Assembly: GCF_032854445.1 (NCBI RefSeq)
Contig: NC_088302.1
Location: 55,838,237 to 55,902,236, forward strand
Origin: Liolophura sinensis
Lineage: Eukaryota > Mollusca > Polyplacophora > Chitonida > Chitonidae
Direction: 5' to 3'
DNA: 64,000 bases
Of the stretch, positions 1 to 64,000 are shown piece by piece. Positions within the stretch are counted from its first letter, which is position 1. Each line of letters opens with the position of its first letter. The translations under genes and the position numbers were made by a program. The notes beneath the pieces were generated by a model. That model was given only the letters and a program-made list of their open reading frames with translations. It made no database searches and was not told the origin of the DNA.

Positions 1-412
1 AATAATATAACGATATACGTCTCTGTTGTAGGCCTACGAACTGGGACTGACCCTGAGTTTTAGATGTGACATACATACATGTGACAAATAATGAAACAGT
101 GCATTTTGTCGCAGACCCTCGGGTTTTAATTTATAACACATACCATCACATATATGTCAGCAGGTTTGTTGTTGTAAATAAACAAGTGCATGCACAATGT
201 ACCTTGACTTTCACCCAAGCACTGCTTTGAGTTCATTTACTTGCTCATTATAGTAAACATTCTATTTCTTATGTATTGACTTGATAACTATCAGTATGTC
301 AGACATGCACATAATAGATACATTCAGAACCATAATGTGCAAAAAGTCTCAAACAAATTGTGTATTAACTCACCAAGTTCATCTTTTCAAATGAAAATTA
401 GCACATTATGAT
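1..412. other. AT-rich flank of the hAT element
   Basis: No gene recognised. This probably holds the 3' untranslated part and end of the hAT element, but no terminal repeat matching the other side (3000-3480) could be found. Confidence 0.4.
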
Positions 413-2980
413 TCAGCAAGGCAGGATCCTACGATCTTTCACTGAAGCCCATTTCTCCGCTATTCTTTTCACGTATGATTCTGAAAGGCTGTCAGGGCCA
501 TTCAGGTTTATTCTCATGAAACGATCCAAGCTTGTTTGGTTGAGTGAGGCTCTCAGTGAGCTGCAAATGAGGTTCATGGTAGAAAAACCTCTTTCTACGT
601 TTGCTGTGGAAGGCGGGATTAGTAGTGCCAATTCAAACAATTTCATACAGTGCTTTGTGGTAGTTAAGCTCCCTGACCCAGAAGCACACATTTGCTGATA
701 AACTGAGGCAGATTCCACGGGATGACTGTCAATGTAGTCACTGGTGTCCATCTTTTTGATTTTCTTTTCTCGGACCATCTTAGCAACTTCTGTCCTGAAA
801 TCGTAGCAACAAGTTTCGTAAGCCTGATCAAATTCTTGTAGAAAATCTGACCTCTCTCCAACTGCTTCCTGCCTATTAATTAAAGGATAGGAAGTGTTTG
901 TTTCACCCCCCTGAGTATCCAACTGTGTGTCACCATAAAACTCAATGAGAGCATCCAAGTGAGCAAGCCTGTCACTAACTTGAGGCTTGAGTGAAGGATT
1001 AAACACATCAAAATGTTTTAACACAGGGTTGTTGATTGATATGGCATCCTCCAATTCTTGTAGAAGACTGTGCAAAAATGGTCTTGCTACAGTTTGTTTG
1101 AATTGTTCCACAGTTTCTGTAACAGACTGATCGTGATCAAGAAAGCTGTCTTCTCGTCTGAGGCGTCTCCCCATCTCTGCTCTTGTCTTGTTCTTTTCCA
1201 CAAATTTTCTTGCTTGTGAAAAGTATTTGCCTAGATCCAAATTTGCAGAAAGCTCTGAAATAGCTAATTTCAGTTTTTGAAATCTTGCCGGAATAGATGT
1301 GAAATCCAGGTTCTTTCTCTGAAGAAACTTAGAGAACTGATTTACGGCGATCAGCACGTCGGCGAGTAAAACTGCCATCAAGCACACTTCAATAAGCTGA
1401 TCTCTACAGCCCTTTACTTCGGGTTCGCCTCGATTAGCGAACAGAGTGTCAAGAGAATCCAGCAAACAGTCCCAGCGTGACAATATCCTCACACATGCTT
1501 CTCCGTGACTCAGCCACCGTGTTGTGCAAGCCTTCAAAATTTTAACAGGCGTGAGGCCTTCAACAGCCTGTGCTTCTTCAAAAACGGCGAACTTGATAGT
1601 TGAGTGTTTGAAAAGTTTCCAAACTGTGAGCAATACTTTGTCCAGCTGCTGAAGTAATGGGAATTTCTTCATTAAGTGTACGAATACTAAAGCCAGTTTG
1701 TGATTTCTGCAATTCTGGTATATTGCGTGAGGGGATATGTGCCTAATTCTTCTCTGAAGTCCGTTTTTTTCACCAGACATTGTGTTTGTTCCATCAAACC
1801 CAGTAAATCGAATTTCTTTCGGTTCAAGTCCTTTCTGTTTTAAAACGCCCATCACCTCAGTGAAAAGCGACCCAGCTGTTTTATCAGCCTTGATTTGAAC
1901 AATTGATAAATATTCTTCACTAACCTTGTGTGTTATTCTGTCCACGTACCTGATGAAGATGGTGAGTTGTTCTCGATCTTTTTCATCTGTGCTTTCGTCT
2001 GCTAAGATGGTAAAGCCAGAGCAACAGGCCAGCTTATCGAGAAGATGTCTCTAAACAACAGTTTATCGCACACAGAAATTCCTCAACGCTTGTAGATGAC
2101 AAGTATGTGGCGTTTTTAGCACTAGATTGGCAATGCCATCGTAAGTCTTCCTCTCCCAAATTTGCAATAAAATTCACAAATTCTTGAAAGTTCTGTTTTA
2201 CTGCCCACTTTTTCTTAGCAATGAAGTATGTTGATTTTATCAATTTTTCGACTACTCTCTGATTTCGGGCTTGTTCTGTTTGTTTTTGTTTTGCCAAAGA
2301 ACTCGTTATCTGCTGTGTTATATTTCCCTTGGAAACCATGGCTTGTATAGCTCTTTTCTGAGTAATGGCATTCTGGTGTTTACTGCCACGGCTGTGATTT
2401 TCTAAAACCGTTTTTGGATGGCCTTCTAGTTTAACTGCTTTATTTTTCCATGTCTCGTCACAGCATATTCCTCACATAATTTGCACTTCCAACCTTGTTG
2501 GTCATGACTGTAATAAAGCCAAGAAAACATTTTTTCCCACTGGGCCCGTGATTGACCGTCCCTGTTTGTTCGTCCGTCAAATCTTTTGCCCTCCGTTGTG
2601 CTATAGTCTAAAGACTCGGTTTGTTCTGGTGTTGAAGGCCTATCGCTGTCGACATTTTCCTGTATATTTTCCAAGTTTTCTTGGGTGTGAAGTTTAGAAG
2701 TGCTTGGTGTTTCGCTGGTGCTTGCCGACGCCGGTTCGGGGCTAGGGGATATCAGCACGCCCGACTCCGGCACCTCTGGCTCTGCAGCACTTCCCTCACT
2801 ATCGATGCCGTCACGTGTTTCATTTGCTTCTGAAATCCTTGCCTTTTTTCGACCACTACCGCCAAAAAAATCTGTTATTTTTTGTGGATTTTTCAGGTCC
2901 TCTGTGCTGTTTAATCGGCCGGATCTATACGTTGACGCTTTTTTGTTATGGCTAACTCTAGTCGTCTTTGGACGCGGCAT
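413..2980 (-). pseudogene. hAT-family transposase, broken by two frameshifts
   Basis: Decayed transposase of the hAT superfamily (DUF4371/zinc finger MYM-like lineage). It reads from an ATG at 2980 (MPRPKTTRV). A low-complexity N-terminus leads into a BED/TTF-like zinc finger, with C-x2-C near 2480 and the His pair around 2375-2400. A DUF4371-like segment follows at about 2034-2230, then the RNase H-like core and a C-terminal hATC dimerisation region (PPSTANVERGFSTMN, near 590-640). Catalytic landmarks are visible: Asp in ILADESTDE (about 2000), Asp in FTGFDGTNTMSG, a C-x2-H motif (CRNHKLAL), and Glu in ANVERGF. The frame is lost once inside the zinc finger (about 2435) and again at about 2045, where a TAG follows CCLETSSR. 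The two outer pieces share one frame and the middle piece is in another. With only two breaks over about 2.6 kb the copy is fairly young. I found no convincing terminal inverted repeats or target duplication, so the element ends are not defined. Confidence 0.88.
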
Positions 2981-3592
2981 TTTGGCATCAATCAAACGGT
3001 ACGTCTCGCTATCACCTCGCCTGCCATTTCTTGCCTAGTGCACGATTTCGGGGTCACCGCGCACGTTCAGTTGCATTGGCTTTGTATGCGCGATGTCCTT
3101 CAACCTGTCTGAGGTCACTGTCTTGCACGTGTGACCTGATTATCCTAACATTTATTGGGAGAAGAGTTCCACTCTCCGCGCAGATTCAAACAGCATGTGA
3201 CAATGCATATTCTGTATCCTCTTTGCAGAGATTTAAACAATACATCACGCTAGCTACCGATTGTGATTGTAATGGCCTATTTAAGGGTGTTTTGATGTCG
3301 TTTTGTTTCCTACTGTTTAGACCGATCCATACAAGCAGTGAAGTTCATTTTTCCGCGAATATTGTTTTTCTTTGTCACTCGTTTGGGCGCCCAAACTGGC
3401 GACGCCCAAACCCGTTATATCGGGTTCAAAATCGGCCTAGATCAGCTCTAGACAGTGGTCTCTGATATATCAATCACAAACTGCATTTGGCAATCCTTGT
3501 ACTATGGCAGGCAATTTCTACCCTGTGAATAGCTGAGCAAAATGTTGAGCTATGGGGTAAAAGGCTTTTTTTGATCTTTGAAATGAAAATGC
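2981..3592. other. 5' flank of the hAT element with palindromes
   Basis: Non-coding. It contains a perfect 16-bp palindrome at 3381-3396 (GTTTGGGCGCCCAAAC), a partial repeat of it, and a hairpin at 3408-3425 (AACCCG, six bases, CGGGTT). It may be the subterminal region of the hAT element. Nothing else is recognised. Confidence 0.4.
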
Positions 3593-3728
3593 TACCGGAT
3601 GATTGGCAATCTGTGTACTATGGGTGGCCACTGCTGCCCTATGATTGGCTATCTGTTTACTATGGGTGGCCACTGCTACCCTATGATTGGCTATCTGTTT
3701 ACTATAGGGGGGCCACTGCTACCCTATG
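3593..3728. repeat. 42-bp tandem repeat, about 3 copies
   Basis: The unit contains GATTGGCTATCTGTTTACTA followed by a GGTGGCCACTGCTACC-like segment. It repeats about three times with a few substitutions. Confidence 0.85.
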
Positions 3729-3899
3729 ACTGACAAAAACTTTAATCAAACTGGACACCGACAACGTCAACATCTGATCCCCGCCGCACAAAGACTGTCC
3801 TTACCTCACATGGCGAGCTAAAAAATGATAAAGTTCCTGAGTTAAACTGGATACCGTGTGATTAAACAAATACAGCCTGGCTAATCCTGATAGCTGATT

Positions 3900-4159
3900 T
3901 ATTTATTTACTTGGTGTTTTACGCCGTACTCAAGAATATTTCATTTATATGATGGCAGCCAGCATTATGGCGGGAGGAAACCAGGCAGAACCTGGGGGAA
4001 ACCCACAACGATCCGCAGGTTGCTAGCAGACCTTCCCACTTACGGCCAGAGAGGAAGCCAACATGAGCTGGACTTGAACTCACAGCGACCACATTGGTGA
4101 GAGACTCCTGGGTCATTATGCCGTTCTAGCGCGCTAACCGACTGAACCACGGAGGCCCC
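3900..4159 (-). mobile_element. SINE family A, full-length copy
   Basis: tRNA-derived SINE. On the minus strand it starts with a tRNA-like head whose box A lies in the GTGGTTCAGTCGGTTAGCGC region. Box B (GGTCGCTGTGAGTTCAAGTCC) follows, then a conserved body and a TTTATTTATTT-type tail (low-coordinate side). The 8-bp duplication AGCTGATT at 3892-3899 and 4163-4170 flanks it. The body resembles the molluscan Meta/RUDI-type SINEs as I remember them; the family name is not certain. Confidence 0.88.
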
Positions 4160-4235
4160 ACCAGCTGATTGAAGCCAGCTTTCTGGACAGATGAAGAGGC
4201 AATGGATTAAGATACAACTATTCAAGTAAGCTAAC

Positions 4236-4585
4236 CGGCCCAGATAGCACAGTTGGTAGAGCATCTGCTTCGGGAGCAGTAGATCCAGGATCAATCCTGG
4301 GTTGAGTCACAACTAAGACTTTAAAGGAGGAAGTTGCAGCTTCCACGCTTGGCGTTCAGCATGAAGGGGATAGTGCGACTGGTTGACCTGTATCAGTTTA
4401 ATGCTGGGGGGGCGCCTTACTTGTCTTCGGTAAGTTGTCTCAGTGAAGCAGCACTAGACAAAAGAGCGGTGGAAATCTGTCCTGCAACAAGGAGGCACAT
4501 CACTTACACTTTAAGGATTCCTTCGTCATCATATGACTGAAAAATTGTTCAGTACGATGTTAAACACCAAGCACTCACTCACTGT
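4236..4585 (+). mobile_element. SINE family C, tRNA-like head
   Basis: The head runs CCCAGATAGCACAGTTGGTAGAGCA (box A region), an anticodon-like arm CTGCTTCGGGAGCAG and a T-arm-like CCAGGATCAATCCTGG. The loop TTCGGGA would read CGG, as in tRNA-Pro. The element ends in GATGTTAAACACCAAGCACT and a (CACT)n-like tail, which is common in mollusc repeats (from memory). It is unrelated in sequence to family A. It is not a functional tRNA: the acceptor arm is not closed and a long body follows. Confidence 0.8.
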
Positions 4586-5463
4586 TACAAAGAAAGCAGA
4601 TCTGATATACAGTCCTTCCATGCTCGCCTTCCTCTCACCACATGTATCATGCTAACTGTCATTGCATAAGTGTAATATTTTTGAGTATGGCTCAAAACTT
4701 GAATCAAATAAATAAACAAATTAATAAATTCATACCAATGCTTCTGTTTGAAGGCTACAAGGTTCCACAGTTCCACTAATACACTAAAGCTGTCCACATC
4801 TATATTACATCTGGGCCAGTATAACTACCACCCCTACCCTCCCCACCTCAGAGCAGGACTTTCATACCACAGCAATCTACCCCAGGCTAAGAGTACTAGT
4901 TTCTGTGCCAGACACTTTCATGGCCTTGTTTGACCACAAAGGATTTCCTATACCACAACAAATTAATTATTTACACATCAAATCACAAAACTGATGCGTG
5001 TAAAATGCTTCACCTGGCTTTAGTGTCATGGCGTTTAATAAGGAGAGAGGAGGGACGGGATCCTGGACATTACACCAGTGACATCTGAGGACATCAAAAC
5101 CAGCTAATATCTTAGTGAATAATCTGGAAACCAACATCATCTGGAGGGCCACACCTCAATGTCTCCTGACTATTTTAACAGCTGGCCAATATTACCGGTG
5201 TGTGTTATACTGAGTCTATACATCTATTATGCTATATCATCATCTGTGTCGAAAGGTAAATTCTCATTAAAAAGCTGAGACAAATGTACATGGTAATTGG
5301 GCTGATATTTCTTTTACCATAGCACTGATAGCCAGAAATTATTCATTTAATTATTTATTTGTTCCACGCAAGAATTTTCAATAAAGAATTTCAGGATGGA
5401 GGAAAGCCAATGGCAGAAGAAAGAAAAGATATGTATGCCCATCATAAATATTTGGTTAACACT
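4586..5463. other. Unassigned intergenic sequence
   Basis: Ordinary AT-rich DNA. No coding, RNA or repeat feature could be supported. Confidence 0.5.
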
Positions 5464-5966
5464 TGCCTCACTCCACAGTTGCCAAAACATGCCTCACTCC
5501 ACAGTTGCCAAAACTCCACAGTTGCCAAAACACATGCCTCACTCCACAGTTGCCAAAACACATGCCTCACTCCACAGTTGCCAAAACATGCCTCACTCCA
5601 CAGTTGCCAAAACATGCCTCACTCCACAGTTGCCAAAACACATGCCTCACTCCACAGTTGCCAAAACATGCCTCACTCCACAGTTGCCAAAACATGCCTC
5701 ACTCCACAGTTGCCAAAACACATGCCTCACTCCACAGTTGCCAAAACAAATGCCTCACTCCACAGTTGCCAAAACACATGCCTCACTCCAGTTGCCAAAA
5801 CATGCCTCACTCCACAGTTGCCAAAATAAATGCCTCACTCCACAGTTGCCAAAACACATGCCTCACTCCACAGTTGCCAAAACACATGCCTCACTCCACA
5901 GTTGCCAAAACATGCCTCACTCCACAGTTGCCAAAACGCATGCCTCACTCCACAGTTGCCAACACA
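5464..5966. repeat. 26-28 bp tandem array, about 18 copies
   Basis: Unit CCTCACTCCACAGTTGCC followed by AAAACATG, with a 2-bp longer variant (AAAACACATG). Long open frames over it are artefacts of the repeat. Confidence 0.95.
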
Positions 5967-6714
5967 ATTCATTAGTACATTACAGTAACCTCCACATTTC
6001 TCTTCTGATATTCTCCCGTTAATCAGCATACTTTGTTCTATGTATTTTATGAAAGGTGTTCAAGTAATTAAAGAACATGTCATGTTAATTGTATGGCATG
6101 TACAAATTCAAATTTCACTGCATCCTAGATACAGGAAGGACCAAAGATGGGCAGAAAAAACTCCTAAAAGTTAGGGTAAGTTTCATGGACAACATGTTGT
6201 TTGAAAACAACATATTCTAGTGCTCATGTTTCAGACTAAAACACTAACACTCGGTCTGTAGGTTATCTAATTACACCTGTTAATTACAGCAGCCCTGTTA
6301 TGATACCTTCCTGGGATGACATCATTATCTGTCCACGACCTTTATTGATCGGATCAGAAGCAAATATGCCTGAGGAGAGAGCCGGTGATAAGATTGATAT
6401 TTGATAGAGCTCATGCAGATCATGGCCCCTCACTCATTAACACACCAGCTGCTCCCTAATGAATATGCACATGCATTTACCACCTATTGATAAATGGCAT
6501 TAAGATACGAGATTAACGGCTAAACCCTTTATCATTCTCCATGAGCATAGTGAGAAGTGAAGAGCAAGTTCAATATCAGGTAAAAATTTTCAATTTTATA
6601 ATACCAATAAATTACAAAACAGCTCAATAAAGGCACAATGTACCTGGAGGATTTGTGACTTTCATGGACAAGAAAATTACACGGGACTGAATACATTATT
6701 TTAACATGGAAAGT
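5967..6714. other. Unassigned intergenic sequence
   Basis: No feature recognised; AT-rich. Confidence 0.5.
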
Positions 6715-6885
6715 CAAACTCATACAGCAATCATACTCATACAACAGTCAAACTCATACAGCACTCAAACTCATATAGCAGTCAAACTCATATACCAGTC
6801 ACTCATACAGCACTCAAACTCATACAGCACTCAAACTCATACAGCAGTCAAACTCATATAGCAGTCAAACTCATACAGCAGTAAT
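6715..6885. repeat. 17-bp tandem array, about 10 copies
   Basis: Unit CATACAGCACTCAAACT with variants (AGTC for CACTC, TATAG for TACAG). Confidence 0.88.
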
Positions 6886-7720
6886 GTGGGCAAAAACACA
6901 TTTGAGTCCCTGAGAAACAGGAGAGGAGTGAAAAGCATCACACCTACATCTGTCATGGAAGAAAAGCTTTAAGGTTTCAACAAAAGTTCTATCATGACAA
7001 GGCCATGAAATTCTCAAGGATTTGATTTACCTGTACTTTTGCACTCTTGTGACCTGTTTGTTCTGTGAAATCCTACACTGTAAAGGCCTCATTCCTGTTG
7101 AAGCTGCCTGATCTCGACCACTTTGTACACAAATATTATTTAAAATTTCATTCCTTTGCAAATCCAGACGGAACTGGAATGTTACAATGAAGGCTCTAAC
7201 AGTTACTAAGGTATCATAACAAAACGCTGAAACACAACATTTAAGTAACAGCTTGTGGATTACGTCACCATGGAAATCGGGCTGCAGGCAAGTGTTTTAA
7301 TAAAAAAAATGGAGATTTCTCTAAAACTCTGAAAGCGACAATTTTGCTTGTGTCTTTGTTTGCTTGGGGTGCAAATTTGGTATTTGGATTGTTTTTGTTA
7401 GACACAAATGGTGATTGTGTGCTTATACTGCCAAGAACACAGGTGGAGAATGGAAATCCTGAATAATGGAGCAAAAAGGCACCAATCAACAGATGTGCTA
7501 AATATTGAGAAATTTGTTATTTTTTCTGTTCACAACACATGAAAGTCAATTAAAACTACATAATATAAAAATATCTGAGACAGAATATCCACCAGGCTTG
7601 GAGGTTCCCTGTGGTACGCTTCTAACTCACCACCAGCACATGACCAGCACCCCACTAACACACCTGTAGAAGACTTCTATATCATTCCACTTTCACTCCC
7701 TTTGACTGTTTTAATCTGTT
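6886..7720. other. Unassigned intergenic sequence
   Basis: No gene or repeat recognised. Confidence 0.5.
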
Positions 7721-8886
7721 GAGGGTGTAGCATTATTGTTGTGGTTATCTAGTGATGTTTTACTGAGGGTGTAGTATTATTGTCGTGGTCATCTAGTGAT
7801 GATCTACTCAGGGTGTAGTATTATTGTCGTGGTCATCTAGTGATGATCTACTCAGGGTGTAGTATTATTGTCGTGGTCATCTAGTGATGATCTACTCAGG
7901 GTGCAGCATTATTGCCCTGGTCATCTTTGCTGTGGTTATCTAGTGATGATTTACTGAGGGTGTAGTATTATTGTCGTGGTCATCTAGTGATGATCTACTC
8001 AGGGTGTAGTATTATTGTCGTGGTCATCTCGTGATGATCTACTGAGGGTGCAGCATAAATGCCGTGGTCATCTTTGCTGTGGTCATCTAGTGATGATTTA
8101 CTGAGGGTGTAATATTATTGTCGTGGTCATCTCGTGATGATCTGCTGAGGGTGTAACATTATTGCCGTGGTCATCTAGTGATGATTTACTGAGGGTGTAA
8201 TATTATTGTCGTGGTGATCTAGTGATGATCTACTGAGGGTGCAGCATTATTGCCGTGGTCAACTTTGCTGTGGTCATCTAGTGATGATTTACTGAGGGTG
8301 TAATATTATTGTCGTGGTCATCTCGTGATGATCTACTGAGGGTGTAGCATTATTGCCATGGTGATCTAGTGATGATCTACTGAGGGAGTACATGTAGCAT
8401 TATTGCCGTGGTGATCTAGTGATGATCTGCTGGGGGTATAGAATTACTGCCGTGGTCATCTTGTGATGATCTACTGAGGATGTAGCTTTATTGTTGTGGT
8501 CATCTAGTGATGATCTACTGAGGGTGTAACATTATTGCCGTGGTCATCTAGTGATGATCTATTGAGGGTGTAACATTATTGCCGTGGTCATCTTTGCTGT
8601 AGTCATCTAGTGATGATTTACTGAGGGTGTAGTATTATTGCTGTGGTCATCTAGTGATGATTTACTGAGGGTGTAGCATTATTGCCGTGGTCATCTAGTG
8701 ATGATCTACTGAGGGTGTAGTATTATTGTCGTGGTCATCTAGTGATGATCTACTGAGGGTGTAGTATTATTGTCGTGGTCATCTAGTGATGATCTACTGA
8801 GGGTGTAGTATTATTGCTGTGGTCATATTGTGATGATTTACTGAGGGTGTAGCATTATTGCCGTGGTCATCTAGTGATGATCAGAA
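7721..8886. repeat. 44-bp tandem array, about 25 copies
   Basis: Unit GGGTGTAGTATTATTGTCGT, then GGTCATCTAGTGATGATCTA, then CTGA. A recurrent insertion variant (CATCTTTGCTGTGGT) occurs in several units, so duplications probably involved blocks larger than one unit. Confidence 0.94.
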
Positions 8887-9099
8887 CTTTTGTTCCAGTT
8901 CCCCTCACACATTTGACTAGTGCACTAAAGGCAAACCAATGGCAAGCTAGGGGCCTGCCACAAAGCCACCTATGTGAGAGCTTCTGGACTGGATTGTACT
9001 GTTGGCAGAGATCCATATGAACGCTGCAAACCTAAAGAATATGGCTGATGGATTGATGACTGATTTAATGCTGTTTAATGCTGTGCACAGTAATGTTAA

Positions 9100-10965
9100 T
9101 GTGTGGAGGGGTCTGGAGGGCCTGGATTAAAGCACTGACCTATGTCAGCCTGAAGTGTATGCACACAAGAACAAGTACCTGTGTGGAGGGGTCTGGTGGG
9201 CCTGGATTAAAGCACTGACCTATGTCAGCCTGAAGTGTATGCACACATGAACAAGTACCTGTGTGGAGGGGTCTGGAGGGCCTGGATTAAAGCACTGACC
9301 TAGGTCAGCCTGAAGTGTATGCACACAAGAACAAGTACCTGTGTGGAGGGGTCTGGTGGGCCTGGATTAAAGCACTGACCTATGTCAGCCTGAAGTGTAT
9401 GCACACATGAACAAGTACCTGTGTGGAGGGGTCTGGAGGGCCTGGATTAAAGCACTGACCTATGTCAGCCTGAAGTGTATGCACGCATGAACAAGTACCT
9501 GTGTGGAGGGGTCTGGAGGGCCTGGATTAAAGCACTGACCTATGTCAGCCTGAAGTGTATGCACACAAGAACAAGTACCTGTGTGGAGGGGTCTGGAGGG
9601 CCTGGATTAAAGCACTGACCTAGGTCAGCCTGAAGTGTATGCACGCATGAACAAGTACCTGTGTGGAGGGGTCTGGAGGGCCTGGATTAAAGCACTGACC
9701 TATGTCAGCCTGAAGTGTATGCACGCATGAACAAGTACCTGTGTGGAGGGGTCTGGAGGGCCTGGATTAAAGCACTGACCTAGGTCAGCCTGAAGTGTAT
9801 GCACACAAGAACAAGTACCTGTGTGGAGGGGTCTGGAGGGCCTGGATTAAAGCACTGACCTAGGTCAGCCTGAAGTGTATGCACACATGAACAAGTACCT
9901 GTGTGGAGGGGTCTGGAGGGCCTGGATTAAAGCACTGACCTAGGTCAGCCTGAAGTGTATGCACACATGAACAAGTACCTGTGTGGAGGGGTCTGGAGGG
10001 CCTGGATTAAAGCACTGACCTAGGTCAGCCTGAAGTGTATGCACACAAGAACAAGTACCTGTGTGGAGGGGTCTGGAGGGCCTGGATTAAAGCACTGACC
10101 TATGTCAGCCTGAAGTGTATGCACACAAGAACAAGTACCTGTGTGGAGGGGTCTGGAGGGCCTGGATTAAAGCACTGACCTATGTCAGCCTGAAGTGTAT
10201 GCACACAAGAACAAGTACCTCTGTGGAGGGGTCTGGAGGGCCTGGATTAAAGCACTGACCTATGTCAGCCTGAAGTGTATGCACACATGAACAAGTACCT
10301 GCATGGAGGGGTCTGGAGGGCCTGGATTAAAGCACTGACCTAGGTCAGCCTGAAGTGTATGCACACATGAACAAGTACCTGCATGGAGGGGTCTGGAGGG
10401 CCTGGATTAAAGCACTGACCTAGGTCAGCATGAAGTGTATGCACACAAGAACAAGTACCTGTGTGGAGGGGTCTGGAGGGCCTGGATTAAAGCACTGACC
10501 TAGGTCAGCATGAAGTGTATGCACACATGAACAAGTACCTGTGTGGAGGGGTCTGGAGGGCCTGGATTAAAGCACTGACCTAGGTCAGCCTGAAGTGTAT
10601 GCACACATGAACAAGTACCTGTGTGGAGGGGTCTGGAGGGCCTGGATTAAAGCACTGACCTATGTCAGCATGAAATGTATGCACGCATGAATAAGTACCT
10701 GTGTGGAGGGGTCTGGAGGGCCTGGATTAAAGCACTGACCTATGTCAGCCTGAAGTGTTTGCACACAAGAACAAGTACCTGTGTGGAGGGGTCTGGAGGG
10801 CCTGGATTAAAGCACTGACCTAGGTCAGCCTGAAGTGTATGCACACATGAACAAGTACCTGTGTGGAGGGGTCTGGAGGGCCTGGATTAAAGCACTGACC
10901 TATGTCAGCCTGAAGTGTATGTACACAAGAACAAGTACCTGTGTGGAGGAATCCAAAGGGCCAGG
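9100..10965. repeat. 80-bp tandem array, about 23 copies
   Basis: Very homogeneous 80-bp unit starting GTGTGGAGGGGTCTGGAGGG and containing GGATTAAAGCACTGACC and GAACAAGTACCT. Variation is limited to a few positions (CACA/CACG, AAGA/ATGA, TATG/TAGG). A decayed last unit is interrupted by a SINE and resumes at 11241-11285. Confidence 0.96.
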
Positions 10966-10973
10966 ATTAAATT

Positions 10974-11240
10974 TGTTTATTTATTTCATTGGTGTTTTAC
11001 GTCATGCTCAAGAATAATTCACTTATACAACGGTGGCCATCATTATGGTGGGTGGAAACCAGGCAGAGCCCAGGGGAAACCCATGACCATCCCACACCAG
11101 TTGCTGAAAGACCTTCCCACATATGGCCGGAGAGGAAGCCAGCATGAGCTGGACTTGAACTGACTGCGACCGCATTGGTGAGAGAGACTCCTGAGTCACT
11201 AAGCTGCACTAGCGCCCTAACCAACTGAGCCACGGAGGCC
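10974..11240 (-). mobile_element. SINE family A inserted in the last 80-bp unit
   Basis: Same head, body and ATTTATTTA tail as the 3900 copy. Its insertion splits a degenerate unit of the 80-bp array: GGATTAAA lies on the left and ACTGATCTATGTCAGCCTG continues on the right. No clear target duplication is visible. Confidence 0.88.
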
Positions 11241-11285
11241 ACTGATCTATGTCAGCCTGAAGCATATGCACACAAGTACAAGTAC

Positions 11286-12175
11286 ATCAACATCTGAATA
11301 CCCAGTCAGTATTTACTGAACATGCAAACAATGAACAGGTAATCTGTCATGCTTTCTGTAGAGCATACAAACCTAAAAAACAGCAAAAATCAACATTAAA
11401 GGACATAACCTTTCACCCACTCTCTGTCTTTAAAAGCCTTTTACCAATACAATTGCTGACAGCACAAATCAAACGATCTACAGTGATAAGGAACCCGGAG
11501 ATATTTAGCCTGTATTCCGTAGGGCATCACTTAATGGATTAAAATATCTGGCTATTTGTTGTTTCCTTGTTTTCAGTTGTCAGATTAAGGCTGCTTCATA
11601 TAAAGAGTGTTGTTAGGGTTTTGCCTAGATGAACGTGAACAAAACAGGACTAAGGTAACACATTTCAAATACCTACAGACAACACAATGGGGGCACACAA
11701 AATCTGTGTCATTTGTTAAACTAATAGACCAGTTTGCAGAGAGGTAATAAAGGCCTACCTGTATGGCGATATTGTTCGGTGTGACAAAAAGAATTAATAA
11801 AGTTTGGCAGTGAGATTATTGACCTCCATTTTCCAATACATAAAATATTTCCTGCTATTTTTCACAGACGTACATGTAGCACGACTGATTCTGCAGCACG
11901 GTTTGGCAGGTCGCAGCCATGGGCAGATCATATACACCATACATAAAGAATGGCAATCTATTGATTTGGTAAGTGGGCAAAGAGATGTCCACTAAACCAG
12001 TGCTGGCCAGAGAGTGCACTACTCTCAGGAGGAAATGCTTCATTCTGCCTAGTTGACACAGATCAAAACCAGATGACCTCATTAGTCTCTCACTAAACAA
12101 TTCTCTACTAGCTAAGCAATGATAAGGTTACAGACATGTCTCAGGCCTAGACACATTAACCATCTTGTAAGCTGC
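11286..12175. other. Unassigned intergenic sequence
   Basis: Nothing recognised. Confidence 0.5.
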
Positions 12176-12245
12176 TGCACATCGCCCCGTTCACATATGC
12201 CCCGTTCATACATCGCCCCGTTCACACATCACCCCGTTCACACGT
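12176..12245. repeat. 19-bp tandem repeat, about 4 copies
   Basis: Unit CATCGCCCCGTTCACACAT with variants. Confidence 0.75.
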
Positions 12246-12953
12246 GTCTTAGCACTACAATATGTACATGAGCTTTCATCAGAAGAGTACCACCCACTGC
12301 TAGACCATATCAAAGAGGTTCTGATACAAATGCATTCCCATAAAGACCAGGAAGCATTTATTTCTTGACAAGGTTTTCAATTCCAGAATCCTCTGTACAA
12401 TTCGTTCTGCCCACAAGGCACTGACAGCACTTTCTCAGCAGCCATGTGTGTATCTAATACCTGATCTCTATAGAATCTGAAGTCATTTGGAAATCATATA
12501 CCAAAGGATTAAACTGACAAAAAAACCCCATTACAACATGTGTCCTACTTGCAGCAAAATCTGGATATCTATTCAGCTAATTATCATGTGAATATAAGAT
12601 CTATTCAGCTAATTATCATGTGAATATAAGGCTTATTAACTTTCACATACCAGTCCACATCATCACAGTGATCTTATTTCACCTGAAGGGATCTGTGGAA
12701 TGAATATGTGTCACTTTTTGTTACCTGTAATTGGCATTTTACATTTTAGCACCTTAGTTTTATGCTTTTGTCACCCCTTGTCACAATCTACCCAAACATA
12801 CAGTAGATCCAATGTTTTACTGACTTTATATATAGGTATGATGCAGGTGTCATATTGTCAATTTTATATACAAACTGTATTTATAAACTTTTGAAAAGAG
12901 GGATGTATTAAAATTTGGATGCTCAATTTCCCTTGCCACAATTTTATACACAT
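12246..12953. other. Unassigned sequence with one 34-bp direct duplication
   Basis: ATCTATTCAGCTAATTATCA with its continuation occurs twice in tandem near 12566-12632. Otherwise nothing is recognised. Confidence 0.5.
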
Positions 12954-13196
12954 TTTGTCCAGGTGCTGATAAACATTTTGTCCAGGTACTGATATACATT
13001 TTGTCAAGGTCCCTGATATATATTTTGTCAAGGCCCCTGATATACATTTTGTCCAGGTCCCTGATATACATTTTGTCAAGGTCCCTGATATATATTTTGT
13101 CAAGGTCCCTAATATACATTTTGTCCAGGTCCCTGATATACATTTTGTCCAGGTCCCTGATATACATTTTGTCAAGGTCCCTGATATACATTTGAT
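12954..13196. repeat. 24-bp tandem array, about 10 copies
   Basis: Unit ATATACATTTTGTC followed by CAGGTCCCTG or AAGGTCCCTG. The period is a multiple of three, so every frame without a stop stays open (a spurious ORF). Confidence 0.93.
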
Positions 13197-15535
13197 GTTG
13201 TTATTATTAAACAAATCTAAACTGTAATCACTGAGCATGTAAGGCAAGTAATTCTAACCATCCAAACGTGTTCTAGTCAGCTGCTGATGTCTCTGGTAGC
13301 TGACATCTCTGGTAGCTGATCCTCAATAAGTATTCAACACAGAAATCATACCAACCATACAAAAAAATACAGTCCAAACAATCCGTGCCAGCTTTTAACA
13401 AGTCTCACCAAAACTTTCGCTAATTTTAATGTCAGTGACCAGGATGCTAGGTAACAGAAAAAACCCTGTAAGTATTACATGACGCTTCCTACCAATGTGC
13501 TGGCTGGCCTTTTTGTGATATGAGCAGGTTGAACATATTTTGCTTCAACCGAAACATTTTCATGGTCACAGCGCATAGAAGAGTTGCGGACTGACCAAAC
13601 CTAATGATGAATGTTTCCTCAGATCTGAGAAAATAATCTATACCTCATCACTGTGTCCTGGAGCACTTAAAGGAAGCAGTTCTTATCCACGCAGATGAGA
13701 TCTCAGATTGATGGTTAAAAACATTTCCACATTTACATATACTTTGCAAAATTAACATATCATGAACAAAACTCGCATTAAGAATACATACAGGTACTTT
13801 TGTGAGACAAATTGCCTTAAATTTCTGCTTGTATGACACTTAGTTATCAACAAGCTTGGTGGCTCCAATATCTCTGAAGCCTGACTGATTGTGATACAGT
13901 GTACGCAGGAAAAACACACTCATCTCCATAAGTGAGGATTAAATTAAAATATTTTAAAGTCTACTCAGATTTCTATCTGTGACATTTTAATGCTATTTTG
14001 TATGGTATCACATCATTTTAGATCAACTTAGATGAAGGTGTATGCCGGGACATTATCACAATTCTGCTATTATTGTTTTACTTTCATGTTACAATAAGAG
14101 CCCAGAATCTTGGCATCCACATAACCTCAACTTCAAGACCTTGGTAATGGAGACGGTTTGGATACATCAAGTACAAGTGTTGTACAGAGGAAGGAGAACT
14201 AGCCAGTTTTGTGTGCAGAAAATGTGAACCTTACAAAAGGACCATTGTAGGTACCTTGTTATCTGTGAGAGCATGATGCATAAGCAGATAATACATGTAT
14301 GCATAAAAGTATTTTGTGTCACTAAAAATGGTTAAAGCCTTCAGGCATGGCAGGAACAGACTGCCTCAGGGCGACTGATCGAGTCAATGTCAGTGGAATA
14401 AAGCCCAAATCAATCAAACAGTCAAGTTCCTCCGTTCCCTAGATTAAGAGAATTATTTGAACATGGCTAAGGGCTATGAATCAAACATGACACTCACCGA
14501 ATGGCTTTTGTAGCTGACAAACCTCCTGGCTGATTGTGCCCGAGGATATTACTGAACGCTCGGTTCAAGCACCATGCCTGCCTGCCAACTAGGTGTGAAC
14601 ACGCAGCTTCCAATTGCTGGTCCACATCGCTGCTCTCTGATGCCAGTCTTCACTGGATCTGACAAGCTAATATAGTCAATATCTGCTAAATCACACAGTG
14701 TTGTACAGACACTGCTGAACCTGGCCACAAGCCTGTACGTTTGACTGTCATGACAGCAGTGCTTAGTCACTTGTGAATGTTGCTTACTGCACGGTGTCAT
14801 CCATGTACCTTTGTTTCAGTCTGCACAGTTGAAGGGGCTCCTCTAGGTGATGTAAGACAAAAAAATCAATAGATGAGTTGTTCCGTACAAGAATCAACAC
14901 TCTGCTATCCGTACAACGTGCCATGTTTTCTTAGTCCATTTCTGCACGACCATTCTCAGTGTTCTATCTAAAGGCAGCTTGATATGCCATCCTGAACACA
15001 AGCAGCCATGTGTTAGGAGGAATGATACCTTCCAAGCAGTCAAGACAGGATGTCTGCAGGATTTCAGGATCAAAGACTCAGGCAAACGCGTCTACGTCTC
15101 TGCATCCACATGTGTACACCTTCCCTCGTCTGCCACACAGCTCTTTAAGAAACCTCCAAAGCTTTCTTAATCCTGGCCGGAGTGGAAAAGCTCAGCACTA
15201 ATATTATTGATTCTATAATTGCTTGGTTTCTTTCTTCTTTTTTTGCTGGAAATCTCATGTCAGGTTTAAAACAAGGCTGAACGCCTACCTAAGCACTTGC
15301 ACGACTAATTCACACATATCCAGAGCATCTCTGGACACAAAACCCTAATTTACCTCCCTGCTGGGGAGTGGGGATTTAGATGTCCTGGGGTGGACGCAGA
15401 CTGGACTATAATATGACAGCAGCTTCTACACCATGTAAGCTTCAAGTATACAGATGACACAAGGTCACTGTGCAGCATTTACTTCTTCTACCATCATGCC
15501 TCATTGTTCAGCTGACCTCTGTGTATTCATCTCAC
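13197..15535. other. Unassigned intergenic sequence
   Basis: No exon with splice sites, RNA gene or repeat could be supported on either strand. Confidence 0.45.
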
Positions 15536-15650
15536 ATATGTATGTATGTATGCTTAGGGTTAAACATCCTCGTACTCAGCAGTCAAATGACAACCAGTCA
15601 TTAGGTGTGAGTACATAATGCTGTTTCTTCTTGTGGCAGGGCGATGAAAT
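15536..15650 (-). mobile_element. SINE family C, truncated tail fragment
   Basis: On the minus strand it matches the 3' part of the 4236 element: the stretch around ATGACTG, GAGTACGA and GTTTAACCCTAAGC, followed by a (CATA)n tail. The head is missing. Confidence 0.6.
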
Positions 15651-15835
15651 GATTACAGCCACATCTACACCGTAACCATGGTGACAACGTGATAGCCATA
15701 ACTTAACAAGGTGAAAATTCTCAATTAACAAACTGGTTCATGTTAACAAAGTGTCGCCTTGTAGAAAAATCCAGATACCTACAACATCAGGCATTAACAA
15801 CCATACATGTACATCATCTAAACACATGGAGTGTC

Positions 15836-16095
15836 TCCATGGCCAAGGTGGTTAGTGTGACAATCCGGTGCAATGATCCATGGTCCTCTTATCAATATGG
15901 TCGCTGTGAGTTCAAGTCCAGCTCATGTTGGCTTCCTCTTCGGCAGTACCTGTACTTGGCAAGATCAGCCAGCAACCTGCAAATGGCCATGCAGTTCCAA
16001 TGCCCACTTTCCTCCCACCATAATGCTGGTCATTGTCATATAAGGGAAATATTGAGTATGGCATAACATACCATTCAAATAAATAAATAAATAAA
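15836..16095 (+). mobile_element. SINE family A, plus-strand degraded copy
   Basis: Starts GGCCAAGGTGGTTAGTGTG and has box B GGTCGCTGTGAGTTCAAGTCC. The body CCCACCATAATGCTGGTCAT follows, then an (AAAT)n tail. It is shorter and more diverged than the other copies, and is the only family A copy in this orientation. Confidence 0.8.
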
Positions 16096-18179
16096 TGTGT
16101 TCCTCATCGCTGACAGTAATTATGCCACATTTACAATCTCAGGTAAAAAGGAAACAGGAGACAAACCATCGCAATTCACATCCTCACATTGTGTCTCCTA
16201 GCTATTTCTAGGACATAATAAAATATTAAATAAAAACATTGTACATGCATGCAAAGATAAGATTAAGACACAAAGAATGGCAAAATAATATTTAATTTAT
16301 GAATAGCTCAGTGTCTGTATGTACTTTCATGCAAGACAACAAAAAAACATAAGAATTTATTTCCACTTGCTTGCTTCACGTTTAACTTTGCTTGTAGCAT
16401 TATTTCAGTTGTATCACAAGAGTGTCTTTGAGTCTTTGTAACAGACTGGTTACCAACGCCAGCATATCCTTGGTGCTGCTACACTGAATTACCATGCTGA
16501 GGACAGCCTATCAACACAGTACAGTGACACTGAGCTATCAACATACATGACCTTTGCTCCTTACTCTGATTGTGATTTATCCCCAAAAGTAATTAGACCA
16601 TCCTGAAGTCTGACATCACTTAGTGATACTAAACAAAGTCTGCCATAACAACAGCTCAGTCGCATATCAACTGTTTTTCTCATAACGTATCTGTGCACAG
16701 TTTCTCTTCATCATCATAAAGAATTCAAATTTAATCCGTGACCGACTACACCTCATGTATCTTTATAAATACCCTGAAAATCTTTCTCTGCTATCTTAAA
16801 GGGGGGGGGGGGGGATATTTATTTAATTGTTGTTCCCAACACGAAATAAATTCTTTTTTTAAATGGGTGGAAGAAACTGTGGTAAATCATCGGCCTTTGA
16901 CAAGTTACTGCCAAACTTTTTACACATGCCAAGCGCAGATATGTACATGTACACCTCACCATGAATTGTCTTCCATGGACTTTGAACTCCACAAACAGTC
17001 ACATGAGTGTGGTCGATCCCTTAATGTTACTAAGGCTCCACAAGCAGTGACAGCCAGGGAGCCTACAGACTATGAAGGGACGATATTAGTACGTAGCCAT
17101 ACAACCATGTCTCTCAGCACAGACATTTAATTACTTTCTTGTATGCAAAGCGCTCCTGCTGAATACCTACAGATTGTAAAGCACTGTACTGTGTGTACTT
17201 TGATGTTGGAGTACAGATGATCATTGTCATCCTCTGACCTGCTTACAGCTTGGTCAATTCCGAGGTTACTTGGATCCCGGTGATGAGACGGGCCATCATG
17301 ATATAAGACACAAAAAGCTCTGTCTCAACCTTTCTTTCTAATAATACTTCATACACATGTGTTCTATTCATCTAAGGTATCAACAACATGATTCCAACCA
17401 ACACCTGAAACAATTCACCTGCAGTATCACCTGCAGTATCACCTGCAGTGAGTGCTTATTGCAGGAGACTTTTATGATCTTCCTGTATACTTCTGGATGT
17501 CTCAATTAGCAATTGTCAAGAATTAGGAAGAAAGTATGGTATATACCATATTATATACAATGAAACTTTCCAATACACCTTATCTAGGTTTGTATTGTAC
17601 AAGACTGGTAGTCCGTACATGTAGAGGCATATATGCTGTTATAAACATGTGACTTGCAGATCCCCCGCCGGCCACCACCACTAAGCATGCATGTCCTATT
17701 GGTGGAAGGTTGGATGAATTGTCTCCAGTAAACTTTATGTATAACCATCTGAACTGCTCTATGAGCACCATTCACCGCAAACTCTCACCCAGGTCTCAAG
17801 AACAAAGGAGGCCAGTGAATCTTGAAAATCAGTGGCAGGAACTGAATGACCTTTTGGCAATATTTCAGCCACACTGTGGCTAGGCACAAACTGAACCAAC
17901 ATCTTGTGTTGTCACTAAAAGACAAGGATTTACAAGTAAACTCTGTGGCCATGACTGACAACAGCAAAACCACGACTGACAACACTGTGATAACGAGTTT
18001 CCAAACCAATTAGCCAAAAGGGATTGGTGCTGCTGATGGTCCACTGTGGATCAATGGAAGACAATATCTTCAATCATAACTACATTAATCGCCAATTACA
18101 AGAAAACACCTGAAACAATAATCAATGCTTAGTCTGAGATTGAGTTTTAAGATAGAAATATAAGCAATCAAATCCTCAA
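16096..18179. other. Unassigned sequence; poly-G tract at about 16801
   Basis: Contains a run of 14 G at about 16801-16814. At about 16865-16950 a decayed segment (CGGCCTTTGACAAGTTACTG) resembles the body of widespread mollusc SINEs as I remember them. No gene recognised. Confidence 0.4.
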
Positions 18180-19155
18180 AGTTCACTGCACACCTTCACA
18201 AGACAACCCCCTCAGTCTAGAATGCCTAACGTAACATTAGTACACTGCACACCTTCACAAGACAAATCCCCCCTCCCCTCAGTCTAGAATGCCTAATGTA
18301 GCATCACTTCACTGCACACCTTCACAAGACAACCCCCTCAGTCTTGACACCGTCACAAGACAACCCCCTCAGTCTTGACACCTTCAGAAGACAACCCCCT
18401 CAGTCCTGACACCTTCACAAAACAACCACCTCAGTCTAGACACCTTCACAAGACAACCTCCTCAGTCTAGAATGTCTAATATAACATTAGTTCACTGCAC
18501 ACCTTCACAAGACAACCCCTTCAGTCTAGACACCTTCACAAGACAAGCCCCCTCAGTCTAGACACCTTCACAAGACAACCCCCTCAGTCTAGACATCTTC
18601 ACACGACAAGCCCCCTCAGTCTAGACATCTTCACAAGACAACCCCCTCAGTCTAGAATGCCTGATGTAACATCAGTTCACTGCACACCTTCACAAGACAA
18701 CCCCCTCAGTCTAGACACCTTCACAAGACAACCCCTTCAGTCTAGACATCTTCACAAGACAATCCCCTCAGTCTAGACATCTTCACAAGACAACCCCCTA
18801 AGTCTAGACATCTTCACAAGACAAACTCCTCAGTCTAGACACCTTCACAAGACAACCCCCTCAGTCCAGACATCTTCACAAGACAACCCCCTCAGTCTAG
18901 ACACCTTCACAAGACAAGCCCCCTCAGTCTAGACATCTTCACAAGACAACCCCCTCAGTCTAGACATCTTCACAAGACAAACCCCTCAGTCTAGACACCT
19001 TCACAAGACAACCCCCTCAGTCTAGACATCTTCACAAGACAAGCCCCCTCAGTCTAGACATCTTCACAAGACAACCCCCTCAGTCTAGACACCTTCACAA
19101 GACAACCCCCTCAGTCTCGACATCTTCACAAGACAACCCCCTCAGTCTAGAATGC
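18180..19155. repeat. 31-bp tandem array, about 30 copies
   Basis: Unit ACCTTCACAAGACAACCCCC followed by TCAGTCTAGAC. It is interspersed at intervals with a longer block (AATGCCTAACGTAACATTAG, then TTCACTGCAC), which suggests an older compound unit from which the 31-mer expanded. Confidence 0.93.
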
Positions 19156-19387
19156 CTAACGTATCAGATGTTCTTATGATGCTGTATACCCTGATAATGC
19201 CCTGCAATCCTGACCTTTTCACTGATTTGTCAGTTTATAGTTTGATTTAATTTACTATTTCACCAAATATTCACAACATGTTTCTGTAAGATGTCAGTTA
19301 GAAAAGTGAGAATAAATCCCCCAGAGGCTTGTTCTGTTCCTGTTATAACTGTAATAAAATCTGTTTGAATGACATTTTGATAAATGC

Positions 19388-20552
19388 ACACCTTCACCAC
19401 CACTAAACTCAAACTGCTTCATCACCACACTAAACTCAAACCGCTTCACTACCACACTAAACTCAAACTGCTTCACTACCACACCTAGCTCAAACTGCTT
19501 CACCACCACACTAAACTAAAACTGCTTCACCACCACACTAAACTAAAACTGCTTCACCACCACACTAAACTAAAAGTCCTTCACCACCACACTAAACTAA
19601 AGCGGCTTCACTCCCACACTAAACTAAAACTGCTTCACCACCAAACTAAACTAAAACTACTTCAGTCCCACACTAAACTAAAACTGCTTCACCACCACAC
19701 TAAACTAAAACTGCTTCACCACCATACTAAACTAAAACTGCTTCACCACCACACTAAACTAAAAGTGCTTCACCACCACACTAAACTAAAGCGGCTTCAC
19801 CACCACAATAAACTAAAACTGCTTCACCACCACACTAAACTAAAACTGCTTCACCACCACACTAAACTAAAACTGCTTCACCACCAAACTAAATTAAAAC
19901 TGCTTCACCACCAAACTAAATTAAAACTGCTTCACCACCACAATAAACTAAAACTGCTTCACCACCACACTAAACTAGAAGTGCTTCACCACCACACTAA
20001 ACTAAAACTGCTTCACCACCAAACTAAACTAAAACTGCTTCACCACCAAACTAAACTAAAACTGCTTCACCACCACACTAAACTAAAAGTGCTTCACCAC
20101 CACACTAAACTAAAGCGGCTTCACCACCACAATAAACTAAAACTGCTTCACCACCACACTAAACTAAAACTGCTTCACCACCACAATAAACTAAAACTGC
20201 TTCACCACCAAACTAAATTAAAACTGCTTCACCACCAAACTAAATTAAAACTGCTTCACCACCACAATAAACTAAAACTGCTTCACCACCACACTAAACT
20301 AGAAGTGCTTCACCACCACACTAAACTAAAACTGCTTCACCACCAAACTAAACCAAAACTGCTTCACCACCAAACTAAATTAAAACTGCTTCACCACCAC
20401 AATAAACTAAAACTGCTCCACCACCACACTAAACTAAAACTGCTTGTCCACCACACTGAACTAAAACTGCTTCACCACCGCACTAAACTAAAACTGCTTC
20501 ACCGAAACACTAAACTAAAACTGCTACACCACCACACTAAACCAAAACTAAA
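19388..20552. repeat. 27-bp tandem array, about 43 copies
   Basis: Unit CTGCTTCACCACCACACTAA followed by ACTAAAA. The period is divisible by three, giving a 270-codon His/Leu/Lys open frame that I do not regard as a gene. A block at about 19750-20090 recurs at about 20080-20330. Confidence 0.96.
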
Positions 20553-21601
20553 ACAAGTTCAAATGAAAACTCACTGATTATACTTCTGTCCTAGATGTCT
20601 CCAATTCAATCCTGACACTGCATGTGACAACCACATGCATACAACTGTTCAGCAGCTCACAAAAGTCATCTCCATCATTTCCTATCAAACTGTGGAGTTG
20701 ACCACCAGCTCAAATACATAGGACTTCTTGTAAAAAAATGTATGTAGATTAAAATAAATATGTATGACTTTACAAGATGGCAAGCATTTCAAACTCGGAA
20801 AACGTCTACAATCTACATCAAACAGAAGGTACATGTACAGATCGGAGAAAATGGGTCACTGCTTACAAGACAGGTGTGCATGACATGACCATTATCACAC
20901 AGGCACCAAATCAAAGAGCTGGTCAACATTAGCTATATTAAAGGATGGCTTGACACACTATACATGCCGTGATAATGTTCTACAATGAAGGCATCAGCCA
21001 CGCACAAAACATAAGTGAGCAAACGAGCAAAATAAGATGGGGCTTATAGTGTCAAGATATACATGTGTCGTACTTGGGAAATACATAACAACCAATCCCT
21101 GAAATATTAGGTAAGAAACTACCAGATATGGCTGTCCAAATCCTTAGCAGGAAAAAGTAAATGTACAAGAAAGGAAAGAAAACATACATGTATAGCAACA
21201 GTCTTGAGAGCCAGGATACCTTCTATCAGTTCCCCTAATTAGCGATCATTAGGTTCATCATTATTTGAAGCCTATGGGCACTGGTGTCAGTTTCAATTAC
21301 TCATTCTAATCAACTGGATAAAATTAGCCCTTAATACTCCCATGAACAAAAAATCTGCCCGCTTGTGCTCTTCAGTGTAATTGGGAAGGTAATCGATGTG
21401 ACACTTACTCCTACAAGAGAAGGCCAGAGTGACAAATCAAATATACCCATCATCTTGGGGCGCAGTTAACTGGATCATAAACATACAAATCAATTATACA
21501 ACAAAATGATTTATCTTCAGATCTTGACGTCAAACTGACACTGATGTGAATGAAACTGCAAAACACAGTGAACTGGTAAAAATTGTTCTTTGAACCCAAG
21601 T
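20553..21601. other. Unassigned intergenic sequence
   Basis: Nothing recognised. Confidence 0.5.
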
Positions 21602-21837
21602 GTGGGTGGTAATATGGGCCCTGATCAGGCAGCCTGTGGGTGGTAATATGGGCCCTGATCAGGCAGCCTGTGGGTGGTAATATGGGCCCTGATCAGGCAG
21701 CTTGTGGGTAGTAACATGGGAAATGATCAGGCAGCCTGTGGGTGATAACATGGGAAATGATCAGGCGGCCTGTGGGTGGTAACATGGCCCTGATCAGGCA
21801 GCCTGTGGGTGGTAATATGGGCCCTGATCAGGCAGCA
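21602..21837. repeat. 34-bp tandem array, 7 copies
   Basis: Unit GTGGGTGGTAATATGGGCCC followed by TGATCAGGCAGCCT. It contains two short palindromes (GGGCCC, CTGATCAG). Confidence 0.93.
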
Positions 21838-22693
21838 GGTAATGGAGGTTAGACTGGCATTTCCAAAAAAGGCATGTTCTTGACAAGAATGCTGAGCCCA
21901 TATTCATCAAAGATCCTGAGACTTAAGTCCAAAATTCAAACACAGCTACAATTAACGTGTTTCGCTCTCTTGAAATTCCTAGACTTATTCTGTGCTGCAG
22001 AACAATGTCCTACGAACACAATTTGAGGTAATCCCTGTTCCGAGTTGGGCATTTTGCAGTTTAAGACTTAAGCCTGTATAAGTTACTTGATAAATACAGG
22101 CCCTGTACATGGGCTGCATTTACTAGCTCTTGTCCATGACAGCTGATTGCACGGCAACTTTCATTTACAAGGTGTCGTGCGTATGTTACATTTCCACAGC
22201 TCGTGTGTCAATCATGATTAACTCAGGAGGGACTAATCAAACAAAATGTCTCTAGTTTTTTCTACTGCAATGATTGGCAATGAACTTGTAGAGAGCTAAT
22301 TTGCCAAACAAGACCTCATTATTGTCTCGAAACGACACTTCATAAAATAGAGCTGGGAGATGTCCGTAAGTTCATTGGAAAGATACATGTACTGTTCCAA
22401 CCAAGGGATTAGATTCACTTGAAATCGGCTACAGTGTTATAAGTATAAAAATCATAAAATCGAAAAGGTACATTTATTTTGGTACTTAAAATGCTGCAGG
22501 TTTCATTCAAATGTTACTTACAGCAGTCTAGAGCCACAGAATACTTACAAAGACAATATGTCATAAGCTAGAGATTAAATTATGCCCAAAGCTGGTTACT
22601 ATTCAGGTAAACCACCTTCACACGTACATGTCTTCCCTGGACTTTCAAGCTTCTTCCACTGAATAATGGGACAAAACTAGCCTTGTTTTCACT
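21838..22693. other. Unassigned sequence 3' of the candidate exons
   Basis: Nothing coding. An AATAAA on the minus strand near 22482 could serve the candidate exon pair at 22694-22981. Confidence 0.35.
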
Positions 22694-22853
22694 TCATGCT
22701 TTGGGAAACACACTTTCAAGAATTTTTGATTTAGTTGCACAGAACTGTAAAAATTCTTTTATGTATTCCTTAAACATTGTGATAACATTGTTAAGGTTGT
22801 TTATGGCTGACACAATATCCGGCTTCAAACTCACATCTACATGTTTACTAACA
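22694..22853 (-). CDS. Candidate terminal exon of an unidentified gene
   Basis: Preceded on the minus strand by a good 3' splice site (pyrimidine-rich, TTTTCCAG at about 22854-22861). It reads VSKHVDVSLKPDIVSAINN and continues through a hydrophobic/charged, helix-like sequence to FPKA and a TGA at 22694. The composition (amphipathic, about 52 codons, no low complexity) looks coding, unlike the surroundings. I do not recognise the family. The exon needs two nucleotides from the preceding exon. It is separated by only about 61 bp from the candidate exon at 22915, whose best-looking frame has the wrong phase. It lies about 2.5 kb downstream of the GTF3A stop, so it may be a small separate gene or a relic. 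Confidence 0.4.
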
Positions 22854-22914
22854 CTGGAAAATCTTCCATAAGAAAAAGACAGGTATATGTAAAAGGAAAG
22901 TAGAAAGTACTTAC

Positions 22915-22981
22915 CATTTTGGTGAGCTTCTTCCATAACTCCACCATCCACAAATCAATTTTGCTGAATTCTTTAAAGGAA
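22915..22981 (-). CDS. Candidate penultimate exon of the same unidentified gene
   Basis: Bounded on the minus strand by a pyrimidine-rich acceptor ending in CAG (22982-22984) and a perfect donor GTAAGT (22909-22914). In the most protein-like frame it reads SFKEFSKIDLWMVELWKKL and ends in phase 0. That phase would run into a stop at the start of the next exon. The frame ending in phase 2 is also open (PLKNSAKLICGWWSYG) and would join correctly. This ambiguity keeps confidence low. Confidence 0.33.
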
Positions 22982-22984
22982 CTG

Positions 22985-23604
22985 TTTGATATGAGAGGAA
23001 GTCTCCAGCCACAACTTGTATAGAGTTATACTGTTAAACCACACCAACCATTCCAATCCTGATTAAATGTTTGTTCATTAGATGTAACCATTTAGTTCAT
23101 AGTCCTTTTGTCAGTAAAACACATTCTTGTGGTTAAACCTCTACTGCACTATTGATTTATTGATTTGGTTAGTGTTTCATGTATTAATCAAGAACAACTC
23201 ACTAATATGAAGCTGGTTTGATCTCCTGTGATTTCACATGAATGCAGATATGCAAAATTATTGCTGAAAAATTCAACATTAAAAGTGTTCATACTATCAA
23301 CGCTGAGTTTCAGCAAAGTTATGATGTAGGATCATGTCAAGGTCACTGCTGTTTAGTCACACACGTTCAAGGGGGCCTTAGTGGATCAGCGAACAATCAC
23401 TCATCAGAACCAGAATACGGAGAATCTTCTGTGACACAAAAACATATATCTTGTACTCCAAGTGATCTGGGTGTTGTAGACAAGGTCACGGAGATGGTAC
23501 AGTTCTAATCAGTGTCACGTTCCAAATGTAACTGATCATCAGCTCCAGTCGAGTTCACATCAATTATACTCACAATACAGAAAACTGTGAATTCCTGAAA
23601 ATGC
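22985..23604. other. Unassigned sequence with a SINE tail relic
   Basis: At about 23150-23215 a decayed ATTTATTGATTTGGTTAGTG segment resembles the 3' end of SINE family A. Nothing else is supported. Confidence 0.4.
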
Positions 23605-24265
23605 GAGACAATGGGGTCCACTATTCAGGATACATCTGTGACCCATCATGGAAGACCACTGGGTCCACTACCCAGGATACATCTGTGACCCATCATGGGA
23701 GACCACTGGGTCCACTACCCAGGATGCATCTGTGACCCATCATGGGAGGCCATTGGGTCCACTACCCAGGATGCATCTGTGACCCATCATGGGAGACCAT
23801 TGTGTCCACTATTCAGGATACATCTGTGACCCATCATGGGAGACCATTGGATCCACTACCCAGGATGCATCTGTGATCCATCATGAGAGACTATTGGGTC
23901 CACTACCCAGAAATGCATCTGCGACCCATCATGGGAGACCATTGGGTCCCCTACACAGGATGCATCTGTGTTTATTTATTTATTTATTTGATTGGTGTTT
24001 TACGCCGTACTCAAGAATATTTCACTTATACGACGGCGACCAGCATTATGGTGGGTGGAAACTGGGCACAGCCCGGGGGAAACTCACGACCATCCGCAGG
24101 TTGCTGGAAGACCTTCCCACTTATGGCCGGAGAGGAAGCCAGCATGAAGATGCATCTGTGACCCATCATGGGAGACCATTGGGTCCACTACCCAGGATGC
24201 ATCTGAGACCCATCATGGGAGACCATTGGGTCCACTACCCAGGATGCATCTGTGATCCATCATGG
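23605..24265. repeat. 47-bp tandem array, about 10 copies, split by a SINE
   Basis: Unit GACCATTGGGTCCACTACCC, then AGGATGCATCTGTGACCCAT, then CATGGGA. The array is interrupted at 23971-24148. Confidence 0.93.
23971..24148 (-). mobile_element. 5'-truncated SINE family A inside the 47-bp array
   Basis: The tail and body are intact but the tRNA-like head is missing, the usual pattern for incomplete reverse transcription. The 12-bp duplication GATGCATCTGTG at 23959-23970 and 24149-24160 flanks it. This is one partial repeat unit longer than expected from the array, so a true target duplication is the simplest reading. Confidence 0.9.
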
Positions 24266-25228
24266 TTCTAGGGAAATGCCCTGACTTTTCATTCGTGGTC
24301 ACCTTTGAAGTATAAGCATATCAAAAGTCTCCAACAAACCAGTAAGATTGTTTGGAAGTTCTGGTTAACTTTACTTTGTCTCGATTAGAAATAGGAGATT
24401 ATTTTTTCTCTGTCAAAGATTTTCAGGACAAGCCGCAGTCATTCCAATCCCTTCCACACATGGACACAGACGGGACCTAATGGACTTTTAGACAATCTAG
24501 ACGGTTCTAATGATAAGCAGTTACTTTCAGCTGGACAATGCAGTGTCAACGTTTATTATCAGCCAGAATCACATGAGTAGCAGCATGTACCATTCAGGAG
24601 ATGGCTCATTCGCAAAACATCTCAGCTCTTCTAACAATTCAAGAATATTGTTTCCATGGTCACATATATGTATGTTTACTGAAAATTAATAAAACTGCCA
24701 ATACAACCCAGCTGCAATGTTCCCAATCCTCCAGTCTCTGCCCAAGGTTCCTGGCAGTTCTCTTCATAAAATAGATATAAGTGTTGTCCCAAATGAGCTC
24801 TAGACTGCCTTGGGCTATGTGTAACATTGGGATTGCATTTCATTATGAGACTTAAGGTTTTGATGTAAATGACAAACACTATGCCAAGTCATTACTTAGG
24901 TAGAAATATCCAGTTTACCCACAACACAGGCAAATCCCAGGTGTTTGGGTATTCATTCACATTACCTAAGATCAACAGGTGTCTGGCTCAGAGATAGACT
25001 GAGTGTAAATATTCCAATACGCTGAAATTTAATGGAGCTGATGCCTGATTCAAAATTGGAAGAGATAATCTAGCAGATTTCACCCTTACGTAGCTTTAAT
25101 GTGGACAATCCAATACCTGACTCAACCTTTCACTGGAAAAACCAGGTATCAAGTTTCTTATTTCACAGAAAGCTGGGGATTCATATAAAATAGGCAACAC
25201 AATTTTAGAGAGAAACAGTGTATTTATG
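24266..25228. other. Presumed 3' UTR/downstream region of GTF3A
   Basis: Non-coding on the minus strand. Candidate poly(A) signals are ATTAAA at about 25028-25033 and AATAAA at about 24552-24557. Neither can be confirmed from sequence alone. Confidence 0.35.
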
Positions 25229-25573
25229 TCAGCAGGGAGGTGTTACAGCATCATGCTCCATTTGCCCCTCTTGTTTCTTGGAACATGAAGATTTCTTTTC
25301 CAATTCCAATGGTTCTGAGTCTGACTGATGTGATTCCTTATGAGGGCTGGTATTAGCCATTTTGATATGTTCCCTGTGTGGTAGGGCTCTGGTCACTGGA
25401 TCACATAACTCAGATTGTTGGCACGATGCTTCAGAATGGGTAAGGATGCTGTCAGCATCCAGGTTCCACGATACTTCATTCTTGCTACTATGAAATTGGC
25501 ATCCCTCTCTTCTTGGTTCTCCAGACCCTAAATTGTCTGAGGTATCTGATTCACACAGAATCTTATTATCGCG
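25229..25573 (-). pseudogene. GTF3A: Orphaned C-terminal coding segment of GTF3A
   Basis: Immediately beyond the 23-bp array the minus strand stays open for 114 codons. It begins RDNKILCESDTSDN and ends DAVTPPC, with a TGA at 25229. If the array had a single unit, the frame would continue directly from the exon 9 tail (AGSSG then RDN). The composition (Ser, Glu, Lys, Cys and His rich, disordered) matches the exon 9 tail. Five extra 23-bp units (115 nt) add an in-frame TAG and a frame change, so as written this segment is untranslated. Splicing within the array could restore it. Confidence 0.65.
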
Positions 25574-25704
25574 TCCTGAGGAGCCAGCTAACTACTTCCT
25601 GAGGAGCCAGCTAACTACTTCCTGAGGAGCCAGCTAACTACTTCCTGAGGAGCCAGCTAACTACTTCCTGAGGAGCCAGCTAACTACTTCCTGAGGAGCC
25701 AGCT
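25574..25704. repeat. 23-bp tandem array inside the last GTF3A exon
   Basis: On the minus strand the unit is GCTGGCTCCTCAGGA followed by AGTAGTTA. Six copies of the 15-nt part and five of the 8-nt spacer are present and essentially identical. The first copy encodes AGSSG, and the spacer then supplies SS and the TAG at 25680-25682 that ends the predicted protein. Confidence 0.95.
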
Positions 25705-26225
25705 GTGTTAGCACTAACCTCTATCCTGCAAATTTCACAATGTTCAACACAGTTTATATTGCCATGAGAACACACCTGCATTCCAGGAGCATCCTTATTT
25801 TCCATCAAACATTTCTCATTGTTTACATCACAATTACCAGATTTAACCCTCACATCTCTGGAATATGTTAGCGACCCAGTGTCTAGTTTGTTGCTGGGCT
25901 TGTTTGTCACCACGACAGTCTGGTCATCAGCAGATCTCTCCTCATCTCTCACACTTGTCGGGTGACTGTCTGCGTTATTAGGCCCTGTGGGAGAGTCTAG
26001 ATTCATACACGAAATAAGCATTCCTTCCGCTCCTTGTCTGTCTGGCTGGGTTCTACTCACAGTCAATCTTCCTGATTTATCACCACACTCCTCACCTACA
26101 CCCCTGTGTGTCTGCAGCTTTTCTCTGTCAAATTCAATCAATTTTCTACTGTCTCCCTCCCCTAGTCCTAACATTGCCAACTTCAGAGCCATACTCTTCC
26201 TCTTCTGGCCCTTTCTTGACTTTTT
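25680..26225 (-). CDS. GTF3A: GTF3A exon 9: C-terminal tail and stop
   Basis: Residues about 289-469. The acceptor GGATTCACAG lies at 26226-26235 and the exon starts in phase 0. A basic patch (KKSRKGQKRKSMALKL) directly follows finger 9, the position of the basic segment in vertebrate TFIIIA (nuclear localisation/export region in that family). The rest is Ser/Asn/Asp-rich with a Cys/His cluster (CSHGNINCVEHCEICR) near the end. That cluster could bind metal but is not a known finger. The stop codon comes from the first spacer of the 23-bp array, so this C-terminus is probably a secondary one. Confidence 0.85.
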   Translation of the reverse strand, partial: KKSRKGQKRKSMALKLAMLGLGEGDSRKLIEFDREKLQTHRGVGEECGDKSGRLTVSRTQPDRQGAEGMLISCMNLDSPTGPNNADSHPTSVRDEERSADDQTVVVTNKPSNKLDTGSLTYSRDVRVKSGNCDVNNEKCLMENKDAPGMQVCSHGNINCVEHCEICRIEVSANTAGSSGSS

Positions 26226-26692
26226 CTGTGAATCCAAAAAAAACCAAAAAAAAACCAACTATTTATGTGTTGCTGTTTCCCACAGAATTATTAAGAAACT
26301 CAAACCTCATTATGTAATGCTGATGTTGAACGTGCAGAGGTATCAACATAACAGCTTCATTTACACAGTCTTATTACAACAGGTATATTAAAAACAAGTT
26401 TCAACCACTTTTGTCACAAATTAATATTAATCTATTCCATCGCACCTCAAAATAAATCAATTAAACATCCTAGGGCTTGTATTATCAACAGCACACCATT
26501 TATAACATTACATAGCTCCTGACCAATATTACAAAATTACCATGTCATACCCATGTTCTAAAGACAATAAAATTAAACGATCAACAAAATCAAATATATT
26601 AATTACATTCAAAAGACATCAGAGAGCTACAGAATTAAAACTGTCACAAAGAGCTGCATCCAGGAAAGTGACCTGACCATACGGATCCTTAC

Positions 26693-26746
26693 CTTAGGGG
26701 GAGGTCGGTCAGAATCATGCAGACGGGAATGTTGATGAAGTTTTTG
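26693..26746 (-). CDS. GTF3A: GTF3A exon 8: second half of zinc finger 9
   Basis: A 54-nt exon reading QKLHQHSRLHDSDRPPPK (residues 271-288), bounded by TATTGACAG and GTAAGG, phase 0 at both ends. It supplies the two zinc-binding histidines (H-x3-H) of finger 9, whose cysteines are in exon 7, followed by a proline-rich linker. It is shorter than 60 codons and is missed by simple ORF scans. Joining restores C-x4-C-x12-H-x3-H exactly. Confidence 0.9.
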
Positions 26747-27034
26747 CTGTCAATACAAACACATTCTATCAATAACAGAACGATACAGACAGGTACAACT
26801 GGAAAACACATATGCAATACAGATAAGGTATGCAGACAATGGATCAAGGACTAGCTGGATGTAGTGGTAGCACATCTTGTGTAGAAATGCTTCTGAAAAA
26901 AATTCATCTCTTCAATGCATTTTGGATTTTAAAGCTTTTCATCTTATCAACGCAAGGAACTGTATACATGTAGACAATTAAAGGTGCATGTTAAGTGAAT
27001 CTGATCCATTTCTTACACCCTCACTGTAAATGAA

Positions 27035-27915
27035 ATAACAGGGTTTTTATCTGCAGTGTGTTGTTTGCGTGAACAGAGTTGTGATTGGCCATCCCAGTAA
27101 ATTAGCCAACAAGAGTGTTTTTATCTGCTGTGAATTGCTTATGTAAAGAGTGTTGTGATTGGTCATCCCAGTAAATTAGCTAACAAAGATTGGTTTTATC
27201 TGCAGTGTGTTGATTATGTAAACAGTGTTGCGATTGGTCATCCCAGTAAATTAGCTAACAAGACTGGTTTTATCTGCAGTGTGTTAATTAGGTAAATGGC
27301 GTTGTGATTGGTCATCCCAGTAAACTAGGTAACAAAAGTGTTTTTATCTGCAGTGTGTTGTTTATGTAAACAGTGTTGCGATTGGTCATCCCAGTAAACT
27401 AGGTAACAAAAGTGTTTTTATCTGGAGTGTGTTGTTTATGTAAACAGTGTTGTGATTGGTCATCCCAGTAAACTAGGTAACAAAAGTGTTTTTATCTGGA
27501 GTGTGTTGTTTATGTAAACAGCATTGTGATTGGTCATCCTAGTAAACTAGGTAATAAGATTGGTTTTACCTGCAGTGTGTTGTTTATGTAAACAGTGCTG
27601 TGATTGGTCATCCCAGTAAACTAGGTAATAAGATTGGTTTTATCTGCAGTGTGTTGTTTATGTAAACAGTGCTGTGATTGGTTATCCCAGTAAACTAGGT
27701 AATAAGATTGGTTTTATTTGCAGTGTGTTGTTTATGTAAACAGTGCTGTGATTGGTCATCCCAGTAAACTAGGTAACAGATGTGTTTTTAGCTGCAGTGT
27801 GTTGTTTATGTAAACAGTGTTGTGATTGGTCATCCCAGTAAACTAGCTAACAAGATTGGTTTCATCTGCAATGTGTTGTTTATGTAAACAGTGTTGTGAT
27901 TGTATAAAAGTGTTG
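27035..27915. repeat. 74-bp tandem array in GTF3A intron 7, about 12 copies
   Basis: Unit contains GCAGTGTGTTGTTTATGTAA, ACAGTGTTGTGATTGGTCAT and CCCAGTAAACTAGGTAACAA. It begins within about 90 bp of the exon 7 donor but contains no exon sequence. Each unit carries a GATTGGT (inverted CCAAT) motif, possibly by chance. Confidence 0.94.
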
Positions 27916-28003
27916 TGATTGGTCACTTCACTCGCACCTGTCAATCTCTTTCACCATATCTGCTCTTACACAAAATGTTAACTAACACCTTGAGAAGACT
28001 TAC

Positions 28004-28227
28004 TTTACTAGCAAACGTTCTCTGGCAGTCATCTACTGGGCACACGTATCTCTGACCATCATGGTAAGATCGCAGGTGTGCTGTCAGGTTCCTTAGTTCC
28101 AGGTAGATGCGGCTGCAATCCTCCCGCGGACACTCAAACACCTCCCTTGTGTCCTCGTGGGTGCGCATGTGCTGGCTCAGTCGACACTGCTGTGTGAAAC
28201 GCTTCTCACATTTGTCACATACAAAAT
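28004..28227 (-). CDS. GTF3A: GTF3A exon 7: zinc fingers 7, 8 and half of 9
   Basis: Residues 196-270. Acceptor TATTTTCCAG and donor GTAAGT; it begins with AT, completing an Asp codon split from exon 6, and ends in phase 0. Finger 7 is VCDKCEKRF...HMRTH with C-x2-C, the spacing diagnostic of TFIIIA finger 7. Finger 8 is ECPREDCSRIY...HLRSYH with H-x4-H, as in the family. The first half of finger 9 is YVCPVDDCQRTFASK. Fingers 7-9 carry the C-terminal contacts with the 5S gene in the family. This is the only exon with more than one finger, suggesting intron loss here or fusion relative to the one-finger-per-exon pattern of exons 1 to 6. Confidence 0.95.
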
Positions 28228-29214
28228 CTGGAAAATATGAGTCTTAATTTGAACATATGTATTAAATATCATGAGGTTTTAATATCCACAGTGTAACCTT
28301 TGACAATGACACAGAGAGGGGATTTGTGGACACCACACTAGTATGAACTCTTTATTTCAAAATTTCCAACTTCCCCGTGTAAAACTGCGAACAATAGAGT
28401 GACCGCTGAATGCAGACATCCAACTACACTGGTTTAGCATCCTGAGGTGGTCAGCCAGTAATGGTTGATCACACACAGATTTTTCATAACAATAAAATGA
28501 GATGACATGGAAACAAGTGGTTTGCCAGGCTTTTAGACAAGAAATCTCCCTCTTCGGACATAACCTTTTCTACAAGGGTATAATTGGTGGATACTCTTTG
28601 TACTTATGGATACATTCGCGTTACCATGTCACCTCCCAGGAAAGTAGCCCTCAGAGCATAGTGAGAAGCGGGACAGTATTGTTGTAACAGATAATTATCT
28701 TACTTCTACACCTAACAAATATTGGCCATTACTCCTGAATACTTCACAAGAGAGATGTTGACTTATGGAACACACAAAGCACAGCAATACACAATGACCT
28801 ACCAGTACATATGTGCACTGGTTTGTGCTGTTCTACAGTGCTTATACCACATGTCCATGTTTGCTGACAAACCAACCAATTAGGCATTTTACACAAAATC
28901 AATAATGCTTTTGGTTTTTATCCACCACTAGAAAGATTCCTCCTTTCAGAGGCCTGTGTTTTTTGTTTGCTTTTTTCCCCTTTTTTATATCAGCTTTCCC
29001 AGGGAAGAGTCATTAAAAGGGGTAGATGCAGACAGACTTCCAATCTGATTCAATTAAAATGATAATAGGAAGCAAAACTGCCATCTTGAGACTTGGGTAT
29101 GGCATGTGCGATCATTTTCTGTAGCTTTCTATAACAAGTTACAGTGTATGCAATGGTTACCCCACAGGAAAGTTGCATAAACACAGGGAGACAATAAAAC
29201 ACCTGACCTGGACA
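28228..29214. other. GTF3A intron 6, part without arrays
   Basis: No exon or repeat recognised. Confidence 0.5.
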
Positions 29215-30110
29215 ACTAGAGCTGTCTAAGGCTACCACACCTGGCCTTGGCAACCAGACATGTCTGAATGTGTCACATCAGGGCTTGTCAGCCAGACATG
29301 TCTACATGTGCCACAACTGGCCTTGGTAGTCATACATGTCTACAGGTGCCACAACTGGCCTTGGTAGCCATACATGTGTACAGGTGCCACAACTGGCCTT
29401 GGTAGCCATACATGCCTACAGGTGCCACAACTGGCCTTGGTAGCCATACATGTCTACAGGTGCCACAACTGGCCTTGGTAGCCATACATGTCTACAGGTG
29501 CCACAACTGGCCTTGTCAGCCAGACATGTCTACATGTGCCACAACTGGCCTTGGTAGTCATACATGTCTACAGGTGCCACAACTGGCCTTGGTAGCCATA
29601 CATGTGTACAGGTGCCACAACTGGCCTTGGTAGCCATACATGCCTACAGGTGCCACAACTGGCCTTGGTAGCCATACATGTCTACAGGTGCCACAACTGG
29701 CCTTGGTAGCCATACATGTCTACAGGTGCCACAACTGGCCTTGGCAGCCATGCATGTCTACAGGTGCCACAGCTGGCCTTGGTAGCCATACATGTCTACA
29801 GGTGCCACAACTGGCCTTGGTAGCCATACATGTGTACAGGTGCCACAACTGACCTTGGTAGCCAGACATGTCTAAAGGTGTCACAAATGGCCTTGGTAGC
29901 CATACATGTCTACAGGTGCCACAACTGGCCTTGGTAACCATACATGTCTACAGGTGCCACAACTGGCCTTGGTAGCCATACGTCTACAGGTGCCACAACT
30001 GGCCTTGGCAGCTATACATGTCTACAGGTGCCACAACTGGCCTTGGCAGTCAGACATGTCTACAGGTGCCACAGCTGGCCTTGGCAGCCAGACATGTCTA
30101 AGGCCACCAC
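29215..30110. repeat. 38-bp tandem array in intron 6, about 23 copies
   Basis: Unit CTACAGGTGCCACAACTGGC followed by CTTGGTAGCCATACATGT. A six-unit block beginning GCCAGACATGTCTACATGTG at 29291 recurs 228 bp later at 29519, so the array has a higher-order repeat. Confidence 0.95.
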
Positions 30111-30282
30111 ACCTGGCTTTGCACCCATACATCTCATTGCCAAAGCCAAGACTAGATATTGTGCAGAATGTAGTTTTAATGGTATTGTGTTCTTAACTGC
30201 TGAAGAGCTTTACTGGAAACAGTTTATCTGACTAGATATGAAAGAACGACCAATGTAAACATGTATCAAGTTTCACTGCAGG

Positions 30283-31550
30283 TGATTTGGTAGGTTTTCA
30301 CAGATATGCTGTAGGTGGTTTGGTAGTTCTTCACAGATACACTGCAGGTGGTTTGGTAGTTTTTCATAGATACACTGCAGGTGGTTTGGTAGGTTTTCAT
30401 AGATACACTGCAAGTGGTTTGGTAGTTTTTCACAGATATACTGCAGGTGGTTCGGTAGTTTTTCATAGATACACTGCAGGTGGTTTGGTAGGTTTTCACA
30501 GATACACTGCAGGCGGTTTGGTAGTTTTTCACAGATACACTGCAGGTGGTTTGGTAGGTTTTCACAGGTACACTGCAGGTGGTTTGGTAGGTTTTCACAG
30601 ATACACTGCAGGTGGTTTGGTAGTTTTTCATAGATACACTGCAGGTGGTTTGGTAGGTTTTCACAGATACACTGCAGGTGGTTTGGTAGTTTTTCACAGA
30701 TACACTGCAGGTGGTTTGGTAGGTTTTCACAGGTACACTGCAGGTGGTTTGGTAGGTTTTCACAGATACACTGCAGGTGGTTTGGTAGTTTTTCATAGAT
30801 ACACTGCAGGTGGTTTGTTAGTTGTTCACAGGTACACTGCAGGTGGTTCGGTACGTTTTCACAGATACAATGCAGGTGGTTTGGTAGGCTTGCACAGGTA
30901 CACTGCAGGTGGTTTGGTAGGTTTTCACAGATACACTGCAGGTGGTTTGGTAGTTTTTCACAGATACACTGCAGGTGGTTTGGTAGTTTTTCACAGATAC
31001 ACTGCAGGTGGTTTGGTAGGTTTTCACAGATACACTGCAGGTAGTTTGGTAGTTTTTCACAGGTACACTGCAGGTGGTTTGGTAGTTTTTCAGATACACC
31101 GCAGGTGGTTTGGTAGTTGTTCACAGATACACTGCAGGTGGTTTGGTAGTTTTTCACAGGTACACTGCAGGTGGTTTGGTAGTTTTTCAAAGATACACTG
31201 CAGGTGGTTTGGTAGTTTTTTCACAGATACACTGCAGGTGGTTTGGTAGTTTTTCACAGATATACTGCAGGTGGTTTGGTAGTTTTTCATAGATACACTG
31301 CAGGTGGTTTGGTAGGTTTTCACAGATACACTGCAGGTGGTTTGGTAGTTTTTCATAGATACACTGCAGGTGGTTTGGTAGGTTTTCATAGATACACTGC
31401 AGGTGGTTTGGTAGTTTATCACAGATACACTGCAGGTGGTTTGGTAGTTTTTCACAGGTACACTGCAGGTGGTTTGGTAGTTTTTCACAGATACACTGCA
31501 GGTGGTTTGGTAGTCTTTCACAGATACACTGCAGGTGGTTTGGTAGTTTT
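30283..31550. repeat. 33-bp tandem array in intron 6, about 38 copies
   Basis: Unit CACAGATACACTGCAGGTGG followed by TTTGGTAGTTTTT. It has a CTGCAG palindrome at its centre. The period is divisible by three, giving frames of about 300 codons on both strands, which I regard as spurious. Confidence 0.96.
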
Positions 31551-32129
31551 TCAGAGACATACACGTACAAGTATCATCAGGATCATCAAGGGTCAGTACA
31601 AAAAAAAAATTAAAAAAAGTCAATATGTATCTTCTTCAACCAACTTAAGCAACATCTTGCATGACATATATGCGACTTAAGCAACATCTTTCATGATGTA
31701 TATGTGACTTTAGCAACATCTTTCATGACATATGTGACTTTAGCAACATCTTTCAGCCACAGGCGTAAACAGCCTTGACAGCATCAACTGAGGCAATACA
31801 TGTAGGCAGTATCTAATTTGTTCAAGCAGTTTCAACCTTTTTGAGTTTTTAACTTCTTGCCTTTTTCCGGTATTTAACATGCACATGATGAAGCAGCAAT
31901 GGAATATCTTGTGTTATTGCACTCTACACTTTGTTTAACATTGCTTTCCTTGTCATTGGATGCCAACGCTGAAGCTCGGGGTGTGACATAAGCTAAACAT
32001 GCTGTACATATCAGCAGAAAGACAATTAAAACTCTTTACATTTTCAAAGTACTCTGAAAGAAAAGGTTGGTAAGATTTCAATAGCTCCCCATTACCAACT
32101 GAACCAAGTTTTCCTGGGAAAGCTGATCA
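31551..32129. other. GTF3A intron 6, spacer
   Basis: Contains a short repeated segment (AGCAACATCTTTCATGA, about 4 times at 31645-31755). Otherwise nothing is recognised. Confidence 0.5.
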
Positions 32130-33130
32130 ATGGTTATGCTGTGTGATTCAGTGGGCTTCACTGGGTGCACCGACCGATGAAAATGGTGTGTCCTACAGTG
32201 GGCTTCACTGTACGCTGATCAATAGTTATGGTGTGTCATATAGTGGGCTTGAATGGGTATGCTGATCAATGATTATAGTGTCAATTAGTAGATTTGACCG
32301 GGTGTGCTGAACAATGGTTACTTTGTGTGATTTAGTGGGCTTCACTGGGTGTGCTGATCAGTGGTTATGCTGAGTCATATCGTGGCCTTCACTTTATGCT
32401 GATCAATGGTTAAGCTCTGTCATATAGTGGGTTTCGCTGGTGTGCTGATCAATGGTTAAGCTCTGTCATATCGTGGGCTTCACTATTCTTATCAATGGTT
32501 ACGCTGTGTTATATGGTGGGTTTCACTGGGTATGCTGATCAATGCTTATGCTGTGTTATATAGTGGGCTTCACTTGGTATGCTGATCAATAGTTATGGCG
32601 TGTGATTCAGTGGGCTTCATTGGGTATACTGATCAATGGTTATGGTGTGTCATATAGTGGGCTTCACCGGGTGTGCTAATAACCGGTTAGGTTGTGTCAT
32701 ATAGTGGGTTTCATTGGGTATGTTGATCGATGGTCACACAGTGGCCTTCACTGGGTGTGCTGATCAATGGTCATGGTGTGTCATATAGACGGACTGACTA
32801 GGTATGCTGATCAATGGTTACATTTACGTTGTGATTCAGTGGGCTTCACTGGTGCTGATCAATAGTTATGGCACGTGATTCAGTTGGCTTCACTGGGTAT
32901 GCTGATCAATGGTTACACTGTGTCATATAGTGGGCTTCACTGGGTGTGCTGATCAACGGTTATGCTGTGTCATATAGTGGGCTTCACTGGGTATGTTTAT
33001 CAATGGTCACAGTGTCATATAGTGGCCTTCACTGGGTGTGCTGATCAATGGTTACATGTACGTTGTGTGATTCAGTGGGCTTCACTGGGTATGGGGATCA
33101 ATAGTTATGGCATGTGATTCAGTGGGGTTC
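32130..33130. repeat. 47-bp degenerate tandem array in intron 6, about 21 copies
   Basis: Unit GATCAATGGTTATGCTGTGT, then CATATAGTGGGCTTCACTGG, then GTGTGCT. It is clearly more diverged than the 33-, 44- and 69-bp arrays, hence probably older. Confidence 0.9.
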
Positions 33131-33872
33131 ACTTCCAGAATCACAACCATTTACAAATCTCAGCACCAGGCTATATGTGGTCACCTCATTTTCACTCACA
33201 CATTGGTTACTACAGGATGTGGCATGCCCTGTCCTTCAACAGCAACTCAAACTCAACAGCAAGTTTATTTTTCCTTCAGAATTATTGATATCAGCGATGC
33301 ACTTTTCTGGGAGCCCCTGGCACCTGTTGTCTCTCAGTACAGACTGATCCACTCAATCTCAATTCTCCAAGGACAATGTAACAACATCAGACTATGTCGA
33401 TATATCAAAGCCTTATGCAAGTCTGGCTCCTACAGGAAACAGTGTGTGACCAAGAAACCACTAAACGGATAGGTATAATGCATTATACGTATTTAATGCA
33501 TTAAGACTGAATATGGGAATATCTCCTTGTAGTGACCTCTGATACACATTTGTACTGTCTGATATGTATATGTGTACCAACATGAACGTGTGTGTACACA
33601 CACACAAACATACACACACACACTATATATATATATTCAAAGATGTGAATGATGCAGTATGATGTGGAGTAAAGTCCATTTCCAATGAATATGTTAACTC
33701 TTCTCCCATCCCATGAATCCTGACTTGGATTGAACTGTCTTCTTGACAAACTTATCACTTGAACAATAGCAACACAAACTCTACAATGTATATGGATTAC
33801 ATGAGACTGAACTACAACTGGTACAGGTATTTACTTTAGAAATTATTAGCTGACAACAAAAACACATGATTA
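33131..33872. other. GTF3A intron 6, spacer with CA/TA microsatellite
   Basis: A simple (CA)n/(TA)n tract lies at about 33590-33640. No exon is supported. Confidence 0.5.
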
Positions 33873-33885
33873 CAATATTATTTGA

Positions 33886-34160
33886 TTTTTTTTTTTTTTT
33901 TTTTTTTTGATTGGTGTTTTACGCCGTACTCAAGAATATTTCACTTATACGACGGCGGCCAGCATTATGGTGGGTGGAAACCGGGCAGAGCTCGGCGGAA
34001 ACCCACGACCATCCGCAGGTTGCTGGCAGACCTTCCCACGTACGGCCGGAGAGGAAGCCAGCATGAGCTGGTCTTGAACTCACAGCGACCGCATTGGTGA
34101 GAGGCTTCTGGGTCACTACGCTGCGCTAGCGCGCTAACCGACTGAGCCACGGAGGCCCCC
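33886..34160 (-). mobile_element. SINE family A, full-length, in GTF3A intron 6
   Basis: Best-preserved copy. Its head contains TGGCTCAGTCGGTTAGCGCG and box B GGTCGCTGTGAGTTCAAGACC, followed by the full body and a long T-run (poly-A tail on the minus strand). It is flanked by a perfect 13-bp target duplication, CAATATTATTTGA, at 33873-33885 and 34161-34173. It is in the same orientation as the host gene. Confidence 0.93.
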
Positions 34161-34173
34161 CAATATTATTTGA

Positions 34174-34574
34174 GAATTAAGACAAAAGCTATAGTTGATA
34201 GCTTGTATGTATCCTGCGGAGATTTTTAAGTAGCTTTCCATAATCACATGTATGCCCACTGGTAGGCCTACTTACGTTCTTGAATGTAGGGTTACCTATT
34301 GTGAAATAAAGAAATAGGCACATTTTCTTTCACCAACACTCGGTGTGAGTAGATGCTGGCACCTGGCTATTTATGACAATTAAAACTTTTAATCAATGAC
34401 TAGCAGGGTTTGATCAGCCGGAATTAACACTTGCATGACAGCCCCAGTCACACCCCTAGTACCAAAGATGGATATATTGTAGAGTTCACATTAAATGATT
34501 TAAATATTCGCACAATATATTTGTCAGCATTAGACATCGGCTGAAATGAAACCTGCATTACCTGATATGTCCGG
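34174..34574. other. GTF3A intron 6, spacer
   Basis: Nothing recognised. Confidence 0.5.
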
Positions 34575-37500
34575 CACACATGTACTTGTACGGTGTAACC
34601 AAGGCCTGTATGTCCTGCCACACGTGTCCTTGTACAGTGTGGCCAAGGCCTGTACATCCCAGCACACGTGTACTTGTACAGTGTAGCCAAGGCCTGTACG
34701 TCCCTGCACACGTGTACTTGTGCAGTGTAGCCAAGGCCTGTACATCCTGGCACATGTGTACTTGTTCGATGTAGCCAAGGCCTGTACGTCCCGGAAAAGG
34801 GTGTACTTGTACGCTGTAGCCAAGGCCTGTACGTCCTGCCACACGGATACTTGTACGGTGTAGCCAAGGCCTGTATGTCCTGACACAGGGATACTTGTAC
34901 GCTGTAGCCAAGACCTGTATGTCCTGCCACATTGATACTTGTACGCTGTAGCCAAGGCATGTATGTCCTGCCACACATGTACTTGTATGCTGTACCCAAG
35001 GCCTGTATGTCCTGCCACACGGATACTTGTACGCTGTAGCCAAGGCATGTATGTCCTGCCACACATGTACTTGTATGCTGTACCCAAGGCCTGTATGTCC
35101 TGACACAGGGATACTTGTACGCTGTAGCCAAGACCTGTATGTCCTGCCACACAAGTACTTGTACGCTGTAGCCAAGGCCTGTACGTCCTGCCACACATGT
35201 ACTTGTATGCTGTACCCAAGGACTGTATGTCCTGACACAGGGATACTTGTACGCTGTAGCCAAGGCCTGTATGTCCTGCCACACGGATACTTGTACGCTG
35301 TAGCCATGGCATGTATGTCCTGCCACACATGTACTTGTATGCTGTACCCAAGGCCTGTATGTCCTGACACAGGGATACTTGTACGCTGTAGCCAAGGCCT
35401 GTACGTCCTGCCACACATATACTTGTACGCTGTAGCCATGGCCTGTATGTCCTGCCACACGGATACTTGTACGGTGTAGCCAAGGCATGTACGTCCTGCC
35501 ACACATGTACTTGTACGCTGTAGCCATGGCCTGTATGTCCTGCCACACGGATACTTGTACGGTGTAGCCAAGGCCTGTATGTCCTGACACAGGGATACTT
35601 GTACGCTGTAGCCAAGGCATGTACGTCCTGCCACATGGATACTTCTACCGTGTAGCCAAGGCCTGTACATCCTGCCACACGGATACTTATATGCTGTGCC
35701 CAAGGCATATATGTCCTGCCACACATGTACTTGTACGCTGTAGCCAAGGCCTGTATGCCCTGCCACACATGTACTTGTACGCTGTACCCAAGGACTGTAT
35801 GTCCTGACACAGGGATACTTGTACGCTGTAGCCAAGACCTGTATGTCCTGCCACACGGATACTTGTACGCTGTAGCAAAGGCCTGTATGTCCTGACACAG
35901 GGATACTTGTACGCTGTAGCCAAGGCCTGTATGTCCTGACACAGGGATACTTGTACGCTGTAGCCAAGACCTGTATGTCCTGCCACATTGATACTTGTAC
36001 GCTGTAGCCAAGGCCTGTATGTCCTGCCACACGGATACTTGTACAGTGTAGCCAAAGCCTGTATGTCCTGCCACACAAGTACTTGTACGCTGTAGCCAAG
36101 GCCTTTACCTCCTGCCACACAGAGATACTTGTACGGTGTAGCCAAGGCCTGTAAGTCCTGACACACGGATACTTGTACGCTGTAGCCAAGGCATGTACGT
36201 CCTGCCACACGGATACTTGTACGTTGTAGCCAAAGCCTGTATGTCCTGCCACACATGTACTTGTACGCTGTACCCAAGGACTGTATGCCCTGACACAGGG
36301 ATACTTGTACGGTGTAGCCAAGACCTGTATGTCCTGCCACATTGATACTTGTACGCTGTAGCCAAGGCCTGTATGTCCTGCCACACGGATACTTGTACGC
36401 TGTAGCCAAGGCATGTACGTCCTGCCACACATGTACTTGTACGTTGTAGCCAAAGCCTGTATGTCCTGCCACACATGTACTTGTACGCTGTACCCAAGGC
36501 CTGTATGTCCTGCCACACGGATACTTGTACGCTGCGGACAAGGCATGTACGTCCCGGCACACATGTACTTGTACGCTGCGGCCAAGGCATGTACGTCCTG
36601 CCACACATGTACTTGTACTCTGTAGCCAAGGTCTGTATGTCCTGCCACACGGATACTTGTACGGTGTAGCCAAGGCCTGTATGTCCTGGCACACATGTAC
36701 TTGTACGCTGTAGCCAAGGCCTGTATGTCCTGCCACACATGTACTTGTACACTGTAGCCAAGGCCTATATGTCCTGCCACACATGCACTTGTACGCTGTA
36801 GCCAAGGCCTGTACGTCCTGCCACATATGTACTTGTACGCTGTAGCCAAGACCTGTATGTCCTGCCACACAGATACTTGTACGCTGTAGCCAAGGCCTGT
36901 AAGTCCCGCACACATGTACTTGTACGCTGTAGCCAAGGCCTGTATGTCCTGCCACACGGATACTTGTATGCTGCGGCCAAGGCATGTACGTCCTGCCACA
37001 CATGTACTTGTACGCTGTACCCAAGGCCTGTATGTCCTGCCACACGGATACTTGTACGGTGTAGCCAAGGCCTGTATGTCCTGCCACACATGTACTTGTA
37101 CGCTGTACCCAAGGCCTGTATGTCCTGCCACACGGATACTTGTACGGTGTAGCCAAGGCATGTACGTCCTGCCACACATGTACTTGTACGCTGTACCCAA
37201 GGCCTGTATGTCCTGCCACACGGATACTTGTACGGTGTAGCCAAGGCATGTACGTCCTGCCACACATGTACTTGTACGCTGTACCCAAGGCCTGTATGTC
37301 CTGCCACACGGATACTTGTACGGTGTAGCCAAGGCCTGTATGTCCTGCCACACGGATACTTGTACGGTGTAGCCAAGGCCTGTATGTCCTGCCACACGGA
37401 TACTTGTACGGTGTAGCCAAGGCCTGTATGTCCTGCCACACGGATACTTGTACGCTGTACCCAAGGCATGTACGTCCTGCCACACATGTACTTGTACGCT

Positions 37501-38525
37501 GTACTCGAGGCCTGTATGTCCTGCCACACATGTACTTGTACGGTGTAGCCAAGGCCTGTACGTCCTGCCACACATGTACTTGTACGGTGTAGCGAAGGCC
37601 TGTATGTCCCGCACACGTACTTGTACGCTGTACCCAAGGCCTGTATGTCCTGCCACACGTATACTTGTACGGTGTAGCCAAGGCCTGTATGTCCTGCCAC
37701 ACGGATACTTGTACGGTGTAGCCAAGGCATGTACGTCCTGCCACACATGTACTTGTACGGTGTAGCCAAGGCTTGTATGTCCCACACACGTACTTGTACG
37801 CTGTACCCAAGGCCTGTATGTCCTGCCACACATGTACTTGTACGGTGTAGCCAAGGCTTGTATGTCCCACACACGTACTTGTACGCTGTACCCAAGGCCT
37901 GTATGTCCTGCCACACGGATACTTGTACGCTGTACCCAAGGCCTATACGTCCTGCCACACATGTACTTGTATGGTGTAGCCAAGGCCTGTATGTCCTGCC
38001 ACACATGTACTTGTATGGTGTAGCCAAGGCCTGTATGTCCTGCTACACGTGTACTTGTACGCTGTAGCCAAGGTCTGTATGTCCTGCCACACATGTACTT
38101 GTATGGTGTAGCCAAGGCCTGTATGTCCTGCTACACGTGTACTTGTACGCTGTAGCCAAGGCTTGTATGTCCCGTCACACATGTACTTGTATGGTGTAGC
38201 CAAGGCGTGTATGTCCTGCCACACGGATACTTGTACGGTGTAGCCAAGGTATGTATGTCCTGCCACACATGTACTTGTATGCTATAACCAAGGCCTGTAT
38301 GTCCTGCCACACGGATACTTGTACGGTGTAGCCAAGGCCTGTATGTCCTGCCACACAAGTACTTGTACGCTGTAGCCAAGGCCTGTACCTCCTGCCACAC
38401 AGAGATACTTGTACGGTGTAGCCAAGGCCTGTATGTCCTGACACACGGATACTTGTACGGTGTAGCCAAGGTATGTATGTCCTGCCACACATGTACTTGT
38501 ACGCTATAACCAAGGCCTGTATGAG
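34575..38525. repeat. 44-bp tandem array in intron 6, about 90 copies
   Basis: Unit CTGTATGTCCTGCCACACAT, then GTACTTGTACGCTGTAGCCA, then AGGC. On the minus strand the unit has no stop codon in any frame, so overlapping frames of up to 1185 codons cross it. These cycle every 132 nt through YKYMCGRTYRPW, VAGHTGLGY and VQVHVWQDIQALAT. I do not call a gene: there is no flanking coding sequence and the same peptides appear in all frames. Confidence 0.97.
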
Positions 38526-38937
38526 TTTCTGGCATATTTAGACCTGTATACTGGGTATCAGAAGACTCAGGAATATCGTGAAAATATGTCAGTGCGAAAC
38601 CGGAACTTTCTTTTGGAAAAGTTTCATGAGTGGAACCACTGTTGTTATTGTTTCTTTGAATTTGTTTCTTGTGTAGACTTGCAATGAAAGCCTCTTTACC
38701 GATTGCCGTTTTACACAACAATGCTTAAACATATCACTACGCAGTATCACTACTCAGTATCACTACGCAGTATCACTATGACCAATACAGGGAATCGTTT
38801 GATTCCCTTAAATCATTTAAACTGAATGGGCAAACAAAGGGTGTAGATCCAGTTCAGCTCTTCAGAGAAAAATAAATAAACGAATGCAAATGATTTATGG
38901 GGACGGTCCTTTACAAAGTCACTATATGACTGTCAAG
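38526..38937. other. GTF3A intron 6, spacer
   Basis: A short ATCACTACGCAGT repeat (4 times, about 38730-38780). Nothing else. Confidence 0.5.
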
Positions 38938-41098
38938 AAACCCAACTTGTCTGTGAGCCACTGTATAATCAACAAACCCAACTTGTCTGTGAGCCACTGT
39001 ACAGTCAACAAACCCACCTTGTCTGTGAGCCACATCAGTTAACAAACCCACCTTGTCTGTGAGCCACTGTACGGTCAACAAACCCACCTTGTCTGTGAGC
39101 CACATCGGTTAACAAACCCACCTTGTCATCAGTTAACAAACCCACCTTGTCTGTGAGCCACTGTACATCAGTCCACAAACCCACCTTGTCTGTGAGCCAC
39201 TGTACATCAGTCCACAAACCCACCTTGTCTGTGAGCCACTGTACATCAGTCCACAAACCCACCTTGTCTGTGAGCCACTGTACAGTCAACAAACCCACCT
39301 TGTCTGTGAGCCACATCAGTTAACAAACCCACCTTGTCTGTGAGCCACTGTATAGTCAACAAACCCACCTTGTCTGTGAGGCACTGTAAATCAGTCAACA
39401 AACCCACCTTGTCTGTGAGCCACTGTATAGTCAACAAACCCACCCTGTCTGTGAGCCACTGTAAATCAGTCCACAAACCCACCTTGTCTGTGAGCCACTG
39501 TACATCAGTCCACAAACCCACCTTGTCTGTGAGCCACTGTACAGTCAACAAACCCACCTTGTCTGTGAGCCACATCAGTTAACAAACCCACCTTGTCTGT
39601 GAGCCACTGTACAGTCAACAAACCCACCTTGTCTGTGAGCCACATCAGTTAACAAACCCACCTTGTCTGTGAGCCACTGTACAGCAGTCAACAAACCCAC
39701 CTTGTCTGTAAGCCACGGTACAGCAGAGTCAACAAACTCACCTTATCTGTGGGCCACTGTACAGCAGTCAACAAACCCACCTTGTCTGTGAGCCACTGTA
39801 CATCAGTCAACAAACCCACCTTGTCTGTGAGCCACTGTACATCAGTCAACAAACCCACACTGTCATCAGTTAACAAACCCACCTTGTCTGTGAGCCACTG
39901 TACATCAGTCAACAAACCCACCTTGTCTGTGAGCCACTGTACATCAGTCAACAAACCCACCTTGTCTGTGAGCCACTGTATAGTCAACAAACCAACCTTG
40001 TCTGTGAGCCACTGTACATCAGTCAACAAACCCACACTGTCATCAGTTAACAAACCCACCTTGTCTGTGAGCCACTGTACATCAGTCAACAAACCCACCT
40101 TGTCTGTGAGCCACTGTACATCAGTCAATAAACCCACCTTGTCTGTGAGCCACTGTACATCAGTCAACAAACCCACCTTGTCTGTGAGCCACTGTATAGT
40201 CAACAAATCCACCTTGTCGGTGAGCCACTGTACAGTCAACAAACCCACCTTGTCTGTGAGCCACATCAGTTAACAAATCCACCTTGTCTGTGAGCCACTG
40301 TACAGTCAACAAACCCACCTTGTCTGTGAGCCACATCAGTTAACAAACCAACCTTGTCTGTGAGCCACTGTATAGTCAACAAACCCACCTTGTCTGTGAG
40401 CCACATCAGTTAACAAACCCACCTTGTCTGTGAGCCAATGTACATCAGTCAATAAACCCACCTTGTCTGTGAGCCACTTTACAGCAGTCAACAAACCCAC
40501 CTTCTCTGTGAGCCACTGTATAGTCAACAAACCCACCTTGTCTGTGAGGCACTGTAAATCAGTCAACAAACCCACCTTGTCTGTGAGCCACTGTATAGTC
40601 AACAAACCCACCTTGTCTGTGAGCCACTGTAAATCAGTCAACAGGCCCACCTTGTCTGTGAGCCACTGTAAATCAGTCAACAAACCCCTCTTGTCTTTGA
40701 GGTACTGTACATCAGTTAACAAACCCACTTTGTAAGTGGGCCACTGTAAAGCAGTCAACAAACCCACATTGTCTGTGAGCCACTGTATAGTCAACAAACC
40801 CACCTTGTCTGTGAGCCACTGTAAATCGGTCAACAGACCCACCTTGTCTGTGAGCCACTGTAAATCAGTCAACAAACCCCTCTTGTCTTTGAGGTACTGT
40901 ACATCAGTTAACAAACCCACCTTGTCTGTGAGCCACTGTTAATCAGTCAACAAACCCACCTTATCCGTGAGCCACTGTAAAGCAGTCAACAAACCCACAT
41001 TGTCTGTGAGCCACTGTCCATCAGTTAACAAACCCACCTTGTCTGTGAGCCACTTTACATCAGAGTCAACAAACCCACCTTGTCTATGAGCCACTGTA
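38938..41098. repeat. 39-bp array seeded by the exon 6/intron 6 junction, about 55 copies
   Basis: On the minus strand the unit is ACAGTGGCTCACAGACAAG joined to GTGGGTTTGTTGACTGATGT. The first 19 nt copy the 3' end of GTF3A exon 6 (one base differs) and the next 20 nt copy the start of intron 6, including the GTGGGT donor. Shorter variants of about 34-37 nt (lacking part of the intron segment) are interspersed. The array abuts exon 6 directly. Confidence 0.96.
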
Positions 41099-41165
41099 CG
41101 GTGTTTCCACAGCTGGGTCCACTTCTCAAACCTCATCCCACAGTCCTGCTCACTGCACACATACC
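41079..41165 (-). CDS. GTF3A: GTF3A exon 6: zinc finger 6
   Basis: Residues 167-195. The acceptor is CTTCAG and the donor is CAAG/GTGGGT. It begins with GG (completing a Gly codon) and ends in phase 1. The finger is YVCSEQDCGMRFEKWTQLWK followed by HRTVAH, with H-x4-H as in TFIIIA finger 6; EKWTQL occupies the place of the TWT-containing helix of the Xenopus protein (from memory). Reading on past the donor, the frame stays open through about 46 further codons of the array to 40939. The 3' end of this exon is the template of the downstream array, so the genuine donor is only the first of dozens of near-identical donors. Confidence 0.95.
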
Positions 41166-41444
41166 CTGAAGCATGACAGATAAATATTATACAGCCAAGG
41201 TGAATTTGACCGAGATCTCCACATATCGTGATGAGACAAATCTAAATCTGAATTTAGTCACATTTCTGTAGCATAAAGATCCAAGCACAAGGTTTAATGA
41301 CCCTAGCATACAACATACAGCAAAATCCCTTTATCTTAAAACATGAAAGTCTTGATATGTAATTTACGGACATTTTCCCCACGGTAGATTAGAATATAAG
41401 CCAAAGTGTAACAAAATAAAGTGACTAACAAGCATCTACTTACG
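41166..41444. other. GTF3A intron 5, acceptor-proximal part
   Basis: Unique sequence between the 40-bp array and the exon 6 acceptor; nothing else. Confidence 0.6.
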
Positions 41445-42175
41445 TGACTACATACATTCATGGACTTTCTGATGCCTCTGTAAGTGACTACGTACCTTCA
41501 TGGACTTTCTGAGGCCTCTGTAAGTGACTACGTACCTTCATGGACTTTCTGAGGCCTCTGTAAGTGACTACTTACCTTCATGGACTTTCTGAGGCCTCTG
41601 TAAGTGACTACATACCTTCATGGACTTTCTGATGCCTCTGTAAGTGACTACATACCTTCATGGACTTTCTGATGCCTCTGTAAGTGACTACGTACCTTCA
41701 TGGACTTTCTGATGCCTCTGTAAGTGACTACTTACCTTCATGGACTTTCTGATGCCTCTGTAAGTGACTACATACCTTCATGGACTTTCTGATGCCTCTG
41801 TAAGTGACTACGTACCTTCATGGACTTTCTGAGGCCTCTGTAAGTGACTACTTACCTTCATGGACTTTCTGATGCCTCTGTAAGTGACTACGTACCTTCA
41901 TGGACTTTCTGAGGCCTCTGTAAGTGACTACTTACCTTCATGGACTTTCTGAGGCCTCTGTAAGTGACTACGTACCTTCATGGACTTTCTGATGCCTCTG
42001 TAAGTGACTCTGTATCTTCATGGACTTTCTGATGCCTCTGTAAGTGACTACTTACCTTCATGGACTTTCTGATGCCTCTGTAAGTGACTACATACCTTCA
42101 TGGACTTTCTGATGCCTCTGTAAGTGACTCCGTATCTTCATGTACTTTCTACTCCCTCTGTAAGTGATTACTTAC
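41445..42175. repeat. 40-bp array seeded by the exon 5/intron 5 junction, about 18 copies
   Basis: On the minus strand each unit is a copy of the last 34 nt of exon 5 (AGTCACTTACAG, AGGCATCAG, AAAGTCCATGAAG) plus the first six intron bases. Seventeen complete units carry the GAAG/donor step. Fifteen keep GT: five GTAAGT, six GTACGT and four GTATGT. Two have AT. The array starts exactly at the exon 5 donor and fills about 72% of intron 5. Confidence 0.97.
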
Positions 42176-42249
42176 CTTCATGTACTTTCTGATGCCTCTG
42201 TAAGTGACTGGCAGTTTTGAAGGCTTTATTGCAGTTTTCCACCATACAC
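42176..42249 (-). CDS. GTF3A: GTF3A exon 5: zinc finger 5
   Basis: Residues 142-166. The acceptor is GTAAACAG and the donor is GAAG/GTAAGT. The first base completes a Leu codon and the exon ends in phase 1. The finger is LCMVENCNKAFKTASHLQRH then QKVH, C-x4-C-x12-H-x3-H, and KVHEGY matches the KVHAGY linker of the family (from memory). Its last 34 nt, covering the end of the recognition helix and both zinc-binding histidines, are the template for the 40-bp array that follows. The exon also contains an internal acceptor-like ACTTACAG. Only 269 bp separate it from exon 4. Confidence 0.95.
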
Positions 42250-42518
42250 CTGTTTACAAAAAATATCAGTTATCGTCACACCAGGAATTACATGAATTTC
42301 TAACCCTTTTGTTCCATGATTACATGCAGGTGTCACTTTTCCTTCTGAGCTTGATTGACAAAATCTTACAAGTGGTAAAAGCAAATGTTAAAACCAGGTT
42401 TGTCCCAAATTAATCACATTGAGAATTGAGCATTTAAAAGTGATACCCAGAACAAAGAGAGACCTCAAACCAACTAGTCTCCAAGTGTTCCTGTTTACAA
42501 TCAGCAGAGAAAACTTAC

Positions 42519-42607
42519 AGGTATGGGTTCACATGGGTGTGTTCTGTCTCGTGACACTTCAGCTGATGATGTTTCTTAAAAGTCTTGTCACAGCCTTCAT
42601 AATGGCA
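42519..42607 (-). CDS. GTF3A: GTF3A exon 4: zinc finger 4
   Basis: Residues 113-141. The acceptor is TATTTTCAG and the donor is GTAAGT. It starts in phase 0 and ends in phase 2. The finger is CHYEGCDKTFKKHHQLKCH then ETEH. KKHHQLK is close to the KKHNQLK helix of vertebrate finger 4, the best single match to the family that I can see. Exons 3 and 4 flank the 10.8-kb intron 3. Confidence 0.95.
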
Positions 42608-43304
42608 CTGAAAATAATAAAACATGATGCAAACATTCAACTACAATAATGTTCATCTGACGCAGTCTACAGAGTTTTAAGGTTTACAGATAACGACTAT
42701 GTCATATACACACATCTAAAGCTTGTGAAACACTAATATCTTCCAGCAGTTAAATGGCTTAGTGATGAACAATATAAGAAACATAAACTGAGCTTCATAA
42801 ACTGTAAAAAGTAAAGCCTTGCAGTTACATTGTTTTTTCAACTGATAGGATTTGTATTTTTGCTTTGATGTCTGGGATATTAGAGCTTGAACTGATATTT
42901 CTGTATGAAAAAACCTATAAAGCAAGAATGGGTAAATTCTCTTTAAACGATAATAATGATACAAGATGTACATAATGTTTGAAAAGAATTTGTTTCTGAT
43001 GCTTGGTTTGAAACATTACAGATACATGTTTACATGTCTATTAATCTGTTGACTTACATGGACACGTATCAAGTGTATGTGTGTCCATGAGCAAAACTGG
43101 TTGCACAGGATTAACAAATATGGACGTTTTCAGGAATCAAAGCTATCAGTTATATATAGGTTGTTCACCTTTTTCCAAAAGGAAATCTGTATCTATGTGG
43201 GCATGATCAATAAATATCTATAACTAGAAGTGTGTTTCCAGGCAAAATGATGGCTCACAGATTTCTGTGAGAAAGGAATGTGGAACAGAGCCAGCAAAAG
43301 TCAC
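42608..43304. other. GTF3A intron 3, spacer
   Basis: Nothing recognised. Confidence 0.5.
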
Positions 43305-43845
43305 AGGTTGAGCCTATATGATCGTCCCACATTTGAGCCTTTATGATCTCGTCCCAGATTGAGCTTATATGATCTTGTCACAGACTGAGCCTATATGACC
43401 TCGTCACAGGTTGAGCCTATATGATCTTGTCACACATTTGAGCCTATATGATCTTGTCCCAGATTGAGCTTATCTGATCTTGTCACAGACTGAGCCTATA
43501 CAATCTCGTCACAGACTGAGCCTATAGGATCTCATCACAGATTGAGCCTATATGATCTCATCACAGATTGAGTCCATATGATCTCATCACATATTTAGCC
43601 TATATGATCTTGTCACAGATTGAGCCTATATGATCTCGTCACAGATTGAGCCTATAGGATCTCATCACAGATTGAGCCTATAGGATCTCATCACAGATTG
43701 AGCCTATAGGATCTCATCACAGATTTAGCCTATATGATCTTGTCACAGACTGAGCCTATATGATATTGTCACAGGTTGAGCCTATATGATCTTGTCACAG
43801 ATTTGAGCCTAAATGATCTCGTCACAGGTTGAGCCTATATGCCTC
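43305..43845. repeat. 26-bp tandem array in intron 3, about 21 copies
   Basis: Unit TCACAGATTGAGCCTATATG followed by ATCTCG; moderately diverged. Confidence 0.92.
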
Positions 43846-44639
43846 CTGAACATTGTAAAGGTCACTTCGCTTAACATACCTTGTCCAGTGATATTATATA
43901 TGTACAGCTTTCAAATGAACAGTCTAGCAATGGTTACTGTTGTGTATGATGTAATAAACATGAAAACTGTTAATCCCGTTGGTAAAGTTTAAAGGTCACT
44001 GAGTTTCGTAACAACATGTCACTTTCATCTAAGCCCAGGAACATTTTCTGATATGATATTACAAGCAAACCTGTTTCTCATTACACTAGCATGATGGCCA
44101 TCAGGTTGTGTTCAGGCTCTCTTTGACAGCTGAACGATGTCCCATTATTCAGTGTTAATATAAGCAATATGAACTCTTATGGAACAGTACCATGAGCAAA
44201 GCTTGCCATGTAGGCATTGATAATGATACGTGTGGGTAATTGCCCGGTCCGTTGGTCATTCCGGTGATGTACATGTAACTAAACACCTGATAATCAGCAT
44301 TGTGGGAGGACAACATATGACAGCGTGGACGCGAAGATCAAAGATGACACAAGTAAATGTATACAGTGCCAGAGCAAATGTGCAAAGACTAACCACAATC
44401 AATATCCTGCAAACACTGAGTAGATCTAGTCCTGTTTGATGAAGGTGAAGATCAGTAAATAAAGCAAAATGTAAGACAACCGTAGACCGATAACCGTAGA
44501 CCGATAACCGTAGACCAATGCTTTTGGACGGACACGAACATGTGCTAATTTGGTACAAGATGGTCACATGATCAAGGAAGCTGAGGCAAACATGGCTACA
44601 GTATACTTGTTCATGTTTCAATTGTAAAACAACTAATGT
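43846..44639. other. GTF3A intron 3, spacer
   Basis: A 14-15 bp triplet repeat (CCGTAGACCGATAA) lies at about 44479-44517. No exon is supported. Confidence 0.5.
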
Positions 44640-45040
44640 TTATGTCTGCATGATAAAACACCTAATGTTTACATGGTAAAGCACCTAATGTGAATGTTTA
44701 AAAGGTAAAACACCTAATGTTTACATGGTAAACACGTAATGTTTACGTTTACATGGTAAAACATCTAATGTGTACGTTTACAAGGTAAAAACCTAATGTT
44801 TACATTTGCATGGTAAAACACCTAATGTGTATGTTTACATGGTTAAACACCTAATGCCTACGCTTGCATAGTAAAACACCTAATGTGTACATTAACAAGG
44901 TAAAACACCTAATGAGATGTTTACATGCCAAACACCCTAATTTTTACATTTACATCATAAAACAACTAATGTTTATGTTTACAAGGTAAAACACCTAATG
45001 TTTACATGGTTAAACACATAATGTTTACGTTAACATGACC
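44640..45040. repeat. About 23-bp irregular tandem array, about 16 copies
   Basis: Unit GGTAAAACACCTAATGTTTACAT with frequent length variants. Confidence 0.85.
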
Positions 45041-45189
45041 AAACATTGGTTATTTTCCAGTATTTTCATGTACTTGTGGTAAGCAGCTTAATATCATGTG
45101 CTAAGATAGTTAGAATGAGATTCATCCCATTGGCCCTTGTTCACTGATTGGCTGGTGTTGAAAAACATTCCTTAGAATTTTTTTACTTT

Positions 45190-45553
45190 ATGTGACAGCA
45201 GTAAGGTTTGTGGGTGGAGGAAACTGGAGAGTCTGGGAAAAACCTGAGTGCTTGGAGGAAGCCTGAGTGCCTGTTGGGAAACTTGAGTGCCTGGAGAAAA
45301 CCTTAGTGCTTGGAGGAAACATGAGTGCCTGGAGAAAAACTAAGTGCCTGGAGGAAACATGAGTGCCTGGAGGAAACACGAGTGCCTGGAGGAAACACGA
45401 GTGCCTGCAGAAAACAACTGACCTTTGGGAAATAAGAAACAAACCTCTTAACATAAAGTCTCCAGAGCTGGATTTGAACACATGGATTCATTTCACTAGG
45501 ACGTGATGAATGCAAGCCAGTGCTTTAACCATCTGAGCCAGGGGGCCAATGTG
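45190..45553 (-). mobile_element. SINE family B with an expanded internal repeat
   Basis: On the minus strand the tRNA-like head contains GGCTCAGATGGTTAAAGCAC (box A) and GTGTTCAAATCC (box B), ending at about 45553. The body reads GGAGGAAAC-like on the plus strand. Within the body an 18-bp unit (GAGTGCCTGGAGGAAACA) has expanded to about 10 copies at 45225-45415, a minisatellite born inside a SINE. Confidence 0.7.
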
Positions 45554-45611
45554 TGACTAGAGAATACTCTATGTTCTATCTGAATATATGCACAGCTATA
45601 TCATACAGCTG

Positions 45612-45845
45612 TGCTTCACTGGCTGAGATGGTTAAAGTGTCAGACTGTTGACCCTGAGGTCACGTAGTCGAATCTAGCTCTTGCAGTTCTGAGTGTGGCT
45701 TTATGTCAGGAGGTTGGTCTGTTACCCAATGAACGTCAGGGGTTTACACCTGGCACTCAAGTTTTATCAATCCATAAAACACACTGCCGTCATTCAAGTG
45801 AAAAGTTATAACAGCATTAAAAACACAATTAAATAAATAAAAAAA
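45612..45845 (+). mobile_element. SINE family B-like, plus strand
   Basis: Box A-like GGCTGAGATGGTTAAAGTGT, box B-like GTAGTCGAATC, a body and an AAATAAATAAAAAAATAA tail. It lies head to head with the element at 45190-45553, with about 60 bp between them. Confidence 0.65.
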
Positions 45846-46104
45846 TAACTTAACACTCCCACCAGGAAATTGTCTGTCACATACGCTCTGATGCCTGTCC
45901 AAATATACTGCTACATTGAAACATCCATATGTGGATAATACCAACATTGGATAAGCATAATTCTGATAGTCTGCCATTCCACCTGTACATGTGTGACGCA
46001 CGATAGCAGAGAGTTAGGAGACAAATTCATGCAATGTTTCCATATTGTTCGGTTCCATAACAACCGAGGTGTTCACACTGCATTTGTATTGGCGACGTAA
46101 ATAG
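45846..46104. other. GTF3A intron 3, spacer
   Basis: Nothing recognised. Confidence 0.5.
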
Positions 46105-49100
46105 AACATACATGTACCAGTGGACATAAAGGATAGGTGTACCAGCTGAAAGGTGCTCTGAGCACTGACTGACAACATACATGTACCAGTGGACATAGAG
46201 GATAGGTGTACCAGCTGAAAGGTGCTCTGAGCACTGACTGACAACATACATGTACCAGTGGAAATAAAGCATAGGTGTACCAGCTGAAAGGTGCTCTGAG
46301 CACTGACTGACAACATACATGTACCTGTGGACATCAAGGATAGGTGTACCAGCTGAAAGGTGCTCTGAGCACTGACTGACAACATACATGTACCAGTGGA
46401 CATACAGGATAGGTGTACCAGCTGAAAGGTGCTCTGAGCACTGACTGACAACATACATGTACCAGTGGAAATAAAGGATAGGTGTACCAGCTGAAAGGTG
46501 CTCTGAGCACTGACTGACAACATACATGTACCAGTGGAAATAAAGGATGGGTGTACCAGCTGAAAAGTGCTCTGAGCACTGACTGACAACATACATGTAC
46601 CCGTGGAAATAAAGGATAAGTGTACCAGCTGAAAGGTGCTCTGAGCACTGACTGACAACATACATGTACAGTGGACATAAAGGATAGGTGTACCAGCTGA
46701 AAGGTGCTCTGAGCACTGACTGACAACATACATGTACCAGTGGAAATAAAGCATAGGTGTACCAGCTGAAAGGTGCTCTGAGCACTGACTGACAACATAC
46801 ATGTACCTGTGGACATCAAGGATAGGTGTACCAGCTGAAAGGTGCTCTGAGCACTGACTGACAACATACATGTAAAGTGGACATAAAGGATAGGTGTACC
46901 AGCTGAAAGGTGCTCTGAGCACTGACTGACAACATACATGTACCAGTGGAAATAAAGGATAGGTGTACCAGCTGAAAGGTGCTCTGAGCACTGACTGACA
47001 ACATACATGTACCAGTGGAAATAAAGGATGAGTGTACCAGCTGAAAGGTGCTCTGAGCACTGACTGACAACATACATGTACCCGTGGAAATAAAGCATAA
47101 GTGTACCAGCTGATAGGTTCTCTGAGCACTGACTGACAACATACATGTACCCGTGGAAATAAAGGATAGGTGTACCAGCTGAAAGGTGCTCTGAGCACTG
47201 ACTGACAACATACATTTACCCGTGGAAATAAAGGATGGGTGTACCAGCTGAAAGGTGCTCTGAGCACTGACTGACAACATACATGTACCCGTGGACATAA
47301 AGGATAGGTGTACCAGCTGAAAGGTGCTCTGAGCACTGACTGACAACATACATGTACCCGTGGAAATAAAGGATAGGTGTACCAGCTGAAAGGTGCTCTG
47401 AGCACTGACTGAAAGCATACATGTACCTGTGGACATAAAGGATAGGTGTACCAGCTGAAAGGTGCTCTGAGCACTGACTGACAACATACATGTACCAGTG
47501 GACATAAAGGATAGGTGTACCAGCTGAAAGGTGCTCTGAGCACTGACTGACAACATACATGTACCCGTGGAAATAAAGGATAGGTGTACCAGCTGAAAGG
47601 TGCTCTGAGCACTGACTGACAACATACATGTACCCGTGGAAATAAAGGATGAGTGTACCAGCTGAAAGGTGCTCTGAGCACTGACTGACAACATACATGT
47701 ACCCATGGAAATAAAGGATAGGTGTACCAGCTGAAAGGTGCTCTGAGCACTGACTGACAACATACATGTACCAGTGGAAATAAAGGATGGGTGTACCAGC
47801 TGAAAGGTGCTCTGAGCACTGACTGACAACATACATGTACCTGTGGACATCAAGGATAGGTGTACCAGCTGAAAGGTGCTCTGAGCACTGACTGACAACA
47901 TACATGTAAAGTGGACATAAAGGATAGGTGTACCAGCTGAAAGGTGCTCTGAGCACTGACTGACAACATACATGTACCAGTGGAAATAAAGGATAGGTGT
48001 ACCAGCTGAAAGGTGCTCTGAGCACTGACTGACAACATACATGTACCAGTGGAAATAAAGGATGAGTGTACCAGCTGAAAGGTGCTCTGAGCACTGACTG
48101 ACAACATACATGTACCCGTGGAAATAAAGCATAAGTGTACCAGCTGATAGGTTCTCTGAGCACTGACTGACAACATACATGTACCCGTGGAAATAAAGGA
48201 TAGGTGTACCAGCTGAAAGGTGCTCTGAGCACTGACCGACAACATACATTTACCAGTGGAAATAAAGGATGGGTGTACCAGCTGAAAGGTGCTCTGAGCA
48301 CTGACTGACAACATACATGTACCCGTGGACATAAAGGATAGGTGTACCAGCTGAAAGGTGCTCTGAGCACTGACTGACAACATACATGTACCAGTGGAAA
48401 TAAAGGATAGGTGTACCAGCTGAAAGGTGCTCTGAGCACTGACTGAAAGCATACATGTACCTGTGGACATAAAGGATAGGTGTACCAGCTGAAAGGTGCT
48501 CTGAGCACTGACTGACAACATACATGTACCAGTGGACATAAAGGATAGGTGTACCAGCTGAAAGGTGCTCTGAGCACTGACTGACAACATACATGTACCC
48601 GTGGAAATAAAGGATAGGTGTATCAGCTGAAAGGTGCTCTGAGCACTGACTGACAACATACATGTACCAGTGGACATAAAGGATAGGTGTACCAGCTGAA
48701 AGGTGCTCTGAGCACTGACTGACAACATACATGTACCCGTGGAAATAAAGGATAGGTGTACCAGCTGAAAGGTGCTCTGAGCACTGACTGACAACATACA
48801 TGTACCCGTGGAAATAAAGGATGAGTGTACCAGCTGAAAGGTGCTCTGAGCACTGACTGACAACATACATGTACCCATGGAAATAAAGGATAGGTGTACC
48901 AGCTGAAAGGTGCTCTGAGCACTGACTGACAACATACATGTACCAGTGGAAATAAAGGATGGGTGTACCAGCTGAAAGGTGCTCTGAGCACTGACTGACA
49001 ACATACATGTACCTGTGGACATCAAGGATAGGTGTACCAGCTGAAAGGTGCTCTGAGCACTGACTGACAACATACATGTAAAGTGGACATAAAGGATAGG

Positions 49101-52100
49101 TGTACCAGCTGAAAGGTGCTCTGAGCACTGACTGACAACATACATGTACCAGTGGAAATAAAGGATAGGTGTACCAGCTGAAAGGTGCTCTGAGCACTGA
49201 CTGACAACATACATGTACCAGTGGAAATAAAGGATGAGTGTACCAGCTGAAAGGTGCTCTGAGCACTGACTGACAACATACATGTACCCGTGGAAATAAA
49301 GCATAAGTGTACCAGCTGATAGGTTCTCTGAGCACTGACTGACAACATACATGTACCCGTGGAAATAAAGGATAGGTGTACCAGCTGAAAGGTGCTCTGA
49401 GCACTGACCGACAACATACATTTACCCGTGGAAATAAAGGATGGGTGTACCAGCTGAAAGGTGCTCTGAGCACTGACTGACAACATACATGTACCCGTGG
49501 ACATAAAGGATAGGTGTACCAGCTGAAAGGTGCTCTGAGCACTGACTGACAACATACATGTACCCGTGGAAATAAAGGATAGGTGTACCAGCTGAAAGGT
49601 GCTCTGAGCACTGACTGAAAGCATACATGTACCTGTGGACATAAAGGATAGGTGTACCAGCTGAAAGGTGCTCTGAGCACTGACTGACAACATACATGTA
49701 CCAGTGGACATAAAGGATAGGTGTACCAGCTGAAAGGTGCTCTGAGCACTGACTGACAACATACATGTACCCGTGGAAATAAAGGATAGGTGTACCAGCT
49801 GAAAGGTGCTCTGAGCACTGACTGACAACATACATGTACCCATGGAAATAAAGGATGAGTGTACCAGCTGAAAGGTGCTCTGAGCACTGACTGACAACAT
49901 ACATGTACCCATGGAAATAAAGGATAGGTGTACCAGCTGAAAGGTGCTCTGAGCACTGACTGACAACATACATGTACCCGTGGAAATAAAGGATGGGTGT
50001 ACCAGCTGAAAGGTGCTCTGAGCACTGACTGACAACATACATGTACCTGTGGACATCAAGGATAGGTGTACCAGCTGAAAAGTGTTCTGAGCACTGACTG
50101 ACTACATACATGTACCCGTGGAAATAAAGGATAGGTGTACCAGCTGAAAGGTGCTCTGAGCACTGACTGACAACGTACATTTACCCGTGGAAATAAAGGA
50201 TGGGTGTATCAGCTGAAAGGTTCTCTGAGCACTGACTGAAAGCATACATGTACCAGTGGAAATAAAGGATAGGTGTACCAGCTGAAAGGTGCTCTGAGCA
50301 CTGACTGACAACATACATGTACCAGTGGAAATAAAGGATAGGTGTACCAGCTGAAAGGTGCTCTGAGCACTGACTGACAACATACATGTACCAGTGGAAA
50401 TAAAGGATGAGTGTACCAGCTGAAAGGTGCTCTGAGCACTGACTGACAACATACATGTACCTGTGGAAATAAAGCATAGGTGTACCAGCTGATAGGTTCT
50501 CTGAGCACTGACTGACAACATACATGTACCCGTGGAAATAAAGGATGGGTGTACCAGCTGAAAGGTGCTCTGAGCACTGACTGACAACATACATTTACCC
50601 GTGGAAATAAAGGATGGGTGTACCAGCTGAAAGGTGCTCTGAGCACTGACTGACAACATACATGTACCCGTGGACATAGAGGATAGGTGTACCAGCTGAA
50701 AGGTGCTCTGAGCACTGACTGACAACATACATGTACCAGTGGAAATAAAGGATAGGTGTACCAGCTGAAAGGTGCTCTGAGCACTGACTGAAAGCATACA
50801 TGTACCCGTGGACATAAAGGATAGGTGTACCAGCTGAAAGGTGCTCTGAGCACTGACTGACAACATACATGTACCAGTGGACATAAAGGATAGGTGTACC
50901 AGCTGAAAGGTGCTCTGAGCACTGACTGACAACATACATGTACCAGTGGAAATAAAGGATAGGTGTACCAGCTGAAAGGTGCTCTGAGCACTGACTGACA
51001 ACATACATGTACCAGTGGAAATAAAGGATGAGTGTACCAGATGAAAGGTGCTCTGAGCACTGACTGACAACATACATGTACCCATGGAAATAAAGGATAG
51101 GTGTACCAGCTGAAAGGTGCTCTGAGCACTGACTGACAACATACATGTACCCGTGGAAATAAAGGATGGGTGTACCAGCTGAAAGGTGCTCTGAGCACTG
51201 ACTGACAACATACATGTACCTGTGGACATCAAGGATAGGTGTACCAGCTGAAAAGTGTTCTGAGCACTGACTGACTACATACATGTACCCGTGGAAATAA
51301 AGGATAGGTGTACCAGCTGAAAGGTGCTCTGAGCACTGACTGACAACGTACATTTACCCGTGGAAATAAAGGATGGGTGTATCAGCTGAAAGGTTCTCTG
51401 AGCACTGACTGAAAGCATACATGTACCTGTGGAAATAAAGGATAGGTGTACCAGCTGAAAGGTGCTCTGAGCACTGACTGACAACATACATGTACCCGTG
51501 GAAATAAAGGATAGGTGTATCAGCTGAAAGGTTCTCTGAGCACTGACTGAAAGCATACATGTACCAGTGGAAATAAAGGATAGATGTACCAGCTGAAAGG
51601 TGCTCTGAGCACTGACTGAAAGCATACATGTACCCGTGGACATAAAGGATAGGTGTACCAGCTGAAAGGTGCTCTGAGCACTGACTGACAACATACATGT
51701 ACCAGTGGACATAAAGGATAGGTGTACCAGCTGAAAGGTGCTCTGAGCACTGACTGACAACATACATGTACCAGTGGAAATAAAGGATAGGTGTACCAGC
51801 TGAAAGGTGCTCTGAGCACTGACTGACAACATACATGTACCAGTGGAAATAAAGGATGAGTGTACCAGATAAAAGGTGCTCTGAGCACTGACTGACAACA
51901 TACATGTACCCATGGAAATAAAGGATAGGTGTACCAGCTGAAAGGTGCTCTGAGCACTGACTGACAACATACATGTACCCGTGGAAATAAAGGATGGGTG
52001 TACCAGCTGAAAGGTGCTCTGAGCACTGACTGACAACATACATGTACCTGTGGACATCAAGGATAGGTGTACCAGCTGAAAAGTGTTCTGAGCACTGACT

Positions 52101-52738
52101 GACTACATACATGTACCCGTGGAAATAAAGGATAGGTGTACCAGCTGAAAGGTGCTCTGAGCACTGACTGACAACGTACATTTACCCGTGGAAATAAAGG
52201 ATGGGTGTATCAGCTGAAAGGTTCTCTGAGCACTGACTGAAAGCATACATGTACCTGTGGAAATAAAGGATAGGTGTACCAGCTGAAAGGTGCTCTGAGC
52301 ACTGACTGACAACATACATGTACCAGTGGAAATGAAAGATAGGTGTACCAGCTGAAAGGTACTCTGAGCACTGACTGACAACATACATTTACCCGTGGAA
52401 ATAAAGGATAGGTGTATCAGCTGAAAGGTTCTCTGAGCACTGACTGAAAGCATACATGTACCAGTGGAAATAAAGGATAGATGTACCAGCTGAAAGGTGC
52501 TCTGAGCACTGACTGACAACATACATGTACCCGTGGACATAAAGGATTTTTGTACCAGCTGAAAGGTGCTCTGAGCACTGACTGACAACATACATGTACC
52601 CGTGGAAATAAAGGATAGGTGTACCAGCTGAAAGGTGCTCTGAGCACTGACTGACAATATACATGTACCAGTGGACATAAAGGATAGGTGTACCAGCTGA
52701 AAGGTGCTCTGAGCAATGAATGACAACATACATGTACC
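46105..52738. repeat. 69-bp tandem array in intron 3, about 96 copies
   Basis: Unit ACATACATGTACCCGTGGAA, ATAAAGGATAGGTGTACCAG, CTGAAAGGTGCTCTGAGCAC, TGACTGACA. Every unit contains the hairpin GTGCTC-T-GAGCAC and the palindrome TACATGTA. Variant units recur in the same order at a spacing of about 1173 bp (17 units; for example the CGTACATTTACC unit near 50174 and 51347), and of 828 bp (12 units) at the high-coordinate end. The period is divisible by three, so open frames of up to about 600 codons cross it; I do not call them genes. Confidence 0.97.
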
Positions 52739-52754
52739 ACATACAAGGAAAGTC

Positions 52755-52995
52755 ATTGTTGATATATTCGAAGTGATCACAAGTTATTGCTCAGATAATC
52801 AGACGAAGTGATCACAAATTATTGCTCAGATAATCAGATGAAGTGATCATGTCATTGTTCAGATAATCAGACGAAGTCATCACAAGTTATTGCTCAGATA
52901 ATCAGACGAAGTTATCACAAGTTATTGTTCAGATAATCAGACGAAGTCAGCACAAGTTATTGTACAGATAATCAGACGAAGGGATCACAAGTTAT
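52755..52995. repeat. 35-bp tandem array, about 7 copies
   Basis: Unit GATCACAAGTTATTGCTCAG followed by ATAATCAGACGAAGT. It follows the 69-bp array within 20 bp but is unrelated in sequence. Confidence 0.92.
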
Positions 52996-53408
52996 TGTTA
53001 CTACACTACTGGCATCACAGAATGTTGGAACTATGAACCAAAGCTTGTCTGCCAGTTTGCACCTTAGTACAAAAAAAACTTTCTTACCAAAACTACAAAT
53101 GTCTTAAATTCCAGCTTACTTTTACTTCTTTTTACTTCTGTGAGGTAAAGTGTACAAGTGACAAAACACCACATAGGAGAAAATAATGATATTCAAGAGT
53201 TCAAAAGGGATTACCAGGCTTGTTGGCTGCTATTAGAAAACTTCTCAACTGAACTCAAATTTTGCGTTACAAACCAGACATTGAACATTCACAATTCCAA
53301 TAGAATATCTTCAGTATAAAATGACTCTCAAATTTAACTAGTACGTATAAGCATCCTCAACTTTAATTCATTTCCTTCTTGTTTTTTTCTTGAATCACAT
53401 CCACCCAC
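52996..53408. other. GTF3A intron 3, donor-proximal part
   Basis: Unique AT-rich sequence. It begins on the minus strand with the exon 3 donor GTGGGT. No array is seeded here. Confidence 0.6.
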
Positions 53409-53499
53409 CTTGTATTCTTTGGGCTGATGTATCCGCTCTATGTGACGGCTTAAACTCAAACTGTTAGCAAATTCTTGTTCACAGCTTTCAACTGTGCAT
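53409..53499 (-). CDS. GTF3A: GTF3A exon 3: zinc finger 3
   Basis: Residues 82-112. The acceptor is CTTGTTTCAG and the donor is AAG/GTGGGT. The first base completes a Lys codon and the exon ends in phase 0. The finger is KCTVESCEQEFANSLSLSRH then IERIH, with H-x4-H, the spacing of TFIIIA finger 3. Fingers 1-3 provide most of the 5S gene C-box binding in the family. The exon is 31 codons and joins exons 2 and 4 without residue loss. Confidence 0.94.
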
Positions 53500-53939
53500 C
53501 TGAAACAAGAAAGGAAAACAAGACAGAGTGATAATGTATCAGCAAACTGTAATCATATCATGACTGCTTTTAATGAAGCATGTCCTCCTATACTATATGG
53601 GACTACAAGTATATGGTTGGCAGGGTTATTTCCCCTGAACTTGCATGTACCTTGTCAGACAAGTTTTCAGGCTCTATCCCATACTCTCTTAGTTTTCACA
53701 TTACTGCCACCACTAGTAAATTTTGCACAGAAATCTTGAACAATGCCAAGGCCACTGGTGTCATGGGGATGGGGTAGGAAGTGATGTGAGAATCACAAAA
53801 GCCCTGTCTTAACCATTCTTTCTATCAATTATTAATACACATACATTCTCTTTATCTAAAGTAAACATTCTAACCAACAAATGAAAAAATTTTACTGATG
53901 AATACTTATTAAATAGTTCCATGTGAGGAGACAAGTGGT
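53500..53939. other. GTF3A intron 2, spacer
   Basis: Nothing recognised. Confidence 0.5.
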
Positions 53940-54034
53940 GATTTATTTATTTATTTGATTGGTGTTCCATGTCGTACTCAAGAATATTTCACTAATAAAT
54001 ATTACGGTGGCCAGCATTATGGCGGGAGGAAAGA
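53940..54034 (-). mobile_element. SINE family A, short 3' fragment
   Basis: Tail ATTTATTTATTTATTTGATT and the first about 75 bp of the body (GTACTCAAGAATATTTCACT ... GGCCAGCATTATGGCGGGAG), then unrelated sequence. Confidence 0.85.
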
Positions 54035-54346
54035 CACTTGTGGTGAGGGTAAGATTAAAGAAGCCAATGTGCATCACATAGCCTCCAAAGGTCAAGCTTG
54101 TCTAGTGGTGGCAGTGCTGTAAAGAGAGCATCGAGAGCGACACATGCAGCATAAAGAGTATGGCTCTAAACATAAAGCACACTTCCAAATATGTTTTGCA
54201 CTGTAATTCTCCTTCAAATTCTTAGCCCACAAGGTCTTGTTCTGTACACATCCACAGGCCTTGCTGCTTACCCTGAAATGGCTACAATTTCACCATACAG
54301 GATTTGCCTCATGTTTGATGAGGGTTTACATGCCATCAAAATGTCA

Positions 54347-54379
54347 TGTTGGGTCTTTTACAATGTAAAAGACCCAACA
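54347..54379. repeat. Perfect 16-bp inverted repeat with a 1-nt loop
   Basis: Arms TGTTGGGTCTTTTACA and TGTAAAAGACCCAACA are separated by a single A. It lies at the very edge of the 31-bp array. Confidence 0.92.
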
Positions 54380-56265
54380 AATAAACCATTTCTACAATCG
54401 GCAAACACCTATCCGACAATACTCAGACACCTCAAACCTCTAACAATATGTAGACACGTTAAACCCATAATTACAATATTCACACAGCGAAAACACCTAT
54501 CTGACAATATTCACATATCTAAAACCCCTACCTGACAATATTCAAACATCTAAAAAAACCATCTGACAACATTCACACATCTAAAACCCCTATCTGACAA
54601 TATTCACTCATCTGTAACCCCTATTTGACAATATTCACATATCTAAAACCCTCATCTAAAACCCCCTATCTGACAATATTCTCACATCTAAAACCCCTGT
54701 CTAACAATGTTCACACATCTAAAACCCCTATCTGACAATATTCTCACATCTAAAACCCCTATCTGACAATATTCACACATCTAAAACCCCTATCTGACAA
54801 CATTCACACATCTAAAAACCCAATCTGACAATATTCAAACATCTAAAACCCCTACCTGACAATATTCACACACCTAAAACCTCTATCTGACAATATTCAC
54901 ACATCTATATCCCTTACTTGACAATATTCACACATCTAAAATCCCTATCTGACAACATTCACACATCTAAAACCCCTACCTGACAATATTCACACACCTA
55001 AAACCCCTACCTGACAATATTCACACACCTAAAACCTCTATCTGACAATATTAACACATCTATATCCCTTACTTGACAATATTCTCATATCTAAAACTCC
55101 TATATGAGAATATTCACACATCCAAAACCCCCATCCGACAACATTCACACATTCAAAACCCCTACCTGACAATATTCAAACATCTAAAAACCCCATCTGA
55201 CAATATTAACACATCTAAAACCCCTATCTGACAATATTCACACATCTAAAACCCCTATTTCACAATATTTACGCATCTAAAACCCTAATCTAAAAACCCC
55301 TACCTGACAATATTAACACATCCAAAACCCCTATCTGACAATATTCTCACATCTAAAACCCCTATCTAACAATGTTCACACATCTAAAACCCCTATCTGA
55401 CAATATTCTCACATCTAAAACCCCTATCTGACAATATTCACTCATTTGTAACCCCTATTTGACAATATTCACATATCTAAAACCCTCATCTAAAAACCCC
55501 TATCTGACAATATTCTCACATCTAAAACCCCTGTCTAACAATGTTCACACATCTAAAACCCCTATCTGACAATATTCTCACACCTAAAACCCCCATGTGA
55601 CAATATTTAAACATCTAAAACCCCCATCTGACAATATTCAAACATCTAAAACCCCTATCTGACAATATTCACACATATAAAACCCCTATCTGACAATATT
55701 CACACATCTAAAACCTATCTAACAATATACAAACACCCGAACCTCTATCTGAGAATACTCAAACACCTACACCCTATCCAACAATGTACAAACATCTAAC
55801 CCTCTATCTGATAAAAAGCAGGCACCTACATGTAAATGTTCAAATCTGACAATATGAACAGATAAAACATATATCTGACGCGATGCAGACACCTAGATAC
55901 CTTCTCTGACAACATCCAGGCACCTAAAAACCCTCTCTGACACCATGCAGGAGGCTAAAAACCCTCTCTGACACCATGCAGGAAGCTAAAAACCCTCTCT
56001 GATACCATGCAGGAAACTAAAAACCCTCTCTTACACCAAGCAGGAAGCTAAAAACTCTCTCTTACACCATGCAGATACCGAGATACCCTCCCTAACAACA
56101 TCCAGGCACCCTTTCTAACATCATGCAGGCACCTAAAACACCTATCTGGCATTATGCAGACACCTGAAAGACCTTATCTGACCATGTGCAGACACCTAGA
56201 ACACCTATCAGACAATGTGCAGACGCCTAATAACCCTCTCTGACAGCATGCGGATACCTAGATCT
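54380..56265. repeat. 31-bp tandem array in intron 2, about 58 copies
   Basis: Unit CTAAAACCCCTATCTGACAA followed by TATTCACACAT. From about 55870 on the units drift to CTAAAAACCCTCTCTGACAC followed by CATGCAGGAAG, but the period and core are kept, so I treat it as one array. It stops about 30 bp from the exon 2 donor. Confidence 0.93.
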
Positions 56266-56293
56266 TGTCACGGACGCTGAGGGTAGGACTTAC

Positions 56294-56406
56294 TTCAGTT
56301 TGTCCTGCTGTTTTGCTTCACTGTGAGACGTCTCCACGTGCCTCTTCAGGTGTGCAGCTCTGGCATAACTCTTACAACACCCAAACTCCTCACACACAAA
56401 AGGCTT
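56294..56406 (-). CDS. GTF3A: GTF3A exon 2: zinc finger 2
   Basis: Residues 45-81. The acceptor is TTTTTCAG and the donor is CTGAA/GTAAGT. It starts in phase 0 and ends in phase 2. It begins KPF, completing the TGE-KPF linker with exon 1, then the finger VCEEFGCCKSYARAAHLKRH then VETSH (C-x4-C-x12-H-x4-H), then a Lys/Gln-rich linker. GEKPF between fingers 1 and 2 is the classical C2H2 linker and is the same in vertebrate TFIIIA. Confidence 0.94.
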
Positions 56407-57799
56407 CTGAAAAATAAATAAATAAAATACAATATATATTTAGGTTTGCTGTTAGTTATATAACCCCGCATTGGTTAGGACTGGGGGGATTCCCACCCTA
56501 TTTGAACTTCCTATATTTACTAAGTCTAATTTTTAAAATGAGCAAGCCAAACTGTTTACAATACTCATGAATATACTTTATTTTATGTTTATCACACTGC
56601 TCCCTTAAATCTACGCAGATCGATTTACCGTGAAATTGGAATTAACTTGTGTGGTGTTCCCCCTCTTTTTTTGTCAATATATGCATAGGAAAAAGGGCAT
56701 ATTGTTGTCACAAGTACATCCTCAGGCATCACTTTTGACTGAGTGTATATCAAGTCTTTCTTGATGTAAATTCGTAATATGACAAATAAAAACTGTGCTG
56801 AGAATCACAATCCTACCATACCTGGGTAAACAATGAGTCAGGCTCGTGCAAGAGTCTAGGAACGTGACCTCAGCTGAATTGCTTCCCTTCACCATTGCTG
56901 GGTGCTATTAAAGCCCTCTGCATATGATGCTGCTGTTGACTTCAAGTTGTTTACTTTCATTTAAAGCTTCACTGATTAAATTTAAGAGTTGCACATGTGG
57001 CATTTTGTGCAGAATTATGAGCTCTCCTGTAATGTGGCACTGTCCATTTGAAGCATTCAGTTTACAGTACATTTACGAAAACACTGAATATTGGAGAGTT
57101 CATCACCACAGAACAAAACCATGAATCTCCTCACAGGTTATGTTTCTTTCAAATCACCATGATTGGCTTGCCTGCCGGAGCGGTGGGAATTTAGTCGAAA
57201 AACATTATCAATCTGTTGAGCTGTTATGTAAATAAAAATGGAAATATATGTATTGTGGAGTGACCAATCGTGGCTTGGCCTACGATGACTAGGCAAGAAT
57301 CCTCCTTTGTGTTTATTTTGATCACCATATATGTTGTCACCAGTTCAGCAATGCAACAATGTGTTGCCGCCATGTTTGTTTTCTTACACACTGTCAAGAA
57401 GAACTAAGGTTTGTTCTCTCCAAAATACATTATTCCACAAAAAAAAGTAAGGAATTCTTGACATACTCTTGTCATGCAGGTTTAAAGTTTGTCTTTCTCA
57501 AACATCTCGATTCGCAGAGGTAAAGGTAAATCACTTTACATGTTATTGAGAGAAATGCAAAAATTTTTATAACTGTTATTGTTTTATTAAAGTGGGTAAC
57601 TCATTCAACACAAATACCTGAAATTCTTTTGTACATTTTGTATCATAACCTACAACAGTCACATTCAGTCACATTCAGAATTCTGCTTACTCCAGCCATT
57701 ACAAATTATCTCCCTTGTCAGGATTTAATTTTGCATGCATTCGATCATAGCACGACATGAATCTTTTGGGTCCAAATGAACGCCTTATTTCGAGGGAGC
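56407..57799. other. GTF3A intron 1, no feature
   Basis: Unique AT-rich sequence. No exon or array. Confidence 0.5.
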
Positions 57800-57965
57800 A
57801 GTGTATTTATTTATTTGATTTCAATATTTCAAGGATATTTGACATATATGACTGTGGTCAGTATTATAGTGGGAGGACATTGAGCAGTGGAAGGTTGCCA
57901 AGCAGTGGGATGAAACCAGGCAGACCCACAACCACCCACAGGTTACCGCGAGAACTTCCTACATA
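57800..57965 (-). mobile_element. SINE family A, strongly decayed fragment
   Basis: The ATTTATTTATTTGATT tail and diverged body segments (GGTCAGTATTATAGTGGGAG, CCACAGGTTACCGCGAGAAC) keep the order of the intact copies. The head is lost. Confidence 0.65.
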
Positions 57966-58996
57966 CTCAAGGGGGGTCTTGAGTTATGCATCTTACAGGG
58001 GAAAATGCTACTTACATACAGGCTCCCAAATTCTTGGCCCAAAGATAAACATGAAGAAAACATGACTTTTTCCACAAAAGTTGACATTTACTGTGGCAGA
58101 ACATCCGAATCCTGTTTGGGGTTGTACATCCAGTCAATCAAAATATCAGTCTGGACTTCAGGGACATGATGCACAATGTACAACTGGTGCTGCTAAATGT
58201 TTGGCGACAGTCACATTACCTTTATGAGCTATGTTTTCTGTATCAGTATCTGTTTGAGTGTTTATATGTAACTCTACAGCATAAACTCAGGAGTCCACAT
58301 TGGTTTTCCTTATTCACATTTTTGTCTAGTTTGGGTTATCATTTAATTATGATTTTAGATGGTTTTGATCCTAAGATTAAGAAAACTCTGATCATGACAA
58401 CCAGTGATCAAATCATTTGATTTTTCTGGTGCCTGTAAATGAATACAATACGTAAAGTCATATACATTTATTTCAGATTGAAAACAGGCAATGTTCTGTA
58501 CCCAAAGAGGAGTATACTGATTTAGGAATGTTCATTTCATTGGTGAGAAAAAAAAAAGCAACGCCACTAATCCATTTAGTGTATATGAGATTATGACCGA
58601 CACAGCCAGGAGCACAACAGTTAGGTCATTATCGGGTAACAGCTATTAACAATCAAGGTCAGTTATATTGTGGGATGTATTTGTTTAGTTCACTAAGTGA
58701 GACGTTAACTTCCATTTGGGCCGTAATGTTAGCCAACATATCATCACGTCAAAGTGACATGACAGCGTGAGTGAGTATAATGCATTATCAATGCAGCTTT
58801 AGTTTCTATGTCTGAAGTTTGCGGCTCCCGTTGTATATCTCGACATCACTACAATTTGAAAATGATACCACAAAGAGAATAACATGCGAAGGCCGCAAGC
58901 TACATGTAAATAAAACCACGTGGCGTCCATTCAGCAGTGCAGTGATTGATTGTTCAACATTTCAAACATCGCAAATTCACCAACCCATCAATTTAC
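57966..58996. other. GTF3A intron 1, 5' part
   Basis: Nothing recognised. It begins on the minus strand with the donor GTAAAT. Confidence 0.5.
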
Positions 58997-59128
58997 CTCG
59001 CCTGTGTGTGTACGCATGTGAATAATGAGCCTGTCATTCCTGGAAAATGTCATATCACATTCAGGATGAGAACAAATAAAAGTATGAACAGATCCACTGC
59101 TGTCACGTCGTTTTGGGCCTTCCGCCAT
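58997..59128 (-). CDS. GTF3A: GTF3A exon 1: start and zinc finger 1
   Basis: Residues 1-44, donor GAG/GTAAAT, phase 0. The protein starts MAEGPKRRDSSGSVHTF, then finger 1: ICSHPECDMTFSRNDRLIIH then MRTH and TGE. I chose the ATG at 59128 because it sits in the better context (AACATGG, A at -3 and G at +4). A second in-frame ATG lies two codons upstream (LMNMAEG), in a poor context. The frame remains open further upstream to 59281, but that stretch is hydrophobic and unlike TFIIIA, so I read it as 5' UTR. Confidence 0.94.
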
Positions 59129-59320
59129 GTTCATTAGTTTACCGTTGGTCTGTACGAGCCGCACATTCGTAATTAAATAGCATGATAGCAATAAAGAGTA
59201 ACAGTGCTGTGGTAATTTGCTCATTCCTGCTGAGTAAGTATTAAAGAATTTAAGCAAATAATATAAATTTCTTTGCCACAAATGCTTAAGAAAAGTTATG
59301 AAGCGGATTCAGTTTAACAG

Positions 59321-59343
59321 GTCACGTGATAAGTCATGTGACT
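59321..59343. promoter_or_regulatory. Paired E-box/M-box-like motifs upstream of GTF3A
   Basis: GTCACGTGAT at 59321-59330 and GTCATGTGAC at 59334-59343 both fit TCAYGTGA, the extended E-box bound by MITF/TFE-type bHLH-zipper factors in animals. They lie about 200 bp upstream of the chosen ATG, a plausible promoter position. No TATA box was identified. Confidence 0.45.
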
Positions 59344-59769
59344 TTGACAGCTATTCCAGCCTAATACACGAACTGCAGCCCAACATTTCTTCCTATCCTT
59401 CACGAAGTTAAACCCCTAGGGCTGATTTATGGTTTGACACAAATTCACCATAAGAAATATCTTAGTTAACATTCCTGTCTTTCATTCATTGTACATCCTC
59501 TCCTCTCAGTATAGACGTGTGCTCATAGAGGCCCTCAGCAGGGCCTACCTGTGTCTGCAGCTCTATTCTCAAACTAGAGAAAGTCAGAGGAGCAAAATAG
59601 GTCTCGATCATTTGTTTAATTGTAGCAGGTGTCCCATTATTTGGATACAGATTACGTGTCTTTAAGTTAAACAACAGCACATGATGCATTCAATCAGTCA
59701 TATTGAAATTTTAGCTAAAATGCTATCCTCGTGCGTAGAATTATGCTTCACTCAACCAGCACACTGAAG
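59344..59769. other. Upstream intergenic sequence
   Basis: Nothing recognised. Confidence 0.5.
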
Positions 59770-61120
59770 GCTATCCCAGCACTCTCCTGAGTCACGTACC
59801 TGACAACGTGAAGCCCTGTCACACCAATCCGGACACCTGGCCTGCCAAGTCTCAGCATACTGACACCTGTCCTGCTGAGTCTCAGTATACCAAAACCATT
59901 CCTGGCACCATGCTGAGCCTCAGTATGCTGTTGGCAGTTTTGACACTCTGTTGAGCCACATTATACAGACACCAGTCCTGCAAAATACCCTGCTAAGTCA
60001 CAGTGCATGCACACCAGTCCTGACACCATGCTGACTCACAGTATACAGACAGCAGGCCTGACAGGCTGCTGAGTCAGAGTACACAGACATCAGTCTAACA
60101 CCATGCTGAGTCACAGTATACAGACCCCAATCTTGACACTCTGCTGAGTCACACAATAGACACCAGTCCTGATACTCGCTGAGCCACAATGTATTGACAC
60201 TAGTACTAACACCTTGCTGAGCCATGGAATACAGACACCAGTCCTGATACCCTGCTTAGTCACAGTATACAGACACCAGTCCTGACACCATGTCGAGTCA
60301 CAGTACACCAACACCAGTCTAACACCATGCTGAGTCACAGTATACAGACCCCAGTCTTGACACTGCTGAGTCACACAATACAGACACCAGTCCTGATACT
60401 CGCTGAGCCAGTCTATTGACACTAGTACTAACACCTTGTTGAGTGATGATATAGACACCAGTCCTGACACCTCACTGTCATAGTGTACAGACACCTGTCC
60501 AGACACCATGCTGAGTCACGGTATACAGACATCAGTCCAACACCCTGCTGAGTAACAATATACAGACACCAGTCCTGACACCCTGCTGAGTCACAGAATA
60601 CAGACACCAGTCCTGATACTCGCTCAACCAGTGTACTGACACTAGTACTAACACCTTGCTGAGTCAGTGTACTGACACTAGTATTTCCTCCCTGCTGAGT
60701 CACTGTATAAAGGCACCAGTCCTGCATATGACACATTGCTGTGTCACAGACTACAGATACCACTATTCACACCCTGCTCAGCCAGTGTACAGACACTAGT
60801 ATTGACACCCTGCTAAGACACTGTGTACAAACAGTAGTGTTGACACCCTACTCAGTCTTGGTGTACAAACTCTAGTATTGACACCCTGCTGAGTCACAGT
60901 GTACAGACACTAATACTGACACCCTGCTGAGTCACAGTGTACAAAAACTAGTAATGACACCTGCCTGAGTCACAGTGTACAGACTTTAGCATTGACACAC
61001 TTCTCAGTCATAATGTAGAGACACAAGTATGGACGCCCTACTCAGTCACACAGACACTAGTCCTGTCACCGTGCTGATTCACAGTGTAATGACACCTGGG
61101 AGAGTCACGGTGCACTGACA
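59770..61120. repeat. 38-40 bp degenerate tandem array, about 33 copies
   Basis: Unit like CCTGCTGAGTCACAGTATAC followed by AGACACCAGTCCTGACAC, with many indels. A block of several units around 60000-60200 recurs around 60230-60420 in the same order. Confidence 0.88.
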
Positions 61121-62269
61121 TCAGCCTGGCCATTAACCCATTAATCACAACCTACAATTGTGCTCTTGGGGGTGGGTCATAAAGTTTTGTATCAAAAATT
61201 CAGAAAACATTGGTCACATTTAATACTACTGAAACAAATAAAACACACACACAATTGATTTTCTTTTCTCTTTAAAAACACGACTCAATCTTTATCCAAG
61301 ACACAGCCTAAGCAAAATTGTACATTGCAGGAAAGATTCATTGTACATTAAAGGTAGAGGTCACTCAATAAATTTTGACTGGGGAAAAATGGCTTTTGAC
61401 AATTGATGCAAGCTCTTGTTTATTGATTGGTGTTAATTTATTATGGTTTACTGCCATACTAAAGAATACGGTCCAGGCAATTTAAAAACTTCTGATTTTC
61501 AGATTGACAGAGGCATTACTTATGGATAACAATTCCTGGATTTATTGTGTTGGTGACGTTTCGATGTAGGTTCTTACATCATTATCAAACCATATGATTT
61601 TCAGGTTTCAAGACTCAAAATTCACAGTTTCCAGGCTACTTGGAACAAATATTGTACATTTACCCAAGCTGAAAGCAATGTAAAATGACCTTGATTAGTT
61701 AAACTTTCAGTCTTTTCACACATAAAGATGATGGAATACAAATTTCCCAAACTAAATGAGCTGAACATGAAATTACAGCAACCTCATTGATTTGAGGCTT
61801 CTGGGTCATTGCGTCATGCTGACATGCTAACCCCCAATGGGCAATGGGCACACCACACAGGGTGATAGCTGGGGTTAAGATAGACATTTCTTTGAAGACT
61901 TATTGAATGTTTTTTCTAAAATACAACAAATTTAATTCTTTAATTATGAAACAATAACTGTGTGTGATATTCTGGTATTTATATGTATTAATCGCAAATA
62001 AAACTGGTAAGTCTCAATAAGTGTTGTGTAATAAGGGAGCTGCAGGCAACAAAAACCATAAGGTCACATGAATTTTAACACATTTAACTTGATAATATTA
62101 GAAAATATTTGTTTTCAGTGCAGAAGATTTTCACAAATTACAAGAAAAGAAAGCATATTATAGCAGAAATGACAAACCACCATCTTTGCCGATAAAAAAC
62201 ATACCCAAGGCCTTGAATCCATTCGTGTGAGGCATGGTTGATTTGTTGACCCTTTATCCCACGAGCTTT
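61121..62269. other. Intergenic sequence with SINE relics
   Basis: Possible remnants of SINE family A at about 61415-61470 (TTACTGCCATACTAAAGAAT) and a head-like segment at about 61790-61870. Around 61548-61595 is a GACGTTTCGATG...CATCATTATCAAAC motif that resembles a terminus shared by invertebrate retroelements; this is unconfirmed. Confidence 0.35.
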
Positions 62270-62280
62270 GTCAGATTTTA

Positions 62281-62538
62281 ATTTTTTTTTTGGATTGGTG
62301 TTTTACGCTGTTCCTAAAGAATATCTCACTTATACGGCCAGCATTATGGTGGGTGGAAACTGGGCAGAGCCCGGGGGAAACCCACAACCATTGCCAGGTT
62401 GCTGACAGATCTTCCCACGTACAGTCGGAGAGGAAACCAGCATGAGCTGGACTTGAACTCACAGCGACCACATTGGTGAGCAGCTTCTGGGTTACTACGC
62501 TGCGCTAGCGCACTAACCAAATGAGCCACGGAGGCCCC
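62281..62538 (-). mobile_element. SINE family A, full-length
   Basis: Complete head, body and T-run tail. The perfect 11-bp target duplication GTCAGATTTTA at 62270-62280 and 62539-62549 flanks it. Confidence 0.92.
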
Positions 62539-62868
62539 GTCAGATTTTATAAGCACATTTTGACTAAAGTCAAGATTAAATCACTGTGATAAAATATTAA
62601 ACCAAATATAAGGAGATTCAAAATTTGCATACTATTGTCACTTATAGTGAATTATACATTCAATATTTAGACAACTCACCAAACCAATCCAAACATTATT
62701 CAAAGTATTAATTCAGATTTGTATTTTTATTAATTTCAACTGTTTCATAAAACATGCTTCCAATATGAGCATATACTTTTCCCAGTACTGTCTAGTTTCA
62801 AAATAACCCAAAACTACTTATTAATAGAAGAAAAATGTAACAACATTGACATTATACTATTAGAAACT

Positions 62869-62874
62869 TTTATT
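62869..62874 (-). terminator. WBP4 poly(A) signal AATAAA
   Basis: AATAAA on the minus strand 31 bp past the WBP4 stop codon. The 3' UTR would be very short; other signals further down cannot be excluded. Confidence 0.5.
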
Positions 62875-62905
62875 GAGAACAAATTATCCAATGAAAACTA
62901 TGTCA

Positions 62906-63128
62906 TTAATCATTATCGTCATCCTCTCTTTTCCTTGTATTTCGAGATTTATTCATTATTTTCCTTTTCTTAAATGTTACACTGCCTTCGGAATCACCTC
63001 CAAGGGAAGTAACTTTCTTCTCTTTAAATTTTATTTTAATCTCTTCAGATGAAAAACTTGGTGGTGGCAGAGGTATATTTTCTACGGGTTGAGTTGGAAG
63101 CTGAAGGTCTATCTGGTCAGGTATCGGT
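62906..63128 (-). CDS. WBP4: WBP4 last coding exon (C-terminus)
   Basis: WW domain-binding protein 4 (FBP21) is a spliceosome-associated protein with a matrin-type zinc finger and two WW domains. Only its C-terminus is here. After the acceptor TTTGTTCCAG the exon reads EPIPDQIDLQLPTQPVENI, then a PLPPPS stretch. The conserved end follows: IKIKFKEKKVTSLGG, a VTFKKRK basic patch, SRNTRKRE and an acidic DDDND. Human WBP4 ends with the same sequence of elements (KEKTVTSLG, FKKRR, SRNLRQR), by recollection. This C-terminal segment contacts the SNRNP200 helicase in the human protein. Confidence 0.88.
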
Positions 63129-63451
63129 CTGGAACAAACAGACAATTCTTAGAAATTACTCGGCTCACTTTTGTAAAACTTCATTAATCAATTTTTTATA
63201 ATAACTTGATGAATCACATGGCTTTAAAATATGGTATCCCAAACAATGCCATTTACAGAACAGTTATGAGACAATGGTATCACAGATAGTGCTGCATCAC
63301 TAAAGCATCACCTACATGTGGTCCCTAGACAAGTCAAGGTTATAATATATTGACACTGTCCTTCCTTTTCCGAGTTGTGCACTGGAAAATTCCACTAATG
63401 TCATCATGCTTACAGTAACAAAGATGATGATGCACAGCTAAATCTTTGACT
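63129..63451. other. WBP4 last intron, no feature
   Basis: Nothing recognised beyond the splice sites. Confidence 0.5.
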
Positions 63452-63575
63452 TAGCTTTGACTTATAAGACAGCGGCCACCATTATGGTCGGAGGAAACGG
63501 GCAGTGCCGTGGGGAATCTCATAATCATCCACAGGTTGCTGACAGACCTTACCACCTATGACTGGAGAGCTGATT
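63452..63575 (-). mobile_element. SINE family A, body fragment in the WBP4 intron
   Basis: Matches the middle of the family A body (GGCCACCATTATGGTCGGAG ... CCACAGGTTGCTGACAGACC) without head or tail. It is followed by a (TA)n tract at about 63583-63611. Confidence 0.8.
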
Positions 63576-63691
63576 AAAATTGTGTATATATATATATATA
63601 TATATATATACATACAAGCTTGGAATTTTCGTTGCACTTGACAACTTATAAAAAGAGGAGCATGGCGGTGGTTGCTTGTCGGTCTACTTAC

Positions 63692-63864
63692 TCCTGCACT
63701 ACAGAGGCCCACTGCCCATACGCAGCTCGACTAGTGTCGGGTTTGTCTTGTGTATAAACAACTCGCTCCACCACAGCTGGCGTACACTCTGATGGCAAGG
63801 GTATATCCTCGGGCTTGGGGCTATAACCCAGGTCACCTACTGGCTCTCCAGGTAAAGGTATTGA
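63692..63864 (-). CDS. WBP4: WBP4 penultimate coding exon (partial gene)
   Basis: The acceptor is GATTTTAG and the donor is GA/GTAAGT. It is open in the frame starting SIPLPGEPVGDLGYSPKPED, which ends in phase 2 and matches the A that begins the last exon. It carries SRAAYGQWASVVQE, which I align with the NPYGEWQEIKQE motif of human WBP4 (from memory). The N-terminal zinc finger and WW domains must lie beyond the right edge of the window. The start phase (TCA as the first codon) is inferred, since the preceding exon is not visible. Confidence 0.82.
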
Positions 63865-64000
63865 CTAAAATCAACAGAAACAGTCCACCAAATTTCATGA
63901 TAAAGTAACAAAATTGTATTCAGAAGTGCACTATACTAGCACTAACCACGTAAATATGTTAGTGAGTTATCAGAACATTTGATCAAGGGAAAACAAGCAA
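63865..64000. other. WBP4 intron, continues past the window
   Basis: Intronic; nothing recognised. Confidence 0.6.

Follow-up and report, generated by a model that had tools for sequence, protein, structure and literature searches.

The window, by which we mean the whole stretch of 64,000 nucleotides of the chiton Liolophura sinensis that was analyzed, carries the TFIIIA (GTF3A) gene on its minus strand. Joining its nine exons yields one open frame of 469 codons, whose final stop lies inside an array of tandem copies in exon 9. The assignment to GTF3A, which the initial annotation had already made, is borne out by an alignment of the encoded protein with TFIIIA chain 1tf6 over query residues 16-194 (E 3.8e-36), and by a match to the Pfam family TFIIIA_zf-C2H2 (5.6e-11) in keeping with its series of C2H2 fingers. 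The boundary of exon 5 that had been proposed, at the donor that we call genuine, is supported by the joined open frame and by homology: it appears sound because the residues KVHEGYVC, which span the spliced joint between exons 5 and 6, align with KVHAGYPC of 1tf6. The proposed exon 6 acceptor has to be moved by one base, since exon 6 starts at 41165 and position 41166 is the last base of the intron. The features are as follows, all on the minus strand, with the basis of each call in brackets where one applies.

25229..59128, minus strand: TFIIIA (GTF3A) gene, nine exons (homology and joined frame)
59128-58997, minus strand: exon 1 (joined frame)
56406-56294, minus strand: exon 2 (joined frame)
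53499-53409, minus strand: exon 3 (joined frame)
42607-42519, minus strand: exon 4 (joined frame)
42176..42249, minus strand: exon 5 of 74 nt (finger 5), followed by the genuine donor, GT at 42175 (phase and homology)
41444..42209, minus strand: first junction array, 19 units of 40 bp, the genuine junction among them (TRF and unit reading)
41438..41449, minus strand: distal edge of this array, AGTCAC then GTAAGT, donor-like GT at 41443 (letters)
41079..41165, minus strand: exon 6 of 87 nt (finger 6), followed by the genuine donor, GT at 41078 (joined frame and homology)
38932..41098, minus strand: second junction array, 59 copies of 36/39-bp units that start within the last bases of exon 6
28227-28004, minus strand: exon 7 (joined frame)
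26746-26693, minus strand: exon 8 (joined frame)
26225 to the stop, minus strand: exon 9 (the stop falls within the array of this exon; with the array treated as an intron, at about 25229)

The window is rich in arrays: TRF identified 31 of them, after merging by hand, and together they cover 29,122 of its 64,000 bases, a share far above that in the flanks of the exons sampled elsewhere in the genome (5,556 of 72,000 bases; see below). The longest, in TFIIIA intron 3 (46105-52738), consists of 96 copies of a 69-bp unit with 94% matches. Exon 9 is interrupted by 5.7 copies of a 23-bp unit containing stops (25574-25704, minus strand), and removal of the 112 nt from 25687 to 25576 (GTAGTT...CTCAG) restores a single frame of 582 codons. 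Judged from these letters, the exon 9 array may represent an intron that consists of nothing but tandem copies, with a candidate donor that looks weak by eye. Outside the gene, positions 416-3034 of the minus strand hold long open frames that by eye resemble those of a transposase-like protein.

The array in intron 5 is far beyond what chance would produce (TRF score 1329; period 40, 19.1 copies, 94% matches, 41444-42209), and it fills the first 732 of the 1010 nt of the intron. Its 40-bp unit consists of the last 34 nt of exon 5 and the first 6 nt of the intron, with the genuine junction GAAG|GTAAGT; this anatomy had been described before, and both TRF and a reading of the units confirm it. 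The array itself is real, and the earlier estimate of about 17 copies was slightly low: there are 19 units, namely the genuine junction (unit 0) and 18 copies. Similarly, GT had been reported in 15 of 17 units, five of them perfect. The five perfect copies of GAAG/GTAAGT stand, with the genuine site not counted, while the number retaining GT is somewhat higher, at 16 of the 18. The other retained sites are GAAG/GTACGT (six copies), GAAG/GTATGT (four) and GAAT/GTATGT (one), and the copy closest to exon 5 is among the two that have lost GT. Beyond the last unit, AGTCAC is followed by GTAAGTAGATGC, an edge that probably represents the original start of intron 5. Given such an original intron start at the distal edge, and the unit joint GTAAGT/AGTCAC, the initial event would be a tandem duplication with a 2-bp AG overlap. 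When the genome (609,464,459 bases in 632 contigs) was searched with the array region, using a search that skips very common words, it matched one place, itself, which argues that the array grew where it stands.

Intron 6 begins as intron 5 does, a finding additional to those of the initial annotation. Its units have the junction GACAAG/GTGGGT, GT is retained in 54 of the 58 downstream copies, and there are 49 exact GTGGGT sites, the genuine one included. A distance of 41 nt, not divisible by 3, separates the genuine donor from the first decoy downstream. Thus, tandem units span the exon-intron boundary at both introns, and by coordinates two of the eight donors of the TFIIIA gene lie within arrays, as against none of its eight acceptors.

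We graded the donors by their predicted pairing with the 5' end of the chiton U1 RNA (ATACTTACCTGG), using the ViennaRNA duplex calculation with unmodified bases, a measure that captures only part of donor strength. Most of the at least 41 U1 matches in the genome lie in a tandem series of genes about 2 kb apart (C10:30033968-30140539). Predicted pairing is -12.2 kcal/mol for the genuine intron 5 donor and five of its copies; ten further copies and the terminal site range from -8.0 to -8.4 kcal/mol. Among the remaining genuine donors, those of introns 3, 6 and 8 have predicted values of -11.0, -9.9 and -10.0 kcal/mol, and those of introns 1, 2, 4 and 7 have values of -6.9, -5.6, -6.4 and -5.6 kcal/mol. 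Hence, by this measure, 16 of the 19 decoy sites of intron 5 (18 copies and the terminal site) out-pair four genuine TFIIIA donors, in agreement with the earlier description of a ladder of near-identical donors.

The donor most probably used in splicing is the first one, and at intron 5 it is the protein frame that argues for this choice. The frame of exon 5 stops 5 nt past the genuine donor, and any intron 5 message using a decoy would therefore carry a stop. This agrees with the earlier claim that use of a downstream donor brings in a stop, although the first in-frame stop is a TAA and not, as had been proposed, the TAG in the first unit. The immediate stop and a unit length of 40, which is not a multiple of 3, give no apparent sign of selected isoform use at intron 5. 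Early stops are not a rule across these arrays: the genuine frame is closed by a stop ahead of the first decoy-type donor both at TFIIIA intron 5 and at an array in an RNA polymerase III RPC1 gene, but not at TFIIIA intron 6 or at an array in a GH31 gene (phase 1, taken from the matched frames, being assumed for RPC1 and GH31). At the GH31 junction (L022; around C1:26353400-26354100, plus strand), where the unit is 39 bp long, the frame stays open through several units, and use of a decoy could add 13-residue repeats, not a stop. The matched frame at an array in a GCNT/Branch gene is open for 197 nt.

These last genes emerged from a genome-wide search for three AGGTAAGT words spaced 15-45 nt apart, a pattern with 551 matches, against 395 for the same pattern written backwards. 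Among the donor-pattern matches listed, which extend up to 93.39 Mb of C1, at least 16 arrays were counted by hand. We viewed the upstream flanks of 15 of the 16; the flank of L023 fell short of the array start, and that of L027 comprised only 152 nt. Exons with homology support were found at three arrays: GCNT/Branch (Pfam 2e-6), GH31 (Pfam 3.5e-13, with a PDB match too) and RPC1 (PDB 5.9e-9). Four more arrays (L024, L025, L026 and L030) follow what by eye are candidate exon ends, and the upstream flanks of the other eight showed no recognizable exon. L024 resembles a deoxyribose-phosphate aldolase by eye; this identity received no support from Pfam at 0.1 or from PDB at 0.01, and Pfam gave no match for L026. 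All four were left out of the confirmed genes.

As a complementary approach, we took 120 of the 230 listed exon pieces that match the Pfam families Mito_carr or Ras (40 of 80 and 80 of 150, respectively) and fetched 300 nt on each side. The sample is not random: it consists of partial matches picked by hand, mostly down the ranking, so that near-full-length and many low-ranked matches are missing, and some pieces may be first or last exons. On reading, four of the 120 exons (L037, L061, L069 and L126; 3.3%, 95% interval 0.9-8.3%) have a donor-spanning array, and one (L116) has an acceptor-spanning array. In this mirror case, the end of a 65-bp array lies within the first part of a mitochondrial-carrier exon (C2:20524556-20525302, minus strand), and L147, nearby, holds a similar unit. 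Two other candidates were set aside on reading: L103, which crosses a donor by its TRF coordinates while its array starts inside the intron, and L036, whose contact with the exon match at the acceptor side amounts to only 4 nt. Altogether, donor-spanning arrays are present in this genome at homology-supported exons of seven other genes (GCNT/Branch, GH31, RPC1, three Ras-family exons and one mitochondrial-carrier exon). Extrapolated from this non-random sample to all introns, a rate of 4 in 120 would mean thousands of such arrays.

If donors were hot spots for the birth of arrays, array starts should be common in exons. By TRF coordinates, with L103 and L036 included, the matched exons contain five array starts; the frequency in the next 200 nt of intron would predict 12.7 with lenient settings (chance of so few, 0.013) and 10.4 with strict ones (0.055). 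Array ends numbered two, against 9.6 (lenient; 0.004) or 5.6 (strict; 0.084) expected. Both ends of exons are thus short of arrays, and the shortage may be milder at the donor side. Since array starts are no commoner in exons than in adjoining introns, donors are not hot spots, and the shortage is compatible with arrays being born at random and selection then sparing those that trail into the intron.

It was also of interest whether the decoys themselves are under selection. Over nine arrays (L024 included and L126, whose exact donor is ambiguous, left out), GT is retained in 142 of 151 downstream copies, and mismatches to the consensus amount to 11 of 303 positions in GT, 84 of the 1354 positions of the donor window and 370 of the 5225 other positions. 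The intron 5 array of TFIIIA shows the reverse: mismatches occur at 17 of 162 donor-window positions and at 11 of 564 others. Either the deficit of GT mismatches over the nine arrays or the donor-window variation at intron 5 could hint at selection, although the copies are not independent. Because the copies share descent, we limit our conclusion to the statement that decoy donors are not generally purged.

Taken together, these data are best explained, with a probability that we put at roughly 0.7, by regarding the TFIIIA arrays as splice-junction minisatellites of the kind called mirages in amphioxus, that is, as tolerated by-products of heavy minisatellite birth, splicing keeping to the first donor. 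Minisatellites would arise throughout this minisatellite-rich genome, and those that run from an exon end into an intron would survive because they leave the first exon copy, together with its donor, undisturbed. At intron 5, a 40-bp tandem duplication with the 2-bp AG overlap at its breakpoints would have placed a second donor just inside the intron, and slippage or unequal exchange would then have expanded the array to 19 units. The exon copy would have stayed intact because it is coding, with the remaining intronic copies drifting or being homogenized.

A different possibility is that the arrays are regulatory: the decoys would compete with the genuine donor, their unproductive use (a stop, then nonsense-mediated decay) would tune TFIIIA output, and array length would act as a dial. 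The predicted U1 pairing of 16 of the 19 decoys, which at least equals that of four genuine TFIIIA donors, the genuine-frame stop that decoy use adds and the presence of arrays in two consecutive TFIIIA introns all speak for this idea; nevertheless, we consider it unlikely, as unrelated genes carry the same structure, unit lengths differ (35 to 131 bp) and array starts are not in excess in exons. The last observation also bears on the proposal that donors are preferred birthplaces of minisatellites, for instance through R-loops or breaks at exon-intron borders. Donor-spanning arrays do outnumber acceptor-spanning ones (4 versus 1 in 120) and matches to the donor triple pattern are more numerous than those to the backwards control (551 versus 395). 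The first of these differences is small, however, and the second needs no hot spot, since genuine donors by themselves make AGGTAAGT words more frequent. Simple donor enrichment was accordingly rejected: the backwards pattern already yields 395 matches, and exons hold fewer array starts than the adjoining 200 nt of intron, which leaves preferred birth at donors quite improbable. It is very unlikely that we are dealing with an assembly artefact, in the form of a wrong copy number or a false expansion. HiFi coverage was only 14x, but the mean HiFi read, at 8,347 bp, exceeds the length of both arrays (766 and 2167 bp), distinct variants occur among the intron 5 copies, and many other loci have similar arrays (coverage and read length as given in the available part of PMC11068029).

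Available extracts of two reports on amphioxus (PMC3087553, PMC3902484) describe mirages as minisatellites spanning an exon-intron boundary in Adh3, the globin genes BflGb6 and BflGb9, and troponin C, with similar repeats in PGBD5; many copies keep splice signals, and normal splicing is reportedly undisturbed. The TFIIIA arrays share the boundary-spanning tandem units and the many copies that retain splice signals. They differ from the amphioxus mirages in their host, a mollusc and not a cephalochordate, and in their size, as BflGb6 haplotypes have three or six units according to the extract of PMC3087553, whereas the two chiton arrays have 19 and 59 copies. The extracts give no proportion comparable to the 4 of 120 sampled chiton exons that are affected. 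Human genes in segmental duplications likewise have minisatellites at exon-intron boundaries that duplicate splice signals, and there, as far as the accessible part of PMC2812944 describes them, about four copies of 30 bp on average occur in recent paralogs with alternative transcripts on record. The chiton arrays, in contrast, are long, lie in single genes and are known from sequence alone. The intron-gain model of Rogers, as cited in the available portion of PMC3087553, also involves duplicated segments with splice sites that can be read as new introns. However, the chiton array sits at the start of an intron and does not itself represent a demonstrated new one, and intron 5 has a presumably working donor and acceptor outside the array model. 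The chiton assembly was published as Liolophura japonica (PMC11068029, in the part available), a species name later corrected to Liolophura sinensis by its authors (PMC12441733). The main text of a comparative chiton genome paper (PMC12005716) contains none of the terms "tandem repeat", "minisatellite" and "satellite", and the titles and opening lines of abstracts of open-access papers yielded no report of boundary-spanning arrays in a chiton or other mollusc. The arrays are a known kind of structure in a new phylum, and the earlier judgement that such an array is unusual holds in general but not within the chiton genome, where exon 6 and seven other genes have one too, nor in view of the amphioxus precedents.

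These results extend what was a curiosity of amphioxus to a mollusc, at an apparent genome scale. It is tempting to go further, tentatively, and to propose that the chiton genome contains thousands of donor-spanning minisatellites, that its spliceosome reliably picks the exon-proximal one of up to about 54 near-equal donors, and that some arrays, possibly that of exon 9, become introns. If this were true, the exon-proximal choice would imply a strong rule by which the first donor made is the first used, or by which choice is anchored to the exon. From locus to locus, near-identical donors number from three to more than 50, a natural dose series from which the rules governing 5' splice-site choice could be read in chiton RNA. 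Intron gain by tandem duplication, as that model proposes, would also find raw material in these arrays.
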